Assembly: GCA_903939115.1 (NCBI GenBank)
Contig: CAJAFV010000058.1
Span: 62,001 to 126,000 of the forward strand
From: an uncultured Geobacteraceae bacterium
GTDB taxonomy: Bacteria; Desulfobacterota; Desulfuromonadia; Geobacterales; Pseudopelobacteraceae
Length of the DNA stretch: 64,000 bases
Direction: 5' to 3'
Shown piece after piece: positions 1 through 64,000 of this stretch (positions are counted from its first letter, which is position 1; every line of letters begins with the position of its first letter). The notes under the pieces are model-generated. The model made no database searches and was not told the origin of the DNA. It saw only the letters and a program-made list of their open reading frames with translations. The position numbers and the translations under genes are program-made.

Positions 1-309
1 TTTGAAGCCACCTATGCGTTTCATGAAGAATGAGTCCAGATTGGCACTAACAATGGCAATAAATTTGAGCCGCTCCAGAAGTGGAGTGCGAGTTTCTTCG
101 GCTTCGTGCAGAATCCGGCGGTTGAACTCAAGCCAGGTCAATTCACGGTTGAGAAACCATTGGCAGTCGTCGAGATCAAGACTCGGAGTATTCAGAACTA
201 ACGGCGGCTTATTGGCAGATTCTTCCTTGCCGACATCCTTACCTTGTCCGGAAGGAGTTTTGTTTTGTTTGATAGTGTTTATCCTACTGGAAACGGTTGA
301 AGTGGTCAT
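1..309 (-). CDS. ppk1: Polyphosphate kinase 1, N-terminal part (runs off the left edge)
   Basis: Only the first 103 codons are present, read leftward from an ATG at 307-309 and continuing past base 1. After a variable Ser/Lys-rich head of about 50 residues the sequence becomes strongly PPK1-like: [19 protein letters not shown], then TPLLERLKF and ending [10 protein letters not shown], the usual start of the PPK1 N domain. PPK1 reversibly transfers the ATP gamma-phosphate to inorganic polyphosphate. A GGAG about 9 bases upstream supports the start. It is divergent from the small genes at 578. The catalytic histidines lie outside the window, so activity cannot be judged. Confidence 0.93.
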
Positions 310-577
310 AGGTTCGGCTCCGGCACATCATGTGATTGATTGCACATAATATCGATGAAAATGAATTTCACAAGTGTTTTTAACGCGTTATCACGGCAAA
401 TAATAATTTACAAATGTAACCAAACATTTACCTCTTCGCAACGTAACTTCAATAATTTACTGCTATATTGTTGTCGATTCAGATTGTACCGTTCACCCGC
501 CATAGGAACTTGGTAATATCCGCTTATTAACAATCCAAAAATATTCTGAAATCTAAAAAAGACAGGGGGCCGTGAAA
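310..577. promoter_or_regulatory. Divergent intergenic region between ppk1 and small genes
   Basis: AT-rich, with no coding signal. On the plus strand an extended -10 TGCTATATT lies at 461-469. A small dyad TTACA-AA-TGTAA lies at 408-419. The extended -10 resembles promoters in front of surface genes elsewhere in the window, but the block upstream of it is not conserved here, so membership in that set is only a suggestion. Confidence 0.4.
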
Positions 578-799
578 ATGAAGCTAAAGACCAAAATTGT
601 TTCAGTAGACTGCAAAAGCTATCGCCCAGGAGATCCTGAATTTGATGCCTTAGCCAGTTTAGTCACGCCACTGCATAAGATCAGGTCTGAACCGAGTGGT
701 AAACAAACATTATACCATGATGAAAATTTTAATTATGGTTGGAAACGGAATGAAAGCGTTAATGATTTATACGCTGGTATTCCATATTTGGCACTATGA
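578..799 (+). CDS. Small hypothetical protein (73 aa)
   Basis: Not recognised. The ATG at 578 is preferred over GTG at 572 because the purine run GGGGG at 565-569 sits 8 bases before the ATG but only 2 before the GTG. The product is a soluble, mixed-charge protein (starts MKLKTKIVSVDCKSYRPGDP) with no signal peptide or membrane segment. It begins a run of four small same-strand genes downstream of the ppk1-divergent promoter. Function unknown. Confidence 0.55.
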   Translation: MKLKTKIVSVDCKSYRPGDPEFDALASLVTPLHKIRSEPSGKQTLYHDENFNYGWKRNESVNDLYAGIPYLAL

Positions 800-826
800 G
801 TCACAAGCATAAACGGGAGATTTAAA

Positions 827-1033
827 ATGATTACTGGTTCCTTGCTTGATCATTCAAGCGACACTCATAAAATTGAAGCTTTATATAAAGCCCTTAGATT
901 GATTGGTGAAATAGATGTTAAACCGGTACATGGTGAAAGCTGGTTTGATGACCTGTATGACGCTGATTACGGTTCGGAATATGAGATACAAAGTGATGAG
1001 AGTTGGATGGATGACCTGGATGAAGCTGCCTGA
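827..1033 (+). CDS. Small acidic hypothetical protein (68 aa)
   Basis: Not recognised. The GGGAG at 815-819 is well placed for the ATG. The second half is very acidic and contains an imperfect internal repeat, ESWFDDLYDA then ESWMDDLDEA, with two near-identical Trp-Asp-Asp-Leu units about 20 residues apart. No cysteines, signal peptide or membrane segment. It lies 27 bases after the previous small gene and is probably co-transcribed. Such acidic small proteins can be regulators, antitoxins or nucleic-acid mimics, but nothing here decides between these. Confidence 0.55.
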   Translation: MITGSLLDHSSDTHKIEALYKALRLIGEIDVKPVHGESWFDDLYDADYGSEYEIQSDESWMDDLDEAA

Positions 1034-1088
1034 AATAGTGCTGGATCAACAACTACAATAATTTGACAATAAAATTGCGAGATACATT

Positions 1089-1283
1089 ATGAAACCAGAT
1101 AATGACTGTTCCGTTTCAAAGTTTGGCACAAATGAATATTATTTATGCAGATCCAAGAACCCTCACGGAGATAATTGTCCGTACATAAGAGACTATTTTC
1201 TTGATAATTTATTATGTTATCACCCTGATAAGCTTGATTTCCCTAAAGGGACCAGAAGAGAACTCAAAACATATGAAAGATGA
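1089..1283 (+). CDS. Small hypothetical protein with four cysteines (64 aa)
   Basis: Not recognised. A GCGAG lies 10 bases before the ATG. The sequence has Cys residues in the patterns NDCSV, YLCRS, DNCPY and LLCYH, which could bind metal, but their spacing matches no family I know. It ends in a basic tail (KGTRRELKTYER). It is third in the run of small genes. Codon use looks ordinary, so a real gene is likely but not certain. Confidence 0.5.
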   Translation: MKPDNDCSVSKFGTNEYYLCRSKNPHGDNCPYIRDYFLDNLLCYHPDKLDFPKGTRRELKTYER

Positions 1284-1424
1284 TGCCTGCCGGACAGTCG
1301 GGCAGACTATCAAGTTGATCCAACGCTTCAAGAAACGAAAATGAGATTTAGGGATAGTATGGCCAACTTTATCCGGTCACATAGCGGCATGACCGCTTTA
1401 CATATCAATTTTGAGGTACTGTGA

Positions 1425-1598
1425 ATGAAATGTCCGAATTGCGACAACAGGAATATAGATGTCTACAATGCACAAGGTTTTACGTCAGTGGAAAGCCCGA
1501 TAAAGGAGTGTGAATGCGGTCATGTTTGGCGCCTGGTACCTCTCCGCGGAGGCAAGCATAAAATAGACATAATTAAGCAATCTCTTGGCTTACCTTGA
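1425..1598 (+). CDS. Small zinc-ribbon protein (57 aa)
   Basis: Short gene read from an ATG at 1425 to TGA at 1596-1598, with GAGG at 1413-1416, 8 bases before the start. It opens MKCPNCDNRNIDVYN and later has KECECGHVW, so a CxxC knuckle is followed about 27 residues later by CxCG, the layout of a one-domain zinc ribbon. Such proteins are usually adaptors or small nucleic-acid binders. Its partner is unknown. It is last in the run of four small genes. Confidence 0.6.
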   Translation: MKCPNCDNRNIDVYNAQGFTSVESPIKECECGHVWRLVPLRGGKHKIDIIKQSLGLP

Positions 1599-1628
1599 AT
1601 ATGGGGTACATGTGCCTCTGTTTAAAAA

Positions 1629-2555
1629 TTATTTATACGCCGGTTCCTTGGCCGGTTTGGGGTGCCATTCCCGGGACATGGTCTGCCCTTCTGCAATCTG
1701 CGCCGGCGTCATTCTGAGTGACAGTTTATCGCGGGACGTTCTAGCTGTTTCGAAACCTCTGGCTACTGCAAGATTATACCAGAGATACCCCAACACAAAA
1801 TCCTGGTGGACTCCGATACCCTGATCATATAATCGACCGAGGCGATACTGGGCCTCAGGGTGCTCCTGCTCAGCAGCCTGTCGATACCAGTGAACGGCAG
1901 CGACAGGATCACTATTCACCCATTCACCCTTTTCGTAAAGTTCTCCCAGGCTGTATTGGGCGTCAGCGTCGCCCTCCTTTGCTGCCTGTTGATACAGTCT
2001 CCTACTCTCCTCTACGGATCGAACGACGCCTTCACCCCGACGGTACATCACACTCATGTTATACAAAGCAGCAGCATAGCCTCGTTTCCCGGCCTGACGG
2101 TATCGACTGAGAGCCTGCTGATAATCCTGAGGCACCCCTTCGCCACGATGATACATTACTCCCAAACTGTATTGGGCCTCGACAATGCCCTGGTCGGCGG
2201 CCTTTTGAAACCACCGGGCAGCTTCAGCAGAATCGGGATCACCGAGTTCACCATGTTGATAGAGTATGCCGAGATTAAACTGGGCCGCCGCTTGTCCCTG
2301 CTCTGCCGCCTTCCGGTACCATTTGACCGCTTCTTTGGCATTTCTGATGACGCCAAGACCTTTGTCTAACATCACACCCAGGTTGTACTGAGCGTCACTA
2401 TTTCCGGTTTCGGCCAACGGTTTGATTTCCTGAAGCGCCGCTTGATAATCTTTCTTCTCAAAATACCGGGTAGCGGCGGACATGTCGGCTCCAGCATGCA
2501 AAGGGACGCCGAAAAGAAAAGTACAGCAGAGAATGAAGAGGGTGGAATATGACAT
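1629..2555 (-). CDS. Secreted Sel1-like repeat (SLR/TPR) protein
   Basis: The protein is 308 aa from the ATG at 2555, chosen because a GAGGAG sits just upstream on the minus strand; a longer frame exists upstream but lacks a site. A signal peptide (SYSTLFILCCTFLFGVPLHA) is followed by about six 36-residue Sel1 repeats with signatures such as AQYNLGVMLDKGLGV, AQFNLGILYQHGE and AQYSLGELYEKGE. Sel1 repeats form alpha-solenoids that scaffold protein complexes, so a periplasmic or envelope adaptor is likely. It is divergent from the response regulator at 2783. No enzyme domain. Confidence 0.85.
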   Translation of the reverse strand: MSYSTLFILCCTFLFGVPLHAGADMSAATRYFEKKDYQAALQEIKPLAETGNSDAQYNLGVMLDKGLGVIRNAKEAVKWYRKAAEQGQAAAQFNLGILYQHGELGDPDSAEAARWFQKAADQGIVEAQYSLGVMYHRGEGVPQDYQQALSRYRQAGKRGYAAALYNMSVMYRRGEGVVRSVEESRRLYQQAAKEGDADAQYSLGELYEKGEWVNSDPVAAVHWYRQAAEQEHPEAQYRLGRLYDQGIGVHQDFVLGYLWYNLAVARGFETARTSRDKLSLRMTPAQIAEGQTMSREWHPKPAKEPAYK

Positions 2556-2782
2556 ATGTGCTCCTCTGCTATTTGATATCGTAAAAGCGTGCACGATAAT
2601 CCATTTTTCACAGAGAGGCACTCTACAAGGTGGTTAGCTGTCAGCACAAGAAATTTTTTTGCTTTTTTGTCTGATAAACATTGAGCCACAATGTAACAAA
2701 GACTTTTCGGCGCTGTAATATGTTCGTGACATGAGTGTGGTATGCTGAACAGCATGCTTGAATTCCTGCGCGAGAGAATACC
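2556..2782. promoter_or_regulatory. Divergent promoter region, SLR gene and response regulator
   Basis: Non-coding. On the plus strand there are two TGTAAYA half-sites, TGTAACA at 2692-2698 and TGTAATA at 2714-2720. These are followed by TGACAT and a possible -10 TATGCT at 2741-2746, 37 bases before the regulator start. A similar order (TGTAACA, TGACAT, TATGCT) occurs upstream of the exopolysaccharide cluster near 15955-15982. Confidence 0.4.
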
Positions 2783-3469
2783 ATGAAAACAATATTGATT
2801 ATCGAAGATGAATTGGACCTGGCAGAACTATTGGCCTTCAACCTTGAAAAAGAAGGCTATTCTACTTCATGCATACATGATGGGAAACTTGGCCTAGAAA
2901 GGGCCCAAGCGGAGCTTCCTGATCTTATTTTGCTGGACCAGATGCTGCCGGGCATGCTTGGAACAGAGATCTGCAAGGCACTTCGCAAGGACAAGCGCAC
3001 TACTCATACACCTATCATCATGATAACAGCAAAAAGTGAAGAAATAGACCGGGTGGTCGGCTTTGAGGTTGGAGCAGACGATTACATTGCCAAACCGTTT
3101 TCAATTCGCGAGGTATTATTGAGGGTCAAAGCCGTCATGAGGCGTCTGGAACATGACAGTACTGCTTTGCTTACGGCCCCTGACCTGCTTGCAATTGGTG
3201 ATATTGTTATCGATATAAAGAGTCACACGGTAATAAGTGCCGGAAAAGTGCTTGATCTCACCAGCACCGAGTTCAAGCTGTTACTGTTTCTGGCGGAAAA
3301 AAGAGGCTATGTCCAGAGTCGAGATCAGCTACTGGAGAATGTCTGGAGTTATGACAACAACTGTGACACAAGGACGGTAGACACTCACTTAACTCGTCTG
3401 CGCCGTAAACTTGGACCTCCCGGTGATGTCATTAAGACCGTTCGCGGCTTTGGCTATAAAGTTGAATAG
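2783..3469 (+). CDS. OmpR/PhoB-family response regulator
   Basis: The protein is 228 aa with a complete receiver followed by a winged-helix effector domain. In the receiver, acidic residues E8-D9, phospho-acceptor D52 (LILLDQMLPG), T82 and K104 (AKPFS) are all present. The C-terminal half has the PhoB-type DNA-binding signature: LTSTEFKLLLFLAEKRG, then DTRTVDTHLTRLRRKLG and KTVRGFGYKVE. No sensor kinase is adjacent. It faces the exopolysaccharide cluster tail to tail with 14 bases between ends. Control of that cluster is plausible from position only. Confidence 0.92.
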   Translation: MKTILIIEDELDLAELLAFNLEKEGYSTSCIHDGKLGLERAQAELPDLILLDQMLPGMLGTEICKALRKDKRTTHTPIIMITAKSEEIDRVVGFEVGADDYIAKPFSIREVLLRVKAVMRRLEHDSTALLTAPDLLAIGDIVIDIKSHTVISAGKVLDLTSTEFKLLLFLAEKRGYVQSRDQLLENVWSYDNNCDTRTVDTHLTRLRRKLGPPGDVIKTVRGFGYKVE

Positions 3470-3483
3470 TAATGATTTTCCGA

Positions 3484-4500
3484 TCAACCGCTTCTCTGTG
3501 AGCCCGAGCGAGTAACAATATGCGAAGCTGCCTTATGGCGGTTTAGCATAAGTCCGAGTAATTTATCCTCAGGCAGGAGACTGATCGCTCTTTTGATGTC
3601 CTTTGTCGAGGAATTTCCTTCTTGTATAACCAGCAAAATGTTGTCAACCAGTGGTGAAAATACAAGGGTGTCTGCCCCGGCAAAAGTTGATTGCATGTCA
3701 AAGATAACAAACCTATTCGGATACCGTGTCTTCATGTCAGTAACCAACTCCTTCATGCGTGGCGAGCCAAGCAATTCGCTGCTGTCCCTGATGGTCCTGC
3801 CGCCTGAAATCAATGTAATTTTCTCGACTCCCGGCCAGGTAAAAAGTTCCGGGAGAGGAACGTCATCCAGCAAATAGTTGATAAGACCTTTGTCACTCTG
3901 ATACCCCAATCTTTTGTGAATGTCCTGTTGCTGCAGATCACAATCAACTAGCAGTACGGTCTGCTGGAACTCCTTTGCCATTATGAATGCCAGGTTGATA
4001 GCTGTGGTTGTCTTACCTTCTCCTGGCAGGACGCTGGTAACCATAAGTGTATTCCCGTTAGAGCTCTTCATACGCTCAAGAATACGTGCCCTGATTACTT
4101 TATATGAATCAATAGTAGCCATATCTCCTTCAAAAGCGATACAGCGATTGGTTTGAAGCGTTTCAGGATCAAGCGTAACAGACCGCGAAGTTGAATAACT
4201 GGGAGAATGCCAGCCCAATTTGGTCAGGTCAACCACCTCTGCCGTGTGAGGTTCAGCTTCGTTATCAGTACTATCTGCCGTATGTTCAGGCAGATACTTC
4301 CAGTCAACATCCAAAAAAGTTGAAACATCTTCGACCGTAAAGGGCTCGTTAATCAATTCGGACTGTTCGATAACTTCCGCTTGACGTTCCTCTGCCACGG
4401 AACATTGCTCTACTAATAGGCATTCAACCTCTACCAGGCATTCCCCTGCCAACGGTGCACTGCTCTCTTGTGATATTTTTGCTTTAACTTTTATTGCCAT
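3484..4500 (-). CDS. Exopolysaccharide-locus BY-kinase-like P-loop ATPase
   Basis: The protein is 338 aa with a variable, acidic N-terminal half of about 145 residues. A CpsD/CapB-type ATPase domain follows: Walker A PGEGKTTT (159-166), Walker A' LLVDCDL near 183-189, and a Walker B-like strand FVIFDM near residue 240. Such kinases act with Wzz-type chain-length proteins to control polysaccharide polymerisation, and the Wzz gene is 45 bases upstream. The C-terminus (ASHIVTRSGSQRSG) lacks the Tyr cluster that BY-kinases autophosphorylate, so signalling may differ. It is the last gene of the cluster. Family resemblance is to the PEP-CTERM-associated tyrosine autokinases. Confidence 0.85.
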   Translation of the reverse strand: MAIKVKAKISQESSAPLAGECLVEVECLLVEQCSVAEERQAEVIEQSELINEPFTVEDVSTFLDVDWKYLPEHTADSTDNEAEPHTAEVVDLTKLGWHSPSYSTSRSVTLDPETLQTNRCIAFEGDMATIDSYKVIRARILERMKSSNGNTLMVTSVLPGEGKTTTAINLAFIMAKEFQQTVLLVDCDLQQQDIHKRLGYQSDKGLINYLLDDVPLPELFTWPGVEKITLISGGRTIRDSSELLGSPRMKELVTDMKTRYPNRFVIFDMQSTFAGADTLVFSPLVDNILLVIQEGNSSTKDIKRAISLLPEDKLLGLMLNRHKAASHIVTRSGSQRSG

Positions 4501-4545
4501 ACCGTACTCCCCTAAAATCGTTGTGCCTCTGTATGTACATTCTCA

Positions 4546-6117
4546 CTACGGCGTTGCAGTGCCCATTTTCCGCATCAACTTGGCCCAGAAAACATCGAGA
4601 TCCATTATCAGGAAATGGAATAAAGCCACAAACACTAAAAATGAAATAAACACACCTAAAAATATCAAGCGTTTGCGCTTGCGTGAGGTGGCCAGGTCGA
4701 GCTCTGTTTTGATTTCAGGAATTGCACCGAGTACCGGAAATCTGGTCGCCCTGGCAAGTTCCTCAATACTATATACTGAACCGTCGCTCGTTTCCTTGAG
4801 AGCAGCCGCACCACAACCTGAGCCGATTCCAAGGACTAAACCGATTAAAATAATAGCCGGAATATTAGGACTGATCGGCTTTTCCGGTAAACGGGCCGCA
4901 TCAATGAGGGTAAAGCGTTCTCCCAGCTGCTCTTTTTCAAGGCCGTTGGCAACGCGAGCTTCCATGAATTTTCTGGAAAGATCGTCATTTTTCATCTGAA
5001 GACTGTTTCTCTCAGAAATCATCGCCTTATACCCCTCTTCAACGCGAGGGCTCGCTTCAATCCGTTTGCGGAAACTTTCACGTTTCAGAGAGTAATCATC
5101 AAGTTGCCGTTTGACGGAAGCGATATCGCTCCTGTTTGAGGCAAGTTGAGATTGCAGGTTTAAATAGGACGGATTATCCGGCTTGCCTTCGGGCGTTTCA
5201 CGATTGGTTCCCCGGAGTTGTTTAGTCAGCTCTGAAATTTCACTTTTTGCTTTGATGACATCAGGATGTTTATCGGAAAGGCGGCTTTTCAGATCAACCA
5301 ACCGGACCCGCAGCTCGCTCAGACGAGTTTTATCCTGGTTGGCTGAATCGGTTGGAATTGCGCTGAGCTCTGACTGGAGGTAGCTCTCCTTTTCCCGCAA
5401 TGAACGCAGCTGCTCGTTAGCCTGCCTGACATCACGGTCTAGACTGTCGAGCGTCTGCAGATTGAGCTGGTTGAGCTCCGGCAAAGTATTCAGGTTCCGC
5501 TGCTTGTACGCTGCTATTCGTGAATCGATAACAGCCAGTTCCGTCTGGACACTTTTCATTTCGTCTTCCATGAAATGTGCCGTTCCGGTTGACTGCTTCT
5601 GACGAACCTGTAGATTTTCAGAGAGATAGAGTGAGGATAATTCATTCGTAATCTGTTGTACAACGGCCGGATTGGTACCGTCGTACGAAACCGAAAAAGC
5701 TATGGTTGCCTGAGCTGCCTGTCCGGAGCGAGGATCTTTAACATCGGCATTGATGGTACTGAATTTAATATCCTTGCGCATTTTTGCAACAACTTCTTCA
5801 ATCGGCTTTTTCTTTTTAATATCTGCGTAAAGATTAAACCGGTTTATTATTTCCAACAGCCGGGTAGTGCCGATAATCTTCTGATTGATCGACTGTAAGC
5901 GCTGGTCGGCGTAACTGGTCACATTGGCCGAAACGTACTCTTTCGGAATCTCCTGATCTTCGATCAGGATGGTTGACGTCGAGCGGTATTTAGGTGGTAT
6001 CAGAAATGCCGTCACCGTAGCGAGCAGGAAAATAGCCAGAAATGGTGCGACTACGTACCATTTTCTTCTTTTGACGATGGCAAGCATATCAGAAATGCCT
6101 ACATTATTTTGTTCCAT
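4546..6117 (-). CDS. Wzz-type polysaccharide chain-length determinant (exosortase-associated)
   Basis: The protein is 523 aa. The N-terminal Wzz domain has the first membrane helix at about 19-42 (WYVVAPFLAIFLLATVTAF) followed by PPKYRSTSTILIEDQEIP, typical of the PEP-CTERM-locus chain-length family. A long periplasmic coiled coil runs from about 170 to 390 with heptad-rich Gln/Glu/Arg/Leu. Further membrane segments lie near 415-440 and 485-510. It sets chain length and couples the cytoplasmic ATPase (next gene) to export. It sits between the outer-membrane barrel gene and the ATPase, all in one direction with short gaps, consistent with one operon. Confidence 0.9.
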   Translation of the reverse strand: MEQNNVGISDMLAIVKRRKWYVVAPFLAIFLLATVTAFLIPPKYRSTSTILIEDQEIPKEYVSANVTSYADQRLQSINQKIIGTTRLLEIINRFNLYADIKKKKPIEEVVAKMRKDIKFSTINADVKDPRSGQAAQATIAFSVSYDGTNPAVVQQITNELSSLYLSENLQVRQKQSTGTAHFMEDEMKSVQTELAVIDSRIAAYKQRNLNTLPELNQLNLQTLDSLDRDVRQANEQLRSLREKESYLQSELSAIPTDSANQDKTRLSELRVRLVDLKSRLSDKHPDVIKAKSEISELTKQLRGTNRETPEGKPDNPSYLNLQSQLASNRSDIASVKRQLDDYSLKRESFRKRIEASPRVEEGYKAMISERNSLQMKNDDLSRKFMEARVANGLEKEQLGERFTLIDAARLPEKPISPNIPAIILIGLVLGIGSGCGAAALKETSDGSVYSIEELARATRFPVLGAIPEIKTELDLATSRKRKRLIFLGVFISFLVFVALFHFLIMDLDVFWAKLMRKMGTATP

Positions 6118-6147
6118 GAAAACCTCACTGATTAAATAATAAACGAG

Positions 6148-7356
6148 CTACGGGATAAACGGATATTTAGCTGTTGCCCTTACCATTACTCTGTTCTGAG
6201 ACACCGTCATATCGTCGAGGGCGTAATTGACCGTGTAATAGGCATACTGGAAGCCGATATCGAAATATTTCGATATCTTGTATGTGAAGTCGGCGGTCAG
6301 GTTGAGCACCCGGTCATTGACACCTTGCGACGAATATTGACCGCTGTCCGCCTGATTAATGTTGTATGCTGCCGCACATTGGGCTGTAGCCTTGTCACTG
6401 AGGTTACGCCCCAGAGTAAGACCGAAAGATGTCGTTTGCACTGCACCGACCTGTCCTGAAGCTGCAGAGAAGTTGTGAGCAAAGGAAAAAGCTCCAAAGC
6501 CCTGTTCTGCGGTATAGTTGAGCGTGGTAGAGCCGATCGCGCCCCATGAACCGTTGCTCACCTTTGAAGGTGTCACAAACGTAGAATGGATATATTGTCC
6601 ACCTGCAGAGAGGTTTATAGAGAGCTGTTCGTTAATGCTTCTGCTCGCCCCGGCACTGATTGTGTAATTGTCATTATTTGAATCGTGATAGAGAGACCTG
6701 CTGAAATTTGTGTTGAAAGTTCCTTTCAAGCGAGGCATTAATTCATCTAAAGCCTTTGAATACACCAGACCAGTCGAATGAACACGGCGGGATTGAGAAG
6801 CTTGATTGTCATAATCTTCTTGATTAAATGAGTACGACAGAGATGCGGAGGTCGTTTCATCGAGGAGTCTTCTTACATTACCTGAATACTGATAGGTATC
6901 ACTTCCTGAAATAGTTGGCAGCCCTGTAGTCGTGTTGAGAGTATCGGGGCGTGTGTTCCGGATATAGGCGACATTCAAGCCAAGGTCATCTCGTTGTGTA
7001 ATTTTGTTCGCCAGTTGTCCCGTATACTGGTAATCCGTGGCGGCAACACCTGCTGTTCGCGCATAATCGTGCCAACTGAATCCCGCCAAAAGATCAATAT
7101 TAAGGCGTTCCGAACTACGTGACAAAGCCAACCCGGGCGTAATAGTCGTAATAAAGTCTTTCTTCTTGTTACCTGCCGTGAGGAAAACATTGTCATTGAA
7201 TTCCTCTTTCAATTCGCAGGAGGGGCTCAGTTTTATTTCGGCGGCATATACTGTATGGCAATATATGGCAGGTGACAAAAAAGCTCCTGCCACAAACAAG
7301 CGACGCAAAAAAGAGACGTTTATCAGGCTCTGAAACTGGATATTAAAAATATTCAT
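6148..7356 (-). CDS. Outer-membrane beta-barrel protein of the exosortase/EPS locus
   Basis: The protein is 402 aa. An N-terminal signal ends near YCHTVYAAE. The rest consists of alternating short strands rich in Tyr, Ser, Asn and Thr, such as TISAGASRSINEQLSINLS, and it ends on an amphipathic strand, as in the beta-barrel porin families found at PEP-CTERM/EPS loci. It is likely an outer-membrane channel or docking barrel for the polysaccharide. The start lies only 12 bases after the stop of the export-protein gene and has no good ribosome site, suggesting translational coupling. Confidence 0.8.
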   Translation of the reverse strand: MNIFNIQFQSLINVSFLRRLFVAGAFLSPAIYCHTVYAAEIKLSPSCELKEEFNDNVFLTAGNKKKDFITTITPGLALSRSSERLNIDLLAGFSWHDYARTAGVAATDYQYTGQLANKITQRDDLGLNVAYIRNTRPDTLNTTTGLPTISGSDTYQYSGNVRRLLDETTSASLSYSFNQEDYDNQASQSRRVHSTGLVYSKALDELMPRLKGTFNTNFSRSLYHDSNNDNYTISAGASRSINEQLSINLSAGGQYIHSTFVTPSKVSNGSWGAIGSTTLNYTAEQGFGAFSFAHNFSAASGQVGAVQTTSFGLTLGRNLSDKATAQCAAAYNINQADSGQYSSQGVNDRVLNLTADFTYKISKYFDIGFQYAYYTVNYALDDMTVSQNRVMVRATAKYPFIP

Positions 7357-7368
7357 ATATGCAATCGG

Positions 7369-8568
7369 TTACGGGACTACAATAACATCGCCACGTTTAA
7401 GCATGATATTATCGTCCAGATATGTACCGGATACAACTTTTGAATACCGGAATGAATAGACAACAGTTCGATCGTTATTCTGCCTGAATATCTTTATGTC
7501 GTCTTTGTCGGCAAAAAGATTCAATCCACCTGCCATGGAGAGTGCCTGTAATACCGATGTATTTGAAACCAATATCTGACGCCCGGGGTTATTGACCTTT
7601 CCAATGATATAGACGACGAGACTGTTGGACTGCTTGACATCAACAGAAATATCCGTATCTACAACATATGTAGAGAGCTTTTCAACAAACTCCTGTTTCA
7701 ATTGGAGTACCGATTTGCCGCCGGCCACGATCTCTCCAATGAGTGGGAATTGAATTTTGCCGTCGGGAAGAACAACAGCGGTTCTGGTGAGCGACTCATC
7801 ACGCCAGACCGAAATGCCGATAACATCGCCCGGTCCTATGATGTAATCCTGCCCGAGAAGTATCGGTGAGTTTTTAAGTTCCATCGGAGGAATCGCAGGT
7901 CTGTTATCATGCAGTCCCACCAGAGACAAAACATTCTGCCATGAAGAAGGTTGTTGGATTTGTTGTGTGGTAGCCGGAGCCGTTGACGACGCACGCAGAG
8001 ATCTAGCTTTGTCTGCGGCGATTATCTCCTCAGCAGCCCTTAGATCAGCAATACGTTTAAGTTCGGCTTTCTCGGCAGCCAGACGCAGCCGTTCAGCCTT
8101 TTCGGCCGCTATTTTTTCTTCAGCGAAACGGATCTGCTCAGTTTTTTTAGACGCCATTTGTTCCAGTTCAATCTTCTCTGCCTTTAATTTATCAAGGGCA
8201 GCATTTTCATCTACACTACGATTTTGTTCTGAACCATTGACTGCTGGCTCCTCTGCAGCAACCGTCTCCGCTGTTGCTGTAATGGCCGGGATTTTTGAGG
8301 ATTTGATTTCAGGAGCTATTTCTGCGGGCGTCTGTTCAATGGAGGCTGAGACTACAGGAGTTTCACGGTCAAGTCCTATCAATACACGTAAGCGCTTCCA
8401 TGTTGACGAAGACTGATCAGTGCTGCTTATTGTAACAGCCTCACCGGACGATTCGTTATCTTGAATCACTTCAACCTGGTCAGCATTTGATGTGAAGGGG
8501 AGTGCCAGACACATCAGGAGAACAAATAGCGTTAACGTGCGTAGCGACTGAAAAATCAATTTTGGCAT
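7369..8568 (-). CDS. Wza-like polysaccharide export protein with coiled-coil insert
   Basis: The protein is 399 aa from the ATG at 8568; an in-frame TTG at 8619 would extend it but buries the signal sequence (LTLFVLLMCLALPFTSNA). It ends with a polysaccharide-export domain (GQDYIIGPGDVIGISVWRDE, then LPDGKIQFPLIGEIVAGG) and an SLBB domain (VVYIIGKVNNPGRQIL). Unlike most Wza proteins it has no lipobox. An Ala/Glu/Lys-rich coiled coil of about 75 residues is inserted before the export domain and is flanked by two copies of a short motif (STWKRLRVLIGLDRETP and SSWQNVLSLVGLHDNRP). It provides the outer-membrane or periplasmic export conduit. Confidence 0.88.
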   Translation of the reverse strand: MPKLIFQSLRTLTLFVLLMCLALPFTSNADQVEVIQDNESSGEAVTISSTDQSSSTWKRLRVLIGLDRETPVVSASIEQTPAEIAPEIKSSKIPAITATAETVAAEEPAVNGSEQNRSVDENAALDKLKAEKIELEQMASKKTEQIRFAEEKIAAEKAERLRLAAEKAELKRIADLRAAEEIIAADKARSLRASSTAPATTQQIQQPSSWQNVLSLVGLHDNRPAIPPMELKNSPILLGQDYIIGPGDVIGISVWRDESLTRTAVVLPDGKIQFPLIGEIVAGGKSVLQLKQEFVEKLSTYVVDTDISVDVKQSNSLVVYIIGKVNNPGRQILVSNTSVLQALSMAGGLNLFADKDDIKIFRQNNDRTVVYSFRYSKVVSGTYLDDNIMLKRGDVIVVP

Positions 8569-8711
8569 AAGGTTCGTACTCGCATGTATGAATTCTGGAG
8601 CATATAAATAATTCTGCAATATAGCATTTGATTCTTACAACCGTATGTCGGTTGTGTGAATATTTCATGAAGAAGCAGATGAATGCTTTTAAAAATTAAA
8701 CATAAAAGCAC

Positions 8712-10697
8712 TCAAAGTGTTTTTATGATTTTCTCAGCCTCGTTTCTTCCGGCGAACTGCTCGTTTGATGCTAATGATTTTTTGAGTGATTCTTTTGCTT
8801 CCGGAAGCTTACCCGCTTTATACTGCGCCATGCCGAGATGATAATTCAGTACCGGGGATCCGGGAACTGCCGCCTGGATCTTGGTGATCACTTCCAGCGC
8901 CCTTTTGAAATCCCCCTTTTTGTAATAGACCCATCCCAGAGTATCGGAGACTGTGAGTTCTTCGGGACTGAGCGTCTGTGCCTTTTGGGCCAGTGTCAGC
9001 GCCCGGTCCAGACTGGCTGCTGATTGGCTCTTCTCGCTGAGGAGATATGCGAGATCATTACAGACACGCCACGACTCTGGATTGCGTTTGTAGGCCTGCT
9101 CCAGTTCGTTCAGAGCCTTATCCGTCTGCCCCTGTTTAATATAGAGTTCGCTGAATTTCACATAGCCGATCGGTAACTGGGGCGCTTTGCGCTTCAATTC
9201 TGCATACTGGGCTTCGGCTCGCTTCAGATCACCGGCACGAACAAACAGATCTCCCAGGTCACTTTTGATTTCCAGGTCAGCCGGATTCTTGGCAAGAATC
9301 TTGTTCAAGGTCTCCTCCGCCTGCGTATACAGTTTCTGGATCATCAGCACCCGGGCCAGACCGCGCAGCAGTTCGCGAGATTCGGGCTCCGCCTTGACGG
9401 CCGTTCGCAGCACATCCAGAGCCAGAGTGGGCTCTTTGTTGAGTTGGTGCGCATCAGCGAGACGAATCTGCGCCATGGCAAATTTGGGATTTTCATTGAC
9501 GACAGTACGAAACTCCGCTACTGCCTTCGAACCGTCCCCTTTAAGCAGGTAGATACTCCCCTTGGTAAAATGGGCGTCACTGTTTTTCGGGCTTTCCTTA
9601 ATAACATCATCAGCAAATGTGGCACTGGTCTCAAGATCGCGCCTGATCAGATAAATTTTAGCCAGCGTAGTTTTAATCTGAATCAGGTCCGGTTTTTCGA
9701 GATCTTTGCCTTTAGCAATCGCCTCTTTCAATGTCTCGATAGCCAGATCACCTTTGTTCAGATTGGCATACAGCTCGCTGAGTGCGAAGCGGAGCTTGAA
9801 ATTTTTGGCGATGGCAGCAATGCCGTCTTTCAGTTCACGTTCGGCATCTTCAGGTTTGTTGTGGGAGAGATAGAACCCGGCTGCCTGCAGACGGATGTTC
9901 TGGTCCTGGGGGGCAGCGGTTATCAGGCCTTTCACGGTATCCTTCGCTTTCTGCTCCTGCCCGGCAGACCAGTAAAGCTGCGCCAGCGTGATGCCATGGC
10001 GGGGTTCATTCGGCTCTATCGCCATAACCTGTTTAATGACGACGGCTGCATCATCAATCTTTCCGCCCCGCACCTTGAGGTCGGCCAGCGCCATCAGAAT
10101 TTCTACTGATTTGGGGTTAGCGGCAGCCCCCTTGCCGAGAGTCACCTCAGCAGTTGCGGTATCATTTTTCTGCAGATGGGCAGAAGCCAAAAGCATATAG
10201 GCATCAGGCTTGGTGATTCCTTTGGCAATGAGTCCCTCCAGGTAGGGAACCGCTGTTACGAACTCCTTGCGTGATATGTACACCGCACCTTTCAGCAACT
10301 GTCCATCCGCATGTGTGCCATCTTTTTTCAGTATCAGTTCGGCCTTTTCCAGCGCTTTGTCAGACTGGGCAGCGCCAAGGAGCAGTTTTCCCATCTGGTA
10401 CTGAGCATCAAGATCGGCAGGGTTCAGCTCAACGGCCTTGGAAAACAGACCAAAGGCGCCCCGCAGATTACTCTCTTTCAGGTCGATCATGCCGAGCATG
10501 CGATAGGCGTCGGCATATTTAGGATCAATCTGGGCGGCGTTTTTGAACTCAAGTCGGGCCTTGACGTAATCGGCCTTTTCGTAGAGAGCTTTTCCCTTGT
10601 TATAAAACTTGGCTTTTTTTACCTCTGGACCTCCGCAGGCCGCCAGTACAGAAGCAGTTACAACGAGTAAGCAGTACCGCATAAAATTATTTCTCAT
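8712..10697 (-). CDS. PrsT-like TPR-repeat lipoprotein of the PEP-CTERM/EPS system
   Basis: The protein is 661 aa. A lipoprotein signal with lipobox LAAC (SVLAACGGPEVKK) is followed by tandem tetratricopeptide repeats to the end (ADAYRMLGMIDLKESNLRGA, NSDAHFTKGSIYLLKGDGSK and others). This is the layout of the TPR lipoprotein that marks exosortase exopolysaccharide loci; family members are often nearer 900 residues, so this copy seems to have fewer repeats. A GAGG lies upstream of the ATG. It is probably an envelope scaffold for polysaccharide assembly. Its gene sits between the initiating transferase and the Wza gene. Confidence 0.87.
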   Translation of the reverse strand: MRNNFMRYCLLVVTASVLAACGGPEVKKAKFYNKGKALYEKADYVKARLEFKNAAQIDPKYADAYRMLGMIDLKESNLRGAFGLFSKAVELNPADLDAQYQMGKLLLGAAQSDKALEKAELILKKDGTHADGQLLKGAVYISRKEFVTAVPYLEGLIAKGITKPDAYMLLASAHLQKNDTATAEVTLGKGAAANPKSVEILMALADLKVRGGKIDDAAVVIKQVMAIEPNEPRHGITLAQLYWSAGQEQKAKDTVKGLITAAPQDQNIRLQAAGFYLSHNKPEDAERELKDGIAAIAKNFKLRFALSELYANLNKGDLAIETLKEAIAKGKDLEKPDLIQIKTTLAKIYLIRRDLETSATFADDVIKESPKNSDAHFTKGSIYLLKGDGSKAVAEFRTVVNENPKFAMAQIRLADAHQLNKEPTLALDVLRTAVKAEPESRELLRGLARVLMIQKLYTQAEETLNKILAKNPADLEIKSDLGDLFVRAGDLKRAEAQYAELKRKAPQLPIGYVKFSELYIKQGQTDKALNELEQAYKRNPESWRVCNDLAYLLSEKSQSAASLDRALTLAQKAQTLSPEELTVSDTLGWVYYKKGDFKRALEVITKIQAAVPGSPVLNYHLGMAQYKAGKLPEAKESLKKSLASNEQFAGRNEAEKIIKTL

Positions 10698-10747
10698 GTT
10701 CTCATTTCCTCTCTCTTTTGTATTTTGTGCGTTGTTCTGTTTTCAGC

Positions 10748-10841
10748 CAGTGTCGTCCGGTTTGATCTTTGCATTTAGCCTCCCCTCCCGCAAGTGGAGG
10801 GGGGACTTTTAAGGCGACGGCATAAACCAAACCGGACACTG
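10748..10841. repeat. Nested inverted repeat (REP-like) between prsT-like and wecA-like genes
   Basis: The outer arms CAGTGTCGTCCGGTTTG (10748-10764) and CAAACCGGACACTG (10828-10841) are complementary apart from a two-base insertion. Inside is a GC-rich hairpin, CCCCTCC and GGAGGGG around CGCAAGT, near 10782-10803. It could be a mobile palindromic unit or an intercistronic processing or attenuation hairpin. No U-run follows on the minus strand. Confidence 0.6.
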
Positions 10842-10848
10842 CTGGTTT

Positions 10849-12480
10849 TCAGCGGGTTATCAGCACAAACAGTGACAGCATGATGGTTCCGGCAATAAAG
10901 GTGTATTTGCCGCGTAGTTCGGCCAGCAATACTTCAAAGCTGAAATAGAGCATGATGACTTTTGCGGCGACGAGGCCATATTGATAGTCGAGTACATTGT
11001 TGTTCGGCAGATTGGGTACGGCCACAGCCAAAATAATTATCAAAAAATCCATCGGCGAACTTTTAAATCCGCTGGTTCGCCGGGAGAACTTTGAAATCAC
11101 CAGAATCAAAACCGCAAAAATGCCGAACAACGTATTGAACATTGTACGGGGAACTCCATCAAGCCAACGATTTGAGGCGGTTTCGCTCAAATAGACAGCG
11201 AAGGGAACAGACAGATAGATTGCCATGCGCAGCGTCACCGCCAGCCATGGTTTCGCAAAAAACCAGATCAGCCCGATCGCAATAAGTAGCAGCAACGCTA
11301 CCACGGAGAGGTAGCGGGGAATTTCCCTGGCCAAAAAGCAGGTGGAGATGAGTAGCAGCGATATACCGTACACAAAGACCGGAAATGTTTTTTTAATAGC
11401 GGTCCCTTCCCGCTTGAGGAGTCTAAAGCGTCCGGCGATCCGTACTTCAAAAAATTCGAGGCGTTGTGCCCGCCAGCCATTTTTTCGTGCCCTGTGAAAA
11501 AACAGTAAAATGGCAGCTGAAAACCCCAGGTATTCAATCAGGAGCAGCCAGTCGGATTGGTAGCGAAACAGTAATGCTGAAATGATCAGGAGCGTCTGAA
11601 AAACATAGATGACCACGACAGATTCAGCCTGGTGCAGGCCAAGGCCGATCAGGTGATGGTGAAAATGCTTCTTGTCGGCGCTGAAAGGAGATATCCCCTT
11701 TGAGATTCGGGTTATCATGACCGTGAGAGTATCGAGTACCGGAAAGCCGAGTAAAATAAGCGGCAGCACCGGGCTCAAGGTTGGAGCTGTCTGGGTCAGG
11801 TGGATCGACAATGAAGCGGCTGAGAAGCCGAGGAACTGGCTGCCTGCATCTCCCATGAATATTGATGCCGGATGCGTGTTGAAGCGGAGGAAACCGAACA
11901 GGACTCCGGAAAGCGCCAGGGCGATCAAGCCGATGGAGTCGTTTCCTTCAAGATACGCGAGACAACCGATCGAAGCGAATATCAACAGGCATATTCCGCC
12001 TGCAAGGCCATCCAGACCGTCAGAAAGATTAATCGCGTTGGTAGCCCCAACGATGGCCAGCAGTGTCAAAGGGATGGCGATAAATCCGGGCAGCAGAAAC
12101 CCGTCCGGCAGCAGCATGCCAAGAGATATGATCTGGACATCACCAGCGAAAATAATTACCACTGTGGCTAAAACCTGCCCCAGAAATTTAAACTTGGGGG
12201 GAATGTCCAGAACATCATCCAACATGCCGAAAGCAACGAGGATGGCTGCTGCGCCCAGATAGGCGGCGACGAAATGATCGGCATGCAGCCAATACAAAAG
12301 CGGCACAAAAGTGCCTACCACCATCGCTATGCCGCCAATACGAGGCACAGGGAGTTTGTGCACCTTGCGTTCGCCGGGGAGATCAACTGCAACATTGAAA
12401 TGAACTGCCAGCAGACTCAGTACCGGCGTCATAGCAATGGTTATAAGGAGAGCCAGCAGCAGTGTTGAAAGAAAGATCAT
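10849..12480 (-). CDS. WecA/MraY-family polyprenyl-phosphate sugar-1-phosphate transferase with C-terminal membrane extension
   Basis: The protein is 543 aa and polytopic. It has the diagnostic motifs: LDDVLD (about 87-92), NAINLSDGLDGLAGG (148-162), FMGDAGSQFLGF (208-219) and the His-rich KKHFHHHLIGLGLHQ (270-284). These enzymes load the first sugar-1-phosphate, commonly GlcNAc-1-P, on undecaprenyl phosphate. The usual length is about 330-370 residues. Here a further 190 residues with several membrane helices (about 350-543) follow, of unknown role. It is likely the initiating transferase of this locus. Confidence 0.9.
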   Translation of the reverse strand: MIFLSTLLLALLITIAMTPVLSLLAVHFNVAVDLPGERKVHKLPVPRIGGIAMVVGTFVPLLYWLHADHFVAAYLGAAAILVAFGMLDDVLDIPPKFKFLGQVLATVVIIFAGDVQIISLGMLLPDGFLLPGFIAIPLTLLAIVGATNAINLSDGLDGLAGGICLLIFASIGCLAYLEGNDSIGLIALALSGVLFGFLRFNTHPASIFMGDAGSQFLGFSAASLSIHLTQTAPTLSPVLPLILLGFPVLDTLTVMITRISKGISPFSADKKHFHHHLIGLGLHQAESVVVIYVFQTLLIISALLFRYQSDWLLLIEYLGFSAAILLFFHRARKNGWRAQRLEFFEVRIAGRFRLLKREGTAIKKTFPVFVYGISLLLISTCFLAREIPRYLSVVALLLLIAIGLIWFFAKPWLAVTLRMAIYLSVPFAVYLSETASNRWLDGVPRTMFNTLFGIFAVLILVISKFSRRTSGFKSSPMDFLIIILAVAVPNLPNNNVLDYQYGLVAAKVIMLYFSFEVLLAELRGKYTFIAGTIMLSLFVLITR

Positions 12481-12612
12481 CGGATATTTTTACCAAGGAA
12501 GCAGAGACGGATTTTGTGTGACCATGCATACTAGCAAAGTAATGTTACGGCTGAGCGTCGATTGCGTTAATGTTTGATAAAGAGTACGTAACGGAAACAT
12601 ACATGTCACATG

Positions 12613-13620
12613 TTACTCCAGATCCTTGATGCCCTTTAGTATCTGAGCAGATGTAATCTCGCCGCTCCCGACCAGAACCTTCATTTTGCCGGTTTTACTG
12701 TTACGGATGATCAGCGTCGGGGTCGAGTTGACCCTGAATTGTTCAGCCAGCTTGATGGAGTTGCCCATCTGCTGGGTAACATCGAGAAAGGAGAGTTGTT
12801 TGTAGGCTATTTTCTGGGGGGCTACGGCGGCCATAATGTCATCGTTTGTCGGATTTTTTGTTTTTTGAGCAACGGCAAAGAGGGCTTTGCGCAGCTGCGG
12901 GTATTTGTCCTTCTCATATGCGGCAAATGAAAGATGGTACGGTACGAAATTGGTGGCTTCGGGGTGGATGATTTTGTCGACAAAGAACATCTTCGTTTTA
13001 TTCGCCAGTGTAGGGTAGAGCGGCTCGATAACCCCTTCCACCTTGATGCAGACCGGACAGAGCCAGTCGGAAAACAGGTATATTTCCACTTTGCTCTGCT
13101 GATTGCCGAGCGACAGATTAAGCTGGCTGGCTGCGGCATCAGGTTTGGCAATGCCGGAAAAGGTAGCGATAAAACTGAACAGTGCAACAACAACAATTGA
13201 CAGCGACTTGAAAACACTTTTTTGATACATGCAGATTTTCTCCTTACGGTTTATAAAATATCTGACCAGGTCAGTTACTATCAAAAGATAGATCAGCGCA
13301 GCGATGGCGAGGCAGACGGGGCACCAGGCCTTGATAACGTTTTTCTGCAGCAGGATCATATTGATTTCTGCGCCCCCGGCGCCGGCAAGAAGCAGGTTAG
13401 AGAGCAGTGCAGCGGCTGAAAACCTCGTTGTCAGTACTGTCAGCAGACCGGCCAGGGTGAAGAAAGTGACACCGACGACTGGAAAGGAAAGCCCCAGCAA
13501 ACGATACTGATGAGTCTCGCTGCAGCCGCCGAAGTTGCACAGATCGGTGGCCGAGATGATGGAAAGTACGAGTCCGATCGTAAGAAGTGTCAGAACGAAG
13601 AGGCGATAACGAATGCCCAT
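12613..13620 (-). CDS. VKOR-DsbA fusion (disulfide-forming enzyme)
   Basis: The protein is 335 aa. The N-terminal half is a vitamin K epoxide reductase membrane domain with the loop cysteines C28/C33 (LCNFGGC) and the redox pair WCPVC (100-103) in a helix. A further membrane segment (about 139-157) leads to a periplasmic thioredoxin/DsbA-like domain with active site CPVC (188-191) and a cis-Pro motif STPTL. The fusion oxidises thiols of exported proteins and passes electrons to quinone. GGGAG precedes the ATG. The subtilase gene upstream ends 16 bases away, and that protein has several exported Cys residues, so it may be a client. Confidence 0.93.
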   Translation of the reverse strand: MGIRYRLFVLTLLTIGLVLSIISATDLCNFGGCSETHQYRLLGLSFPVVGVTFFTLAGLLTVLTTRFSAAALLSNLLLAGAGGAEINMILLQKNVIKAWCPVCLAIAALIYLLIVTDLVRYFINRKEKICMYQKSVFKSLSIVVVALFSFIATFSGIAKPDAAASQLNLSLGNQQSKVEIYLFSDWLCPVCIKVEGVIEPLYPTLANKTKMFFVDKIIHPEATNFVPYHLSFAAYEKDKYPQLRKALFAVAQKTKNPTNDDIMAAVAPQKIAYKQLSFLDVTQQMGNSIKLAEQFRVNSTPTLIIRNSKTGKMKVLVGSGEITSAQILKGIKDLE

Positions 13621-13636
13621 GAAGCTAGCTCCCCTG

Positions 13637-15811
13637 TTATTTTTTTCCTGAAGCGCCGTACGCAGTCAAAAGAGTCAGCGAAAGTGCGGCGACAACAGCC
13701 AGCGGCAGCGGCAAACCGGGGACCGGTTCAGCTGAAGCAGTATTAATTAGTGAAACGGAAGCACTATTGTTGGTCGGCAGAGGATCAGTTGTAGTTGCTG
13801 AAACCTGTGCCGTATTCAGATCGGTGCCTGGAACCGTAAAATGCAGCGAGACGGTGCTTACGACACTCCCGCCAGCGAGCAGATCACCGATGCTGCAGTT
13901 GATCGTTCCCAGGGTAACGGTACAGCCGACCGGAACGGAATCGATGATTGAACCGGCAGGTGTGATATCAGCAAGTATTATACCCGTTGCCGTGGAGGGG
14001 CCGTTGTTGGTGACAACCAGGCTATAGGATATGACATCACCTGTTGTAATCGGAATGACCGGCCCGGTCATACCGAGCGCCAGATCGGCCTGCTGCACAA
14101 GGGACCAATTGAGCAGAATCAGCCCGGCTGCGCCGTTGACCCCGTCAACGGCGATCTGATACGTGGTTCCGGCCTCGGCAATAAACGAGACGCCGCTGGT
14201 GTTGCCGGCAGAACCGTCATTGTCGTTGGCTGCTATAGAAACCAGACTGCCCAAAGTTGTACCGGTATATACCGCCAGCAGGGTATCGAGCATGCTGCCG
14301 TGGGTGTTGATCGCTGCGACACCGCTGCTCGGCGCGGTCCAGCTCCACCACACCGACCGGCCGCCGGTGACTCCAGCATGATTCGACTCACCGGTCTCTG
14401 AAGTGGCGTTGAAGTTTTGCGCTGTAAGCGCGCCGGTCTCTCCGTTCAGGATTGTGCGGTCAGTGAACAGGTCGTTAGCCGGTGGGCTGACGGTTGCCAG
14501 GAGATTGAGGCGAGGCACAGTGACTCCGTTGCGCGGGTCGGTTATCTTAACCCCGGTAGCGGTCATACGGGTAACAATCTGGTCCAGAGATTCAGTCGGG
14601 AAAGCCGCTTGTAGCACCGCTGCCGTGCCGGCGACATGTGGTGAGGCCTGCGAGGTTCCGGCCATCTGGATGCCCGATGCGGTAATGAACGCACCTGGGG
14701 CGAGCATGGTCAGGAATAATGCGCTGTTGGAGAAACAGGGGATTCTATCAGGTCCGTTAGTACTGTCGGTACACCCGGAATTCCAGGTAAATGGGCCATT
14801 CCAGGTGGTGTCGTACACCGCCCCCACCGATACGACCCCCGGAGTGCAGGCGGGACTTGATATGCCATCTGTAAAGGCATTGTTACCCGATGAAGCAACA
14901 GCCAGAATACCGGCGCTCCGGGCATTTGCGATCGGAGTAACATACGGGTTGGTTACGCTGGAGGAGCATGGAACGGTATAGTTGACACTGTCACCCAGGC
15001 TCATATTGATGGTGGTGATGCCGTAGAGGTTTTTTTTTGTAATGCCCCAGTTGATGCCGGCAATAACCGTGCTGTCGGTCCCGGAACCGCCCGGTAATGC
15101 GTTAAATGATGCGATATGTGAACCGGGTGCAACGCCGGCAACTATACCGGCAACATTAGTGCCATGATTACCAGCGGTCGTTACCAGGTTTCTATTGCCG
15201 TTGACATCCACAGCTGCAACTATCCGGCAGCCGATGGGTACTCCCGGTTTGGTGCAGGAGCCAAAAGCGGAGAGTGTATAGTTGACGCCGGAATCTATCA
15301 CCAGAACAGTTTGCCCGCTGCCACTGAATCCTGCCGCTGCAGCAGACGGTTGGCCGATGAACGGCAGGCTGTAGGCAAGGTGCGGATACACCGGTTTGTC
15401 TTCATAGACGGCTTTTACTTCAGGTTGAAGCAGGAGTTTATCCAGGGCCGCTCTGGATTTGAGACGCTGTAAACGCATCGGCAGGTGTGAGTAATCGTTT
15501 ACCGTTTCTGTCTCTGCCGGGGTAAAACCCGCTTCAGCCCTCTCTTTCAGCTTCTTATAGCGCCCGGCTTTAAACGCCAGAATGACGTCATCGTCGTGTT
15601 CCACTCCCCTGTTACGGCGCATATCCACGCTTTCTTTCTCCACGTCCTGATCATCGTAGAGGACTATAATATCCTGGGAGATGCCGGCATCGAGCTTGCG
15701 GACAATCGTGTGCGGAACGTCCGCCAGAGTGGCGGCGTCAGCATACGGTGCAGAGGAGATGGAGCAGGCCGCCGTCAGCAGGCAGCACACTATGCATGAG
15801 GACGATTTCAC
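13637..15811 (-). CDS. Secreted subtilisin-like serine protease with DUF11 domain and C-terminal anchor
   Basis: The protein is 724 aa if started at GTG 15811, which has GAGG 8 bases upstream and puts a signal or lipoprotein-like leader (CCLLTAACSISS) at the N-terminus; a TTG 51 bases further upstream is less likely. The S8 catalytic residues are D173 (LVIDSG), H216 (NHGTNVAG) and S387 (GTSQASPHVAG). A pre-peptidase-like beta domain and one DUF11 repeat (SYSLVVTNNGPSTATGIILA) follow. The tail is PVPGLPLPL, a hydrophobic helix and a Lys end, like an exosortase sorting signal. It is probably first in the exopolysaccharide cluster and could process sorted surface proteins. Confidence 0.92.
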   Translation of the reverse strand: MKSSSCIVCCLLTAACSISSAPYADAATLADVPHTIVRKLDAGISQDIIVLYDDQDVEKESVDMRRNRGVEHDDDVILAFKAGRYKKLKERAEAGFTPAETETVNDYSHLPMRLQRLKSRAALDKLLLQPEVKAVYEDKPVYPHLAYSLPFIGQPSAAAAGFSGSGQTVLVIDSGVNYTLSAFGSCTKPGVPIGCRIVAAVDVNGNRNLVTTAGNHGTNVAGIVAGVAPGSHIASFNALPGGSGTDSTVIAGINWGITKKNLYGITTINMSLGDSVNYTVPCSSSVTNPYVTPIANARSAGILAVASSGNNAFTDGISSPACTPGVVSVGAVYDTTWNGPFTWNSGCTDSTNGPDRIPCFSNSALFLTMLAPGAFITASGIQMAGTSQASPHVAGTAAVLQAAFPTESLDQIVTRMTATGVKITDPRNGVTVPRLNLLATVSPPANDLFTDRTILNGETGALTAQNFNATSETGESNHAGVTGGRSVWWSWTAPSSGVAAINTHGSMLDTLLAVYTGTTLGSLVSIAANDNDGSAGNTSGVSFIAEAGTTYQIAVDGVNGAAGLILLNWSLVQQADLALGMTGPVIPITTGDVISYSLVVTNNGPSTATGIILADITPAGSIIDSVPVGCTVTLGTINCSIGDLLAGGSVVSTVSLHFTVPGTDLNTAQVSATTTDPLPTNNSASVSLINTASAEPVPGLPLPLAVVAALSLTLLTAYGASGKK

Positions 15812-16099
15812 GGCTGTATCCTCGAAGAAATTTAAAAATCCGAACCGGTGAATTATCCCCAATCCGGATTTGATTCCCTGAAGTAGATCTTCTGCCCCGT
15901 TTTCAATAGTGTGTTTGGCGGGAACTGATCGTTCGGAGAAGCTGAAAACATCCTAGCATAGTGATATGTCAGCGGTGTTACAGGAGGGTAAATGTTTCGA
16001 AATAATTGAATATGCACCTATTTGTCATGGATATGAGATTGACAGGTCAAAATGCTATGACTATCATGGACATCTCAAAATCCGCTATGGGGGTGCTGT
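15812..16099. promoter_or_regulatory. Divergent promoters: EPS cluster (minus) and VapBC-type pair (plus)
   Basis: On the plus strand a near-consensus promoter TTGACA (16039-16044), 17-base spacer and TATCAT (16062-16067) precedes the antitoxin. The -35 lies in a dyad, TTGAC-AG-GTCAA, a likely autoregulatory operator. On the minus strand TGTAACA (15976-15982) and TATGCT (15955-15960) may form the promoter of the exopolysaccharide cluster, in the same order as at the response-regulator promoter near 2714-2746. Confidence 0.6.
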
Positions 16100-16393
16100 A
16101 TGCAACGAGCTTCGGTTTCAGAATTAAAAGCTTCTGCAAGTGAGTATCTGAGGCAAGTAAAAGCCGGAGAAGAAGTATTGATTACTGACAGGGGAAAGCC
16201 TGTTGCCAAAATAATTCCGTTGCGGCGAAGCGAATTGGCCGCTGATGTTCGAATGGCTCAGCTCGAACTTGCCGGTCTTGCGAAAGTCGGCACGGGTAAA
16301 TTGCCCGCAGACTTCTGGCTCATTTCCCGTCCAGGCGATAAAGAAGGGGCCGTATTGGCGGCGCTAATTGCCGAACGTGAGGAGGGACGATGA
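16100..16393 (+). CDS. Phd/YefM-family antitoxin of a VapBC-type pair
   Basis: The protein is 97 aa. The N-terminal half is a classic prevent-host-death fold: QRASVSELKASASEYLRQVK, then EVLITDRGKPVAKIIPL. This part dimerises and binds the operator. The C-terminal tail is the toxin-wrapping part. Its end overlaps the PIN toxin start by 4 bases (ATGA), the usual coupling of such pairs. It should repress its own promoter at 16039-16067. Confidence 0.92.
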   Translation: MQRASVSELKASASEYLRQVKAGEEVLITDRGKPVAKIIPLRRSELAADVRMAQLELAGLAKVGTGKLPADFWLISRPGDKEGAVLAALIAEREEGR

Positions 16394-16842
16394 AATTCTG
16401 GGATAGTTGTGCCCTGATTCCACTTTGCATTGATGAGCCATTTACGGGAACGGTTCGCACCATAGCTGAAGAGGATGAAGGCCTGGTTGCATGGTGGGGA
16501 ACACCAGTGGAGTGTTGTTCAGCATTTGCCCGCTATCGACGTGAAAATAAAATATCAGCGGACGAAGAGCGGATATTTCGCAGTTTAGTGAACACTCTTG
16601 CCGAATCATGGACAGAAATCAGCCCCACTGAAGAAGCAAGGACTTTAGCTAGTCGGCTCTTGTTACGGCACCCGCTTCGCGCTGCAGACTCGCTCCAGCT
16701 TGCCGCAGCCGTTATTTGGACCGGTAAACGCCCTGAAGGTTTTGAATTTGTCTGCCTGGATAAGCGTTTGCGTGAGGCAGCACAAGCTGAAGGTTTTACC
16801 GTATTGCCGGCTCAGCAGGCATTCGACGCACTATGTTCATAA
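16390..16842 (+). CDS. VapC-like PIN-domain ribonuclease toxin
   Basis: The protein is 150 aa. The PIN-domain acidic residues are visible: D5 (KFWDSCAL), E41 (TPVECCSA), D101 (RAADSLQLAA) and D125 (VCLDKRL). VapC toxins cleave tRNA or rRNA in a Mg-dependent manner and are held by the antitoxin encoded just upstream. The last 10 bases overlap the start of the histidine kinase gene, which is unusual for a TA pair and suggests insertion or read-through into that gene. Confidence 0.9.
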   Translation: MKFWDSCALIPLCIDEPFTGTVRTIAEEDEGLVAWWGTPVECCSAFARYRRENKISADEERIFRSLVNTLAESWTEISPTEEARTLASRLLLRHPLRAADSLQLAAAVIWTGKRPEGFEFVCLDKRLREAAQAEGFTVLPAQQAFDALCS

Positions 16843-17999
16843 TCGGCGTGTTTCCGCTCAAAGGTACGCGCAACGCTTTCCTGGCTAATTTGCTCATTGG
16901 TACTTCCCTGGCACTGCTGATCTACTTTATCGAGCAGACCGGTATGGTGGCGAAGCTCTTCAACCGCGTCCTGTATCTGCTGCTGGCTGCAATCGGCGGC
17001 GTCCTCCATTTCAGCCAGTTTTCGCCGTTTACCATCGAAGGGCTTGCCCTGGATGCCCTTGCCGTTGTTATTTCCGTCTCAATCTGGACCTGGTTTTCCT
17101 CACTGGCGCTGCGAATCCTTGCCAACCTACTGCTCTGTGCCGCCCTGATTCCACTGACAATCTTCCTGATCGACAATTACGGCATACTGCTCAGTGGAGT
17201 GCCGATTGTCGCGGCAATTATTGTCGCCTTACTGCTTGATGCTGCCGCCGACCGCTTCAAGAACCGCTTGCGCCGCCGCATTGTCGTCGAAAAGCAGGAA
17301 GCCGAGTACAGTGTCATCCGTCACTTGGCGCACAATGTCAAACCGGGGCTGCAGATCGTCCGCTCACCACTGTTGGCGCTACAGGAACTCCTCGATCGGC
17401 GCGGACTGCTGACAGCCGAACTCTCCCGACGTCTGGACGGTTCAGTTGAAACTGTTGGCGATGCCTTGAACAACGCGATTACCAGTCTGGGGCAGATCAA
17501 TGCCATCATCGACAACACCCGTCAATTGGTGACCCGCGAAATAGACAGCGAAACGCTCTGTGAAGTGGAATTGCAGGAGTTGCTGGTGGAGGACATCTTT
17601 CCGCTGCATGCCGGTAAATTCAAAATGACGGTGAATGGAGGTCCGGTGTGGGTCTCCCTGCATCGGGAATCATTTATTGAGGCGATCAACAACCTGCTGC
17701 GCAACGCCGAAACACATGGGTTTTTGGAGCCAGCTGCCGCCAATGAAGTCTGTTTCACACTGCGTCAGTCCCGCAAAAAGGTTGTCATTGACTACACTAA
17801 TAACGGGCGGCCGTTTCCCGCCAACCTGAGTACGGACGACTTCCTCTCCTTCGGCAGGAAAGGAGCGGACAGTCCCGGTGAAGGATTGGGCGGCGCCTGG
17901 ATTGGCAAGGTCATTGAGGCGCATAGCGGTAATTTTGAAATCATTCGCGACGGGCAGCCGCTGCATTTCCGCATTACTCTGCCGAAAAGGGGAAACTAA
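16833..17999 (+). CDS. Membrane sensor histidine kinase
   Basis: The protein is 388 aa. About four to five membrane helices occupy residues 15-140. A dimerisation segment with candidate phospho-His H164 or H167 (RHLAHNVKPGL) follows, then an ATPase domain with N-box FIEAINNLLRNAETHG and G-box GEGLGGAWIGKVIEAHSG. The H-box is non-standard (HN rather than HE). The ATG at 16833 lies inside the VapC gene and the protein starts almost directly with a membrane helix, so an N-terminal sensor part may have been lost. It is coupled to the receiver gene downstream (TAATG overlap). Confidence 0.82.
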   Translation: MFIIGVFPLKGTRNAFLANLLIGTSLALLIYFIEQTGMVAKLFNRVLYLLLAAIGGVLHFSQFSPFTIEGLALDALAVVISVSIWTWFSSLALRILANLLLCAALIPLTIFLIDNYGILLSGVPIVAAIIVALLLDAAADRFKNRLRRRIVVEKQEAEYSVIRHLAHNVKPGLQIVRSPLLALQELLDRRGLLTAELSRRLDGSVETVGDALNNAITSLGQINAIIDNTRQLVTREIDSETLCEVELQELLVEDIFPLHAGKFKMTVNGGPVWVSLHRESFIEAINNLLRNAETHGFLEPAAANEVCFTLRQSRKKVVIDYTNNGRPFPANLSTDDFLSFGRKGADSPGEGLGGAWIGKVIEAHSGNFEIIRDGQPLHFRITLPKRGN

Positions 18000-18910
18000 T
18001 GAACGCAACTGGTCAGGCTATGGAGCGGATGCTGGTCATAGATGACAACCGTCCCTACGTTGAGTCGCTGCACCGCGACGCTCAGCGGTATGGCATTACC
18101 CTGGCTCATGCCGGGAGTCTCGAAGAGGGGCGCGAAATTATGGAGCGGCGCGACGGCTGGTCTCTGACAGGTGTTGTGCTGGATGTGAAATGTCTCAAAG
18201 AGCGCAGTCAGCAGGTGCCGGACAGCAGCTTCCTCACCGCCGCCGTACGCTACTTCAGCGAAAAAGCGCCCAATCTGCCGATGGTAGTGCTCACCGGAGA
18301 ACCGGACCAGTTTCGCAGTCTCAGTGAGCTGTACGCAGGAACGCTGCGGGTTTTTTCCAAGGGGCGTGATGAAGCGGAGATGCTTGCGTTTCTAAAGGAG
18401 GAAGCCGGCAAGCTCGATTATGTCCGGGTCGCAGGAGCCTATCCCGAGGCGTTTGCCGCAGTCAGGAACCATCTGGGGAGCGATGCCGAGCAGGAACTTT
18501 TTAACTGTCTGCGCGATATGGCCAGTGGTGAGCCGGCCACAATCAAGAACACGCTCGGCTGTCTGCGCCGGCTTCAGGAACGGATCTATATCGCCCTCAG
18601 TCGGGCTGATGAAAAACTTCTGCCGAGTCAGTACGTTGCCGGTGAAATCAATCTGGTTGGTTGTTACAAACATCTGGTGGAGAAAGGTGTTGTCGAGCGC
18701 TACCGCATCATTGACCGCTTTACCGAATTAATTTACAAAATAACCAGTGACAGCGGTGCCCATACACCCTACGCCGATCCCAAATACCCTCCCACATCAT
18801 ACACGGTCCGGGCGGTTGTCTTTGCTCTGCTCGATTTAATTCTCTGGTTCGACGGGATCATGGATGAAATTAACCAGACCGGTCATGGCTCTATTTTACC
18901 GTTACGGTAA
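17999..18910 (+). CDS. Receiver-domain protein with novel C-terminal region
   Basis: The protein is 303 aa. The N-terminal receiver has acidic D15-D16 (LVIDDN), phospho-acceptor D62 (GVVLDVKC), a Thr (VVLTGEP) and a Lys (VFSKGRDE). The remaining 160 residues are helical (TIKNTLGCLRRLQERIYIAL) and match no output domain I recognise. Its start overlaps the kinase stop by one base, so they form a two-component pair. The last 20 bases overlap the 3' end of the convergent lipoprotein gene. Output is unknown; no DNA-binding motif is evident. Confidence 0.8.
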   Translation: MNATGQAMERMLVIDDNRPYVESLHRDAQRYGITLAHAGSLEEGREIMERRDGWSLTGVVLDVKCLKERSQQVPDSSFLTAAVRYFSEKAPNLPMVVLTGEPDQFRSLSELYAGTLRVFSKGRDEAEMLAFLKEEAGKLDYVRVAGAYPEAFAAVRNHLGSDAEQELFNCLRDMASGEPATIKNTLGCLRRLQERIYIALSRADEKLLPSQYVAGEINLVGCYKHLVEKGVVERYRIIDRFTELIYKITSDSGAHTPYADPKYPPTSYTVRAVVFALLDLILWFDGIMDEINQTGHGSILPLR

Positions 18911-20081
18911 CCCCGTTGATAGCGGTGGTTGTACTATCTACTGCCTTGACATTTCGTATGCTGAATGTCGTTGCAGCAGGCTTTGACCATCCCGGTACCA
19001 TATCGCAGGTAATAGTCACAAGGTCCCCGACTCCAACGCCTTTACTGGTAGTCACTCCAAGATGCAGTACGCCGTCTGATGGGCCGTACCATGACAGAAG
19101 AGATGCTGCGGATGCTGCGGCAGTTGGAGACACTGAGACGATTCCGGGAGATGTTGCTCCGCTGGTGGCATCAGATCTGATTGTCAAGCCGGGTGGAATA
19201 ACAACTTCAAACTGAATCCCCTTAATGGTATTTACCGCAAAACTGCCCTGTAGAGCCAGCGTATAGCTGGCGATAGAGCCGCCATTAATTTTAGCCAGGC
19301 TTGTCGCGGCTATGTCGGTAATACCTGTCAGGTTCTTGGAACTGGAGATAAAATCTGTAACCGCTTTTTGAAAATTTGAGACTGTCTGGCTGGTCATACC
19401 ACTGGGGCTGATGTTCCCCGCTACGCTTGCAAGGGTAGCGGCAAGCGGCACACCTTGAGTTTTAGAAAGTTGCGAAATTGCGGCCAGCGCCAAGGTGTAA
19501 TCTTTTCGGTTCTGCTCTGCCGCAGCTATTGCAGCAGCATCGGTAGGCGCAACCGGTTGGGTGGAGATGATATCAAACTTGAAGATATCGGACACAAGTT
19601 TATTGCCCTCTATGATATTTGAACTGCTGAGCGCCCCGACTTTTTGTTCAGCTTTCTGCACGGCAAGTTCGGTCAGCGGCGTTACGGCTATTTTCGTCGC
19701 GGCGGCTGAACTGGCGAGTGCTGCCCGCAGTGGCTTGGCAAGGGTAAGAACTAAGCCGGTCGCCTCGTCGGTGTAGCTACCGCTCACCTCGATAATCACC
19801 GGTATGTCGTATTTCCCGATATTTACGGCATAATCCCCCTTGATCAGCGCCACGCCCCCCTTCAACAGCGCTCCTTTACTGCCATCGGCAGTGATGGCGT
19901 AGATAGCAACAGTGCCGTCGATCGGCGCTTTAGAAGCAATGCCCGAGATAACGCTATCGCTGGCCGTATTGGGAGTAACCGGCGGCACAACGGCTGCGCT
20001 GTTTGAAGATCCTCCACCGCCACAGGCGGCCAGCAGGAGGAGAGTAAGTGTCGATGCTGCCAGTTTTTTGATTGAATACAT
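18891..20081 (-). CDS. Lipoprotein with C-terminal cohesin-like domain
   Basis: The protein is 396 aa with lipobox LAAC followed by GGGGSS. A beta-rich segment (SGIASKAPIDGTVAIYAI) and an Ala-rich helical middle follow. The last 120 residues resemble a cohesin-type sandwich: FAVNTIKGIQFEVVIPPG, then VLHLGVTTSKGVGVGDLVTI. Cohesins bind dockerins, and a dockerin-like tail is found on the 1165-residue protein at 35164-38661. GAGG precedes the ATG. It lies 25 bases after the FnIII lipoprotein gene and is probably its operon partner. Confidence 0.75.
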   Translation of the reverse strand: MYSIKKLAASTLTLLLLAACGGGGSSNSAAVVPPVTPNTASDSVISGIASKAPIDGTVAIYAITADGSKGALLKGGVALIKGDYAVNIGKYDIPVIIEVSGSYTDEATGLVLTLAKPLRAALASSAAATKIAVTPLTELAVQKAEQKVGALSSSNIIEGNKLVSDIFKFDIISTQPVAPTDAAAIAAAEQNRKDYTLALAAISQLSKTQGVPLAATLASVAGNISPSGMTSQTVSNFQKAVTDFISSSKNLTGITDIAATSLAKINGGSIASYTLALQGSFAVNTIKGIQFEVVIPPGLTIRSDATSGATSPGIVSVSPTAAASAASLLSWYGPSDGVLHLGVTTSKGVGVGDLVTITCDMVPGWSKPAATTFSIRNVKAVDSTTTAINGVTVTVK

Positions 20082-20106
20082 GGTTAGAACCTCGTAAATG
20101 GAATGT

Positions 20107-21525
20107 CTAAAGCGTTACTGCAACAATACTGCTCGGCGCACTTTCGCCCTCGCCAACGGCCGTGACGACGTAATAATACGTCTGTCCAGCTATGAGGCCG
20201 CTGTGGGTAAAATATGCTTTACTGCTATCGTCACTGTTTTTTTTGATCCCTTTGGCCATCAGCTCAGCCGGGGTGTTGGCGTCAGTTGTCGAAACATAGA
20301 TGTTGTAGGTAATGCCACTAAGGCCGGAACTGTCTTTACTCCAGTTTAGCGCGACCTGCTGTTCTCCCTGAGTGGCGCTTACACCGGCGGGGGGAGCAGG
20401 GGTTTTCAGATAAGGGGTCGCCGCAACAACTGGACCGGGTGTATAGCGCCCCTGTATTGGGAGGGCACTTGCATTTTTAACTGCTGCAGTTATCTGATAA
20501 TAGTACATGGCACCATTCGTGAGGCCGGTGAACTTGTAGGTGAAAACGCCACTGGCATCTTTTACTAGAGTTTTCGCAACATCGTCGATTTGGCCTTTGA
20601 TGTTATTAAGAACATCCGGGGAAGTTGACCAGTACAGTGTGTAATATGGCGAGGAAAATACCGCCGGATCAGGATTTGATATTACGAGCGGCGCAACGTC
20701 ACTCCATCTGAGGGTACATGCACCGTTGCCCGGTTCGGCTGACATGTCGGTCGGTGACGCGAATTTGGCCAATTGTGTTGGACTGGAATCAACTGCAGCA
20801 GTTTTAGCCTGTGGCCGGGCTGCGGCAATCGGGCTAAACACGCTTTCCTTGCCGGCAATTACGGTGGTAATCGCGTAATAATAGGTCGTACCATTTGTAA
20901 TATTTGAATCACTATCATTGTAGGTTAAGGCTGTAACGGAAGAGGCTATTTTGCTGGTGGCAGTAAGACCGGTTATAGTTGTGGAACGGTACAGATTATA
21001 GCTGGCTGAGACGGTGGTGGCAGGAGTCGGCACCAGAAAGTCCAGTTTGATCAGCTTGACTGGCGAGTCAACGGCGGTCACCTTGAGACCGAACGGCGCT
21101 GCAGGCACCACACTGTAGGGAGATGCGGAAACAACCCTGCTGGCCGGGCCTTCGCCGGCAGAACTGACCTCTGTGACAACATAATAATACCGCTGTCCGT
21201 TGGTCACGTTGGTGTGGTCAAAGGATGTGCCGGCGTAATTTGAGACGATTTTATTCCCGGCTTGCAAAATACCGGTCGGATTGGTTGAAGAGTACACATT
21301 ATAAGTAGAAAGTGCCGTACCAAACGAAGAGCCGGTCGCCCTGTCCCAGTTGATATTTACCTTGCCATCCAGTGCCCGGACGGAAACATTTGTCCAGGAT
21401 ACCGCTTTGGCGGTCGAGGTGGCAGTACTTGCCGTTGACGAACCAGAACCACCACACGCAGAGAGATAGGTAGACACTGCAATCGCTACCAACAAAAACC
21501 GTACAGCAACAAACATTTTTCCCAT
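20107..21525 (-). CDS. Fibronectin type III repeat lipoprotein
   Basis: The protein is 472 aa from the ATG at 21525, 10 bases from AAGGAG; the in-frame ATG at 21534 is only one base from that site. Lipobox LSAC (STYLSACGGSGSS). Three to four FnIII modules follow, recognisable by repeated strand ends such as GQRYYYVVTEVSSAGEGPAS, GTTYYYAITTV, GAMYYYQITAAV and GQTYYYVVTAVGEGESAPSS. It is a surface or periplasmic adhesion or spacer protein. It is cotranscribed with the cohesin-like lipoprotein. Confidence 0.85.
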   Translation of the reverse strand: MGKMFVAVRFLLVAIAVSTYLSACGGSGSSTASTATSTAKAVSWTNVSVRALDGKVNINWDRATGSSFGTALSTYNVYSSTNPTGILQAGNKIVSNYAGTSFDHTNVTNGQRYYYVVTEVSSAGEGPASRVVSASPYSVVPAAPFGLKVTAVDSPVKLIKLDFLVPTPATTVSASYNLYRSTTITGLTATSKIASSVTALTYNDSDSNITNGTTYYYAITTVIAGKESVFSPIAAARPQAKTAAVDSSPTQLAKFASPTDMSAEPGNGACTLRWSDVAPLVISNPDPAVFSSPYYTLYWSTSPDVLNNIKGQIDDVAKTLVKDASGVFTYKFTGLTNGAMYYYQITAAVKNASALPIQGRYTPGPVVAATPYLKTPAPPAGVSATQGEQQVALNWSKDSSGLSGITYNIYVSTTDANTPAELMAKGIKKNSDDSSKAYFTHSGLIAGQTYYYVVTAVGEGESAPSSIVAVTL

Positions 21526-21638
21526 CGAATTCATTCTCCTTGATTTGAATATTTTATAGGGGCGACAGCACGGTTTTTGGCAAAAGGCAAAGATAAATAA
21601 GTTAAATTATATACTAATCAAACCAAATTCCCTTGAAC

Positions 21639-21735
21639 CGCAAAGAACGCAAAGAGAATCAAAAACAAAACAAATTATTGGTTTAAAACCAGAGATTTAA
21701 ATCACTTGATGCTGACCTCCTTTGCGAACTTTGCG
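21639..21735. repeat. Inverted pair of tandem CGCAAAG units
   Basis: CGCAAAGAACGCAAAG at 21639-21654 is answered by CTTTGCGAACTTTGCG at 21720-21735, inverted and matching at 14 of 16 positions. It lies between the FnIII lipoprotein and the formylglycine-generating-enzyme-like gene. It may be a palindromic repeat element or a terminator-like loop; no U-run is evident. The rest of 21526-21791 is AT-rich with no gene seen. Confidence 0.55.
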
Positions 21736-21791
21736 TCTTGCCTGGAGGCACCTACTTCTGGTTGCGGTAAATGAATTGCTTTTTGTGTATG

Positions 21792-22577
21792 TTATCGCCC
21801 TTGCAGCAGCAGCCTGAAACCGACTCCATCCCGGCGGACAGTAGGCGTTAGATATTCGCGGTAGCTTGTGCGCAACTGACCGTTGACGCTGTCACTGGCG
21901 CCGCCACGCAGGATGCGGTTGATACCGAAGGGGTCACCCTGGGGATTTTGCCTCGGACTCTGCCGATAATAATAGGGATCGTAGCGATCCTGCACCCACT
22001 CCCAAGCATTGCCGCTCATGTCGTACAGGCCCAGATCATTCGGCTTCTTCTGCCCTACCGGCAGTTGGATCCCGGCACAAGAAGCCTTGCTGCAGGCGTA
22101 CTCGGCCAGCATTTTTTCCTCATTGGTGCCAGAGTACATATGTTGTTTACCGCCGCTGCGGGCGGCATATTCCCACTCCGCCTCGGTAGGCAGGCGATAT
22201 TTCAGACCGGAAAGTCTGTTCAGCCGTGTGATAAACTCACGGGCATCATTCCAGCTCACACCGCTGGCAGGGAACAACGGACCACGCTCGGATAACAGCT
22301 TCTGGTCGCTCCCCATAACCGCCAGCCATTGACCCTCGCTGACCTCGAAAACACCCAGCCTGAAATCATCTACACATACCTCATGTGCCGGCTTCTCGTC
22401 GTAGCCGCCGACTCCGGCTTGATCTCCCATAAGGAAACAGCCACCCGTTACGGCAACGGTCTGGATAACAGGGGCGACAGCGCTCCGCGCCTGCCGGGTT
22501 ATCAACATCAAGAAGACGAATAGCAGGCTGAATGCTGCACGCAGGTACCACGGGTTATATTTTCCGGAAGGCTTCAT
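21792..22577 (-). CDS. Formylglycine-generating enzyme (SUMF1/FGE)-like exported protein
   Basis: The protein is 261 aa. An N-terminal signal (AAFSLLFVFLMLITRQARSA) precedes an FGE-sulfatase domain: GGCFLMGD, EKPAHEVCVDDFRLGVFEVS, PVSWN-like ASGVSWNDAREF, RLPTEAEWEYAARSGG, MSGNAWEWVQD and RRDGVGFRLLL. True FGE oxidises a sulfatase Cys to formylglycine, but many family members are non-catalytic binding folds. It starts 10 bases after the stop of the sorted surface protein gene and forms a pair with it. No sulfatase is seen in the window, so the substrate is unknown. Confidence 0.88.
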   Translation of the reverse strand: MKPSGKYNPWYLRAAFSLLFVFLMLITRQARSAVAPVIQTVAVTGGCFLMGDQAGVGGYDEKPAHEVCVDDFRLGVFEVSEGQWLAVMGSDQKLLSERGPLFPASGVSWNDAREFITRLNRLSGLKYRLPTEAEWEYAARSGGKQHMYSGTNEEKMLAEYACSKASCAGIQLPVGQKKPNDLGLYDMSGNAWEWVQDRYDPYYYRQSPRQNPQGDPFGINRILRGGASDSVNGQLRTSYREYLTPTVRRDGVGFRLLLQGR

Positions 22578-22587
22578 GTTCTGACGA

Positions 22588-23202
22588 TTACTCCTGCTGC
22601 TGTCGCTTGCGCAGGCCGGTCACCCCAATAAGGCCGGAGGCCAGCAGTAAGCCTGCTGCCGGTAGTGGCACCGGATTGACGGGAGTAATTGTCGTCGTAA
22701 AGGTAAACTGGGTAGCGGGAGTAATGGTAGTCGTAAAGCCGAACTGGGTAGCGGGAGTTCTGATCAGCTTCGACTCCACCGGCGCTGTCGGTGCCGATGA
22801 ACTCGCGCTTGTCGCCGTAGCCTGTGGCGTTTCGGATTGCGCACCGAGATGCACAGTGGCCGTCAGGGAGAGATTGGGAGCGGCTGCCGATTCTATGGAT
22901 GGCGCAGTCAGAATTACAGGAAGTCCCACCGGTTGCACCGAACCGTCGCGTTCAAAATAGCCTTCCATTGTGCTTTTGGCTGGTTGAGCTGACCCCTCAT
23001 GCTGCTTCAGTACCGATCCGAACAGGTCTGCATGGTTGCCGCCTCCCAGTAACTGGTCAAGTGGCTGCAGTGATGAGCTTTGAGCTGTTTTCTCGATTGA
23101 GATTTCGGCAGTCCCATTATCCCCTGACAGGGCCGCATTGGCCGATACGGCGCTGAGGGAAACAAACAGTAGCGACAGTGATGTTTTTTGTGAAAGATTC
23201 AT
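22588..23202 (-). CDS. Exported surface protein with PEP-CTERM-type sorting signal
   Basis: The protein is 204 aa. Signal peptide (SLSLLFVSLSAVSANA), then a low-complexity region rich in Ser/Ala/Thr. Near the end is a tandem repeat, TPATQFGFTTTI then TPATQFTFTTTI. The tail is a sorting signal: VPLPAAGLLLASGLIG and basic RKRQQQE. An exosortase would cut at the VPLPA motif and release or anchor the protein. AAGGAG precedes the ATG. Promoter block A (23272-23333) drives it and the FGE-like gene. Confidence 0.85.
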   Translation of the reverse strand: MNLSQKTSLSLLFVSLSAVSANAALSGDNGTAEISIEKTAQSSSLQPLDQLLGGGNHADLFGSVLKQHEGSAQPAKSTMEGYFERDGSVQPVGLPVILTAPSIESAAAPNLSLTATVHLGAQSETPQATATSASSSAPTAPVESKLIRTPATQFGFTTTITPATQFTFTTTITPVNPVPLPAAGLLLASGLIGVTGLRKRQQQE

Positions 23203-23271
23203 GGGCCGATTCTCCTTGATTGCGATGCAATTTTAGCCATGACTGATTACTGGGGCCATCAGACTGCCGGG

Positions 23272-23333
23272 CACTATAGCAGGTTAATATTACAGACACG
23301 CTGAAGTAGTGTAACGATTATCAAACAATTTCA
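23272..23333 (-). promoter_or_regulatory. Surface-gene promoter block, copy A
   Basis: Read on the minus strand, an extended -10 TGCTATAGT lies 6 bases after TGTAATA. About 55 bases are nearly identical to copy B at 38742-38803, including CGTTACACTACTTCAGC. It lies about 70 bases upstream of the sorted protein start at 23202. GTTACA and TGTAAT form a spaced dyad that could bind a dimeric activator; no good -35 is present. Confidence 0.7.
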
Positions 23334-23637
23334 GTGTGTCGAATCTTCCGCAGGGATGTTTCCGGCGGATCGCCCTGGCTGGATATACAGTAATGTTGTC
23401 TAATGCACCGATTTTAAATGTAGGGGTAAAGCATATGCTTCACCTGCTTTACCCTGATTAGTGCTGAATCAAAGGAGGAGGGCGAAAACGGTATGTTATT
23501 AATTTCAGAGCCCCCAGGATGATAAACTGGCGGCTTAAATGCGTAACAAAATTGACATGCACATTTATAACATGCTGTAATACAAGGCATTTAATAAATA
23601 TGCGCCGTAACAATATATTTTCATATCCTTAACACGA

Positions 23638-23660
23638 AATTAATATTTACCTGCTATGAT
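23638..23660 (+). promoter_or_regulatory. Extended -10 promoter for the leader RNA
   Basis: TTAATATTTACC leads directly into TGCTATGAT at 23652-23660, resembling the -10 end of copy A on the opposite strand. The region further upstream is not conserved with A, so it shares the core promoter only. A start near 23667 is expected. The stretch 23334-23637 holds no gene that I can see. Confidence 0.5.
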
Positions 23661-23666
23661 GCCTAC

Positions 23667-23767
23667 CACATTGATGCAGTTCAAAATTTATCCGGGTACT
23701 TTGCTGACCTGTTCCAGGTATCAGAAAGCCCGTCACGATGTTTATCATCTCGTGGCGGGCTTTTTTT
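23667..23767 (+). ncRNA. Short terminated leader transcript or small RNA
   Basis: From the predicted start near 23667 to a strong intrinsic terminator is about 100 bases. The terminator stem is GCCCGTCACGATG paired with CATCTCGTGGCGGGC at 23728-23760, followed by seven T at 23761-23767. It may be a small RNA, or an attenuator upstream of the His-rich gene and the riboswitch operon. A leader reading frame begins at ATG 23656, ahead of the predicted start, so a leader peptide seems less likely. Confidence 0.5.
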
Positions 23768-23827
23768 ATGCGCAGATAGATGCAGAACGGTGCGAGATAA
23801 CTGACAACGTGACTAGGAATTCTGATT

Positions 23828-24157
23828 ATGCGCCTGAACATCAGAAAAATGATTCTTCTCTCCCTGTTCACCGTGGGACTGCTGCTCTTTCAGGCTGGCG
23901 TCCTGCTATTGCATCATCATTACAGCGACTCATACCATGACGATCATGATGGTTTCCACACTCTCAACACTGATTCAGTCTGCCCCGCTTCAAACACCCA
24001 TTCAAATCCACACGCTGATACGTCTTTCCTGATCCCGCCTTCACAGACACTCCCGACTTCTCACATAACATGCAATAATCTGGACGAACCGTTTATCAAA
24101 CACATGTTATCCACTTCTCCCCATTCAGGAACAAGAAGCCGGGCATCCCCGGTCTGA
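23828..24157 (+). CDS. Small exported histidine-rich protein (109 aa)
   Basis: Not assigned to a family. The N-terminus (ILLSLFTVGLLLFQAGVLLL) is one hydrophobic helix, a signal or anchor, followed at once by HHHYSDSYHDDHDGFH, a likely metal-binding His/Asp cluster, then a low-complexity tail. AGGA lies upstream of the ATG. It sits between the terminated leader RNA and the GEMM riboswitch. Codon use is less convincing in the second half, so it may be a young or dispensable gene. Confidence 0.45.
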   Translation: MRLNIRKMILLSLFTVGLLLFQAGVLLLHHHYSDSYHDDHDGFHTLNTDSVCPASNTHSNPHADTSFLIPPSQTLPTSHITCNNLDEPFIKHMLSTSPHSGTRSRASPV

Positions 24158-24192
24158 TCACCACCCCGAATGCATCACTCATTAACAACTGT

Positions 24193-24262
24193 TCAAAGCC
24201 AAACCCATCGCAAGGTGGGGACGGAAAGCTACGGATCCCAAGCGGATAGCCGGGTTGCCTTT
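24193..24262 (+). promoter_or_regulatory. GEMM-I (cyclic dinucleotide) riboswitch, copy 1
   Basis: The sequence matches the GEMM-I aptamer order: AAAGCCAAACC, a short hairpin, then GGTGGGGACGGAAAGC, a second stem CGGATC and GGAT, and GCCGGGTTGCC closing the first helix. The base corresponding to G20 of the c-di-GMP aptamer, just before the GC of the AAACC motif, reads as A. That change is known to give cGAMP selectivity in Geobacter. An intrinsic terminator follows at once, so control is probably by transcription termination of the phosphoesterase/PEP-CTERM operon. Confidence 0.85.
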
Positions 24263-24269
24263 CAGAAAC

Positions 24270-24292
24270 GAAAGCCGATCCGGCTTTTGTTT
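24270..24292 (+). terminator. Riboswitch expression-platform terminator
   Basis: AAAGCCG-AT-CCGGCTTTTG forms a stem ending in a T-rich run, starting 8 bases after the aptamer. The spacing fits a riboswitch terminator that ligand binding would open or stabilise. Confidence 0.7.
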
Positions 24293-24415
24293 ATTCAAAT
24301 TAAACGAAATAGCAGGAGGTGCGCCAGGGAAATATTCCACGACAAGACATAACAATTGAATAGCAGTCAGATTTAGTCGCAACCACCAATAAAAAATGGA
24401 GAAAAGGAGAATTAC

Positions 24416-26221
24416 GTGAAAATAATTATTACCCGTAAACAAGTGCTTTCAGCTTGTGTATTAACCTTGATTGCCAGTTCGGCCTTCGCTACCCCCTGGA
24501 AATTCGGCGTCATGTCTGACACCCAGTGGCCCACCTCTCCTGATAACAAAAACCCGAACGTTGCGGTCAACGTGATTCGGCATATCAATCAGGAAATGAT
24601 CAACAAAGGAGTGAAGTTCGTCATCCAGGTCGGCGATCTGACCGATACTACCGGCACCGCCAACATCAATATGGATGTACGTGCTACCTTTGCTCAGGAT
24701 CTCTACAACGCCGGTGTCGGCTTCTACCCGCTCCGTGGCAACCATGAATCTTCAGGTCCTAATGCAGTCAGATTTGAGCAGATATTCCCTCAGACCCAGT
24801 CCGGTACAAATAACCTGACGCCTAATATGGTATCAACAACCATCTATGGCGCTCAGGCAGTTAACCCCGGAACTTTCTCCGTTGGTGGCAATTTTGCCAC
24901 TGAGTCGAGCATGGAAGGCCTCACCTACTCCTTTGATGTTGAAAACGCCCGTTTTGTAATCATCGATCAGTTCACAAAACCGACTGGCACTGCCCATGCA
25001 AATCTTGACGCAACCGATGTCGCCTGGATAGGTGGGCGCCTGACTGACGTTAATCGCCCAGCTCACGCATTCTCATTTGGCCACAAAGGGCTCGTCACCG
25101 AAAACCACGCCGATAACCTTTTCAACAGTTCCAATCCCACCGCCAGCGCGGCTTCCATCGATCTAATGGATACCTTCATGGGGTATCTGCAGAATAATGG
25201 TGTACGCTACCATATGGGTGGCCACGACCATATGCACAACCGGGCTATTATCAGCAGCCCGAAAGTCGGCAGTGCCTACAAAGTACAGAACATCATTGCT
25301 GCCTCTAACAGCTACAAGTTCTACATTCCTCCTACACAGACCACCTTCACCGGCCAGTCGGCATTTCGCAATCTGGAGAAGCCGATTGCCCAGGAGCTCT
25401 TTACTGTCGGCTATTCCATCTTCACCGTAGATGGCCCTAAAGTCACCGTCGATCACTACGCCATGCCCAACGGATGCGGCGGTGACTGCGACCAGACCTA
25501 TGACGTTATTCCGTACGCAGGCAATACCCCGACAGTATATCCCTTCGGTTCCCTTACGCCGATCGCTTCCTACAGTACCCCCGTTCCGTTCACCAAACAT
25601 GACACATTCGGCTACAGCCTGAACGGCAAGGAAGTTCTCATAGCTCAGGGCGGCAGCTATGCATTGACCGATGACACCACCAAGGCAATTGCCAACGGTG
25701 AAACCGGTTACAAAGGTACCACAGCCGCCATCCTCAGCGGTACCAACAGTAGCACCGGCAAAGACTTCAACCTTCGTGCGCTGACCAAAAGCGTAAATAC
25801 CGGATGGACTCCCGCTACTGCAGGACTGGCCAGCGATATCTTCACCGTCTGGGGTATGCAGGACAGCCTTGCAACCAAACTTACTCCGTCCGGTGCTTTG
25901 GCCACAAACTACTCTTTCGTCGATCCCAACCTGACTAAAACCGACACCTACGCCCTGTCACTGTCGTATGACTCTGCTACCGTTGTGGACACAGCCTTCA
26001 TCAACGCCGGCCACGCTGTCACCCTGAGCACCAAGGACGCCAACGGCAACTGGGTAAACGCGGCAGACTTGAATGTCGGCGGCAGGAAGAGATTCATCCT
26101 CGGCAAATACAACAGCGCCTACCCGCTTGGCACGTACGGTGTTGACGCAGCGGCTCACACCGCCTGGGCCGTCATCAACACCACCAACGGGCCTGCCGAG
26201 TTCGCAGTTGTTCAGAAGTAA
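24416..26221 (+). CDS. Secreted calcineurin-like metallophosphoesterase
   Basis: The protein is 601 aa with GTG start and AAGGAG at 24404-24409. A signal peptide ends near SSAFATPW. The five metallophosphoesterase motifs are present: MSDTQW, VGDLTD, RGNHES, FGHKGL and GGHDHMHN, so a binuclear metal site is intact. The C-terminal 250 residues are beta-rich, with no sorting signal. The substrate is unknown; a phosphodiester, nucleotide or phosphoester outside the cell is likely given the 5'-nucleotidase downstream. It is the first gene behind the GEMM riboswitch. Confidence 0.9.
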   Translation: MKIIITRKQVLSACVLTLIASSAFATPWKFGVMSDTQWPTSPDNKNPNVAVNVIRHINQEMINKGVKFVIQVGDLTDTTGTANINMDVRATFAQDLYNAGVGFYPLRGNHESSGPNAVRFEQIFPQTQSGTNNLTPNMVSTTIYGAQAVNPGTFSVGGNFATESSMEGLTYSFDVENARFVIIDQFTKPTGTAHANLDATDVAWIGGRLTDVNRPAHAFSFGHKGLVTENHADNLFNSSNPTASAASIDLMDTFMGYLQNNGVRYHMGGHDHMHNRAIISSPKVGSAYKVQNIIAASNSYKFYIPPTQTTFTGQSAFRNLEKPIAQELFTVGYSIFTVDGPKVTVDHYAMPNGCGGDCDQTYDVIPYAGNTPTVYPFGSLTPIASYSTPVPFTKHDTFGYSLNGKEVLIAQGGSYALTDDTTKAIANGETGYKGTTAAILSGTNSSTGKDFNLRALTKSVNTGWTPATAGLASDIFTVWGMQDSLATKLTPSGALATNYSFVDPNLTKTDTYALSLSYDSATVVDTAFINAGHAVTLSTKDANGNWVNAADLNVGGRKRFILGKYNSAYPLGTYGVDAAAHTAWAVINTTNGPAEFAVVQK

Positions 26222-26264
26222 TTTTGTATAACCAATAAATCACACTAAAAAAAGGAGAAATGAA

Positions 26265-26831
26265 ATGTTTAAGAAAATGATTGTAGTTGCAGCAATGGCA
26301 CTGCTTGCCATCACCGCACAGGTTGGAACAGCAAGCGCAGGACTGTCCAACGGCGGATTCGAGACAGGAGACTTCACCGGCTGGTCGGTTGATTCAGTCA
26401 ATAACTATGCCTTGGTTATTGACTCAGGGACGCAGCATTCCGGTACCTATGAAGCTCAATTGGGAACCTACGGCACTCCCGGTACACTTTCCCAGGCCTT
26501 CACGACGACAGCGGGTCAGTCCTACGTGGTAAGCTTCTGGCTTGCCAACGATTCCAAGGATGCTACCAATGTATTTCAGGCACTGTGGAACAATCAGGTA
26601 CAGACGCTCAACCCGGTACTGGACCCTACACAAGCCTCCCCGTATACGCAGTACCAGTTTAACGCCACAGCAACCGATGCTGCTTCAACGCTCGCATTCA
26701 GCTTCCTGAACGATCCGAGTGTATTTCATCTTGATAACGTCGATGTAACCCCCACCCCGATTCCGGCTGCCTTCTGGTTGCTCGGTTCCGGATTGGCCGG
26801 GCTGGCAGGCTTTCGTCGTAAAAACGCATAA
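26265..26831 (+). CDS. PEP-CTERM protein with carbohydrate-binding-like sandwich
   Basis: The protein is 188 aa. Signal peptide, then a jelly-roll-type domain opening LSNGGFETGDFTGWSV and closing FHLDNVDVTP, like DUF642/CBM-type modules that bind sugars. The sorting signal is TPIPAAFWLLGSGLAGLAG then FRRKNA. AAAGGAGA precedes the ATG. It is second in the riboswitch operon, 43 bases after the phosphoesterase. It probably binds matrix polysaccharide on the surface. Confidence 0.9.
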   Translation: MFKKMIVVAAMALLAITAQVGTASAGLSNGGFETGDFTGWSVDSVNNYALVIDSGTQHSGTYEAQLGTYGTPGTLSQAFTTTAGQSYVVSFWLANDSKDATNVFQALWNNQVQTLNPVLDPTQASPYTQYQFNATATDAASTLAFSFLNDPSVFHLDNVDVTPTPIPAAFWLLGSGLAGLAGFRRKNA

Positions 26832-26842
26832 CTGTTTGTGAT

Positions 26843-26871
26843 CATGGGCGGCGCACCATTTGCCGCCCATG
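26843..26871. repeat. Intercistronic hairpin
   Basis: CATGGGCGGC (26843-26852) pairs perfectly with GCCGCCCATG (26862-26871). No T-run follows, so it is more likely an RNA stability or processing hairpin between the first two PEP-CTERM genes than a terminator. Confidence 0.6.
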
Positions 26872-26900
26872 AATCAATCAGATTTAAGGGAGAACAGGAA

Positions 26901-27638
26901 ATGAAAGGTTCAAAAAACACATCGTACAAAAGCCTGCTGTTAGCGCCGCTATTCATGGCTTCTCTGCTGTCATGGGCCGGGAGCGCAGAGGCCCAGGTGG
27001 CGGTTTCGTTCGACACACAGATACCGCTTGTTGACCTGATCCAAACTTCAAGTGCAATTACCGGTTGGAGCTTCACCGCCAACCGCGATTTGTATGTGAC
27101 GAAACTGGGGCTCTGGGATTTCGAGAAAGACACCACGTCCGAAACCAATCACTTTGTCGGCCTGTGGGACACATCGGGGAAATTATTAACCTCGGTGGCA
27201 TTTACCGAGGCGGCACATAAGGCTGATCCATCAAACCCGTTTCATTTTTATGATCTGGCGGCGAGTTACAAACTTGATGCCGGCAAAACGTACGTCGTTG
27301 GTGCCAATATGGCTTCGGACTTCTATGTCCAGCATGTCCCGACAGGTTCCGATGCAACCAGCAACACGGTGGCAATCCCGAACCTGCAGTTCAACAGCAA
27401 CATCAGCTATCTGGCCGACAAAAATTTCGATCTGACAACACTTGCCAGTGGCCAGAATTATTACAACACAAGCCTCAATTTCACGAGTCTGACAAACGGC
27501 CCCGGCGGAGTCAATGACCCGAATACGGTCTATTCCTTCGGTGCCAATTTTGATGCCACCCCGACCCCAATCCCGGCTGCCGCCTGGCTGCTCGGTTCCG
27601 GTCTACTGGGCCTGGTCGGCTGCCGCCGCCGGTCATAG
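26901..27638 (+). CDS. PEP-CTERM protein with DUF4082-like domain
   Basis: The protein is 245 aa from the ATG at 26901, with AGGGAG at 26887-26892; an ATG 63 bases upstream is in the hairpin and lacks a site. A signal peptide (LLSWAGSAEAQ) is followed by a domain with LYVTKLGLWDFEKD, HFVGLWDTSGKLLTSVAF and LDAGKTYVVGANM, as in DUF4082 surface modules. The sorting signal is TPIPAAAWLLGSGLLGLVG then RRRS. It is third in the operon. Role: an extracellular binding or structural protein. Confidence 0.88.
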   Translation: MKGSKNTSYKSLLLAPLFMASLLSWAGSAEAQVAVSFDTQIPLVDLIQTSSAITGWSFTANRDLYVTKLGLWDFEKDTTSETNHFVGLWDTSGKLLTSVAFTEAAHKADPSNPFHFYDLAASYKLDAGKTYVVGANMASDFYVQHVPTGSDATSNTVAIPNLQFNSNISYLADKNFDLTTLASGQNYYNTSLNFTSLTNGPGGVNDPNTVYSFGANFDATPTPIPAAAWLLGSGLLGLVGCRRRS

Positions 27639-27686
27639 CAACAAACAGACAGACCTCCAAACAAAGGAAGAAAAGGGGAAGGACAA

Positions 27687-28397
27687 ATGAAAAAACTAGT
27701 CGCAGCGACAGCACTTTTGGCAGCACTCGCAGGGGCAGCAGGTTCGGCGGACGCGGCGCTCTACATCAACCAGATTTATGGCGGTGGGGGATCAGCAAGC
27801 GCATCAGTAACCTACAAATATGATTACATCGAACTCTTCAATAGCGGGACAACAGCGGTTGATCTGTCGAGTTACTCGATTCAGTATGCTGCTGCTGCCG
27901 GGGCTTTTGGAACAACAAACATGCACTCGCTGACAGGCACAATCGAGGCGAATAAGTATTACCTTATCCAGGAATCAGTTGCAGCTTTAGGCGGTACCCC
28001 TGGAACAGGTGGTGCAGAACTGCCGGTTACCGCTAATCTGCAGGGCAAGTTGAATCTCAGTGGAACTGCCGGAAAAGTGGCTCTTATAAATGGTACTGCT
28101 CTTTCTGGTGGAGTCACAACTGCAGGGGTATACACTCCCATTACCGGCGCTTTCGTTGACCTAATCGGCTACGGTGCAGCTGCAAACTTCAACAATAATA
28201 AGGCGCTCACCGCCAATCTCTCACTTACAACTGCAGTTTTCCAGGACAATGCCGGTGTACTTACCGTAGGACCGACAGGCTTGCATGCACAAAGCGATTA
28301 CTCAGCAACTGCAACTCCCACCCCAATCCCCGCTGCCGCCTGGCTGCTTGGCTCCGGTCTGTTCGGGCTGGCAGGTTTCAGAAGGCGTAATCCGTAG
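27687..28397 (+). CDS. PEP-CTERM lamin-tail-domain protein
   Basis: The protein is 236 aa. Signal peptide, then a lamin-tail (LTD) fold: YINQIYGGGGSAS, KYDYIELFNSGTTAVDLSSY, NKYYLIQES and VDLIGYGAA. The sorting signal is TPIPAAAWLLGSGLFGLAG then FRRRNP. The same LTD fold opens the next protein (residues about 35-200), so the two are partial duplicates. Extracellular LTDs are common on secreted nucleases and phosphatases and may bind DNA or polymers. Confidence 0.9.
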   Translation: MKKLVAATALLAALAGAAGSADAALYINQIYGGGGSASASVTYKYDYIELFNSGTTAVDLSSYSIQYAAAAGAFGTTNMHSLTGTIEANKYYLIQESVAALGGTPGTGGAELPVTANLQGKLNLSGTAGKVALINGTALSGGVTTAGVYTPITGAFVDLIGYGAAANFNNNKALTANLSLTTAVFQDNAGVLTVGPTGLHAQSDYSATATPTPIPAAAWLLGSGLFGLAGFRRRNP

Positions 28398-28527
28398 GGG
28401 CGCATTGCATGCGCCCAATGATTTTCAGCGATAGTCTACCCCCGCCAACTTACAATGCCATAGTGCTACTGGGGATGAAGACTTACCGCTGGAAACTGTC
28501 TGCACCGGGGATGGCCCCGGTGCAGAC
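28398..28527. repeat. Two hairpins between lamin-tail genes
   Basis: GGGCGCATTGCATGCGCCC at 28398-28416 is a short palindrome belonging to the GTAGGGGCG repeat family. At 28498-28527 GTCTGCACCGGGG and CCCCGGTGCAGAC form a perfect 13-bp stem with loop ATGG, without a T-run. The pair could act as a partial terminator or mRNA stabiliser ahead of the 5.5-kb gene. Confidence 0.65.
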
Positions 28528-28577
28528 AATTAATAACGATACAATTTCCTGTTTCTAATCTCTAAGGAGTTCAAAAA

Positions 28578-31500
28578 ATGATACGACGCAGTAACACCAT
28601 ATCCGGGACCGGCATTCGTTCCCTGCTCCGACTGGCCGCATTCGTGCTGGCGATGGCTTTTGCCTGCCAGGCCTTTGCTGCCTCGCCGGATATCGTCATC
28701 AGCCAGGTCTATGGCGGTGGCGGTAACGCCGGCGCAAACTACAAAAACGACTTCATCGAGCTGCACAACAACAGTGCCAGCGCGGTCAGCCACAACGGCT
28801 GGTCGGTACAGTATGCCTCGGCAACCGGCACATCCTGGGCGGTGACAAACCTCACCAACGTCACGCTGCAGCCGGGTCAGTACTATCTGGTTCAGGAAGC
28901 AGCCGGGGCATCCGCCACGGCTATAAACCTGCCAACACCTGACGCAACCGGCACCATCGCCATGAGCGGCACCGCTGGTAAAGTGGCGCTGGTAACCAAT
29001 CAGACCGCACTGACTGCCGTCTGTGGCGGTACCTGTGCAACCAATGCAGCCGTGCGTGACTACGTCGGCTTCGGCACGACAGCCTCCAACTTTGAAGGTG
29101 CCGGTCCGACTCCGGCGCCAAGTAACACCACCGCTGTTCTGCGCGCCGGTAACGGCTGCAGCGACACCGATAACAATAACATTGATTTCGCAGCCGGCGC
29201 TGTGAATCCGCGCAACAACGCTACAACTCTCGCTGCCTGCACCGTTACCGTCATCAACGGCTCCTGCGGCGGCGACAACGGCCTGACCCTCGCTGCGCTG
29301 GTACCAACCAACCTCTGTGGTGCCGGAACAGCTTCAGCTATCACCGGCAGCGGGCATCCCTGGGGCTGGAGCTGTGCCGGAACTGGTGGCGGAACTACCG
29401 CCTCCTGCTCGGCCGCCATCCAGAGCTACACCCTGAACTTCACCGCTGCCGCCTACGGCTCTATCAGCGGCACCTCGTTGCAGACGCTTGATTATGGGCA
29501 ATCAGCAAGCTCTGTCAGCGCAACAGCCAACTCCGGTTACTCCTTCCAGAACTGGACCATGGGAGGAACAGCTTTCTCCACCGCCAACCCGCTGACGGTC
29601 AGCAACGTCATCGTCAGCCAGAGCATCACCGCCAACTTTGTCTCTGTCTCAGCGCCTGTTAACGGCACCTGCGGCAGTGCCAACGGTTTGAGCTCCGCAG
29701 CCGCTCCGACCACAAACTTCTGCAGCGCCGGAACAGCCTCCGCAGTCACCGGCAGCGGCCCCTGGAACTGGAGCTGTACCGGTAGCAACAGCGGCAGCAG
29801 CGCCAGTTGTTCGGCACCCAAAGCATCCGGCATCATCAGCATCTTCCACGTCAACGACACCCATGCCCGCCTGACGCCGCACAAAATGGCGGCTCCGATG
29901 CACGGCACGACCAACTCCACGTTTGAAGACGTCGGTGGCGCGGCCCATATGGCCGGCAAAATGCTGGAACTGACCGCCGCCAACCCTGATTCGCTGGTGA
30001 TCGACGCCGGCGACATCTCTGAGGGGAGCCCGATCGGCGACTTCAGCGCCACCAACCCGATAGCCATCCCCGGCTTCAACATTTCCGGCTGTGCGCCGCT
30101 TTCGACCGGCGCACTCAGCAGCAACTGCGGCATGACCCAGTTCTATCAGTTGCTCTCGCAGAAACTGCAGACCCAGCGGGGCCGCGGCATGGATGCTGTC
30201 GTTGTCGGCAACCATGACGTGCGCGACGCCAGCTACATCACCAATCTTGAAAACCTGCAGGCTTCCGGAGTTCCGGTTATCTCGGTCAATGTACGCAACA
30301 TGGACGGGACACCGCACTTCAAACCCTATACCATCGTCAATGTCGCCGGAAAAAAGGTCGGCATTCTCGGCTATACCACCCAGTCCGCCGAAGTTGGCGC
30401 CTCGCTGGCCAGCACCCTCCAGGTGGTCGATTGTGACTGGAGTGCGGCAACCAATACGCTTTCAGCTGCCACAACGACATGCCACCTGAAGTCGTACGTC
30501 GATGAACTGCGGGCCGCCCCGAACAGCGTTGATCTTGTCGTACTTGCTGCCCATATCGGGCACAGCGGCATGGTTGACCCCAATCCTACTGTTTCCCCGA
30601 AACTTCTGGTTGACGACGGTGTCACCAAACTGCCGGAAGTCTCCGTCAACGGCCACTGGCACACCTGGGCTGAAACCCCCGCCTGGCAGCCGGCTGAACT
30701 CAATTACAAGACCACCATCACCGAATCCGGCAGCTACCTGACCTACATCGGTGAATTGAAGATTGACGCTGCCGGCAAATTCCTCAGCGGTTACAACCAC
30801 CTGCTGCGCACCGCCGACATTACCCCCGACCCGCAGGTGCAGAACTTCGTCAACCAGCTTATTACACAGTACGACGCCGATGCAGCCTCCAAGGGGAAGC
30901 CGAAGGCCTTTGACGTAGTCGGTTACTCTTCCGACAACCTGCTGCTTGATAATGAAATGCGCTGGTGGTCCCCCAACGAGTACCCCTGGGCCGGCAATAA
31001 TCCGGCTGGACAGTGGATCTGCGACGCCATGCAGTGGAAAGCCGCACAGCTCTTCGGCTCCTGCGATCTGGCCATCGAAACCGGCGGCGGCGTTCGCGCC
31101 GACATCCCGGCCGGCCCGGTTACCTACCTCCAGGTCTACGAGACTTTCCCCTGGAGCGACGATACCTACGTCCGGATCAACATGTCCGGCCAGGATATCC
31201 TCAACTTCCTCAAGAACACCAACATGAACGCCGGCTTTTCCCGCAGACTGCATGTGACTAGCGTGGACGGTGTGCCAACGTCAATCCTGTTTGACGGTGC
31301 CCCGATCAACCTGGGACAGACCTACACCGTTGCCATCAACAACTATATGTTCGCTCACCCGCCAGCAGGCTACACCTGGCCCGCCAACAGCACACCGCTG
31401 ACTAACGATTCCCTGGTCCGCGACAGCCTGGTGGAATTCATGCAGACCAATCATGCAACCCCGGACGCAGCCTACAGCGTCGGCGGCCCGCGCTATGACG

Positions 31501-34037
31501 TAAACACCGAGTTTGCCGGCGGTTTCCGCGCCGTAGTCACCATGATGAACGATAATGATACCCGCCCGATCTTCGATAACGCCTTCGTCCGTCTCCTCAG
31601 CGCCAACCCGGAGACTACAGCCCGTCGCGGTCAGGGGAAGGTCCCGACCGATCTGGTCACAAGCGACGGCAGCATCAATCCGGCCCATCATCTGGCCGAA
31701 GCGGAATGGTTCCGCAGCTATCTCGGTTTCAAAACCGGCGCCCTGAAAAATGGCGACATCGTTGAAATCTGGGGCAAGGGGAGCTTTTTTGACGGCAACC
31801 CGGAATTTGTCGAGCAGGAGGGGATTTACGGCCAGGGAGTTGAATTCAGGATTCTCGGCAACGACCCGAGTCTGGCCAAACCGGCCTTCAAATCCTCGAT
31901 AAACGAGTTCTGGAACGATCAACATAAAAACCACTACGTACAGTTCAAGGCAAAGAAGACCGGTGCCAGCACGGTGCAGGATCAGAACGGCCAGACCATC
32001 ACCATCAACGACCGCACCGCCTACACCAGCTACACTCTCCCCGGTGCGGTCAACGACATACTGCTGATCTCCGGTATCCCGACCATGAAGAACTTCGGAC
32101 TGGTCTTCCGTGGCGACACCGCATCCGTAGTAACCGGCGGCAGCCTGCCGGCAGCAGCATCGATTTACTCCCGCGTCAACCCGGCTCCGGCCGGCACCGA
32201 TGCCACCTCGGTCACCCTTACGGCAACCGCCTCCACCTCCTCCGGTTCCTATTTTCTGGCTCCGGTGGCTGATGCCCAGGTGGCCAGCGGCAATCCGACC
32301 ACCAACTACGGTACCAGCAACAACATCTATATCCAAAGCAGCAGCACAAGCTACGGCAACGAGCGGGGCTGGTTGAAGTTCGACCTTTCCTCCATTCCAG
32401 CCGGCGCCACCATCAACAGCGCCACCCTGCAGCTCTGGAACTGGAAATCAGCCGGCGCCTCACTTGACGCCGCAGTGTATGGCGTTACAGATGACACCTG
32501 GACCGAGACCGGCCTCACCTGGAACAGCCAGCCCGCTCTGGGCTCTGTTCTGGACACCAAAACCCTCGCAGCCGGGGCCATCAACAACTGGTATTCCTGG
32601 AACGTGACCTCCTTTGTCCAGGGTCAGTTTACCGGCGACAAGAAGGTTTCCCTGGCGGTCAAGGCCGCCACTGAAGGTTCGGCGGACGCTACCGCGCCAA
32701 GCTATGGTTTTGATGCCAAAGAGTACGGTAGCAATGCACCGCTGCTGCAGGTATCCACCGGCGCAACGGCGGCCACAATTACCCAGGTTCAGTACTTCTA
32801 CCGCTTCTCCGCCAACAATACGACCTGGGGCTCCTGGTCTTCAGCAGGAACGGCGACCGTCGCTCCCTACACCTTCTCCTTTGCGTTCCCAAGTGGCGAA
32901 GGGTATTACGAATTCTACAGCATAGCCACAGACAGCACCGGGGCTGTAACAGCAGCGCCCTCCGCCGCCCAGACCGCCACGCACTACACCTCGGCGCCGG
33001 CATATTACCCGATGGTATCCATCGATAACCTGTATCAGAAGTACAACGGCTCGGCCAAAGCGGTAACCCCGATCACCATCCCGACCGCCGCCGCTGCCAC
33101 CGCCACAGTGACCTACAACGGCCTCAGCTCCGCGCCGACCGCGCCCGGTGTCTACACCGTGGTTGCCAATGCCACTACCGGCGGCAACACCGGCACCATC
33201 AGCGGCTTCCTGGTCATCGGCAAGGGAACTCCCACCATTGCAACACTGCCAACCGCTTCCGCCATCGTCCATGGTCAAACCCTGGCTTATTCAGCCTTGA
33301 CCGGCGGCGCTGCTTCCGTTGCCGGCACCTTCGCCTTCACATCGCCCACCACGGTTCCGGCCATTGGCACCGCAAACCAGAGCGTTATCTTCACTCCATC
33401 AGACACAACCTTGTACGGAGCGGTCAGCGGCACGGTCAGTGTGACCGTCACACCGGCTGCTCCAGCCGTAACAATCTGGCCGACAGCATCCGCCATCAGC
33501 TACGGCCAGACTCTGGCCGCATCAATCCTGTCGGGCGGCGCAGCTTCCGTACCCGGAACATTCACCTTCACGACGTCAGCTACCCTCCCCGGCGTCGGCA
33601 GCGCAGCTCAGGCGGTCATCTTCACCCCGGCTGATGCTGTCAATTACAGTGTGGTTTCCGGCACGGCCACCGTGACGGTCAACCAGGCAGGACAAAACAT
33701 CGCCTTCCCGGTAATCACCGCGACTCAACTGGGCAGCGGTCCGGTAACACTGGCCGCCACTACCGATTCCGGCTTGCCGGTGTCGTACACCTCTTTAACC
33801 ACCGGCGTCTGTACGGTCACCGGTGCCACAGTCAATCTGCTGGCCGTCGGCACCTGCACCATCGCCGCCGACCAGATTGGCAATGGCAGCTACACCGCCG
33901 CTCCGCCCGTTACACAGAGTTTCACCATCACCGATGCAGTCATCGGAGCAACACCGGTACCCGCCCTCGGGCCGTGGGGAATCATGCTGGCCGTAGCCGC
34001 TCTTGGCGGCATCATGATTCGCAGACGCACCGCCTGA
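28578..34037 (+). CDS. Giant secreted lamin-tail / 5'-nucleotidase / DNRLRE / Ig-like protein
   Basis: The protein is 1819 aa. In order: signal peptide; lamin-tail domain (SQVYGGGGNAGANYKNDFIE); two copies of a Cys repeat around an InlB-like module (GTAS, ITGSG, WSC, TASC); a UshA-type metallophosphatase (FHVNDTHARL, VIDAGDISEGSP, VVGNHDV, VNGHWHTW); a 5'-nucleotidase C-terminal domain (AIETGGGVRADI); a DNRLRE-type sandwich (ERGWLKFDLSSIP); and several MBG/Ig-like repeats. The tail is VPALGPWGIMLAVAALGG then IRRRTA, an IPTL-like rather than PEP-type sorting signal. It should hydrolyse extracellular nucleotides. AAGGAG precedes the ATG. It is last in the riboswitch operon. Confidence 0.92.
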   Translation: MIRRSNTISGTGIRSLLRLAAFVLAMAFACQAFAASPDIVISQVYGGGGNAGANYKNDFIELHNNSASAVSHNGWSVQYASATGTSWAVTNLTNVTLQPGQYYLVQEAAGASATAINLPTPDATGTIAMSGTAGKVALVTNQTALTAVCGGTCATNAAVRDYVGFGTTASNFEGAGPTPAPSNTTAVLRAGNGCSDTDNNNIDFAAGAVNPRNNATTLAACTVTVINGSCGGDNGLTLAALVPTNLCGAGTASAITGSGHPWGWSCAGTGGGTTASCSAAIQSYTLNFTAAAYGSISGTSLQTLDYGQSASSVSATANSGYSFQNWTMGGTAFSTANPLTVSNVIVSQSITANFVSVSAPVNGTCGSANGLSSAAAPTTNFCSAGTASAVTGSGPWNWSCTGSNSGSSASCSAPKASGIISIFHVNDTHARLTPHKMAAPMHGTTNSTFEDVGGAAHMAGKMLELTAANPDSLVIDAGDISEGSPIGDFSATNPIAIPGFNISGCAPLSTGALSSNCGMTQFYQLLSQKLQTQRGRGMDAVVVGNHDVRDASYITNLENLQASGVPVISVNVRNMDGTPHFKPYTIVNVAGKKVGILGYTTQSAEVGASLASTLQVVDCDWSAATNTLSAATTTCHLKSYVDELRAAPNSVDLVVLAAHIGHSGMVDPNPTVSPKLLVDDGVTKLPEVSVNGHWHTWAETPAWQPAELNYKTTITESGSYLTYIGELKIDAAGKFLSGYNHLLRTADITPDPQVQNFVNQLITQYDADAASKGKPKAFDVVGYSSDNLLLDNEMRWWSPNEYPWAGNNPAGQWICDAMQWKAAQLFGSCDLAIETGGGVRADIPAGPVTYLQVYETFPWSDDTYVRINMSGQDILNFLKNTNMNAGFSRRLHVTSVDGVPTSILFDGAPINLGQTYTVAINNYMFAHPPAGYTWPANSTPLTNDSLVRDSLVEFMQTNHATPDAAYSVGGPRYDVNTEFAGGFRAVVTMMNDNDTRPIFDNAFVRLLSANPETTARRGQGKVPTDLVTSDGSINPAHHLAEAEWFRSYLGFKTGALKNGDIVEIWGKGSFFDGNPEFVEQEGIYGQGVEFRILGNDPSLAKPAFKSSINEFWNDQHKNHYVQFKAKKTGASTVQDQNGQTITINDRTAYTSYTLPGAVNDILLISGIPTMKNFGLVFRGDTASVVTGGSLPAAASIYSRVNPAPAGTDATSVTLTATASTSSGSYFLAPVADAQVASGNPTTNYGTSNNIYIQSSSTSYGNERGWLKFDLSSIPAGATINSATLQLWNWKSAGASLDAAVYGVTDDTWTETGLTWNSQPALGSVLDTKTLAAGAINNWYSWNVTSFVQGQFTGDKKVSLAVKAATEGSADATAPSYGFDAKEYGSNAPLLQVSTGATAATITQVQYFYRFSANNTTWGSWSSAGTATVAPYTFSFAFPSGEGYYEFYSIATDSTGAVTAAPSAAQTATHYTSAPAYYPMVSIDNLYQKYNGSAKAVTPITIPTAAAATATVTYNGLSSAPTAPGVYTVVANATTGGNTGTISGFLVIGKGTPTIATLPTASAIVHGQTLAYSALTGGAASVAGTFAFTSPTTVPAIGTANQSVIFTPSDTTLYGAVSGTVSVTVTPAAPAVTIWPTASAISYGQTLAASILSGGAASVPGTFTFTTSATLPGVGSAAQAVIFTPADAVNYSVVSGTATVTVNQAGQNIAFPVITATQLGSGPVTLAATTDSGLPVSYTSLTTGVCTVTGATVNLLAVGTCTIAADQIGNGSYTAAPPVTQSFTITDAVIGATPVPALGPWGIMLAVAALGGIMIRRRTA

Positions 34038-34060
34038 TTAATATATAGCTGGAGATGAAT

Positions 34061-34108
34061 ACAGAAGTGGCCCGGAGTTTATGAGACTCCGGGCCACTTC
34101 TGTTTGTA
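34061..34108 (+). terminator. Intrinsic terminator of the phosphoesterase/PEP-CTERM operon
   Basis: ACAGAAGTGGCCCGGAGT and ACTCCGGGCCACTTCTGT pair perfectly over 18 bp around TTATGAG, followed by TTTGT. It lies 24 bases after the stop of the giant gene and closes the operon. Confidence 0.85.
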
Positions 34109-34149
34109 ATCGACTCGATGGTTGCAATAGGATTATCTGATTCGTTCTA

Positions 34150-34290
34150 ATCTTCCGCTTGATCCCTTCTCCCTGAGGGAGAAGGTGGCCGAAGGCCGGA
34201 TGAGGGGAAAGAGCTGCATAGTCCAGCATTTCTTCCTCACTCTAACCCTCTCCTTTAGGCCCTGTGGGTCCTCATGGAGAGGGGACTGTT
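34150..34290. repeat. Palindromic intergenic repeat (REP-like)
   Basis: It contains TTCTCCCTGAGGGAGAAGG, a perfect palindrome core, then GGCCGAAGGCC and a facing CCCTCTCC...GGAGAGGGG pair (about 34244-34286). It resembles the dispersed palindromic units common in proteobacterial intergenic regions. It lies between convergent transcription units and holds no gene. Confidence 0.65.
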
Positions 34291-34328
34291 TGGTCACCAA
34301 GCGGCAAATTAGAACTAATCAGGTAGGA

Positions 34329-34508
34329 TTATTTATGTATCGTCACCATTAACGGTCCTGATTCCCAGGTGACTTCCGGGTAGAGTTTTTTATCAAGGCG
34401 AAGATAGGTTCCGTCAACACCTGAGGTAGCCCACCAGCACTCATTGCCACGGTTGGGTAACTCGTTGAACAGATAGAGGTCGTCGTTTTTGTCTCTGGCT
34501 AAGTACAT
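34329..34508 (-). CDS. Small conserved-looking protein (59 aa)
   Basis: It starts at ATG 34506-34508 with AAGGAG 8 bases upstream and stops at 34329-34331. The product opens MYLARDKNDDLYLFNELP and ends GPLMVTIHK, with a WW pair in the middle (NECWWATSG). Proteins with this MYLARDK-type start are common as small hypotheticals, but I cannot give a function. It follows the PilZ-like gene on the same strand with a 60-base gap. Confidence 0.6.
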   Translation of the reverse strand: MYLARDKNDDLYLFNELPNRGNECWWATSGVDGTYLRLDKKLYPEVTWESGPLMVTIHK

Positions 34509-34568
34509 CTGCGTATCTCCTTAAGAAAAAAATTAGTGCTGCGTTACTGGTATAATACACATTATGCC

Positions 34569-35033
34569 TTATGCCTCAAGCATCTCTTTTTCATGACGCC
34601 CAATACTCTTCAGCTTCGGGTCTTCCGAATCACACAGCTTATCAACAAATTCTTCCCACTCATGGCAGACAAAAGAGCATTCCTGAAGCGGCACATTAAG
34701 GTTTTTACTCAGTAACTTATTGAGAAAATTCTGCTCTATCGGAACGTAATAATAGATTCCGACGGCAACAGAACCATCAGCTTCATGTGTGACATACACG
34801 CACATTCCGGTTAACCACACGTGGATAATTGGCAACTTAACCTTAATAGCATCGTTTTTCCCGGGAAGGTCAGTTGGAGCTATCAACTTCGGGATTGTAA
34901 CTCTCATACCATGAGCACAAAAATTAGCTACATTAGCTTCAACTGAAGAATCAGCTCCCCAGGAGATTGTTACGTTACTCAGACTTTTCGGGAGTCGTTG
35001 AGTATCATACCGGGCTAAATGGCGCTCTTTCAT
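34569..35033 (-). CDS. PilZ-like domain protein
   Basis: The protein is 154 aa, soluble. The N-terminal part has a PilZ-like pattern: RYDTQRLPK, then the strand-loop VEANVANFCAHGMRVTIP, where the NxSxxG motif is degenerate (N-F-C-A-H-G). PilZ domains bind c-di-GMP and control motility or exopolysaccharide. Degeneration of both motifs means ligand binding is doubtful. It sits between the dockerin-bearing surface gene and the 59-aa gene, on the same strand. Confidence 0.6.
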   Translation of the reverse strand: MKERHLARYDTQRLPKSLSNVTISWGADSSVEANVANFCAHGMRVTIPKLIAPTDLPGKNDAIKVKLPIIHVWLTGMCVYVTHEADGSVAVGIYYYVPIEQNFLNKLLSKNLNVPLQECSFVCHEWEEFVDKLCDSEDPKLKSIGRHEKEMLEA

Positions 35034-35163
35034 ATATCCCCCTAACCCGGACGAGCCGGAACAAACAAAACCTTTTCACGCAGATACAATCTGATCTCTT
35101 CTGATAAAAACGGTTAAGTCTTTTATAATTTAAAATCAGATTCCTGTCAAAAATTATCCTTTA

Positions 35164-38100
35164 TTACCAACTCAACATCCCCAGCGATCTTTGCATAATT
35201 GCCACAACGTCAGCTATATCGATCTTGCCGTCCGGGCTTCTGGTACACGTCACCAAACCCGCCGTGTTCGACACACACCCGGTCAGTGGAGCAACATCGC
35301 CGCTGGCTATGTCGGCAGCGGTCGGTATATCCAGTCCGATGGCGAAACGCAGTGCCTTCAGAGCGTCTTGTAAATAACCTGTTGGTGTTTTGATAAACGT
35401 TGCCTCAACAGTACAGTTGTTCAGGATACCAGCGGTGCTGTAAACGGAGGTGCTACGGTTTAATGTGCCGTCACAGCCGGTGACAGTTGCGATCTGGTAG
35501 CCGCTGTCCGGAGTGATGACAAAACTGGCGGTTGCACTGGCGACGACTGTCTGGTTGGCTGCAGGAGCAATTTTGCCGTGATCGCCGGAAGTGGGGAATA
35601 CGGTGAACGTAATCGGCGGATATTCCGGCGTTGCAACGTTTGATACTGCCGATGCCGCTCCTGTTCCGGCGACATTCTTTGCCGTTACGGTAAAGGTATA
35701 TGCCTTATAGTTGGTCAGGCCTTTCACGATTATAGGGCTGGAAAGTCCAGTGCCAATGAGGCCTCCCGGCGATGAAGTTACGGTGTAGCCGGTTATTGCG
35801 CTACCGCCGGTGAAGGCCGGCGCCGTGAAAGAGACCGAAGCCTCTGCATTGCCGGCTGTTGCGGTAACGCCGGTTGGCACGCCGGGTGAAATTGCTGAAA
35901 CGGTAACAATCAGGATAACCGGTGGTGCTGCGTTATAGTTGGTGTCGCCTGCCTGATTGGCGGTAACGGTACAGGCGCCTGCGCTAACGCCGGTGATTGT
36001 TGCACCGTCATTGGTGCAGACCGTCGCAGGTGAGGAAGTAAAAACGACAGCATTGACGGACGCACCAAAGGTTGCGCTGACCGTGCCGGTACCGTTCACC
36101 ACCACCTTTGGTGCAGCTGCAAAACTAATGATCTGGTCGCCTTTGCCGGCGACAGTCAGAGTCCCGGCACTGTAGGTGATAATGTAATTGGCAGCCGAAC
36201 CACTACTAAACAGTGCCGCGCCCGGCGTAATAGCGTGGGTGCTGCCAATTGCGGCGGTCGACGTAGCTGTCGCCGCATAGCTGGACGTAACAGTGGCGAT
36301 GGTGTCGCTACCGACCAGAGCTGGAGCGGTAAAGCCGGGTGCTGCCGGGTTGGCGGCAGCGTACACCCTGCTGGCATTGGCGGCGGTTATTGTCAGAGCC
36401 TTGGCGGCTACCTGGATGGTCTTCAACATATCTGGAGCCGCTGCGTAGGTCTCATTACCCGCCTGGGTGGCTTTTACCGCGATGCTGCCGGCGCCGGTGA
36501 TAGTCAATGTGCTACCGGAAAGGGTTGCAGGACCGCTGACCAGTGTGAAGCGCACCGGCAGCAGGTTGGAACTGGCAGTAGCATTGAGAGCAATAGCCGC
36601 ATCGCCGTAGGTGGCGCTCGCAGGAGGGGAGAAGGTAACTGTCTGGCCGGTGCTGCCGGCGATGGTCAGAGTGCCGGAAATATAGGTGATACTGTAGTTG
36701 TTGGCAGCCGACACGGGGCTGAAAACTGCTGCGCTCAGCGTAATGCTGTGGGTACTGCCGAGCGCAGCGGTCGACGTAGCTGTCGTCGCGTAGCTATACG
36801 TTACGCTGGCGATGGTGTCGCTACCAACCAGAGCCGGAGCGGTAAAGCCGGGTGCTGCCGGGTTGGGGTCGCCGAACGCTCTACTGGCGTAGTCGGCCGT
36901 TACCGTCAGAGCCTTGGCGGCAACAGTGATGGTCCGCTGCACGTCCGTCGCGGCTGAGTAGCTGGTTGTCCCCGCCTGTGTGGCTTTAACTACAATACTG
37001 CCGACGCCGGTGATGGTCAAGGAGCTTCCGGTAAGCGTCGCCGGTCCACTGACGAGTGTGAAGCCTGGTGTCAGATCGGAACTGGCAGTGGCGATGAGAG
37101 CAACAGGCACATCGCCGTAGGTGGCGGTTGAAGGCGGGGTGAAAGTTATTGTTTGGCTTTTTTTAACCACAGTAATGGTCTGAGTGGCCAGAGCAGCGGC
37201 AGAATAGGTGACATTGCCTGCCTGGTTGGCTGTAACGGTGCAGGTGCCGGCGGCAACGCCGGTGATTATCGCACCGTTGCTGGTACAGACAGAAGCGGGC
37301 AACGCAGTGAAGGTTACTGCGTTGCCGGAAGCGCCGCCGGTGGCAGTGACAGTGCCGGTACCTCCAACCGTAACTGTGGGTGCAGTACCGAAAACGATGG
37401 TTTGGCCGGTCAGTCCGGAAGTATCAGCAGCTACTGTTATACTCTGAGTGACCTGAGAAGCAGCGCTGAAAGTGTCGCTACCTGACTGGTCTGCTGCTAT
37501 TGTACAGGTGCCTGCAGTTACGCCATGAACGACATCGCCGCTAACGGTACAGACGCTGGGGGTTTTAGATGTGAAGGTGACGGTGAGGGCGGAGGGTGTT
37601 GCCACGGCGCTTGCCGTGGTCGTTCCGGTAGGCGCAAGAGTTGCAGGGGTGAAGCTGATCGCGCCTATGGTCTGAGCTGTTTTAGTTGTCGGGGGGGTGA
37701 CTCCGGCAGTGGTTGTCACACTGAGGGAAGGACCCGAAGGGTCACTAGTTAGATTTGCTGCATTTTTTGCCGTGACGGTAAACGTGTAGGGAGTGCTGTT
37801 GGTCAGGCCATTAACGGTTATCGGGCTGGCTGTTCCGCTGCCGGTTATACCACCGGGGTTAGAGGTCGCCGTGTAGAGGGTTATGGCACTGCCACCGTTG
37901 GATGCCGGGGCGGTGAATGCCACCTTTGCAATACCATCACCAAATGCCGATGCTGTTCCGATTGTTGGCGCACCAGGTGCGGTTGCGGCAGCGGGCGGCG
38001 GGGAGATTGTGGTGGAACCGTCGAAGTTGGTGGTGATGGTGGCGACTATTTCTCCGATATAATCAGCGGCAACGTTTGCATAGCCATTGGCCCAAAAGTA

Positions 38101-38661
38101 CAGATTCTGGCTTACTGAGCCACTGGTTGCACCAACCAGGGTGGCCAAGCTGGTTTCAGCAGTGCCACTAACATCGAGAGCATTTGCCAGAGTTCCGGCC
38201 GGGTTAGCGGACAGCTTATTCCTGTAAGAATTAGCGGCACTCTGAGAACCGATACCGAAAGCTTGGCCGGAAGCTGTGGTCCCTTTATCGGTTTTGATGC
38301 CTGTAGTGGCGTTGTAAAAACCATACAGATTGATCGTTCCGCTACTAATTCCGGTCAGATCGCCCATGGACTGGCCGTTTTTGCTGCTTGCCCACAATTG
38401 ACCGTTGGTGCTGTCGAGAGCGAAATAGGCAACGGCCAGGTTTGCTGCAGTGCTGACCGTTGGGAGGGACCCGGCAAAGGTTCCGCCAGCAGCGAGTACA
38501 GAGGTTACGTTACCCAGGTCAGTCAGGGTTTCCGTGCTGCCGGTGGTGCGCTCATACACTACACGAATCAGTTGCAGATCTTCGAAGGTGGCGAAGGCGC
38601 TTCCTGTTATACTCAACGTGAGGGTGGAGGCAATAATGAAGGCGAACAGTTTTTTGAACAT
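35164..38661 (-). CDS. Giant surface protein with FnIII/MBG repeats and C-terminal dockerin-like region
   Basis: The protein is 1165 aa. A signal peptide (SITGSAFA) is followed by an N-terminal module of about 200 residues (LQLIRVVYERTTGSTETL) that is clearly homologous to the protein at 49433-50203. Next come FnIII units (NSTPYTFTVTAKNAANLTSD), many MBG/Ig-like repeats (ITVAAKALTVTADYASRAFG) and a final FnIII. The last 70 residues are dockerin-like: DALKALRFAIGLDIPTAADI, GDVAPLTG and PDGKIDIADVVAIMQRSLGM. It lacks a PEP-CTERM tail. AGGAG precedes the ATG and promoter block B lies upstream. It is probably held by a cohesin-like protein at the surface. Confidence 0.88.
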   Translation of the reverse strand: MFKKLFAFIIASTLTLSITGSAFATFEDLQLIRVVYERTTGSTETLTDLGNVTSVLAAGGTFAGSLPTVSTAANLAVAYFALDSTNGQLWASSKNGQSMGDLTGISSGTINLYGFYNATTGIKTDKGTTASGQAFGIGSQSAANSYRNKLSANPAGTLANALDVSGTAETSLATLVGATSGSVSQNLYFWANGYANVAADYIGEIVATITTNFDGSTTISPPPAAATAPGAPTIGTASAFGDGIAKVAFTAPASNGGSAITLYTATSNPGGITGSGTASPITVNGLTNSTPYTFTVTAKNAANLTSDPSGPSLSVTTTAGVTPPTTKTAQTIGAISFTPATLAPTGTTTASAVATPSALTVTFTSKTPSVCTVSGDVVHGVTAGTCTIAADQSGSDTFSAASQVTQSITVAADTSGLTGQTIVFGTAPTVTVGGTGTVTATGGASGNAVTFTALPASVCTSNGAIITGVAAGTCTVTANQAGNVTYSAAALATQTITVVKKSQTITFTPPSTATYGDVPVALIATASSDLTPGFTLVSGPATLTGSSLTITGVGSIVVKATQAGTTSYSAATDVQRTITVAAKALTVTADYASRAFGDPNPAAPGFTAPALVGSDTIASVTYSYATTATSTAALGSTHSITLSAAVFSPVSAANNYSITYISGTLTIAGSTGQTVTFSPPASATYGDAAIALNATASSNLLPVRFTLVSGPATLSGSTLTITGAGSIAVKATQAGNETYAAAPDMLKTIQVAAKALTITAANASRVYAAANPAAPGFTAPALVGSDTIATVTSSYAATATSTAAIGSTHAITPGAALFSSGSAANYIITYSAGTLTVAGKGDQIISFAAAPKVVVNGTGTVSATFGASVNAVVFTSSPATVCTNDGATITGVSAGACTVTANQAGDTNYNAAPPVILIVTVSAISPGVPTGVTATAGNAEASVSFTAPAFTGGSAITGYTVTSSPGGLIGTGLSSPIIVKGLTNYKAYTFTVTAKNVAGTGAASAVSNVATPEYPPITFTVFPTSGDHGKIAPAANQTVVASATASFVITPDSGYQIATVTGCDGTLNRSTSVYSTAGILNNCTVEATFIKTPTGYLQDALKALRFAIGLDIPTAADIASGDVAPLTGCVSNTAGLVTCTRSPDGKIDIADVVAIMQRSLGMLSW

Positions 38662-38741
38662 GCGTGATTCTCCTGATGGTACGTTTTCATTTTTTCAGAG
38701 TAGGTGAGTCAAGTCGGAGGTTGAATGAAATTTTTGTCGGT

Positions 38742-38803
38742 GGTGACTATAGCAGATGAATATTACAGAAAAGCTGAAGTAGTGTAACGATTGTCAAACA
38801 ATT
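38742..38803 (-). promoter_or_regulatory. Surface-gene promoter block, copy B
   Basis: On the minus strand TGTAATA, 6 bases, TGCTATAGT (38744-38752), with the conserved upstream CGTTACACTACTTCAGC. About 53 of 60 positions match copy A. It lies about 80 bases upstream of the 1165-aa surface protein start. The reuse at two distant loci indicates shared control. Confidence 0.72.
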
Positions 38804-38823
38804 TGGGTGGGGTGGGAGAGGTC

Positions 38824-39153
38824 GTGGTCACATTGTATAGTTTACTGGAACTGCATCAAGCAAAGCTTACCGCACTAAAACATGCCATTGCCGTTGGTCT
38901 TTAAAGCACGTCCGTTGAATGTTCGTATGAAGATTTTATGACGGATATGGAGAAAGTACGCGAAGAAGAACGTCAGCGCTTGACACTTGAAGCGTTGGCG
39001 GATGTTGATGCTGGCAATGTCATAAATCATCAGGCGGTACAAGCTTGGGCGAATAGTCTGAATACCGAAGCACCGCTGATTAAAATGGTAATGGGGCATT
39101 TTCTATACTGCAAACGGCATAAAAATGCGTATTTTGTAGGGGCGCGGTCTTAG
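38824..39153 (+). pseudogene. Broken ParD-like antitoxin gene
   Basis: The frame reads LYSLLELHQAKLTALKHAIAVGL, hits TAA at 38902-38904, then continues in the same frame as STSVECSYEDFMTDMEKVRE, ending in LADVDAGNVINHQAVQAWAN. Together this resembles a ParD/CopG-type antitoxin with one nonsense change, where a glutamate codon GAA would restore the usual GLES. The tail then reads into a palindromic repeat and stops at 39151. No toxin partner is seen downstream. The 71-codon frame from ATG 38938 could still be translated as a remnant. Confidence 0.5.
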
Positions 39154-39233
39154 ACTCGCCCTTGCTGTGATAATCGCTAACGCAGCGGGATTGTACCATA
39201 TCGTGACAGGGCGGGTCACAGACCGCGCCCCTA
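39135..39233. repeat. Palindromic GTAGGGGC-family repeat
   Basis: GTAGGGGCGCGGTCT at 39135-39149 and AGACCGCGCCCCTAC at 39219-39233 are perfect 15-bp inverted arms enclosing about 70 bases. Other members lie at 51109, 51868 and 55234, with half-elements at 44128, 45773 and 46887. It is a REP/MITE-like unit. Nothing else is evident between 39234 and 39450 except a frame without a start codon. Confidence 0.75.
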
Positions 39234-39450
39234 CATAAAACAAAACCGCATCTTATCACCGCTCGAAGTATACATTCCAACGGACGAGTTGGAACCAGAT
39301 GTTGTCGAAGGTTATGAGTTTAACCAAAAATCTTTGTTTTTGCCGTTATCCTTTTTATCTTTAGGCCCGCTTTTGGGTCCTGTTAAATAAAGGTTTGCTT
39401 TTAACTTCAAGCTGGTCGGATAAGGTGTTGCTAAAAATATTAAGAAGTGG

Positions 39451-39483
39451 AATACCCTCAGGTAGAATTGCTGAGGGTATTTT
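39451..39483 (+). terminator. Intrinsic terminator
   Basis: AATACCCTCAG and CTGAGGGTATT pair perfectly around GTAGAATTG and are followed by TT. Both strands could use it. It isolates the HipBA operon from the remnants upstream. Confidence 0.65.
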
Positions 39484-39514
39484 CATGTTTGGTTGTTTTT
39501 GTTTTTACTTGATT

Positions 39515-39588
39515 ATTTAAACAAAGGTATATATTGTGTTTATATATACTTCCGTTTAAATTTGAATTATATGTACTTTTGTTTAAAT
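39515..39588 (+). promoter_or_regulatory. HipB operator array and promoter
   Basis: Three copies of one half-site are seen: ATTTAAACAAAGGTATATA (39515-39533) inverted relative to TATATATACTTCCGTTTAAAT (39541-39561) and ATATGTACTTTTGTTTAAAT (39569-39588). AT-rich -10-like sequences overlap them. Such arrays are where HipB dimers repress the operon. GGAG at 39591-39594 serves the hipB start. Confidence 0.7.
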
Positions 39589-39601
39589 ATGGAGATTCGC
39601 T

Positions 39602-39850
39602 ATGAACATGAGATTAATATCATCCCCACAAATTTTAGGCGCGATAATCAAGGACAAAAGGAAATCCAAAAAATTAACACAAGCCCAATTGGCAGGAAAA
39701 GCAATGATTACCTCTATTGCGTTATCCCATATTGAATCTGGTCGCGATGGCACAAGACTGCACTCAATTTTAAAAATCCTTTCTGCATTAGATATGGAGC
39801 TTATGACCGGAGACAAAAGCAAAACAACGCTAAAAGGAGATGAATGGTAA
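39602..39850 (+). CDS. hipB: HipB-like XRE-family antitoxin
   Basis: The protein is 82 aa. A helix-turn-helix of the XRE type fills it: LGAIIKDKRKSKKLTQAQLA, then TSIALSHIESGRDGTRLHSI. HipB binds the operator upstream and inhibits the HipA kinase. It overlaps the hipA start by 7 bases. The pair is markedly AT-rich compared with its neighbours, consistent with transfer. Confidence 0.9.
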   Translation: MNMRLISSPQILGAIIKDKRKSKKLTQAQLAGKAMITSIALSHIESGRDGTRLHSILKILSALDMELMTGDKSKTTLKGDEW

Positions 39851-41190
39851 TGCCAAGACCAAGCAAAACAAGAAGTTTATTGGTGTTCATGAACGGCGAA
39901 GATGTTGGCAAACTAATTTCATCTCCGACAGGCGTGCTTACTTTTACCTACAGTGACAGTTGGCTTAACTCAAAAAACAAGAGATCCATATCATTATCTT
40001 TACCACTGACTGCACATGGGGTCAGCGGATATTTAGTGGATAACTTTTTTGACAACCTTCTCCCTGACAATGTGAATATAAAGAATAGAATTCAGGCAAG
40101 GTTTGGGTCTGTCAGTAATGGTTGTTTCGATTTACTATGGCATATTGGTAAAGATTGTGTAGGTGCTCTCCAGTTTTTGCGCGAGGGAGGAACACAGGGC
40201 AGTGTGAAAAAAATTGAAGCTGAGCCGGTTACTGATTCAAGCATTTCTGAAATATTACAAAATTATCAGACAATGCCGCTTGGAATGGGTAGAGATGATG
40301 ACGACTTTAGAATATCAATAGCAGGTGCTCAAGAAAAAACAGCTTTGCTTTGGCACAATAATCAGTGGTGTAAGCCAATTGGGACAACACCGACGACGCA
40401 TATAATAAAACTTCCCATAGGGGTTACAAGGAAGTTAGATTTATCTGAGAGCGTGGAAAATGAGTGGTTATGCCACTTGATACTAAAAGCATATGGGCTT
40501 GATGTTGCCAATACATCTATGCACGTGTTTGACGAAACAAAAACTTTGGTTGTTGAACGATTTGATAGAAGGCTTTCGTCAGACAAATCCTGGATAATTC
40601 GGCTCCCACAGGAAGATATGTGTCAGGCAATCGGGGTGCCCGCCCAACTTAAATACGAGCAAGATGGTGGGCCAGGCATCCAGAAAATACTTAGATTGTT
40701 GAGAGGCTCAGAAAATAACGAGCAGGATCAGTATGTTTTTATGAAAACACAATTTTTATTTTGGATACTTGCGGCAATAGATGGCCATGCAAAAAACTTT
40801 AGTGTCTTTCTTTTACCAGAAGACAGATATAAACTAACCCCATTGTATGATGTAATGTCGGCTCATCCGTATGTAAAATCGAAACAGATCCGTATTCAAA
40901 ACATAAAAATGGCTATGGCACTGGACGGCAAAGGCAGACATTACGCCTGGGAACAAATTCAGGAACGGCATTGGGCTATAACGTCTAAAAAAAATGATTT
41001 CAATGTGTTAACGATGAATCAAATTATTACTGATGTTTTCGATAATTTACAAACAGTCGTTGACTCTGTGAAGTCGTTAATTCCTCCAGGATTTCCTGAA
41101 TTGATAGCTGATTCAATTTTTAGCGGAATGTACCATTCTAAACATTATTTCAAGAGACAAGGGATTAGAATAACAAATCTCATGCGTTAG
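39844..41190 (+). CDS. hipA: HipA-family serine/threonine kinase toxin
   Basis: The protein is 448 aa. Two starts, ATG 39844 and ATG 39850, are served by AAGGAG at 39834-39839; the second has better spacing. HipA features: the N-terminal couple domain (GEDVGKLISSPTG, YLVDNFFDNLLPDN), the phosphorylatable loop region RISIAGAQEKTAL, the kinase catalytic IDGHAKNFSVF and the metal-binding LTPLYDVMSA. It typically phosphorylates an aminoacyl-tRNA synthetase to cause growth arrest. All catalytic motifs look intact. Confidence 0.93.
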   Translation: MVMPRPSKTRSLLVFMNGEDVGKLISSPTGVLTFTYSDSWLNSKNKRSISLSLPLTAHGVSGYLVDNFFDNLLPDNVNIKNRIQARFGSVSNGCFDLLWHIGKDCVGALQFLREGGTQGSVKKIEAEPVTDSSISEILQNYQTMPLGMGRDDDDFRISIAGAQEKTALLWHNNQWCKPIGTTPTTHIIKLPIGVTRKLDLSESVENEWLCHLILKAYGLDVANTSMHVFDETKTLVVERFDRRLSSDKSWIIRLPQEDMCQAIGVPAQLKYEQDGGPGIQKILRLLRGSENNEQDQYVFMKTQFLFWILAAIDGHAKNFSVFLLPEDRYKLTPLYDVMSAHPYVKSKQIRIQNIKMAMALDGKGRHYAWEQIQERHWAITSKKNDFNVLTMNQIITDVFDNLQTVVDSVKSLIPPGFPELIADSIFSGMYHSKHYFKRQGIRITNLMR

Positions 41191-41272
41191 TTACTCAGTA
41201 GCATACCCGCCTCAAAGATGTTGCTGAATCGTAACACCGCGCCGATCACTCCTGATATATACTCCCCGTTCA

Positions 41273-43270
41273 ATGCACCCCCATCAGCCGGACATACTCT
41301 TACCTCCTGTTGTTAACTCCCCCCCCTGGCTCCGTTTTGCGCTGCTCTGCACTTTGCTGCTGCTGGCGGCGGTCTGGCTGGAGCCGCATTTGGGGCCGCT
41401 CTGTCGTAGCACCGCCGCCCAGGTCGGCATACTGCTTGGCCTGGCCGGGTATGCGCCGGTGGTGCAGGGCGATCTGGTGACGCTGCCCGGATTTACTGTC
41501 CGAATCGTTACCGAATGTACGCCGCTCTATGCCTGTCTGCTCTATTGTTCATTTGTCGTGGCGCAGCCATCTGGTTGGCAGCGTACGCTGGCAGGGCTCT
41601 TTACCGGAATTCTGGTTATCAGCACAGCCAACCTGCTGCGGATTGCCTTTGTCACCGCTGCCGGTACGGTGCTCGCTCCGATTCTGTTCGATATCCTCCA
41701 TGTCTATCTCGGTCAGGTCGCCATGCTGCTGCTGGTTATCTCTGTCTGCCTGCTCTGGCTGCGCTGGAGTGCCGCTGGCCCTGCGCCGCTGCCGTTTGTG
41801 CTGCGGGCTGGTTTGATCGCCACGGCGCTGTTTCTCCCCTGGCTGCTGATCAACCGTGACTATGTCGCCCTGCTTGATTCGCTGGTGGTGCTGCTCTTCT
41901 CCTGGCTCTATCCTGGCTATCAACTGCTGACACCCCGCCCGATGCCGATCTACAATCACACCTTCGCCGTGCCGCTGCTGCTGTCACTGGTCGTGGCCGG
42001 GTGGCAACGCTGGACCCTGCGCCGTTGTGGCGCGTTGCTCGGCGGTGTCGGTCTGATTGCCGCCTGGCACGCACTGTTCCGCGTCAGTCATGTCGTCTGG
42101 ACCGCCCTGAATGTGCCGGAAATCGAGCCGCTCCATCAGGCGATCTATCTGCTCGGTCAGTTCCTGCTTCCCTTTCTGCTTTGGTTCCGGTTGGATGGCC
42201 GTTCGTTCCGACCGGAGAAGGCACACGCTGTTCCGGGCAGACCGGTTATTATCGCCATGCTGCTGGCGCTTTGCTCTGTCACAACCGCAGTGGCCGAACC
42301 GCTCATTCTGGTTCACCCCGACGGTCTTGACGGCTTTGCCATCAGTGCGGAGAATCTGAACCGGGTCAGCGAGGCGGAAATCAGCATCGCCTACCAGAGT
42401 GAAGAGGAGACACCGCCACAGGTAACCGGAGCCGGCTTGGGGGCGCAGGCCACCATAGTCGTGCAGAACGATACCCCCGGTTCGATAACCATTCGGCTCA
42501 AGAGCGGTAAGCCTTTGAGCGGTCATGTCCTGCTGGCGATGGCACAGATACAGGGAAGCGTTACTTTTCTGACCGCCTGGCTGCGTGATGAAAAAGGGAT
42601 GACTCTGACACCGCGAGTTTCCATCAAAAATCCGGGCGATGATGAGTTGCGCGCCATGTCAGAGCTGCGGCAGAAAATAATCGCTCCCGTCGCCGAACAT
42701 GCAGTCGTGCCGGCACCTGTGTCTGCCGCTCCTGCTGCCGTTGCCGTTGAATCAACTCCGGCTTCGCCTCCGGCGGGCGCGACAGTCGTTGCTACTGCAG
42801 TGGCAGATACTACCCCGCGAACCCTTGCCTTCAGCAGCCGCCCAAGTGTGCTCGATGCCTTCCGCAGCTATTCCGGTGAGCGCACACCGGCCGCCCTGGC
42901 CGGCTTGTTCGTGCGCCATGACGCCATATTTCGTCAGGAGCCGCTGTTGCTGCTTTCGGATGGCACAGCCGCACTGCACCTCACGGTTCGTGCCGGTAAC
43001 CAGTCAGAAAAGGCGCCGCAGTTTTTTATCTCCGGCGGAACCTGCACCGGCCTGAACAGTGGTGAAACTGGCGAATGGGAATTGGCGATCGTGCCGGATC
43101 GGGGCGCTCTGCTATCGACAGTTACGGTTTTGACCGGGAGTGAGATGATCGAATACCCGCTGGCAGTCGCGCCGCCGCAGGAGTTGTTTGATGGAACCAA
43201 AGCAGGGGTTGGTGAGGCGGAGTATGTTGCCGTGGCAAACCGGTTGGTGGGAGGGAATCAGAAGCCGTAG
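41273..43270 (+). CDS. Exosortase fused to a membrane extension and a periplasmic cohesin-like region
   Basis: The protein is 665 aa. Residues 1-170 are an exosortase core with the catalytic triad C82 (TECTPLY), R123 (NLLRIAF) and H143 (ILHVYLGQ). Further membrane helices follow to about 340. Residues 344-450 form a cohesin-like sandwich (HPDGLDGFAISAENLN, EISIAYQ, ITIRLKSGKPLSG, VTFLTAWLRDEKG). A Pro/Ala-rich linker (470-515) and a C-terminal beta domain follow. Exosortases cleave PEP-CTERM-type tails; the cohesin-like part could recruit dockerin-bearing substrate. No ribosome site; a -10-like TATACT at 41258-41263 suggests a very short leader. The exosortase subclass is uncertain. Confidence 0.85.
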   Translation: MHPHQPDILLPPVVNSPPWLRFALLCTLLLLAAVWLEPHLGPLCRSTAAQVGILLGLAGYAPVVQGDLVTLPGFTVRIVTECTPLYACLLYCSFVVAQPSGWQRTLAGLFTGILVISTANLLRIAFVTAAGTVLAPILFDILHVYLGQVAMLLLVISVCLLWLRWSAAGPAPLPFVLRAGLIATALFLPWLLINRDYVALLDSLVVLLFSWLYPGYQLLTPRPMPIYNHTFAVPLLLSLVVAGWQRWTLRRCGALLGGVGLIAAWHALFRVSHVVWTALNVPEIEPLHQAIYLLGQFLLPFLLWFRLDGRSFRPEKAHAVPGRPVIIAMLLALCSVTTAVAEPLILVHPDGLDGFAISAENLNRVSEAEISIAYQSEEETPPQVTGAGLGAQATIVVQNDTPGSITIRLKSGKPLSGHVLLAMAQIQGSVTFLTAWLRDEKGMTLTPRVSIKNPGDDELRAMSELRQKIIAPVAEHAVVPAPVSAAPAAVAVESTPASPPAGATVVATAVADTTPRTLAFSSRPSVLDAFRSYSGERTPAALAGLFVRHDAIFRQEPLLLLSDGTAALHLTVRAGNQSEKAPQFFISGGTCTGLNSGETGEWELAIVPDRGALLSTVTVLTGSEMIEYPLAVAPPQELFDGTKAGVGEAEYVAVANRLVGGNQKP

Positions 43271-43345
43271 GGACCCTCTGGGGCCTGAAGGCGACGCCGG
43301 TGGGTCTCCCGGTTGTAATGTGCGCCCGTTATTCTACGGGTGATT
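43271..43345. repeat. GTAGGGACCCTCTGG-type short palindromic repeat
   Basis: It begins GTAGGGACCCTCTGGGGCC and reaches GCGCCC then CTACGG, so its ends are complementary in style to the GTAGGGGC family. A related GTAGGGACCCTCTGG unit occurs at 45914-45963. It directly follows the exosortase stop and could serve as its 3' hairpin. Confidence 0.45.
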
Positions 43346-43369
43346 ATTTCTGGCGGTTTTCCCATATAT

Positions 43370-43678
43370 TTATGTGACTTTCAGTGCCCCAAACCGTAAC
43401 ACCTCAGATCCATGCAGTACCTTGATTATCCTCAGTAGTGATCCCTTCTTAACGTACACGGCAATATACGGAGTCCGTAAAATGACAAGCTCCATTGTGC
43501 CGGGTACCCTCCCCTTTTTACCACGACGGGAAACAGATACTAACATTAATGAAACTTGCTGATATATTTCATTTGTGACATATACAGCGGCTTCAATGTC
43601 ATCTCTTGAAATATATTCAAGAATCGAATCTAAGTCTGCTTCGGCCTCTGGCTCCCAAACTATAGACACACCAGGCAC
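43370..43678 (-). CDS. RelE/ParE-family toxin
   Basis: The protein is 102 aa with the RelE/ParE fold: VSIVWEPEAEADLDSILEYI, then GRVPGTMELVILRTPYIAVY and a C-terminal strand RIIKVLHGSEV. Such toxins cut ribosome-bound mRNA or poison gyrase. One base separates it from the antitoxin stop, in the usual antitoxin-first order. No catalytic lesion is evident, but the target cannot be told from sequence. Confidence 0.88.
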   Translation of the reverse strand: MPGVSIVWEPEAEADLDSILEYISRDDIEAAVYVTNEIYQQVSLMLVSVSRRGKKGRVPGTMELVILRTPYIAVYVKKGSLLRIIKVLHGSEVLRFGALKVT

Positions 43679-43679
43679 G

Positions 43680-43997
43680 TTAGGCCGCCTTTTTAAGAAG
43701 AAGAGCTGCCTGCTTAGATTTCAGCCGCGTACCAACGTCCTCATGCGAAGCCGAAATCCTAGCCGGCTGATTCACTTTTGCCAGAACAGCTTCAACTTGC
43801 TCTTTAAACCAATGATCGTGCTCAGAAGCAGCAGTTGCATTAAGCTTCAATTCAAAAGGTAAGCCCTTTACAATATTAACCTGACGGATAAAGAGACGAA
43901 CCGCCTCGCTCATTGTGAGGCCAAGATTTTTAAAAATCGACTCACACTCAAGTTTTTCTAGTTCGTCAACACGAGCTCTAATAATGGTTTCTGACAT
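43680..43997 (-). CDS. RelB/DinJ-family antitoxin
   Basis: The protein is 105 aa from ATG 43997, with GGAGGTGA at good distance; an ATG 15 bases earlier overlaps that site. The RHH opening is SETIIRARVDELEKLECESI, then LGLTMSEAVRLFIRQVNIVK, typical of RelB/DinJ. The tail should wrap the toxin. It represses through the palindrome at 44025-44040. Confidence 0.88.
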   Translation of the reverse strand: MSETIIRARVDELEKLECESIFKNLGLTMSEAVRLFIRQVNIVKGLPFELKLNATAASEHDHWFKEQVEAVLAKVNQPARISASHEDVGTRLKSKQAALLLKKAA

Positions 43998-44024
43998 GAG
44001 TATCACCTCCATGATATTGTAGCC

Positions 44025-44040
44025 TATTGTAGCTACAATA
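44025..44040 (-). promoter_or_regulatory. RelB operator palindrome
   Basis: TATTGTAGCTACAATA is a perfect 16-bp palindrome 28 bases upstream of the antitoxin start. A third half-site ATTGTAG lies next to it at 44016-44022. It is the expected autoregulatory operator of this RHH antitoxin. Confidence 0.7.
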
Positions 44041-44127
44041 AATCATCTTCGCAACTCAATTCGTACTGAATTTGAAGTTGAAGAAGCTAATGAAATTATT
44101 ATCGGATCCATATTTTTAGGGCTGTTT

Positions 44128-44252
44128 GTAGGGGCGCTGCGTGCCGCGCCCGCCTTTACGCCTTTAGATATTGTTTTTCAGGGAGAGAGAATGCGAGTAC
44201 AGGAGTGATATATTGGGAAATAGGCAACAACAAAAGCCTGACCCCGCTGGCA
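44128..44252. repeat. Intergenic repeat units between TA pairs
   Basis: GTAGGGGCGCTGCGTGCCGC at 44129 is a half-element that recurs at 45773 and 46887, always followed by GCCCGCCTTT. AATAGGCAACAACAAAAGCC at 44218-44237 followed by TGACCCCGCTGG recurs near 45029, 45719 and 45963. No gene is seen from 44041 to 44346. Confidence 0.6.
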
Positions 44253-44346
44253 CCCAACACTAATATAGAACATAAGTTGCTGACTTTTCTTTGCGCCTTT
44301 GCGCGAGTGAATTGCCGTATTTAGGTAATGCGAGGAATGTTCCTAA

Positions 44347-44652
44347 TTATCCCTGTAACATGCGTTTGCTCTGATGTGTCGGAGCTTCAACAAGCCGTCC
44401 GTTGACATATTTATGAAGTATACTGGCTATCAGCGTCTGGTACGGCATTCCCTGCTCGGCGGCCCTTGTTTGAACATCCTCAAGATCCCTCGAAGAAAGA
44501 CGAATATTGATCCTTTTATCTTTAAGGAGTGCAGCGGCAGCATTTGATGCGTAACGGTCGATGTCATTCTTTAAATTGGCGATTGGACTCCATTCTCCTT
44601 TTTCGAAGGATGTCAGGACCTCCTTCTCATACGTTTTTTCTTCAGTTTTCAT
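44347..44652 (-). CDS. CopG/BrnA-like antitoxin
   Basis: The protein is 101 aa from ATG 44652, 8 bases from GGAGGG; the longer frame lacks a site. A ribbon-helix-helix is present: KDKRINIRLSSRDLEDVQTR, then QGMPYQTLIASILHKYVNGR. It pairs with the toxin gene ending 1 base upstream, in toxin-first order as in BrnTA systems. It should bind the operator in front of the toxin. Confidence 0.82.
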   Translation of the reverse strand: MKTEEKTYEKEVLTSFEKGEWSPIANLKNDIDRYASNAAAALLKDKRINIRLSSRDLEDVQTRAAEQGMPYQTLIASILHKYVNGRLVEAPTHQSKRMLQG

Positions 44653-44653
44653 G

Positions 44654-44932
44654 TTAAGATCCCTCCGACAGATATTTTTTAGCAGCAACCCGGCTTGGAA
44701 TAATTGTCTTTAAAAACAGCTCGTTGTCAGTCTCTACGAAAGGGACCAGATACACGTAATTCCGAATTCGAACAATAAAAAGTCTCTGGTTTGAATATTT
44801 TAAACTGTTTGGATGCGAAACCACATCAAGAAGACCACCATGCGACATGGCTGCCAGAACTTCCTCAAAAGAAACATCACGCTCCAATTTAAGCTGGATG
44901 TTCTTCTCTGTATTCCAGTTGAATGTCTTCAT
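44654..44932 (-). CDS. BrnT-like toxin (RelE superfamily)
   Basis: The protein is 92 aa. The BrnT-type start is FNWNTEKNIQLKLERDVSFE, then HPNSLKYSNQRLFIVRIRNY and the tail FLKTIIPSRVAAKKYL, where basic residues could be catalytic. The ATG lies 6 bases after a predicted -10, with no ribosome site, so it is probably read from a leaderless mRNA. It is a ribonuclease toxin by family resemblance. Confidence 0.75.
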   Translation of the reverse strand: MKTFNWNTEKNIQLKLERDVSFEEVLAAMSHGGLLDVVSHPNSLKYSNQRLFIVRIRNYVYLVPFVETDNELFLKTIIPSRVAAKKYLSEGS

Positions 44933-44938
44933 AAAGCC

Positions 44939-44967
44939 AACATACCTAAAAGTATGCCTTTTGTCAT
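44939..44967 (-). promoter_or_regulatory. Leaderless promoter of the BrnT-like pair
   Basis: On the minus strand ATGACA, 17-base spacer and TATGTT lie 6 bases before the toxin ATG. The inverted repeat CATAC-CTAAAA-GTATG (44941-44956) overlaps the -10 and is a likely antitoxin operator. Confidence 0.6.
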
Positions 44968-45091
44968 CATGATTTATTCTAAAAAAACCAGTTTACGTCC
45001 CCCCAGGTGATATCCGTTTGGTTCCCCCTATAATAGGCAACAGCAAAAGCCTGACCCCGCTGGTTTTAGTTGTTGGAGAGGCCCCCCTTTT

Positions 45092-45355
45092 TCACCCCTT
45101 TAGGACATAGCGACGTTCTGGGTTACTTTTGATCTCATTGTACATTGTATCAGGAGCGAGATCCAACCCATTTGGCCAGGTAACGACACCGTTATCAACT
45201 CTCGCTTGCCGTACCAGGTCATCATCTAACAACGCCTTAAACACCCCGGAGCAAAATGAACTGTCTATTACAATAAGACCGCTCAAACCGTCATCAAATT
45301 TCACTCTAAACTCACGCGGGTTTTCCGTTTTTACCTCGATGACATCCCAATACAT
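45092..45355 (-). CDS. DUF2442-domain protein (putative TA partner)
   Basis: The protein is 87 aa with the DUF2442 layout: YWDVIEVKTENPREFRVKFD, LIVIDSSFCSGVF, then GVVTWPNGLDLAPDTMYNEI. DUF2442 genes are commonly paired with DUF4160 genes, as here, and are suspected TA modules. It follows the DUF4160 gene by 20 bases. No biochemical role is established that I can cite. Confidence 0.82.
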   Translation of the reverse strand: MYWDVIEVKTENPREFRVKFDDGLSGLIVIDSSFCSGVFKALLDDDLVRQARVDNGVVTWPNGLDLAPDTMYNEIKSNPERRYVLKG

Positions 45356-45375
45356 ATAGGCTTCCTTATCACTGC

Positions 45376-45636
45376 TTATTTAAGTGGTGAAATTTCTTTA
45401 GGTTGCTGTTTTGCCATACAGAGGTCCCAGTCCTCCAGCAACTCATCCTGGTGTAACTCTGCCCAGTCTAAAACAAGTTCGGTGGCCCTTCTGGGGAGCC
45501 TTCCCACGATAATTTGCAATGCGCGAATATCAACGGTGGCTTTATATTCACCATATGTAGCATGGCAATGAGGAGGCGCGTGTTCATCCCAAAACATTTG
45601 AACCATAATCCCATAAAACATACTAATTGTCGGCAT
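45376..45636 (-). CDS. DUF4160-domain protein (putative TA partner)
   Basis: The protein is 86 aa from ATG 45636 with GAGG 7 bases upstream. It has the DUF4160 core MPTISMFYGIMVQMFWDEHA, PPHCHATYGEYKATVDI and LDWAELHQDELLEDW. The His/Asp/Glu-rich FWDEHAPPHCHA could bind metal or be catalytic. It is the first gene of a two-gene unit with DUF2442. Confidence 0.85.
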   Translation of the reverse strand: MPTISMFYGIMVQMFWDEHAPPHCHATYGEYKATVDIRALQIIVGRLPRRATELVLDWAELHQDELLEDWDLCMAKQQPKEISPLK

Positions 45637-45713
45637 GTTCAACCTCTTTGTAACAACGAAACTTGGAATCAAAATACCCCATAACCGCTCTTATGTCAAA
45701 TTGAGTTCCATTT

Positions 45714-46000
45714 ACTCGAATAGGCAATTACAACAGCCTGACCCCGCTGGTTTCCTCAGGTGATATTGAATTCGTAGGGGCGCTGCGTGCCGCGCCCGCC
45801 TTTTGATGTGCTTCGCTCAGGTGACAGGTGACAGGTGAATAGCAAGTTAGCAAGCAACGTCCCCCCAGGTGATAACGGTATTATCGTGCTTCGCCAAGGT
45901 GACAGTGAATTTGGTAGGGACCCTCTGGTGCCTAAAGGCGCACCGATGTGCGCCCAGTTTTTTAGGCAACAACAAAAGCCTGACCCCCGTTTGGTTCTGA
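45714..46000. repeat. Cluster of short intergenic repeats
   Basis: It holds two copies of the AATAGGCAA...AGCCTGACCCC unit (45719 and about 45963), one GTAGGGGCGCTGCGTGCCGC half-element (45776), an AACGTCCCCCCAGGTGATA unit (45857) also seen near 44996, and GTAGGGACCCTCTGG (45916). No convincing gene is present from 45637 to 46056. Confidence 0.6.
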
Positions 46001-46056
46001 ATTTTTCCGGGTACTTCAGAACCGGTCCAATTCCAATTCCGAAAAGCAACCGGCCA

Positions 46057-46320
46057 TTATGCTGCTTTCTTCAATTCTTCGCGGAGTACCTGCCTGATTA
46101 CCTCTTCAATCGGTTTTTGCGGTTCAAATTGTTTGCGCAGCAATTCATTTAATACCGTCTGATACCCTTTATTTTCAGATTCTCCACGTGCCTTCAGAAG
46201 TTCCAGCACGTCTGCGTCAAGATACGTGGTTATCCTGACTTTGTTAGGGTTCGGAATGACAGCGCCGCGTTTGCCTTTACTGAAATCATACACTGCTCTC
46301 ATGTCAGGATCAGTTACCAT
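46057..46320 (-). CDS. brnA: BrnA-family antitoxin (toxin partner broken)
   Basis: The protein is 87 aa. BrnA layout: RRGA-type RGAVIPNPNKVRITTYLDAD followed by ENKGYQTVLNELLRKQF, an RHH fold that binds DNA and wraps BrnT. It ends REELKKAA like the intact copy at 51262. It overlaps the toxin reading frame by 11 bases. The gene looks intact although its toxin has a frameshift. Confidence 0.88.
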   Translation of the reverse strand: MVTDPDMRAVYDFSKGKRGAVIPNPNKVRITTYLDADVLELLKARGESENKGYQTVLNELLRKQFEPQKPIEEVIRQVLREELKKAA

Positions 46321-46577
46321 ACTCTTTCCTTTCGTGCGGTTCTGCTTTACGAGCAGAAATCAGGCGGATAGTTGTATCATCGGGGTAGCTGTAGACCAGA
46401 ACCAGCAAAACAAAATTATCACCCATGCCTATTGTAATAAAGCGTTGCTCTTCGTGGTCGGTATCTTCAATAGTGACTACAGACACATCGCATAAGATAG
46501 AAACAGCAGACTCAAAAGTCACACCATGACATATTCAGGTTACTGGCAGCTTTGTTTTTGTCCCAGATGATATTCAT
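46310..46577 (-). pseudogene. brnT: Frameshifted BrnT toxin gene
   Basis: From ATG 46577 the frame gives NIIWDKNKAASNLNM, a normal BrnT start, then runs to a stop. The continuation HGVTFESAVSILCD, FITIGMGDNFVLLVLVY and IRLISARKAEPHERKEYG is in another frame from about 46537. A single extra base in the seven-base stretch before HGV explains it, since families read N-L-x-x-H-G-V here. The downstream frame could start at GTG 46522 but would lack the first strand and helix. The toxin is therefore probably dead. Confidence 0.75.
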
Positions 46578-46583
46578 GGTTCA

Positions 46584-46612
46584 TTTATGCATATATAATA
46601 TGTACAAGTCAA
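46584..46612 (-). promoter_or_regulatory. Leaderless promoter of the broken brnTA
   Basis: TTGACT, 17 bases and CATAAA (weak) lie 6 bases before the ATG at 46577. The geometry is the same as at the intact brnTA (51818-51846), which supports the choice of start. Confidence 0.55.
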
Positions 46613-46693
46613 CAAATTTGCCGTCTATAAAATAAAAACGGAATAGATTTGATTTTTTCGTTAACGCTGAGGCGCTTCGACATTCAGCAGCGT

Positions 46694-46843
46694 ACAAATG
46701 AATTCGCATGAATGCATAAATATGCAGGCTGGTTCAGAAGCGAAGAGCGTCCTGTAGCTGTGCCGGGGATGGTATGTTAACCTCCCTCTTCAGAAAAGAC
46801 CCTCTGGGGCCTAAAGGGGATTGAGGGGAAAATGCCTGTGAAT
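46694..46843. repeat. Long direct repeat, copy 1
   Basis: About 135 bases from ACAAATGAATTCGCATGAAT to GGGGATTGAGGGGA, with GAAGCGAAGAGCGTCCTGTA and GACCCTCTGGGGCCTAAAGG inside. They recur in the same orientation at 47738-47884 with few differences. The two copies flank the DUF6516/HTH gene pair. A GTAGGGGCGCTGC half-element follows at 46887. No gene is seen from 46578 to 46950. Confidence 0.8.
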
Positions 46844-46950
46844 GAACTTCATTTCGGATGTTGTAGCCCAGTTGTTATCTTTGCCAGTAGGGGCGCTGCG
46901 TGCCGCGCCCGCCTTTAGATGTTGTTTTTCAAGGAGACAGAATGCGTGTA

Positions 46951-47319
46951 TTATACCGCAACCTCAAGCATAAACCCGTCGTAATGCAATCTTGGAGCTT
47001 TGTTTTTGCCATGTTTTTCCATCTCAATCAGATCCATATCCAAGAGTATTTTTACATCCTCAGATATGTTTTTCATATCGCGACTTGTGATTGCAGCCAG
47101 CTCTTTAATAGATTCTGGTTGTTTATCGCGAATAACTTTAAGCAGGGCAAATCGCTGTGGAGTCATTGCTTTACGGAAAGCCTCAAAACTAGTGAAGGTG
47201 TATTGCGGCTTTTCCTCCTTTACATTTTCCCCACGGATTACGGCATCCATTATTTCGGCGCACTCGCGCAGAGTCTGTTCATGTGGTTTTATTGTGATTG
47301 TTTTGAAGGTAGCTCTCAT
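46951..47319 (-). CDS. Winged-helix antitoxin-like protein (partner of DUF6516), pair 1
   Basis: The protein is 122 aa. The C-terminal two-thirds is a MarR-like winged helix: MTPQRFALLKVIRDKQPESI, ELAAITSRDMKNISEDVKIL, then DMDLIEMEKHGKNKAPRLHY. It overlaps the upstream toxin-like gene by 4 bases (ATGA). By analogy with DUF6516 (TumE-type) systems it is the antitoxin and DNA-binding repressor. A second such pair is at 52296-52959. Confidence 0.8.
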   Translation of the reverse strand: MRATFKTITIKPHEQTLRECAEIMDAVIRGENVKEEKPQYTFTSFEAFRKAMTPQRFALLKVIRDKQPESIKELAAITSRDMKNISEDVKILLDMDLIEMEKHGKNKAPRLHYDGFMLEVAV

Positions 47320-47603
47320 ATTTCCCCCTTTTGATAAGCTTCTATGTCTGCTTGAAAGTCTGACATAATTTTAGATGGCGTTGAAAAAGTGTAAGGATAT
47401 TCCAAGCCGTTAATATGCTTGTGGTCACCTTTGCCTCGTTCGTTGTCATATCCGATTATCCTGATGCCATTTACGATATAGACGAAAGAGTATTTGAGAC
47501 CATACTGATTGTATTCCGATATAGGAACAGACCATATCTTGATTTCAGCGATATGCCCGTCTGCATTCCGCTCTTTTCTATGTGTTAGTAGCTTTGCTTT
47601 CAT
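47316..47603 (-). CDS. DUF6516 (TumE-like) toxin, pair 1
   Basis: The protein is 95 aa from ATG 47603. The frame opens earlier at 47612, but that ATG overlaps the -10 box. It has the family motif IRIIGYDNERGKGDHKHING preceded by VPISEYNQYGLKYSFVYIV. The GYDN...H..G motif is shared with the protein at 52296. Target unknown; TumE-type proteins are named as toxins in a TA context. It lies between two long direct repeats. Confidence 0.8.
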   Translation of the reverse strand: MKAKLLTHRKERNADGHIAEIKIWSVPISEYNQYGLKYSFVYIVNGIRIIGYDNERGKGDHKHINGLEYPYTFSTPSKIMSDFQADIEAYQKGEI

Positions 47604-47611
47604 AGTTGGCA

Positions 47612-47640
47612 TATTAAACCAATCGTTTTTATTTTGTCAA
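47612..47640 (-). promoter_or_regulatory. Leaderless promoter of DUF6516 pair 1
   Basis: TTGACA (47635-47640), exact 17-base spacer and TTAATA (47612-47617) on the minus strand, 8 bases before the ATG at 47603. There is no room for a ribosome site, so transcription should start at or next to the start codon. Confidence 0.65.
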
Positions 47641-47737
47641 TAAATGTGGCCGCACATCAAAATAGCAATGAGCAGGAAACAAATCTCCCGTAATTTGAAC
47701 AATAGCAAAATAACAAACAACGTCCCCCAAGATCCTT

Positions 47738-47884
47738 ACAAATGAATTCGCATGAATGCATAAATATTCAGGCTGGATGAGAAGCGAAGAGCGTCCTGTA
47801 GCTGTGCCGGGGATGGTATGCTACCTCCCCTTCAGAAAAGACCCTCTGGGGTCTAAAGGGGATTGAGGGGATTTTCCAGTGAAT
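47738..47884. repeat. Long direct repeat, copy 2
   Basis: Same orientation and nearly the same sequence as 46694-46843. It differs in a few positions, for example AAATATTCAGG versus AAATATGCAGG. It is immediately followed by the terminator at 47894-47920. Nothing else is seen from 47613 to 47950. Confidence 0.8.
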
Positions 47885-47893
47885 GCGATAATC

Positions 47894-47920
47894 AAAAAAA
47901 GGGCCCCGTTGCCGGGGCCC
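47894..47920 (-). terminator. Intrinsic terminator of the riboswitch-2 surface operon
   Basis: GGGCCCCG-TTGC-CGGGGCCC (47901-47920) with seven T on the minus strand (47894-47900). It lies about 30 bases after the stop of the phosphate-binding-like gene. Confidence 0.9.
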
Positions 47921-47950
47921 TGATGACATCAAATAGGGAATGATTGTAAA

Positions 47951-49339
47951 TTAAGGAGTCTGCGGGCTTGTTGCAACAGCTTTACCTGGGTAAGAAATAT
48001 CTGAACCCCGGTTGAATTTCATTTCGGTTTTTGCAGCCCAATAGTTCGCCTTAGTGGATGGCACGTTGGCCGGCTTCTGAGCATAGGCGATCAGACCATT
48101 GGTAGCATCATTGGCAATGTTGTTGGCATCAGTTGCGTCATTATTGGTATAGAGCCAAGCGTTAGTATAGAAGTCATACTGGCCGTTACGGATAGCGGTA
48201 CGGGTTGGGTAGTAGCCGTTATATTTCAACTGACGTACATTCTGGCTGGTTGTGGTAGTCTGGTCATTTACAGCTTGGTCGGCGTCAGCATAACCGATAG
48301 CGCCGATGAGGGCACCAGTGGGATTAGCGTCGGAGTTGCCGTTGACACATTTAATTTCATCGCCTGAACCCTGGTTGAAATAGATATATGGCGGTGCTTT
48401 CGGCAGTGTGGACAGCGTTTTTTCTTTGCCTACAATGTTGGAACCCCAGTTTGAGTTCAATACAGTCAGGTCAAGAGCGGCGTGAGTGCCGGAACCGGCG
48501 TGACGCAAGCAGACCGTGACCGGGTTAGATGTAAAGTAACCGCCCAGGTCGGTCCAGTTTTTGACATACCCGGAGAAGAGCAGGTTCGCCTCTTCGCGGG
48601 AGATATTGGTGATAGTTGCAGCAGCGCCAAGGACGCCGTCGCCTTTGCCGGGAGCGGTATCACACTGTGCAGCGGTAGTAGCGTAGTTACCGATAAGACC
48701 TGCAGTGCAACTTGTTGCCTTAACAGAGGCGTTGACAAAAAAACCAAAGGGAACGATTACCGTATTGTTCGGGTTGAGGGCAGATGTATCAACACCAGTC
48801 ATTGTGACAGCGAATTGACCACCTGTGGTAATGGCGCCAAGCTTCTGGCCGCTGGAAGATTGGGTGAGAGATTCACCGGCTACGTCTGATGTGCCGACGT
48901 GAACCTGCTTGCAGACGGTTGTGGTGGCAGATGCGTACATGGCACGTTCACCATTGGCAACATTACAAGCGCCGGCGGTGCTGGTGATGAGGGAGACGTC
49001 AAGCGGCGCCTGTTTGCTGGCGGCCAGCGGGCCTTCGGCTGAAGCGATGCCTGAATAACGAATGTCGAGGTCACGAGTACCTGTGACGCTGTTTACCGGC
49101 ACCAGAGTGCTGGTACATGCGGTGGCGGAGACGAAACCGTGCTTGCCGCTGTTATTGACTGCACTTCCAGCAGTACAACCGAGTTGAGTTGATGCGAAGT
49201 GGGCTGCCTGGGCATTCCAGTATGTATACTGTGCAGATGCGCCGTAGACGTTCAGTTCAGCAGGAGCTGCATGAGCGATGCCGGACATGGCAAGCATGGT
49301 GGCAGCAATGGTCATTGATACTTTAATCTGCTTTTTCAT
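47951..49339 (-). CDS. Exported PstS-like substrate-binding-fold protein
   Basis: The protein is 462 aa from ATG 49339 with AAGGAG upstream. Signal peptide (TMLAMSGIAHA), then a periplasmic-binding fold: ELNVYGASAQYTYWNAQA, LDIRYSGIASAEG, VPFGFFVNASV, the PstS-like phosphate-loop region CLRHAGSGTHAALDLT, and GAIGYADADQAV. Typical PstS proteins are nearer 340 residues. Here it is cotranscribed with a PEP-CTERM surface protein and no ABC transporter is near, so an extracellular phosphate- or anion-binding role is possible. Cys pairs suggest disulfides. Confidence 0.8.
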   Translation of the reverse strand: MKKQIKVSMTIAATMLAMSGIAHAAPAELNVYGASAQYTYWNAQAAHFASTQLGCTAGSAVNNSGKHGFVSATACTSTLVPVNSVTGTRDLDIRYSGIASAEGPLAASKQAPLDVSLITSTAGACNVANGERAMYASATTTVCKQVHVGTSDVAGESLTQSSSGQKLGAITTGGQFAVTMTGVDTSALNPNNTVIVPFGFFVNASVKATSCTAGLIGNYATTAAQCDTAPGKGDGVLGAAATITNISREEANLLFSGYVKNWTDLGGYFTSNPVTVCLRHAGSGTHAALDLTVLNSNWGSNIVGKEKTLSTLPKAPPYIYFNQGSGDEIKCVNGNSDANPTGALIGAIGYADADQAVNDQTTTTSQNVRQLKYNGYYPTRTAIRNGQYDFYTNAWLYTNNDATDANNIANDATNGLIAYAQKPANVPSTKANYWAAKTEMKFNRGSDISYPGKAVATSPQTP

Positions 49340-49432
49340 TGGGTATTTCTCCTTTGTTTGGTTGGTGGTGAACTTCATTGGTACTGGTATTGGTGGCCGG
49401 GAAACAGGGCTTCCAGGCCACCGATAAACGAA

Positions 49433-50203
49433 TTACGCTACTTTATTCTTACGACGCAGTCCGAACATGCCGAGCAGGCCGGAACCCATCAAGAAGAAAG
49501 CTGGTGGGATTGGGGTTGCGGCGGTGACGACACTGGTACCGTTAAAGTTTGTTGTAATGGTAAAATTATTAACACCGGTATAATCAGCGGGATCGTTGGC
49601 GTAACCATTGGCCCAGAAGTACAGATTCTGTGTTACCGAACCACTGGTAGCGCCGACCAAGCTGCCCAGGCTGGTTTCAGCGCTGCCTGCGAGAGGTAAT
49701 GCATTACCCAGTGTACCGGCTTGTCCAGATGCGGACAGTTTTTTCACGTAGGAACTTGCGGCACTCTGTACACCGATACCATAAGCTTGACCGGTAGCGG
49801 TAGTTCCTTGAGTGGTTTTAATGCCTGTGGTGGCGTTGTAATAGCTGTACAGACTGATCGTTCCGCTACTCATTCCGGTCAGATCGCCCATGGACTGGCC
49901 GTTTTTGCTGGTTGACCATAATTGACCGTTGGTGCTGTCGAGGGCGAAATAGGCAACGGCCAGGTTTGCCGGTGTGGTTGCAGTGAGGGCGCCTGTGCCG
50001 GCAAATGTCTGTGCACCCTTTGTAGTAGCGTCATTTAGAATGGTGTTTACATTACCCAAGTCAGTAAGGGTTTCGGTGGAACCTGTACCGCGCTCATACA
50101 CAACACGGATCAGTTCGAGGTCAGTAAAAGCTGCGAAAGCGCTGCTGGCGGAGAGGGTCATAAGTGCTGCGGCGATAAGCATAACAATTTTTTTCTTAAA
50201 CAT
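49433..50203 (-). CDS. PEP-CTERM surface protein, paralogue of the dockerin protein N-terminus
   Basis: The protein is 256 aa from ATG 50203 with AAGGAG upstream. Signal peptide (LSASSAFA), then a module of about 200 residues starting LELIRVVYERGTGSTETL and including VAYFALDSTNGQLWSTSKNG. It is clearly homologous to residues 25-220 of the 1165-aa protein at 35164. It ends with the sorting signal TPIPPAFFLMGSGLLG then RRKNKVA. Function unknown. It is first behind GEMM riboswitch 2 and is followed by the PstS-like gene. Confidence 0.88.
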   Translation of the reverse strand: MFKKKIVMLIAAALMTLSASSAFAAFTDLELIRVVYERGTGSTETLTDLGNVNTILNDATTKGAQTFAGTGALTATTPANLAVAYFALDSTNGQLWSTSKNGQSMGDLTGMSSGTISLYSYYNATTGIKTTQGTTATGQAYGIGVQSAASSYVKKLSASGQAGTLGNALPLAGSAETSLGSLVGATSGSVTQNLYFWANGYANDPADYTGVNNFTITTNFNGTSVVTAATPIPPAFFLMGSGLLGMFGLRRKNKVA

Positions 50204-50273
50204 TTGAATCTCCTTTTCTTCCATTTTTTAGAGTGTGAAATTGGTGGTATCTACGCTTCCTTCTCAATTTCCC

Positions 50274-50348
50274 TGCAGACGACCCGGCCATCCATGTTCT
50301 GGACCCGTCGGCTTTCCGTCACCCGGTTACCCGTGGTTTTGGCTTTTT
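50274..50348 (-). promoter_or_regulatory. GEMM-I (cyclic dinucleotide) riboswitch, copy 2
   Basis: On the minus strand AAAGCCAAAACC leads into a stem, then GGTGACGGAAAGCC, stem CGGGTC and GGAT, and GCCGGGTCGTC. It aligns along its whole length with copy 1 at 24193-24262. The G20-equivalent again reads A. It lies about 70 bases before the surface protein ATG. No intrinsic terminator is visible between, so control may act on translation or by another route. Confidence 0.75.
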
Positions 50349-50450
50349 CTGAAGAGTGGCTGGTATCTTCAATCAGCCGTTCTTGTTATTGTTTTAATGT
50401 TTGGTCTTTTTTTCGGTGCACCTCCCTTTTGACAGCTGTCTGTCGTGTTA

Positions 50451-50536
50451 AAAAACAAAAAAACCCACTCCATACGACCTGGTGTAGTCCGGTCAGTTGT
50501 ACTGATCCGTGCTACGGTCTGCGAAGTGGGCTTTCC
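50451..50536 (-). terminator. Branched structured RNA ending in an intrinsic terminator
   Basis: Outer stem GCCCACT/AGTGGGT encloses small hairpins (CCGT-ACGG, TCAGT-ACTGA, GACC-GGTC) and is followed by TTTTTTTGTTTTTT. It lies between the DUF2292-like gene and riboswitch 2, so it would end the upstream transcript. The multibranched interior is more than a plain terminator needs. Confidence 0.6.
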
Positions 50537-50593
50537 GGTCCCTGAATTTTTTCCAGGTCAGCTAAAGTTCCCAAATATTCAATTGTCTTTTCT

Positions 50594-50815
50594 TTATTCT
50601 ACGTTTTGTGCGCCGAGCTGTATCTCTTCGTATTTCTCAATGCGACCGATGCCGCCCTGGGAAAAGTTAATCTTGATGTGACCGGTGAATTCCTGCTCAT
50701 TCATCTCCTGAATGACGCTCATCAGATCCGCCAGACGGCCCATCCTGTTACCTGTGCCCTTGCCGCGGTAGCCGCTCTTGATCAATACCGGTTTGTTCGC
50801 TTCACGCATCATCAT
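50594..50815 (-). CDS. Small DUF2292/YezD-like protein (73 aa)
   Basis: The C-terminal half matches the DUF2292 pattern: FTGHIKINFSQGGIGRIEKY then EEIQL, that is, a short beta unit ending in a variant of the family's QIEKTEKI. The N-terminal half is basic. The ATG triplet at the start has only a weak GGTGGG upstream. Function of the family is unknown; members often sit near sulfur or envelope genes. Promoter blocks C and D lie upstream on the same strand and the terminator at 50451 lies downstream. Confidence 0.65.
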   Translation of the reverse strand: MMMREANKPVLIKSGYRGKGTGNRMGRLADLMSVIQEMNEQEFTGHIKINFSQGGIGRIEKYEEIQLGAQNVE

Positions 50816-50857
50816 TACTCGGTGCCCACCAAAATTTTTGCTGCCTCATTCTTGTCA

Positions 50858-50918
50858 GGCACTGTAACAGAAGTATGTTACAAACAAAGGTCAGATTGGA
50901 AAACAGTTTGTTAAGATT
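50858..50918 (-). promoter_or_regulatory. Surface-gene promoter block, copy C
   Basis: On the minus strand TTTTCCAATCTGACC, then TTTGTTTGTAACA and 6 bases to TGTTACAGT (50861-50869). It shares 24 consecutive-type positions with copy D. TGTAACA and TGTTACA form a 7-bp inverted repeat, suggesting binding by a dimer. It lies about 45 bases before the DUF2292-like gene. Confidence 0.65.
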
Positions 50919-51021
50919 TGAATCGGTGCTTTTTTGCTCTTGATTTCTGCTTACCGGATTACAAATATATCCCTGTAGTTCCTGTTAATGAACATTCAAA
51001 TTCTATCCGTTTTGAATGACG

Positions 51022-51079
51022 CGACTATAGCAGATGCTTGTTACAAACAAAGGTCAGCTTGGAAAAGATTTGGTAAAAT
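51022..51079 (-). promoter_or_regulatory. Surface-gene promoter block, copy D
   Basis: TTTTCCAAGCTGACC, TTTGTTTGTAACA and TGCTATAGT (51024-51032) on the minus strand. Its -10 end is identical to copy B and its upstream part matches copies C and E. It stands about 150 bases upstream of copy C with no gene between, so the two may act in tandem. Confidence 0.68.
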
Positions 51080-51108
51080 GTGGGGGGGAAGGGGTGATGT
51101 GATTTATT

Positions 51109-51200
51109 GTAGGGGCGACAGCACAGGTTTACCGTGCTTCGCCCGCCTTTGATTCGTGCGCCAACCAGGGCGAAGCAGATGAACCTTGCTTTGCCCCTAC
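51109..51200. repeat. Palindromic GTAGGGGC-family repeat
   Basis: It starts GTAGGGGCGACAGC and ends TTTGCCCCTAC, with CGCCCGCCTTTG and GGGCGAAGC inside. It has the same layout as 55234-55325. No gene is seen from 50919 to 51261. Confidence 0.75.
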
Positions 51201-51261
51201 GAAAACCGCATTTTTAGGCCGTTTGCAGTATATCTTGGGAATCGGCAGCCATGGGTTCAGT

Positions 51262-51603
51262 TTATGCGGCCTTCTTCAGCTCTTCCCTGACGACCCGGCG
51301 CAGGGTACTTTCAATGTCTTGATGATTGATAGCCTGTTTCAGAGTTTCATTTATAAGAGTCTGGTAGCCACGATCTCCGGCTTGTGTTTTAAACCAGGCA
51401 ACGATTGAGGCGTCCAACATAATGTTGATCCGCTTCTTTTTGGCATTGACGGATGCGTGCCATTCTTCGCGGGAAACGTCTTTCATATTGATGCGGAAAC
51501 GGCCCGCGTCAAACATTTCCTGTGTGATGGGCGGCGCATCATCATCTATTTCTGAAATAGATAATTTGCTCACTTTTTTCTGCTTTTCGCATGCTGATAA
51601 CAT
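51262..51603 (-). CDS. brnA: BrnA-family antitoxin
   Basis: The protein is 113 aa from ATG 51603, 9 bases from GGAGG (51613-51617). Its C-terminal RHH part reads NAKKKRINIMLDASIVAWFK then RGYQTLINETLKQAI, ending REELKKAA. The N-terminal part is the toxin-binding region. It overlaps the brnT gene by 62 bases, as in typical brnTA. Confidence 0.9.
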   Translation of the reverse strand: MLSACEKQKKVSKLSISEIDDDAPPITQEMFDAGRFRINMKDVSREEWHASVNAKKKRINIMLDASIVAWFKTQAGDRGYQTLINETLKQAINHQDIESTLRRVVREELKKAA

Positions 51604-51811
51604 GAATTCCATCCTCCGATTCGGTGTGGGCGATTACTACGACAGTAGTGACGAGTATGCCGAGTGTATACCAGCGCTGTTCTCCATAATCAAACCGGGG
51701 GTCTTCCATGGTATCGGTCGGCTGATGGAATACCTTCTCAGCATCGGCAAAATCGAGCTGATGCTTTTTAAGGTTTGCTTGTCGCTTGTTTTCATCCCAA
51801 GTAAATTTCAT
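51542..51811 (-). CDS. brnT: BrnT-family ribonuclease toxin
   Basis: The protein is 89 aa from ATG 51811. Complete BrnT: KFTWDENKRQANLKKHQLDF, PRFDYGEQRWYTLGI and the C-terminal IHVISMRKAEKSEQIIYF with the catalytic-type Arg/Lys/Glu cluster. BrnT cuts RNA and is induced by stress. The ATG lies 6 bases from the -10, so the mRNA is probably leaderless. It contrasts with the frameshifted copy at 46310-46577. Confidence 0.92.
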   Translation of the reverse strand: MKFTWDENKRQANLKKHQLDFADAEKVFHQPTDTMEDPRFDYGEQRWYTLGILVTTVVVIAHTESEDGIHVISMRKAEKSEQIIYFRNR

Positions 51812-51817
51812 AAGCAG

Positions 51818-51846
51818 TATATACACATGATTATGCATACAGTCAA
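51818..51846 (-). promoter_or_regulatory. Leaderless promoter of intact brnTA
   Basis: TTGACT (51841-51846), 17 bases and TATATA (51818-51823) on the minus strand, 6 bases before the ATG at 51811. GTAT...ATAC ends within the spacer form a dyad that may be the BrnA operator. Confidence 0.7.
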
Positions 51847-51867
51847 ACGGTAAAAATGACGATTTTC

Positions 51868-51951
51868 GTAGGGGCGCAATGCTTGCGCCCTGCTGCGATA
51901 GGCAACACTGCTGCATATTGCATCCGGGCGACCCGCCGGGATCACCCCTAC
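51868..51951. repeat. Palindromic GTAGGGGC-family repeat
   Basis: It starts GTAGGGGCGCAATGCTTGCG and ends GATCACCCCTAC. The inner GCGCAATGCTTGCGC is itself a hairpin. It belongs to the family seen at 39135, 51109 and 55234. Confidence 0.7.
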
Positions 51952-52008
51952 GTTTTTATCGGTATTACCCACCTTCAAATAAATGGATTCTGGTACATTC
52001 CAACCCAC

Positions 52009-52194
52009 TTAACTGAGCGTCGGCATGCTCATCATATACTGTTTGCCCCATCGCGCATTGAGCCAGCGTTTCAGTAGCGGGTCAGTGAGAGTGATGAGTC
52101 CTTTATCATCCTGTTGCATCTGATTAACGCAATCAACTACTGATATTAAACTGTCGGCATAATACCAGTAGTTAAAAAGTACGCAAGTGACTTC
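52009..52194 (-). pseudogene. Possible C-terminal gene remnant
   Basis: The minus-strand frame open from 52194 to TAA at 52009-52011 reads VTCVLFNYWYYADSLISVVD, later GLITLTDPLLKRWLNARWG. Its aromatic-rich, varied composition looks like real protein rather than chance. No start codon or ribosome site is present, and a TGA lies just upstream at 52195-52197. I do not recognise the family. No other gene is seen from 51812 to 52295. Confidence 0.3.
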
Positions 52195-52284
52195 TCATTT
52201 GGCACTTGGAATATATTAAGATGACCGGACATCGCATAAAAGTCAGTGCTGATTTTTATGCTGAATAATTACCTGCAGGTATGG

Positions 52285-52290
52285 TATAAA
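52285..52290 (+). promoter_or_regulatory. Extended -10 of DUF6516 pair 2
   Basis: TGGTATAAA contains an extended -10 (TATAAA at 52285-52290), only 5 bases before the ATG at 52296. Upstream -35 (TGAATA) is poor. Again this implies a leaderless or near-leaderless mRNA. Confidence 0.5.
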
Positions 52291-52295
52291 GTCCC

Positions 52296-52604
52296 ATGCC
52301 TGAAATCAAAATCATAGACAAATCCTTTTCTCTATCACGAAAACGTGGCAACGGAACTGTCAGGTATGAAGTGTGGGAGATTGACGGAGCCGTATCCCGT
52401 TATAATCTGGCGTACATAAATCACCGTATCTATTTCGGAGACAACGGCAGAGTCCTCGGTTATGACAACAGACACGGACACCATCGACATTACATGGGGG
52501 TTGTAGAGTCTGTTGATACAGACTGCTATGAAGAAATCGAGCAGCGGTTTGAACAGGAGTGGGTAGTTTTACTGGAGGCTTATAATGCGAAACATAACCG
52601 TTAA
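52296..52604 (+). CDS. DUF6516 (TumE-like) toxin, pair 2
   Basis: The protein is 102 aa. The family motif is VLGYDNRHGHHRHYMG, preceded by VRYEVWEIDGAVSRYNLAYI. It matches the GYDN-x-x-G...H..G pattern of the protein at 47316. It overlaps its antitoxin-like partner by 20 bases. The two pairs face opposite directions and are diverged, so they look like independent acquisitions rather than a recent duplication. Confidence 0.8.
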   Translation: MPEIKIIDKSFSLSRKRGNGTVRYEVWEIDGAVSRYNLAYINHRIYFGDNGRVLGYDNRHGHHRHYMGVVESVDTDCYEEIEQRFEQEWVVLLEAYNAKHNR

Positions 52605-52959
52605 TACGGGAACAATAGAGACATACTTTGCAGATATACGCAAAATAGCCAAAAAGATCGATCACAATAAACCGATACAACCGGAATTTACTCTCACATT
52701 TGAAGACCCTGGCGACATGTTTGCGGTCATGACCCCTGTACGACTGGCGCTTTTCAGGGCGGCCAAAGCTCAACTCTCCTCGATATCTGCTCTGGCACAA
52801 AGATTGGGGCGCGACCGGAGCACTGTAAAAAAAGACGTTGATGTTCTCGTCGCTGCCGGTCTCCTTGATATTGAGGAAGTTCCGCTACCGGGTCATGGCA
52901 GACAGAAATTTGTCAAGGTCATGGCGGACAGGATTCAACTGCACGCGGTTGTGACCTGA
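52585..52959 (+). CDS. Winged-helix antitoxin-like protein (partner of DUF6516), pair 2
   Basis: The protein is 124 aa with GGAGG 6 bases before the ATG. Winged-helix core: MTPVRLALFRAAKAQLSSIS, LAQRLGRDRSTVKKDVDVLV, then AAGLLDIEEVPLPGHGRQKF. It is the same architecture as 46951-47319, with a short helical N-terminus. It is the probable antitoxin and autorepressor. Confidence 0.82.
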   Translation: MRNITVNTGTIETYFADIRKIAKKIDHNKPIQPEFTLTFEDPGDMFAVMTPVRLALFRAAKAQLSSISALAQRLGRDRSTVKKDVDVLVAAGLLDIEEVPLPGHGRQKFVKVMADRIQLHAVVT

Positions 52960-53078
52960 TTTTGCTGTAATTTCATTCATGTCGATCCCCTTAACTCCAA
53001 TTACAATTTCCAACCGTGCTGTTTATAATTTTGTTGCGGCGCACGTGAACATCCCCCCTTCCCCCTCCTCCACCCAAA

Positions 53079-53133
53079 AGTTTACCAGAAATTATTCCAA
53101 CTGAGATTTGTTTGTAACATTGCTGTGCTAAGT
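53079..53133 (+). promoter_or_regulatory. Surface-gene promoter block, copy E
   Basis: TTTACCAGAAATTATTCCAA, then TTTGTTTGTAACA (53107-53119), 6 bases, TGCTAAGT (53126-53133). It matches copy D at most positions over 50 bases and is on the opposite strand. It lies about 58 bases before the foldase lipoprotein start and should drive the two-partner secretion operon. Confidence 0.7.
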
Positions 53134-53190
53134 TGCTGCGCTGAAATGCACCACTGCTTTCTATTTCAGCCTACACCGGAGCCCGGCACA

Positions 53191-55215
53191 ATGCGTGAAT
53201 ATCTGGAACATATACGAGTTATCTCAATCTCCGCCCTGATCGGCCTGCCGCTGACAGCCTGTTCCACGGCGCCTGTCGTTGTCCACCAGGGTGACAAGGT
53301 AGAAATCAATTTCACCTGTCGTCTGCAGAATGGCGAACTGGCCGCCACCACCCGCCCTGATGCCTCGGTCAGCGGCGAAACAAAAGCGCCGCTCTATATG
53401 ACCCGTCAGGGGGCAGAAGATACCGTTGCTGTTACGGCGGGCCCGCCATCAGCTGAAGTGCTGAAGCGTGATCGGGAACCATTCGAGCAGGAGATCATTG
53501 CGCGGCTGGCGCCGAAACTGCCTGGCTTAAAGTCAGGGGAGCAGGTGCAGTGGCTTATTGCGGCTGATCGTTATCCGGTTGCAGCGCCGAAAGAAAAGCA
53601 GGTCAATATGGCGCTCGTCAGGAAGCGCGAGAAAGAGATGCGCCTGACTATCGAAGAATATACCAACAAAACCGGTAAGAGTCCTGAAGTAGGGCGACCG
53701 TTTGTACTGGATAAACTGGTGCCGGGGAAGATAGCTGAAGTCAGCGACAAAGAGGTGCTGATCCGCTTCGCTCCGGCTGCGACGAAGGATCTGGTAACAC
53801 CTTTCGGGCCGGTAACCGTGCGTGAGTTGGCCGACCATTATGAACTTGATATTGCAGCAGAAAAAGGGCGACTGGTGCGCACCGGTCCAATGGCAGGGCG
53901 GATCAGCGATATTAATACAGATTCCATGACGATTGATTATGGTCATCCGTTCGCCGGTGAAAAGCTGAACTGTGAAGTGACGGTAGTGAAGGTAACCCCC
54001 GGAGAACGGCAGGCAATCGCCACATCTCTGCCGGTAACACAGGCGGAGGCGGCTGTTGAAGCGGCAGCCCCGGTTCCGGCCCTTGAACTGAAGAATGAAT
54101 CGCAACTTGACCCGCAGATTGCCGCACAGCTGGAAGAGGCGCTGCGAAAAATAAATGCTGCCAATCTGGCGGAAGCTTCAGCGCCAGCCGCAGTCGGTGA
54201 TCTTGCAGCAGTGAACTATACCGCCATGCTGGAAGATGGCGCGCTCTTTTACACCACCCGTAAAGCAGTAGCCGATGATCCGGCCGCAAAAAAAGCGCCC
54301 TGGTTTTCGGCCCCGAAAGAATTTGCCGCAGAGATGGTGCCGGTAGGCAAGTCGGCGCTGTTTCCCGGTGTCGGCGATGCGCTGGCCGGCATGAAAGTCG
54401 GCGGCACGAAGCGGTTGGTTCTTCCCCCGGAGCAGGCCTTTGGCCTGAGCGACCCGGAGAAACTGCAGAAACTGCCTCTGGCGAGAACCATGCCGCGCAC
54501 GGTGACGGTGTCCGCAGAGGAGTATGTCAAACGTTTTAACGGCTTCCCGGTTGTTGGTAAAGAGATCCAGGCAACCGCGTATTTTCCCGCCAAAGTGACT
54601 GCAGTCCGGGAGCGCGAAGTTGACCTGCAGCTTATGGCCGAGAATGGTAAAACCTTTAGTGAGCCATTTGGCGACACCGTGATCACGGTTGATGAGACGA
54701 ACATTACCACAACGCTAAAGCCGGTTGTCGGCGCTGTTTTCCCCGGCCAGAACGGCTATGGAATAATCACCGCCAGCGATGCCGACAGCTTTACGCTGGA
54801 CATGAACAATCCGCTGGCCGGTAAATCGGTGACTATTGATCTGGAACTGACCGGTTTAACGGCAGCGTCCGCTCTGTCGCCGGCAGAACTTCCCTGGCAG
54901 GAAGACCATGATGCAGCGCTGGCGCAAGCCAAAAAAGAGGGCAAACCGGTCGTTCTGGTGCTGCACGCCGACTGGTGCAGCTTCTGCAAAAAACTGTTCA
55001 GCGAAACCATGCCTGATCCGCGCATCAGCGCACTGCGCGACAAATTCACCTGGATCAAGGTGAATTCCGACAAGCTGACCGAGTACAAAAAGCTCTATGG
55101 CCAGGAAGGCTACCCGATGATCGTGCTGTTCAAGCCCGACGGCAGCATCGCCCAAAAGCTTGATGGCTTTCAGGAAGCGGGACGCCTGCGGGCCGCACTG
55201 CAGGAAGTGATGTAG
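53191..55215 (+). CDS. Lipoprotein foldase: two SlyD-like FKBP modules plus thioredoxin domain
   Basis: The protein is 674 aa from ATG 53191 with GGAG 9 bases upstream. Lipobox LTAC (21-24). Module 1 has VEINFTCRLQNGELAATT and closes MTIDYGHPFAGEKLNCEVTV. Module 2 has AAVNYTAMLEDGALFYTT, FPGVGDALAGMKVGGTKRLV and closes FTLDMNNPLAGKSVTIDLEL. These NHPLAGK-type endings are the SlyD hallmark. The C-terminus is a thioredoxin-like domain with HADWCSFCKKLF. It may isomerise prolines and handle disulfides of exported protein. It is first in the operon with TpsB and TpsA. Confidence 0.85.
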   Translation: MREYLEHIRVISISALIGLPLTACSTAPVVVHQGDKVEINFTCRLQNGELAATTRPDASVSGETKAPLYMTRQGAEDTVAVTAGPPSAEVLKRDREPFEQEIIARLAPKLPGLKSGEQVQWLIAADRYPVAAPKEKQVNMALVRKREKEMRLTIEEYTNKTGKSPEVGRPFVLDKLVPGKIAEVSDKEVLIRFAPAATKDLVTPFGPVTVRELADHYELDIAAEKGRLVRTGPMAGRISDINTDSMTIDYGHPFAGEKLNCEVTVVKVTPGERQAIATSLPVTQAEAAVEAAAPVPALELKNESQLDPQIAAQLEEALRKINAANLAEASAPAAVGDLAAVNYTAMLEDGALFYTTRKAVADDPAAKKAPWFSAPKEFAAEMVPVGKSALFPGVGDALAGMKVGGTKRLVLPPEQAFGLSDPEKLQKLPLARTMPRTVTVSAEEYVKRFNGFPVVGKEIQATAYFPAKVTAVREREVDLQLMAENGKTFSEPFGDTVITVDETNITTTLKPVVGAVFPGQNGYGIITASDADSFTLDMNNPLAGKSVTIDLELTGLTAASALSPAELPWQEDHDAALAQAKKEGKPVVLVLHADWCSFCKKLFSETMPDPRISALRDKFTWIKVNSDKLTEYKKLYGQEGYPMIVLFKPDGSIAQKLDGFQEAGRLRAALQEVM

Positions 55216-55233
55216 GAAAAGGCGGGTTTATCT

Positions 55234-55325
55234 GTAGGGGCAAAGCAAGGTTTTATCTGCTTTGCCCGCCTTTGGTGGTAATCCCGGCAAGGGCGAAGCA
55301 GGCGGGTCTTTTGCTTCGCCCCTAC
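55234..55325. repeat. Palindromic GTAGGGGC-family repeat inside the operon
   Basis: It starts GTAGGGGCAAAGCAAGG and ends TTGCTTCGCCCCTAC, with GCCCGCCTTTGG and GGGCGAAGC inside. It lies between the foldase and TpsB genes, so it would be transcribed and could tune the ratio of the two. Confidence 0.75.
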
Positions 55326-55361
55326 GGTCAGAAATTTATCTTCATTAAAAAATGGACTGAA

Positions 55362-57005
55362 ATGAACAATTTACCTCAGAAAAACAATTGGAATCCACGG
55401 CTGCTCACATTGCTCTGCGTCTGTCTGCTTATCTCCGCAACCGTTGCTGCGGCGGAGGAACCTGTCGCGACTGAGGCTGCACCGGCAGCGCCCTCTGCAG
55501 TTGTCGAACAGGAACAGACCTTTACCATCCGGCGTATCGAAATTACCGGGAGCGCCCTCTTCAGCGACGAAGAGCTGCAGAAGCAGCTTAAGCCGTTTAT
55601 CGGCAGAGGCAAGACGGCGGCTGATGTCGAGGGGGCCCGCGATGCGCTGGAACGCTTCTTCCATGATCAGGGCTATCCGACGGTGATGGTGAACATCCCC
55701 GAGCAGGCAGTGCTGAGCAAGGTCATCCACCTTGATATTATCGAGAACCGCGTCGGCACGGTAACTGTAACCGGCAACAAATGGTTTTCGACGGAAAAGA
55801 TCCTGAGCGAGCTTCCCTCAATTGCCCCCGGACAGGTTATCAAACTTCAACAGTTGCAGCTTGAAGCGAACCGTATCAACCGCAACCCCGATTTCAAGGT
55901 AATTCCCGACATGCAGCCGGGAAAAGCACCCGAATCAGTCGACATGACCCTCAAAGTTACCGAGCAGATGCCGCTGCATGGCAGTCTGGAGCTGAACAAC
56001 CGCTCCAGTTACGACACGACTGCTCTCAGGCTGAACACAGCGCTCCGCTACGACAACCTCTGGCAGCGGGATCATTCGTTCTCGCTGCAATATCAGATGT
56101 CGCCGCAGCAGTTTGGTGAAGTGAAGGTCGCGTCCGGTTCATATACGCTTCCGGCCTTCTGGGACCGCGACGATAAAGTTGTACTCTACGGGGTCTGGTC
56201 CAACACCGACACCGCTTCTGCAGCCGGTTTCAACAACCTCGGCAACGGGACAATCTTTGGCAGCCGCGTGATAATTCCTTTACAAGGTGTAGGCGATTAC
56301 AGCCACACGGCGGTGCTTGGGGTTGACTACAAGAATTTTGAGGAGACGGTCGGACTGATCGGCGCTGAAGGGGTCAAAACACCGATCAGCTATTTCCCCT
56401 TTTCCGTCGCCTACAGTTCATCACTTCGCGATGATGGCGGCTCAACCTCTTTCAATGCGGGCTTGAACATGTCGTTCCGGGGAGCGGTGTCTGATGCGCG
56501 TCAGTTCGAAGATAAACGCTATAAGGCCCGCGGTAACTACATCACCATGACGGCCGGTGTCGAGCGGAGCCAGAAGCTTCCGGGCGATTTTACGTTGCTG
56601 GCAAAGATGGACGGACAGTTGGCCGACCAACCGCTGATTTCCAATGAGCAGTACTCGTCCGGAGGGGTGGAAAGTGTCAGAGGGTATCACGAGAGTGAAG
56701 CCAGTGGCGACAATGCGCTCCACGGAGTGCTTGAATTGGCAGCCCCGGATCTGCTCAAAAAGGTTGGCAAAGATCGTTTCAGCCTGACCCCCTACATCTT
56801 CTACGATGCCGCCGAATTGTGGGTGAAGGAACCGCTGCCCGCTCAGCAGTCACTTGCCGGACTTTCAGGGGCCGGTTTCGGCATGCGCGGCACGTTGTTC
56901 GGTGCTCTCGACTATCAGTCCGACTACGGCTTTGCCCTCCGCGATACGAACCGCACCAAAGCCGGTGATTCATACCTGCATTTTAAGGTGAAGTGGCAGT
57001 TTTGA
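55362..57005 (+). CDS. TpsB-type outer-membrane transporter (ShlB/FhaC/HecB family)
   Basis: The protein is 547 aa from ATG 55362; the open frame extends upstream into the repeat but the signal (LLTLLCVCLLISATVAAA) fits this start. Two POTRA domains: FTIRRIEITGSALFSDEELQ, then IENRVGTVTVTGNKWFSTEK. A 16-strand type barrel follows, with the conserved VRGY loop motif GVESVRGYHESEASGDN and a final strand YLHFKVKWQF. It secretes the TpsA protein encoded 65 bases downstream. Confidence 0.94.
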   Translation: MNNLPQKNNWNPRLLTLLCVCLLISATVAAAEEPVATEAAPAAPSAVVEQEQTFTIRRIEITGSALFSDEELQKQLKPFIGRGKTAADVEGARDALERFFHDQGYPTVMVNIPEQAVLSKVIHLDIIENRVGTVTVTGNKWFSTEKILSELPSIAPGQVIKLQQLQLEANRINRNPDFKVIPDMQPGKAPESVDMTLKVTEQMPLHGSLELNNRSSYDTTALRLNTALRYDNLWQRDHSFSLQYQMSPQQFGEVKVASGSYTLPAFWDRDDKVVLYGVWSNTDTASAAGFNNLGNGTIFGSRVIIPLQGVGDYSHTAVLGVDYKNFEETVGLIGAEGVKTPISYFPFSVAYSSSLRDDGGSTSFNAGLNMSFRGAVSDARQFEDKRYKARGNYITMTAGVERSQKLPGDFTLLAKMDGQLADQPLISNEQYSSGGVESVRGYHESEASGDNALHGVLELAAPDLLKKVGKDRFSLTPYIFYDAAELWVKEPLPAQQSLAGLSGAGFGMRGTLFGALDYQSDYGFALRDTNRTKAGDSYLHFKVKWQF

Positions 57006-57021
57006 CTCTAACCACCCCCAA

Positions 57022-57045
57022 CCCCCTCCTTAATCAAGGAGGGGG
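57022..57045. repeat. Hairpin between tpsB and tpsA
   Basis: CCCCCTCCTT and AAGGAGGGGG pair perfectly around AATC. No T-run follows. It is an intercistronic palindrome that may attenuate or stabilise the tpsA message. Confidence 0.7.
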
Positions 57046-57070
57046 CTATAAATTACAGGAACCTATCCGT

Positions 57071-60000
57071 ATGGAAATGAAGACCCACAGATCTCGAAAG
57101 ATGCTGCGACGCCAGACGTGCGCGCTGGTAGTGGCTGTTACTCTGGCGTTTTCACCCGCACTGGCTGCCGCCGCTGCGCCGACCATTCCCGGCTTTTACG
57201 GTACGGTCGCGATGCCGAATGCTCCAGCTGCCGGTACGCTGCCGGTACTTCTTCCCGGTGGCACATTGAGCGGTGCCACCGTAAATCCTGCAGTCGGCAC
57301 CACTCTGACGGTCAACCAGAATGCCCCGCAGGCGACCATCGACTGGAAGTCGTTCAATATTGCTCCTGGTTCCGTTGTCATTTTCAATCAGAAAAAAGAT
57401 GGCGTGGCACAGCCACAGTGGGCTGCGCTTAACCGTATCTATGACGCCAATCCGAGCTTGATTTTTGGCAAGCTGCAGGCGGACGGCAAGGTCTATCTGC
57501 TCAACCGCAACGGCATTCTTTTTGGGCCCGGTTCTCAGGTGAACGTGCATTCCCTGGCCGCCTCAAATCTTAATATCACCGATCAGAATTTTAAAGACGG
57601 CAAGCTCATCTTCACGGCACTGCCTTACGACGCCACTCAGGGTGCGCTCTCAGGCGATGCCTTTGTCTCCAATTACGGGACCATCACCACTGACAGCGGC
57701 GGTTCTGTCTTCCTGGTCGGGCCGAATGTCGTCAACGCCGGCACGATCAGCGCTCCCTCCGGCAAGATCAATCTGATCGGGGCCAGGCAGAAATCTGATG
57801 GCAGCGGTGAGGTGGAAACGTTTGAACTGACGGTTGATGCGACCGGTAACGATGTAACCTACAACGACCTGCAGCAGGTTCCGGGCGCAGCCTACAACTC
57901 AGCAACCGGTAAGCTGATCACAGAAAATGGCGGGCGGGTCGGCATGTATGGCGCAACCGTGCAAAATGATGGTTTGATCCGCTCAGTGACCGCTTTTAAA
58001 AAGGGTGGTGTTGTTATACTGGCGGCGCGTGACAAAGTCACAACCGGCATTGGCAGCGTTATCGAATCGCCGATCGCCACATCGATAGATCCTGCTACCG
58101 GAAAGGCGGAAACGGCCGATCCGCAATTTTCTTTCAGTCACCCGGAAGTTATTGTCAAGGGGGTGGAAACAAATAGCGGTATCAATCCATTGAGTGCCAT
58201 TGAACTTCAGGGTTCGATTGTTGCGCCATCCGGAAATGTGACTTTGACCGCCAGGGACAAAGTTTTTCTTGGTGACAGCAGCAGCATCAATGTAGCGGGA
58301 CTCTGGCTTGACCGGCCCGCTTCGGCCAATCTGATGGAGGTGCAGCTTAACAGTGTCGATTTGCGTGACGATTACGGCCAGAAAATCGGGACTCTGCTGG
58401 GACAGAAAATTGCCGTAGATGTCCTGACCGGCTCAACCATCGGCAACCTTAAAAACAACTATTTGACTATTCAGACCGGAGCTGAAGAGCGCAGCACCAG
58501 GGGTGGCCATATAACTATTTCGGAGCGGACTGATAATGTCGCACTGGAACAGCTGATTTTCAAACAGGGAGCGCAGCTTGATTTTTCCGGGGGCGGCATT
58601 CGCTATGGCAGTGGAGTCATGGCAACCTCACGGCTTATTTCCGGAAACAAAATCTATGATATAGGGACTGCTCCGCAATGGCTTCAATATAATCTCCTGG
58701 CGGACAGCCAGGCAAAAAGCTATTCGCGCTTTGGGGTTGCTGCCGAAAAATTCAACGGGCTCTATTTAGGTGGCGGCAGCTCGATTGAGGATCGTACCAT
58801 AACCGCAGCCAGGGTTGTCGGGAGCGATGCCGGCAGCGTGCTTTTTAATGCCCGCGTGGCAGCGCTTGATGGCGCCCTGATCAGCAGTGTCACGCGTGGA
58901 CAGTACCAGACCGCTGTCACCAGCCGCTATGCACAGGCAACCACAACCTCCGGTACGCCGGACAATCCGGATTATCTTGTTTCCGTCACGCGTGGCCTTG
59001 AAGAGCCGCTGGGCGGAACGGTTACGATCGGTAATGCACTGCCGGCTGCTCCGGCGGCACAAAACAGGGATAACGAAAAAAGCTTCATCGTCAACGCTCT
59101 CACAATCAAGCCGACAACAGCAGCACTTGCGGCGAATATTGACGCCACATACGTTCTTGACCCGACGGCAGCGACTGAAATATCGACAGCGTTTCTTAAC
59201 AGAGCTGACTTGAGTGCGCTGAACCTGTTTGCCAACACAACCATCACCACCGAAGCGGGCGCCGGCATCAATCTGCTGCCGGGGGGCAGTTATGTTGCCA
59301 GAGCACGGCGCATCGAATATGACGGCACCATCGATATAGCCGGTGGCTCGGTAGAAATGTCCACTCGCCCGAACGCTTCTTCTTATCAAACATTAACAAC
59401 AAAAACAGATCCGGTAAATACGCTCTACCAGCCGCTGATCGAGACCATTTACCTGGGATCGGGGAGCCGCATTTCGACTGCGGGCCGACAGATTGATAAC
59501 AGCGCCGCCGGGACTTTTCTCAGCGCCGTGACCCCGACCGGTCATACCGCTGGCGGATCAATACTGATCCAGGAGCGAACCGAACAGGGGACAAGTGTAT
59601 CTGTCGGGACATCAACAGAAGGGCACACCCTGGCGGTGGCGAGCGGAGCAGTGCTGGATGTAAGTGGTGGCTGGACAATTGACGGTAAGGGAGCCATCTC
59701 CGGAGGCAATGCAGGAACTCTGGATTTGAAAGGGTCGACACTGAGTCTCGGCGGAGAGCTGCGCGGTTACTCCCTGCCAGGGAAAAATGGTGGTGAGATC
59801 AAGCTGCATGCCGGTGAGGTGACGGTGACAGCGCGTGACCTGGTGCTCCCTGACAATATGCCGGTTGATGCAGTTGTGCCTGACTACCTGCTGGGCAAGC
59901 TGGTGCTGGGAGAGAACCGCCTTTCAGAGAGCGGTTTTTCACGGATCAGCCTGACCGCCATCAATGACCTTAGTTTTAGTGATGGCGCGATTTTAAGCCC

Positions 60001-63000
60001 GTCACTGGTCAAGCTGCCGTTGCCGGTTCCCGCCATTGTCTCTCAAAGCGCCAAGACCGGCACTGCCGTTGTACCGGCCGGTTCTGATCTGGCCGTCTCG
60101 GAATATGCAGGGGCCACCGGTGTAACCCTGGTTGCAGGCAAAAATATCTACGAAAACAGCCCGCTTGGAACCGGCGGCGATTCCACCAACAGCAGTATTG
60201 CAAAAATCAACCTGAATGCCGGTACCGGAATAACGGTTGCTCCCGGCGGCAGTGTCACAATTTCGGCGCCATCTATTGACATGGCCGGTCATATCGAGGC
60301 CCCAGGTGGAAATGTAACTGTACGAGCGGATCAATCCCTGACGATCAAAACCGAAGGTCAGATTTTTGCCGGAGGTTACATCAAGCCGGCCACGACAACA
60401 GTTGCCGGTCTGCCGGCAGGATCTTCCCCACAGGCAGGCGGAACCGTCAGCCTGCAATCAACAGCGGGTGATGTGACGCTGGAGAGCGGTTCACGGGTTG
60501 ACGTCTCCGCATCGGCAGCGACGCAGCGGCTTATCTCCGGCACAGATGGTACGCCGGTTACGGTGGTGACTTCCGCTGACCCCGGCACGCTGTTACTTTC
60601 TTATGCCACAAGCATGACTCTCGATGGCGAGATTAACGGCACTCCCCGCGTCAGCGGAACTCGCGGCGGCACCCTCTCGGTGACAAACTCGACAACCGAC
60701 CTGAAGATAACCGCTGCGGATATCAATCGCTACCAGCAGAGCGGTTTTGACGCGCTCACCTTTACCAGCACACTGGGATCTCTGGTTCTCCCCCAAGCTC
60801 TTGACGTGACTGTCGCGAGAAGCCTGACTCTCGATAGCGCTTCTCTGAAAAGTCAGCCGGGTGGTGATGTTACTGTGCGGGCACCCTGGATTACGGTAAC
60901 CAATACCCCAAACAGTATTAAGGACCCTGTTTCCGGGGCATCTGCTGCCGGTACCGGCAGCTTGTCGCTTGTGGCAAGCGGGTTTCTGGATGTTACCGGC
61001 AGTGTCGGACTGGATGGCTTCAGCAACGTAAACCTGCAGGCTGGCCGTGACATCCGTTTGTCGGACTCGTTATATACAAAGACAACCCAGTTTGCGGGGG
61101 AGTTGCGGTCGGGTGGCGATCTGACCCTGCAGGCATCACGCATCTATCCGACCAGTGTGAGTGATTTCACCATTAGCACGCCGGGCAAAGTTACTGTTTT
61201 ACCTGGTGTCAGTAACCTAAACCCGGTCTATTCGGCGGGTGGCAGTCTCACCATCGCTGCCGCCGGCGGCATCGAGCAACGCGGTGTGCTGGCAGCCCCG
61301 ATGGGGAGTATCACTCTTGATGGCGGCTCAACGGGACGGGTGTTCCTGGCTGACGGGAGCAGCACCAATAGCTCAGGAAGTGTCGCGTTACAGTATGGCA
61401 GTTATAATGGATCGACCTGGACCACCCGCTCTGAAACCCTTGCGGACGGAAGCATCCGCAATTATGGCTCCGAGATCACCGCAGCACCGAAGAATTCAGT
61501 CGCCTTGAAGGGCAAAGAGGTTGTTGTCGCCGGGAATGCTACCGTTGACGTCTCCGGAGGCGGTTCGGTGGAAGCACTGTTTTTCCAGTCCGGCATACCG
61601 GGCACCAAAAATCCTCTTACCATTCCGGGACGCTACGTCATTCTGCCTGATCATTCGGTGACGCTCCCCGGCGCCGCTGTCTATCTCGATGCGCTGCCTG
61701 CGCTGGGACTCGCGGCCGGGGTTTATTCACTACTCCCGGCAGACAAGTATGCTTTTGTCCCTGGCGCACTGGTTATTCAGGATGCCGGCATACAAATGGT
61801 GGCCGGACAAAAGGTACTTTCAACTCAGGGGTATCAGGTTGTGGCCGGATACGGAACAGTAACGGATACAGCCATCGGTTCTCAGGCCTACAAAGGGTAC
61901 ACCGTCCGGAGCGCTGCAGATGTTCTCAAAGAGGGGGATTTCAGTGACAAGCGCTCTTTCATTGCCGGAAACGGTGGGGATTTCTCCCTGACGGCGCCAA
62001 GCGCCGTTCTGAGCGGCACCTTGAATGCCCAGCCTCTGTCCGGATACCAGGGTGGTGCGTTGACCCTGAGCGCCAAAAACGTCATTGCCCAGAATGGGGC
62101 TGCCTCACTACCCGTCGACTTTTCCTTTGATGATCCTCTTGCTGCTGACCTTTCCGGTAAGCTTATTGTGAATACCGCTTCGGTCAAGGGGTTTGGTGAA
62201 GTGGCACTCGGCAGCCAGGAGTATGACAGCGCCAACAAAAAATACATTGATACAACAGTTACGGTAAAGAGTGGCAGTACGTTGCAAGCGTCTTCGGTTA
62301 CATTACGCGCCAATACCAGCGTGACGATCGAAGCCGGCGCGGAAGTTCTGGCAACCGGCAGCAGCAGCGGTATTGCGACGGTCGATACTCCGAATGGCAC
62401 CTTCAACCTGCAGGATACCGCCGGAATCCACGCCGTCAATGGCTTGGCTTTCAATGCCGGCACCCTGGCGCTGCTCGGAAAGTTCGGCGGCATAGCACCG
62501 TCAGGCACGCTGCAGAAGGCCGATCATGGTTCATTCACCCTATCCGCCAATGCCCTGACTTTTGCCAACACCAATAATGATGCCAAACAGGCAACCATCA
62601 ACGGAGTAAGTTGGGCCAATCTGACCGGCTACGACAACCTGACACTGGTCAGCCGTGGCGATATGAACTTTCAACAAAACGCCGATATGACGGCAAAAGG
62701 GACATTGACGCTCGATGCAGGGCGGTACACGACATCCACAGATGTCACAGACTCCTTCAGCACTTCCGGTAAACTGACCATCCAAAACTCTGGTGCTGTT
62801 GCAACCTCACAGGCAGGCACCACCAACAGCAGCCTGACGTTCAAATCAACCGGCGCCGGTATCGATATCAGCCCGAAAGGGAGCGGCATCGTCTTCGACC
62901 AGTTCCGTACGGTAACGCTTGACAGCGCCGGCGACCTGACCCTGCGTGGGGCAGGGAGTGTAAAAACCGCCCAGGATCTGAACATCAAAGCTGCCCGAGT

Positions 63001-64000
63001 GACAACCTCATATATTAAACATGATGCCGATCCAACGAACAAAGCTGACGTTGCCATCCCCTACACCGCCGCTGCCATCACGCTTGATGCACGCAGCGGT
63101 AACGTCACAATTGCCGGTAATGGCGGCACGGCTGGCACCAACACAGCGCCGGGTGGTTCGTTGGAGATTCTGGGAGCATCAATCACCGTTGGAGACCCAG
63201 GCAAAACAATCGATGGCAAAACCGTCATAAATTCAACACTACTGGAAGCGCCATCCGCTCAGGTGAAGTTGACTGCCAGCGGTGACATTACCATCCTTGA
63301 TAACGCCAGTATTCTGACGACCGGCAGCAAACAAACTTCTGCGCAATCCGGCACTTCAAGCTATTTCAATGGCGGCTCGATCGAACTTCAGAGCTCGGCT
63401 GGTGCGGTCAATTTGGCCGGAAATAGTCTACTTGATGTTTCAGCTCATAAAGAGATCGATAAGTCCGGTGTAGTTTTTTACAATGGTGACGCCGGTGCAA
63501 TCCTTTTGTCGGCAGCGGCAAAGGGTGTGACATTGTCAGGTACTGTCATGGGAAAAACAGTAAACGGGCAGGGTGGTTCGCTCACTGTTGACAGCGCCAC
63601 ACTGGCGGGTGTGGGTGGATTGGACGGGTTAAGTACGACTCTGTCCGGTGGTGGTTTCAACAATAAAATAAATATCCACTCCCGTTCCGGCGACCTGTCA
63701 CTCTCTGCCGGTAAAACCCTGACCGGCCGTGAGGTAGTAATTGCGGCTGATGGCGGAGCAATCGACTTGTCCGGTACGATCAATGCCAATGGTGTCAAAG
63801 CCGGTGAAAAGGGCGGGCGGGTGGAGTTGTACGCCGGAACTGCGCTGGAATTGGAGAGCGGAGCGTCAATCTCTGCCAAAGGCGCTGACGGTGCTGATGG
63901 CGGTACGGTTACATTGAGCTCGCTGGCAGCCGATAAGATAGCGGGCGATTATGCCCTGCAGGCAAAGTCGGGATCAAAAATCGACGTATCCGGTGTGGTT
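57071..64000 (+). CDS. Giant TpsA exoprotein, filamentous-haemagglutinin type (runs off the right edge)
   Basis: Open for 2310 codons from ATG 57071 to the last base without a stop. Signal peptide ends AFSPALAAAAA. The TPS (haemagglutination activity) domain follows: TIDWKSFNIAPGSVVIFNQ, PSLIFGKLQADGKVYLLNRN and GILFGPGSQVNVHSLAAS. After this come long runs of short beta-helix repeats rich in Gly, Ser, Thr and Asn (GSVVLEAG-like). It is secreted by the TpsB just upstream and probably forms an adhesin or matrix filament. AGGA lies upstream. The C-terminal functional domain is beyond the window. Confidence 0.95.
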   Translation, partial: MEMKTHRSRKMLRRQTCALVVAVTLAFSPALAAAAAPTIPGFYGTVAMPNAPAAGTLPVLLPGGTLSGATVNPAVGTTLTVNQNAPQATIDWKSFNIAPGSVVIFNQKKDGVAQPQWAALNRIYDANPSLIFGKLQADGKVYLLNRNGILFGPGSQVNVHSLAASNLNITDQNFKDGKLIFTALPYDATQGALSGDAFVSNYGTITTDSGGSVFLVGPNVVNAGTISAPSGKINLIGARQKSDGSGEVETFELTVDATGNDVTYNDLQQVPGAAYNSATGKLITENGGRVGMYGATVQNDGLIRSVTAFKKGGVVILAARDKVTTGIGSVIESPIATSIDPATGKAETADPQFSFSHPEVIVKGVETNSGINPLSAIELQGSIVAPSGNVTLTARDKVFLGDSSSINVAGLWLDRPASANLMEVQLNSVDLRDDYGQKIGTLLGQKIAVDVLTGSTIGNLKNNYLTIQTGAEERSTRGGHITISERTDNVALEQLIFKQGAQLDFSGGGIRYGSGVMATSRLISGNKIYDIGTAPQWLQYNLLADSQAKSYSRFGVAAEKFNGLYLGGGSSIEDRTITAARVVGSDAGSVLFNARVAALDGALISSVTRGQYQTAVTSRYAQATTTSGTPDNPDYLVSVTRGLEEPLGGTVTIGNALPAAPAAQNRDNEKSFIVNALTIKPTTAALAANIDATYVLDPTAATEISTAFLNRADLSALNLFANTTITTEAGAGINLLPGGSYVARARRIEYDGTIDIAGGSVEMSTRPNASSYQTLTTKTDPVNTLYQPLIETIYLGSGSRISTAGRQIDNSAAGTFLSAVTPTGHTAGGSILIQERTEQGTSVSVGTSTEGHTLAVASGAVLDVSGGWTIDGKGAISGGNAGTLDLKGSTLSLGGELRGYSLPGKNGGEIKLHAGEVTVTARDLVLPDNMPVDAVVPDYLLGKLVLGENRLSESGFSRISLTAINDLSFSDGAILSPSLVKLPLPVPAIVSQSAKTGTAVVPAGSDLAVSEYAGATGVTLVAGKNIYENSPLGTGGDSTNSSIAKINLNAGTGITVAPGGSVTISAPSIDMAGHIEAPGGNVTVRADQSLTIKTEGQIFAGGYIKPATTTVAGLPAGSSPQAGGTVSLQSTAGDVTLESGSRVDVSASAATQRLISGTDGTPVTVVTSADPGTLLLSYATSMTLDGEINGTPRVSGTRGGTLSVTNSTTDLKITAADINRYQQSGFDALTFTSTLGSLVLPQALDVTVARSLTLDSASLKSQPGGDVTVRAPWITVTNTPNSIKDPVSGASAAGTGSLSLVASGFLDVTGSVGLDGFSNVNLQAGRDIRLSDSLYTKTTQFAGELRSGGDLTLQASRIYPTSVSDFTISTPGKVTVLPGVSNLNPVYSAGGSLTIAAAGGIEQRGVLAAPMGSITLDGGSTGRVFLADGSSTNSSGSVALQYGSYNGSTWTTRSETLADGSIRNYGSEITAAPKNSVALKGKEVVVAGNATVDVSGGGSVEALFFQSGIPGTKNPLTIPGRYVILPDHSVTLPGAAVYLDALPALGLAAGVYSLLPADKYAFVPGALVIQDAGIQMVAGQKVLSTQGYQVVAGYGTVTDTAIGSQAYKGYTVRSAADVLKEGDFSDKRSFIAGNGGDFSLTAPSAVLSGTLNAQPLSGYQGGALTLSAKNVIAQNGAASLPVDFSFDDPLAADLSGKLIVNTASVKGFGEVALGSQEYDSANKKYIDTTVTVKSGSTLQASSVTLRANTSVTIEAGAEVLATGSSSGIATVDTPNGTFNLQDTAGIHAVNGLAFNAGTLALLGKFGGIAPSGTLQKADHGSFTLSANALTFANTNNDAKQATINGVSWANLTGYDNLTLVSRGDMNFQQNADMTAKGTLTLDAGRYTTSTDVTDSFSTSGKLTIQNSGAVATSQAGTTNSSLTFKSTGAGIDISPKGSGIVFDQFRTVTLDSAGDLTLRGAGSVKTAQDLNIKAARVTTSYIKHDADPTNKADVAIPYTAAAITLDARSGNVTIAGNGGTAGTNTAPGGSLEILGASITVGDPGKTIDGKTVINSTLLEAPSAQVKLTASGDITILDNASILTTGSKQTSAQSGTSSYFNGGSIELQSSAGAVNLAGNSLLDVSAHKEIDKSGVVFYNGDAGAILLSAAAKGVTLSGTVMGKTVNGQGGSLTVDSATLAGVGGLDGLSTTLSGGGFNNKINIHSRSGDLSLSAGKTLTGREVVIAADGGAIDLSGTINANGVKAGEKGGRVELYAGTALELESGASISAKGADGADGGTVTLSSLAADKIAGDYALQAKSGSKIDVSGVV

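Follow-up and report, generated by a model that had tools for sequence, protein, structure and literature searches.

A conserved open reading frame joins an exosortase-H-like enzyme to a predicted cohesin-fold protein in Geobacterales

The window analysed here, a whole stretch of 64,000 nucleotides from an uncultured Geobacteraceae bacterium, contains an open reading frame in which an exosortase core is joined to a domain with a predicted cohesin fold (Table 1). This fusion is real and conserved and, as far as our searches reach, undescribed. We suggest, giving the proposal an even chance of being correct, that the frame encodes a polyprotein that gives rise to a dedicated exosortase and a secreted dockerin receptor. 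Residues 1-312 would constitute the exosortase-H-like enzyme together with a fused partner membrane protein, and the internal signal peptide (approximately 311-341) would direct residues 342-665 to the periplasm, with signal peptidase I probably cutting after A341 to leave equal amounts of enzyme and secreted cohesin/Ig-like protein. The enzyme could then process an IPTL-CTERM protein whose gene lies at a distance of 7 kb. The cohesin protein may capture dockerin-tailed exoproteins, for example one encoded nearby, and pass or hold them on the export or surface route, as relatives encoded beside type II-like genes may also do.

Table 1. Features of the fused reading frame and of neighbouring genes, in window positions.
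Feature	Position	Strand	Evidence
Probable dedicated exosortase substrate, 1819 aa, IPTL-CTERM tail at 33957-34028	28578..34037	+	26.6 bits against a cut-off of 20.5
Dockerin-tailed 1165-aa protein, tail at about 35167-35391, candidate cohesin ligand	35164..38661	-	Tail 51% identical to the L044 tail
Fused ORF, 665 aa	41273..43270	+	One frame in 31 aligned proteins including the window's own
Exosortase core, residues 15-168 (C82, R123, H143)	41315..41776	+	TIGR04178 37 bits, TIGR04177 84.1 bits; catalytic residues in 31/31 and 73/73
Second membrane half, residues 169-312, without Cys at the C82 place, R270 invariant	41777..42208	+	
Internal signal peptide, residues about 311-341: basic segment, hydrophobic 325-336, A339-V340-A341	42203..42295	+	
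Cohesin-fold domain, residues 342-460	42296..42652	+	Predicted fold; homologue above the Pfam Cohesin cut-off
Helix and Pro/Ala-rich disordered linker, residues 461-515	42653..42817	+	pLDDT 37-51 over about 471-510
C-terminal Ig-like 'ct' domain and terminal helix, residues 516-661	42818..43255	+	
PEP-CTERM-like 263-aa protein, exodomain like the N-terminus of the dockerin protein	49433..50224	-	

A search of 5.8 billion proteins returned 33 matches to the fused protein, its own included. Alignment A1, which leaves out P0019 and P0023, holds 31 of these, and the 30 relatives in it are 35-88% identical to the window protein. An assembly artefact was considered and rejected, as the fusion is present in many contigs. 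Within the order, a single frame runs over both halves of the fusion in three of 141 genomes (G000, the window's own, G065 and G082), and others have two separate genes; in G023 the exosortase gene adjoins the cohesin-protein gene on one strand and their longest frames overlap by 26 bp. Searching genome contigs with the single fused protein gave one locus. In a phylogeny of exosortase parts, 30 of them fused and 43 standalone (73 in all, leaving out P0013, P0019, P0023, P0033 and standalone rows shorter than 290 aa), the fused rows are grouped, and at least five fusion or split changes are needed. The outermost lineages are standalone, with a midpoint root that serves for drawing only and some rows that come from short contigs. 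One fusion followed by several splits would be the simplest history, if not a proven one. In a sample of 297 genomes from the phylum the fused form was not found outside the order, though two-half and one-half exosortases do occur there.

Two observations concern the surroundings of the gene and its history. Compared with the syntenic locus in G082 (L044:9341-11326), positions 41273-43270 are approximately 79% identical in DNA at both ends and shortly past them, with no BLASTN match between, and amino acid identity of the two fused proteins is 0.78 over the first 40 residues, 0.68 over the last 40 and 0.17-0.55 inside. It looks as if the inner part of the gene was perhaps replaced by recombination. 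The fused gene is also flanked by toxin-antitoxin-like small gene pairs (window 39602-47612), among which are HipA, recognised by domain matches and accompanied by a hipB-like frame, as well as pairs of RelE/ParE-like, BrnT-like and other kinds recognised by eye only.

NCBIfam places the exosortase core at residues 24-166. The exosortase/archaeosortase signature TIGR04178 scores 37 bits against a cut-off of 23, and the Cys, Arg and His are conserved in all 73 rows. The exosortase H model, TIGR04177, scores 84.1 bits against a cut-off of 86 (113.9 in the relative at L047), and we therefore call the enzyme exosortase-H-like only. Pfam gave no domain in the fused protein (P0001) at E<=1; a protein database nonetheless lists PF09721. 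The genome contains four exosortase matches and a single IPTL-CTERM protein was found in it, encoded at 28578-34037, 7 kb from the exosortase; this protein has no dockerin match at E<=1. Twelve genomes have such an exosortase, and an IPTL-CTERM match was found in eight of them (six above the cut-off; one each, with two in G071) and in none of the other four. In six of the eight (G000, G051, G071, G075, G082 and G123) no more than 8 kb separate it from the exosortase; in G053 it is on another contig and in G065 about 64 kb off. A rhombosortase with a single target is treated as a dedicated system in excerpts of PMC3237569. The single IPTL-CTERM target here points to a dedicated system in that sense, and the 28578-34037 protein is the probable substrate of the fused exosortase.

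The second membrane half has no Cys at the place of C82, and Y227 and R270 are invariant in all 73 rows; no NCBIfam family was found for it at E<=10. Seven one-half exosortase-H-like loci were found in the phylum outside the class, of which six were examined (G267 being the exception). In those six, and in L003 of the window's own genome, the next gene lies on the same strand, overlaps and encodes a short hydrophobic-looking protein. A profile of the second half detects this downstream gene in four of the seven, well in L003 and L085 and partly in L087 and L088, and gives no match to it in L086, L089 and L090. This likeness makes a fused partner protein the best reading of the second half. It is also plausible, short of demonstrated, that it is a duplicated, Cys-less exosortase half: in hhalign the two halves (73 rows) align collinearly with a score of 27.8, compared with a maximum of 21.2 in 40 column shuffles and 10.1 when reversed, at a probability of 27.6%, and an earlier hhalign run paired other helices than expected. 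L003 (G000:C28:18751-22008) is in itself a second small exosortase system, in which a substrate-like protein ending VPVMDGIWMLPGVLAGLGLFARRRKE, an exosortase (a 202-codon frame) and the overlapping partner-like membrane protein are encoded in a row.

The AlphaFold2 model of the fused protein, made with 72 aligned sequences (alignment A2 comprises 72 of 94 sequences), has a mean pLDDT of 86.6 and a pTM of 0.60; a second structure model is weaker (pLDDT 73.1). Helices are predicted at residues 18-35, 41-57, 85-97, 102-131 and 136-167 in the first half and at 173-212, 228-242, 249-277 and 282-308 in the second, followed by a short helix at 323-334. The presumed secreted part consists of a beta domain at 344-451, disorder at about 475-513 and a second beta domain at 519-630. 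By predicted structure and fold comparison residues 342-460 have a cohesin fold, with low identity to solved cohesins (3-19% in cohesin rows). P0001 has no match to Pfam Cohesin (PF00963) at E<=1 and its homologue at L053 passes at 24.9 against 24.1 bits. A PDB sequence search with P0001 gave nothing at E<=10, and one with the cohesin-family profile A4 gave no cohesin and one T-cell-receptor chain at E 0.21. The cohesin/Ig-like family is present in 107 of 141 genomes of the order (E<=1e-10), and the Ig-like 'ct' domain also occurs in type II-secretion-linked proteins of the order.

Much of the layout proposed in an earlier note, made from the sequence alone, is borne out by these results. It had described an intact exosortase core with C82, R123 and H143, which are invariant in 31 of 31 proteins, in one 665-residue frame with a cohesin-like sandwich at 344-450, where the beta domain at 344-451 indeed has a predicted cohesin fold and not an unrelated one. 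Its Pro/Ala linker and further beta domain agree with the low pLDDT at about 471-510 and the beta domain at 519-630, and the phylogenomic check that it proposed finds the fusion in 30 aligned relatives and many contigs, not limited to this assembly. The extra membrane helices that it listed are present, and can now be corrected to the likeness of a small membrane protein encoded separately downstream of exosortase-H-like genes.

The junction between the two parts is central to our reading. The last helix is followed by a stretch of basic character, GRSFRPEK in the window, and then by a brief run of hydrophobic residues that leads to A-V-A and E-P. Standalone cohesin proteins carry the aligned segment at their N-terminus, as their signal peptide. 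Judged from the sequence rather than by a dedicated predictor, the junction has the basic n-region, short hydrophobic stretch and small residues at -3 and -1 of a type I signal peptide. Across the 31 aligned proteins position 339 is Ala in 27 and Ser in four, and position 341 is Ala in 28, Gly in two and Ser in one; A-x-A occurs at these positions in 24 and [AS]-x-[AGS] in all 31. No other column pair of the 663 has the latter pattern in 31 proteins, the next reaching 30 (residue 562) and the one after that 20. This fixed-column count is preferred to a count of A-x-A anywhere in the 27-residue stretch (29/31), which overstates the junction. In AlphaFold2 the pLDDT falls below 50 at residues 335-339. 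In 23 of the 31 proteins the segment that links the last helix to the hydrophobic stretch contains no Met (in eight it has one), and a separate ATG start is therefore unavailable to those 23, although a GTG or TTG start might serve. The conserved small residues and the segment shared with standalone N-termini make cleavage by signal peptidase I likely, and the fused chain probably ends up as two pieces instead of an enzyme with a built-in cohesin. The pieces would have calculated masses of 37.4 kDa (residues 1-341) and 33.7 kDa (342-665), compared with 71.1 kDa for the intact chain. The cohesin part is probably released, because the junction lines up with the signal peptide of the standalone cohesin proteins. 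The fbcH precursor of Bradyrhizobium provides a precedent for an internal signal peptide.

A candidate ligand for the released protein is encoded nearby. The 35164-38661 protein has a dockerin-like tail at its end and no CTERM, which makes it a less than obvious substrate for an exosortase. The window tail has no match to PF00404; its relative in the syntenic locus of G082 passes (24.5 against 22.9 bits). A PDB search with the dockerin profile A3 returned two dockerin chains, weakly (E about 0.08). Dockerin tails of the window type are found in 100 of 141 genomes of the order. Among the matches listed, 18 of 150 dockerin rows have a cohesin-family row within 10 kb, 15 of the 18 on the same strand, against 1.1 expected (approximately 16-fold) from even placement in 4.2 Mb, where kinship between genomes and contig ends are ignored; model A3 was built from three tails already adjoining cohesin genes, and the count without ranks 1-6 (those three tails and three genomes of the genus of G116) is 12 of 144 among the matches listed. 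The dockerin gene is on the opposite strand to the fused ORF, 7.3 kb off in G000 and 4.9 kb in G082, and in G065, the third fused genome, no dockerin row lies near among the matches listed.

The dockerin protein is 67% identical to the 49433-50224 protein over the first 220 residues and 64% over 245. By this similarity, one exodomain carries either a CTERM-type or a dockerin tail within one locus. Similar exodomain pairs occur in L038, L042 and L044, where one copy carries a CTERM-type tail and the other belongs to a large protein. This large partner has a dockerin end in L044; in L038 its frame runs into the contig end just as a dockerin begins, and in L042 it is cut before the tail. The large-frame partner in L040 ends otherwise. 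As the PEP-CTERM-like tail is not of the IPTL type, another of the four exosortase matches in the genome may process the 49433-50224 protein. Seen by eye, a PstS-like secreted protein (an identity given by a weak match, for the window copy only) and a PEP-CTERM-like protein recur as a pair near exosortase/cohesin genes, in the window (47951-50224) and in L036, L038, L040, L042 and L043.

Part of the cohesin family is encoded near type II-like secretion genes. Among the matches listed, 38 of 148 cohesin-family rows have a type II-like secretin within 12 kb, against 0.86 expected under the same even placement in 4.2 Mb, kinship and contig ends again ignored; for G000 and G065 the 148 rows omit the second piece of the fused ORF, and a second piece in G040 is left out of the secretin list. 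None of the three fused ORFs (G000, G065 and G082), and none of the nearest standalone relatives (G071 C13, G075 C14, G123 C160 and G023 C43), lies within 12 kb of a secretin, and thus the secretion link runs through more distant members of the family. In nine of 20 neighbourhoods, chosen from long contigs, secretin, pseudopilins and cohesin protein are encoded on one strand. The secretin at L051:8828-11320, the only one tested for domains (others were matched as whole proteins), has TPR and secretin domains and a C-terminal Pfam Cohesin (42.3 bits), which would equip the secretion pore with a dockerin receptor. Five of the 20 (L062, L065, L067, L072 and L073) also encode a giant multicopper-oxidase-like protein nearby, as do L052 and L053; it is dockerin-tailed in L053, L072 and L073. 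In Geobacter, the multicopper oxidase OmpB is paired with Oxp, an atypical type II system.

Other explanations have to be weighed against a cleaved polyprotein. The earlier note suggested that the built-in cohesin recruits dockerin-tagged substrates, that is, that the chain stays whole and its tethered cohesin brings them to the exosortase. The part of this reading that stands is an exosortase and a cohesin fold in one conserved ORF, and the single conserved chain and the dockerin gene nearby would suit recruitment as well. Recruitment is made doubtful, however, by the signal-peptidase-like site conserved at the junction, by a dockerin neighbour without a CTERM tail and an IPTL-CTERM protein without a dockerin match, and by the occurrence of the two parts as separate genes in many relatives, and we consider it quite improbable. 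A functionless merger within an operon, in which two co-transcribed surface-protein genes lost the stop that separated them and both products are restored by the internal signal peptide, could account for the adjoining, overlapping genes of G023 and for the five or more fusion or split changes on the tree; the retention of the fused form down to 35% identity argues against it, and it seems very unlikely.

It is also conceivable, if on balance doubtful, that the cohesin-fold domain binds a secretion component or a glycan rather than dockerins, and that the closeness of dockerin genes reflects a general clustering of genes for surface proteins. The 3-19% identity to solved cohesins, the richness of these loci in surface proteins and the bias of the dockerin model are consistent with this, whereas dockerin adjacency at about 16 times chance, with 15 of 18 rows on the same strand among the matches listed, and a secretin of the same order that carries a cohesin too, favour a dockerin receptor. 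If the domain is such a receptor, CTERM and dockerin tails might be two versions of a tag that feed one outer-membrane exit, formed by an atypical type II system whose secretin is tipped with a cohesin, and the fused gene might couple both tag receptors in a fixed ratio. We offer this only tentatively. If true, it would explain how an exosortase-treated protein crosses the outer membrane, and the natural fusion of an exosortase with a family encoded in part beside type II-like secretion genes is a testable candidate for the exit route.

Excerpts of the founding exosortase paper (PMC1569441) consider an unknown periplasmic acceptor and possible passage of the outer membrane, and leave exit from the periplasm open. 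The portions of the literature on exosortases and type II secretion considered here gave no answer as to how exosortase-treated proteins leave the periplasm, and those on exosortases and cohesins, which concern methanotrophic archaea, contain no such fusion. The view of the earlier note that an exosortase-cohesin fusion is not known to have been described is in keeping with the literature searched.

Among known systems, the closest likeness is to exosortase H and IPTL-CTERM (TIGR04177 and TIGR04174), with which the window protein shares the core model, the Cys-Arg-His residues and a single IPTL-CTERM protein nearby. The exosortase H model spans 158 positions, whereas the window protein continues past the core with a further membrane half and then with the signal peptide, the cohesin and the Ig-like domain. 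Unlike non-cellulosomal cohesin-dockerin pairs, such as that of the Archaeoglobus cohesin 2xdh, there is a lone cohesin behind an exosortase and the window dockerin is degenerate; such pairs gain from this a possible role in protein sorting. Rhombosortase/GlyGly-CTERM and myxosortase/MYXO-CTERM resemble the present system in that C-terminal tags are processed at the inner membrane. According to excerpts of PMC11980579, GlyGly-CTERM and MYXO-CTERM proteins both need the T2SS to cross the outer membrane, and those of PMC3237569 note only a general co-occurrence with the T2SS. The enzymes are unrelated, however, and in our case only some members of the cohesin family suggest a T2SS link. EpsH has been found fused to CAAX-protease-like domains, and the excerpts of PMC1569441 read that fusion as a functional hint; the partner there is a membrane protease-like domain, whereas here it is a secreted cohesin protein.
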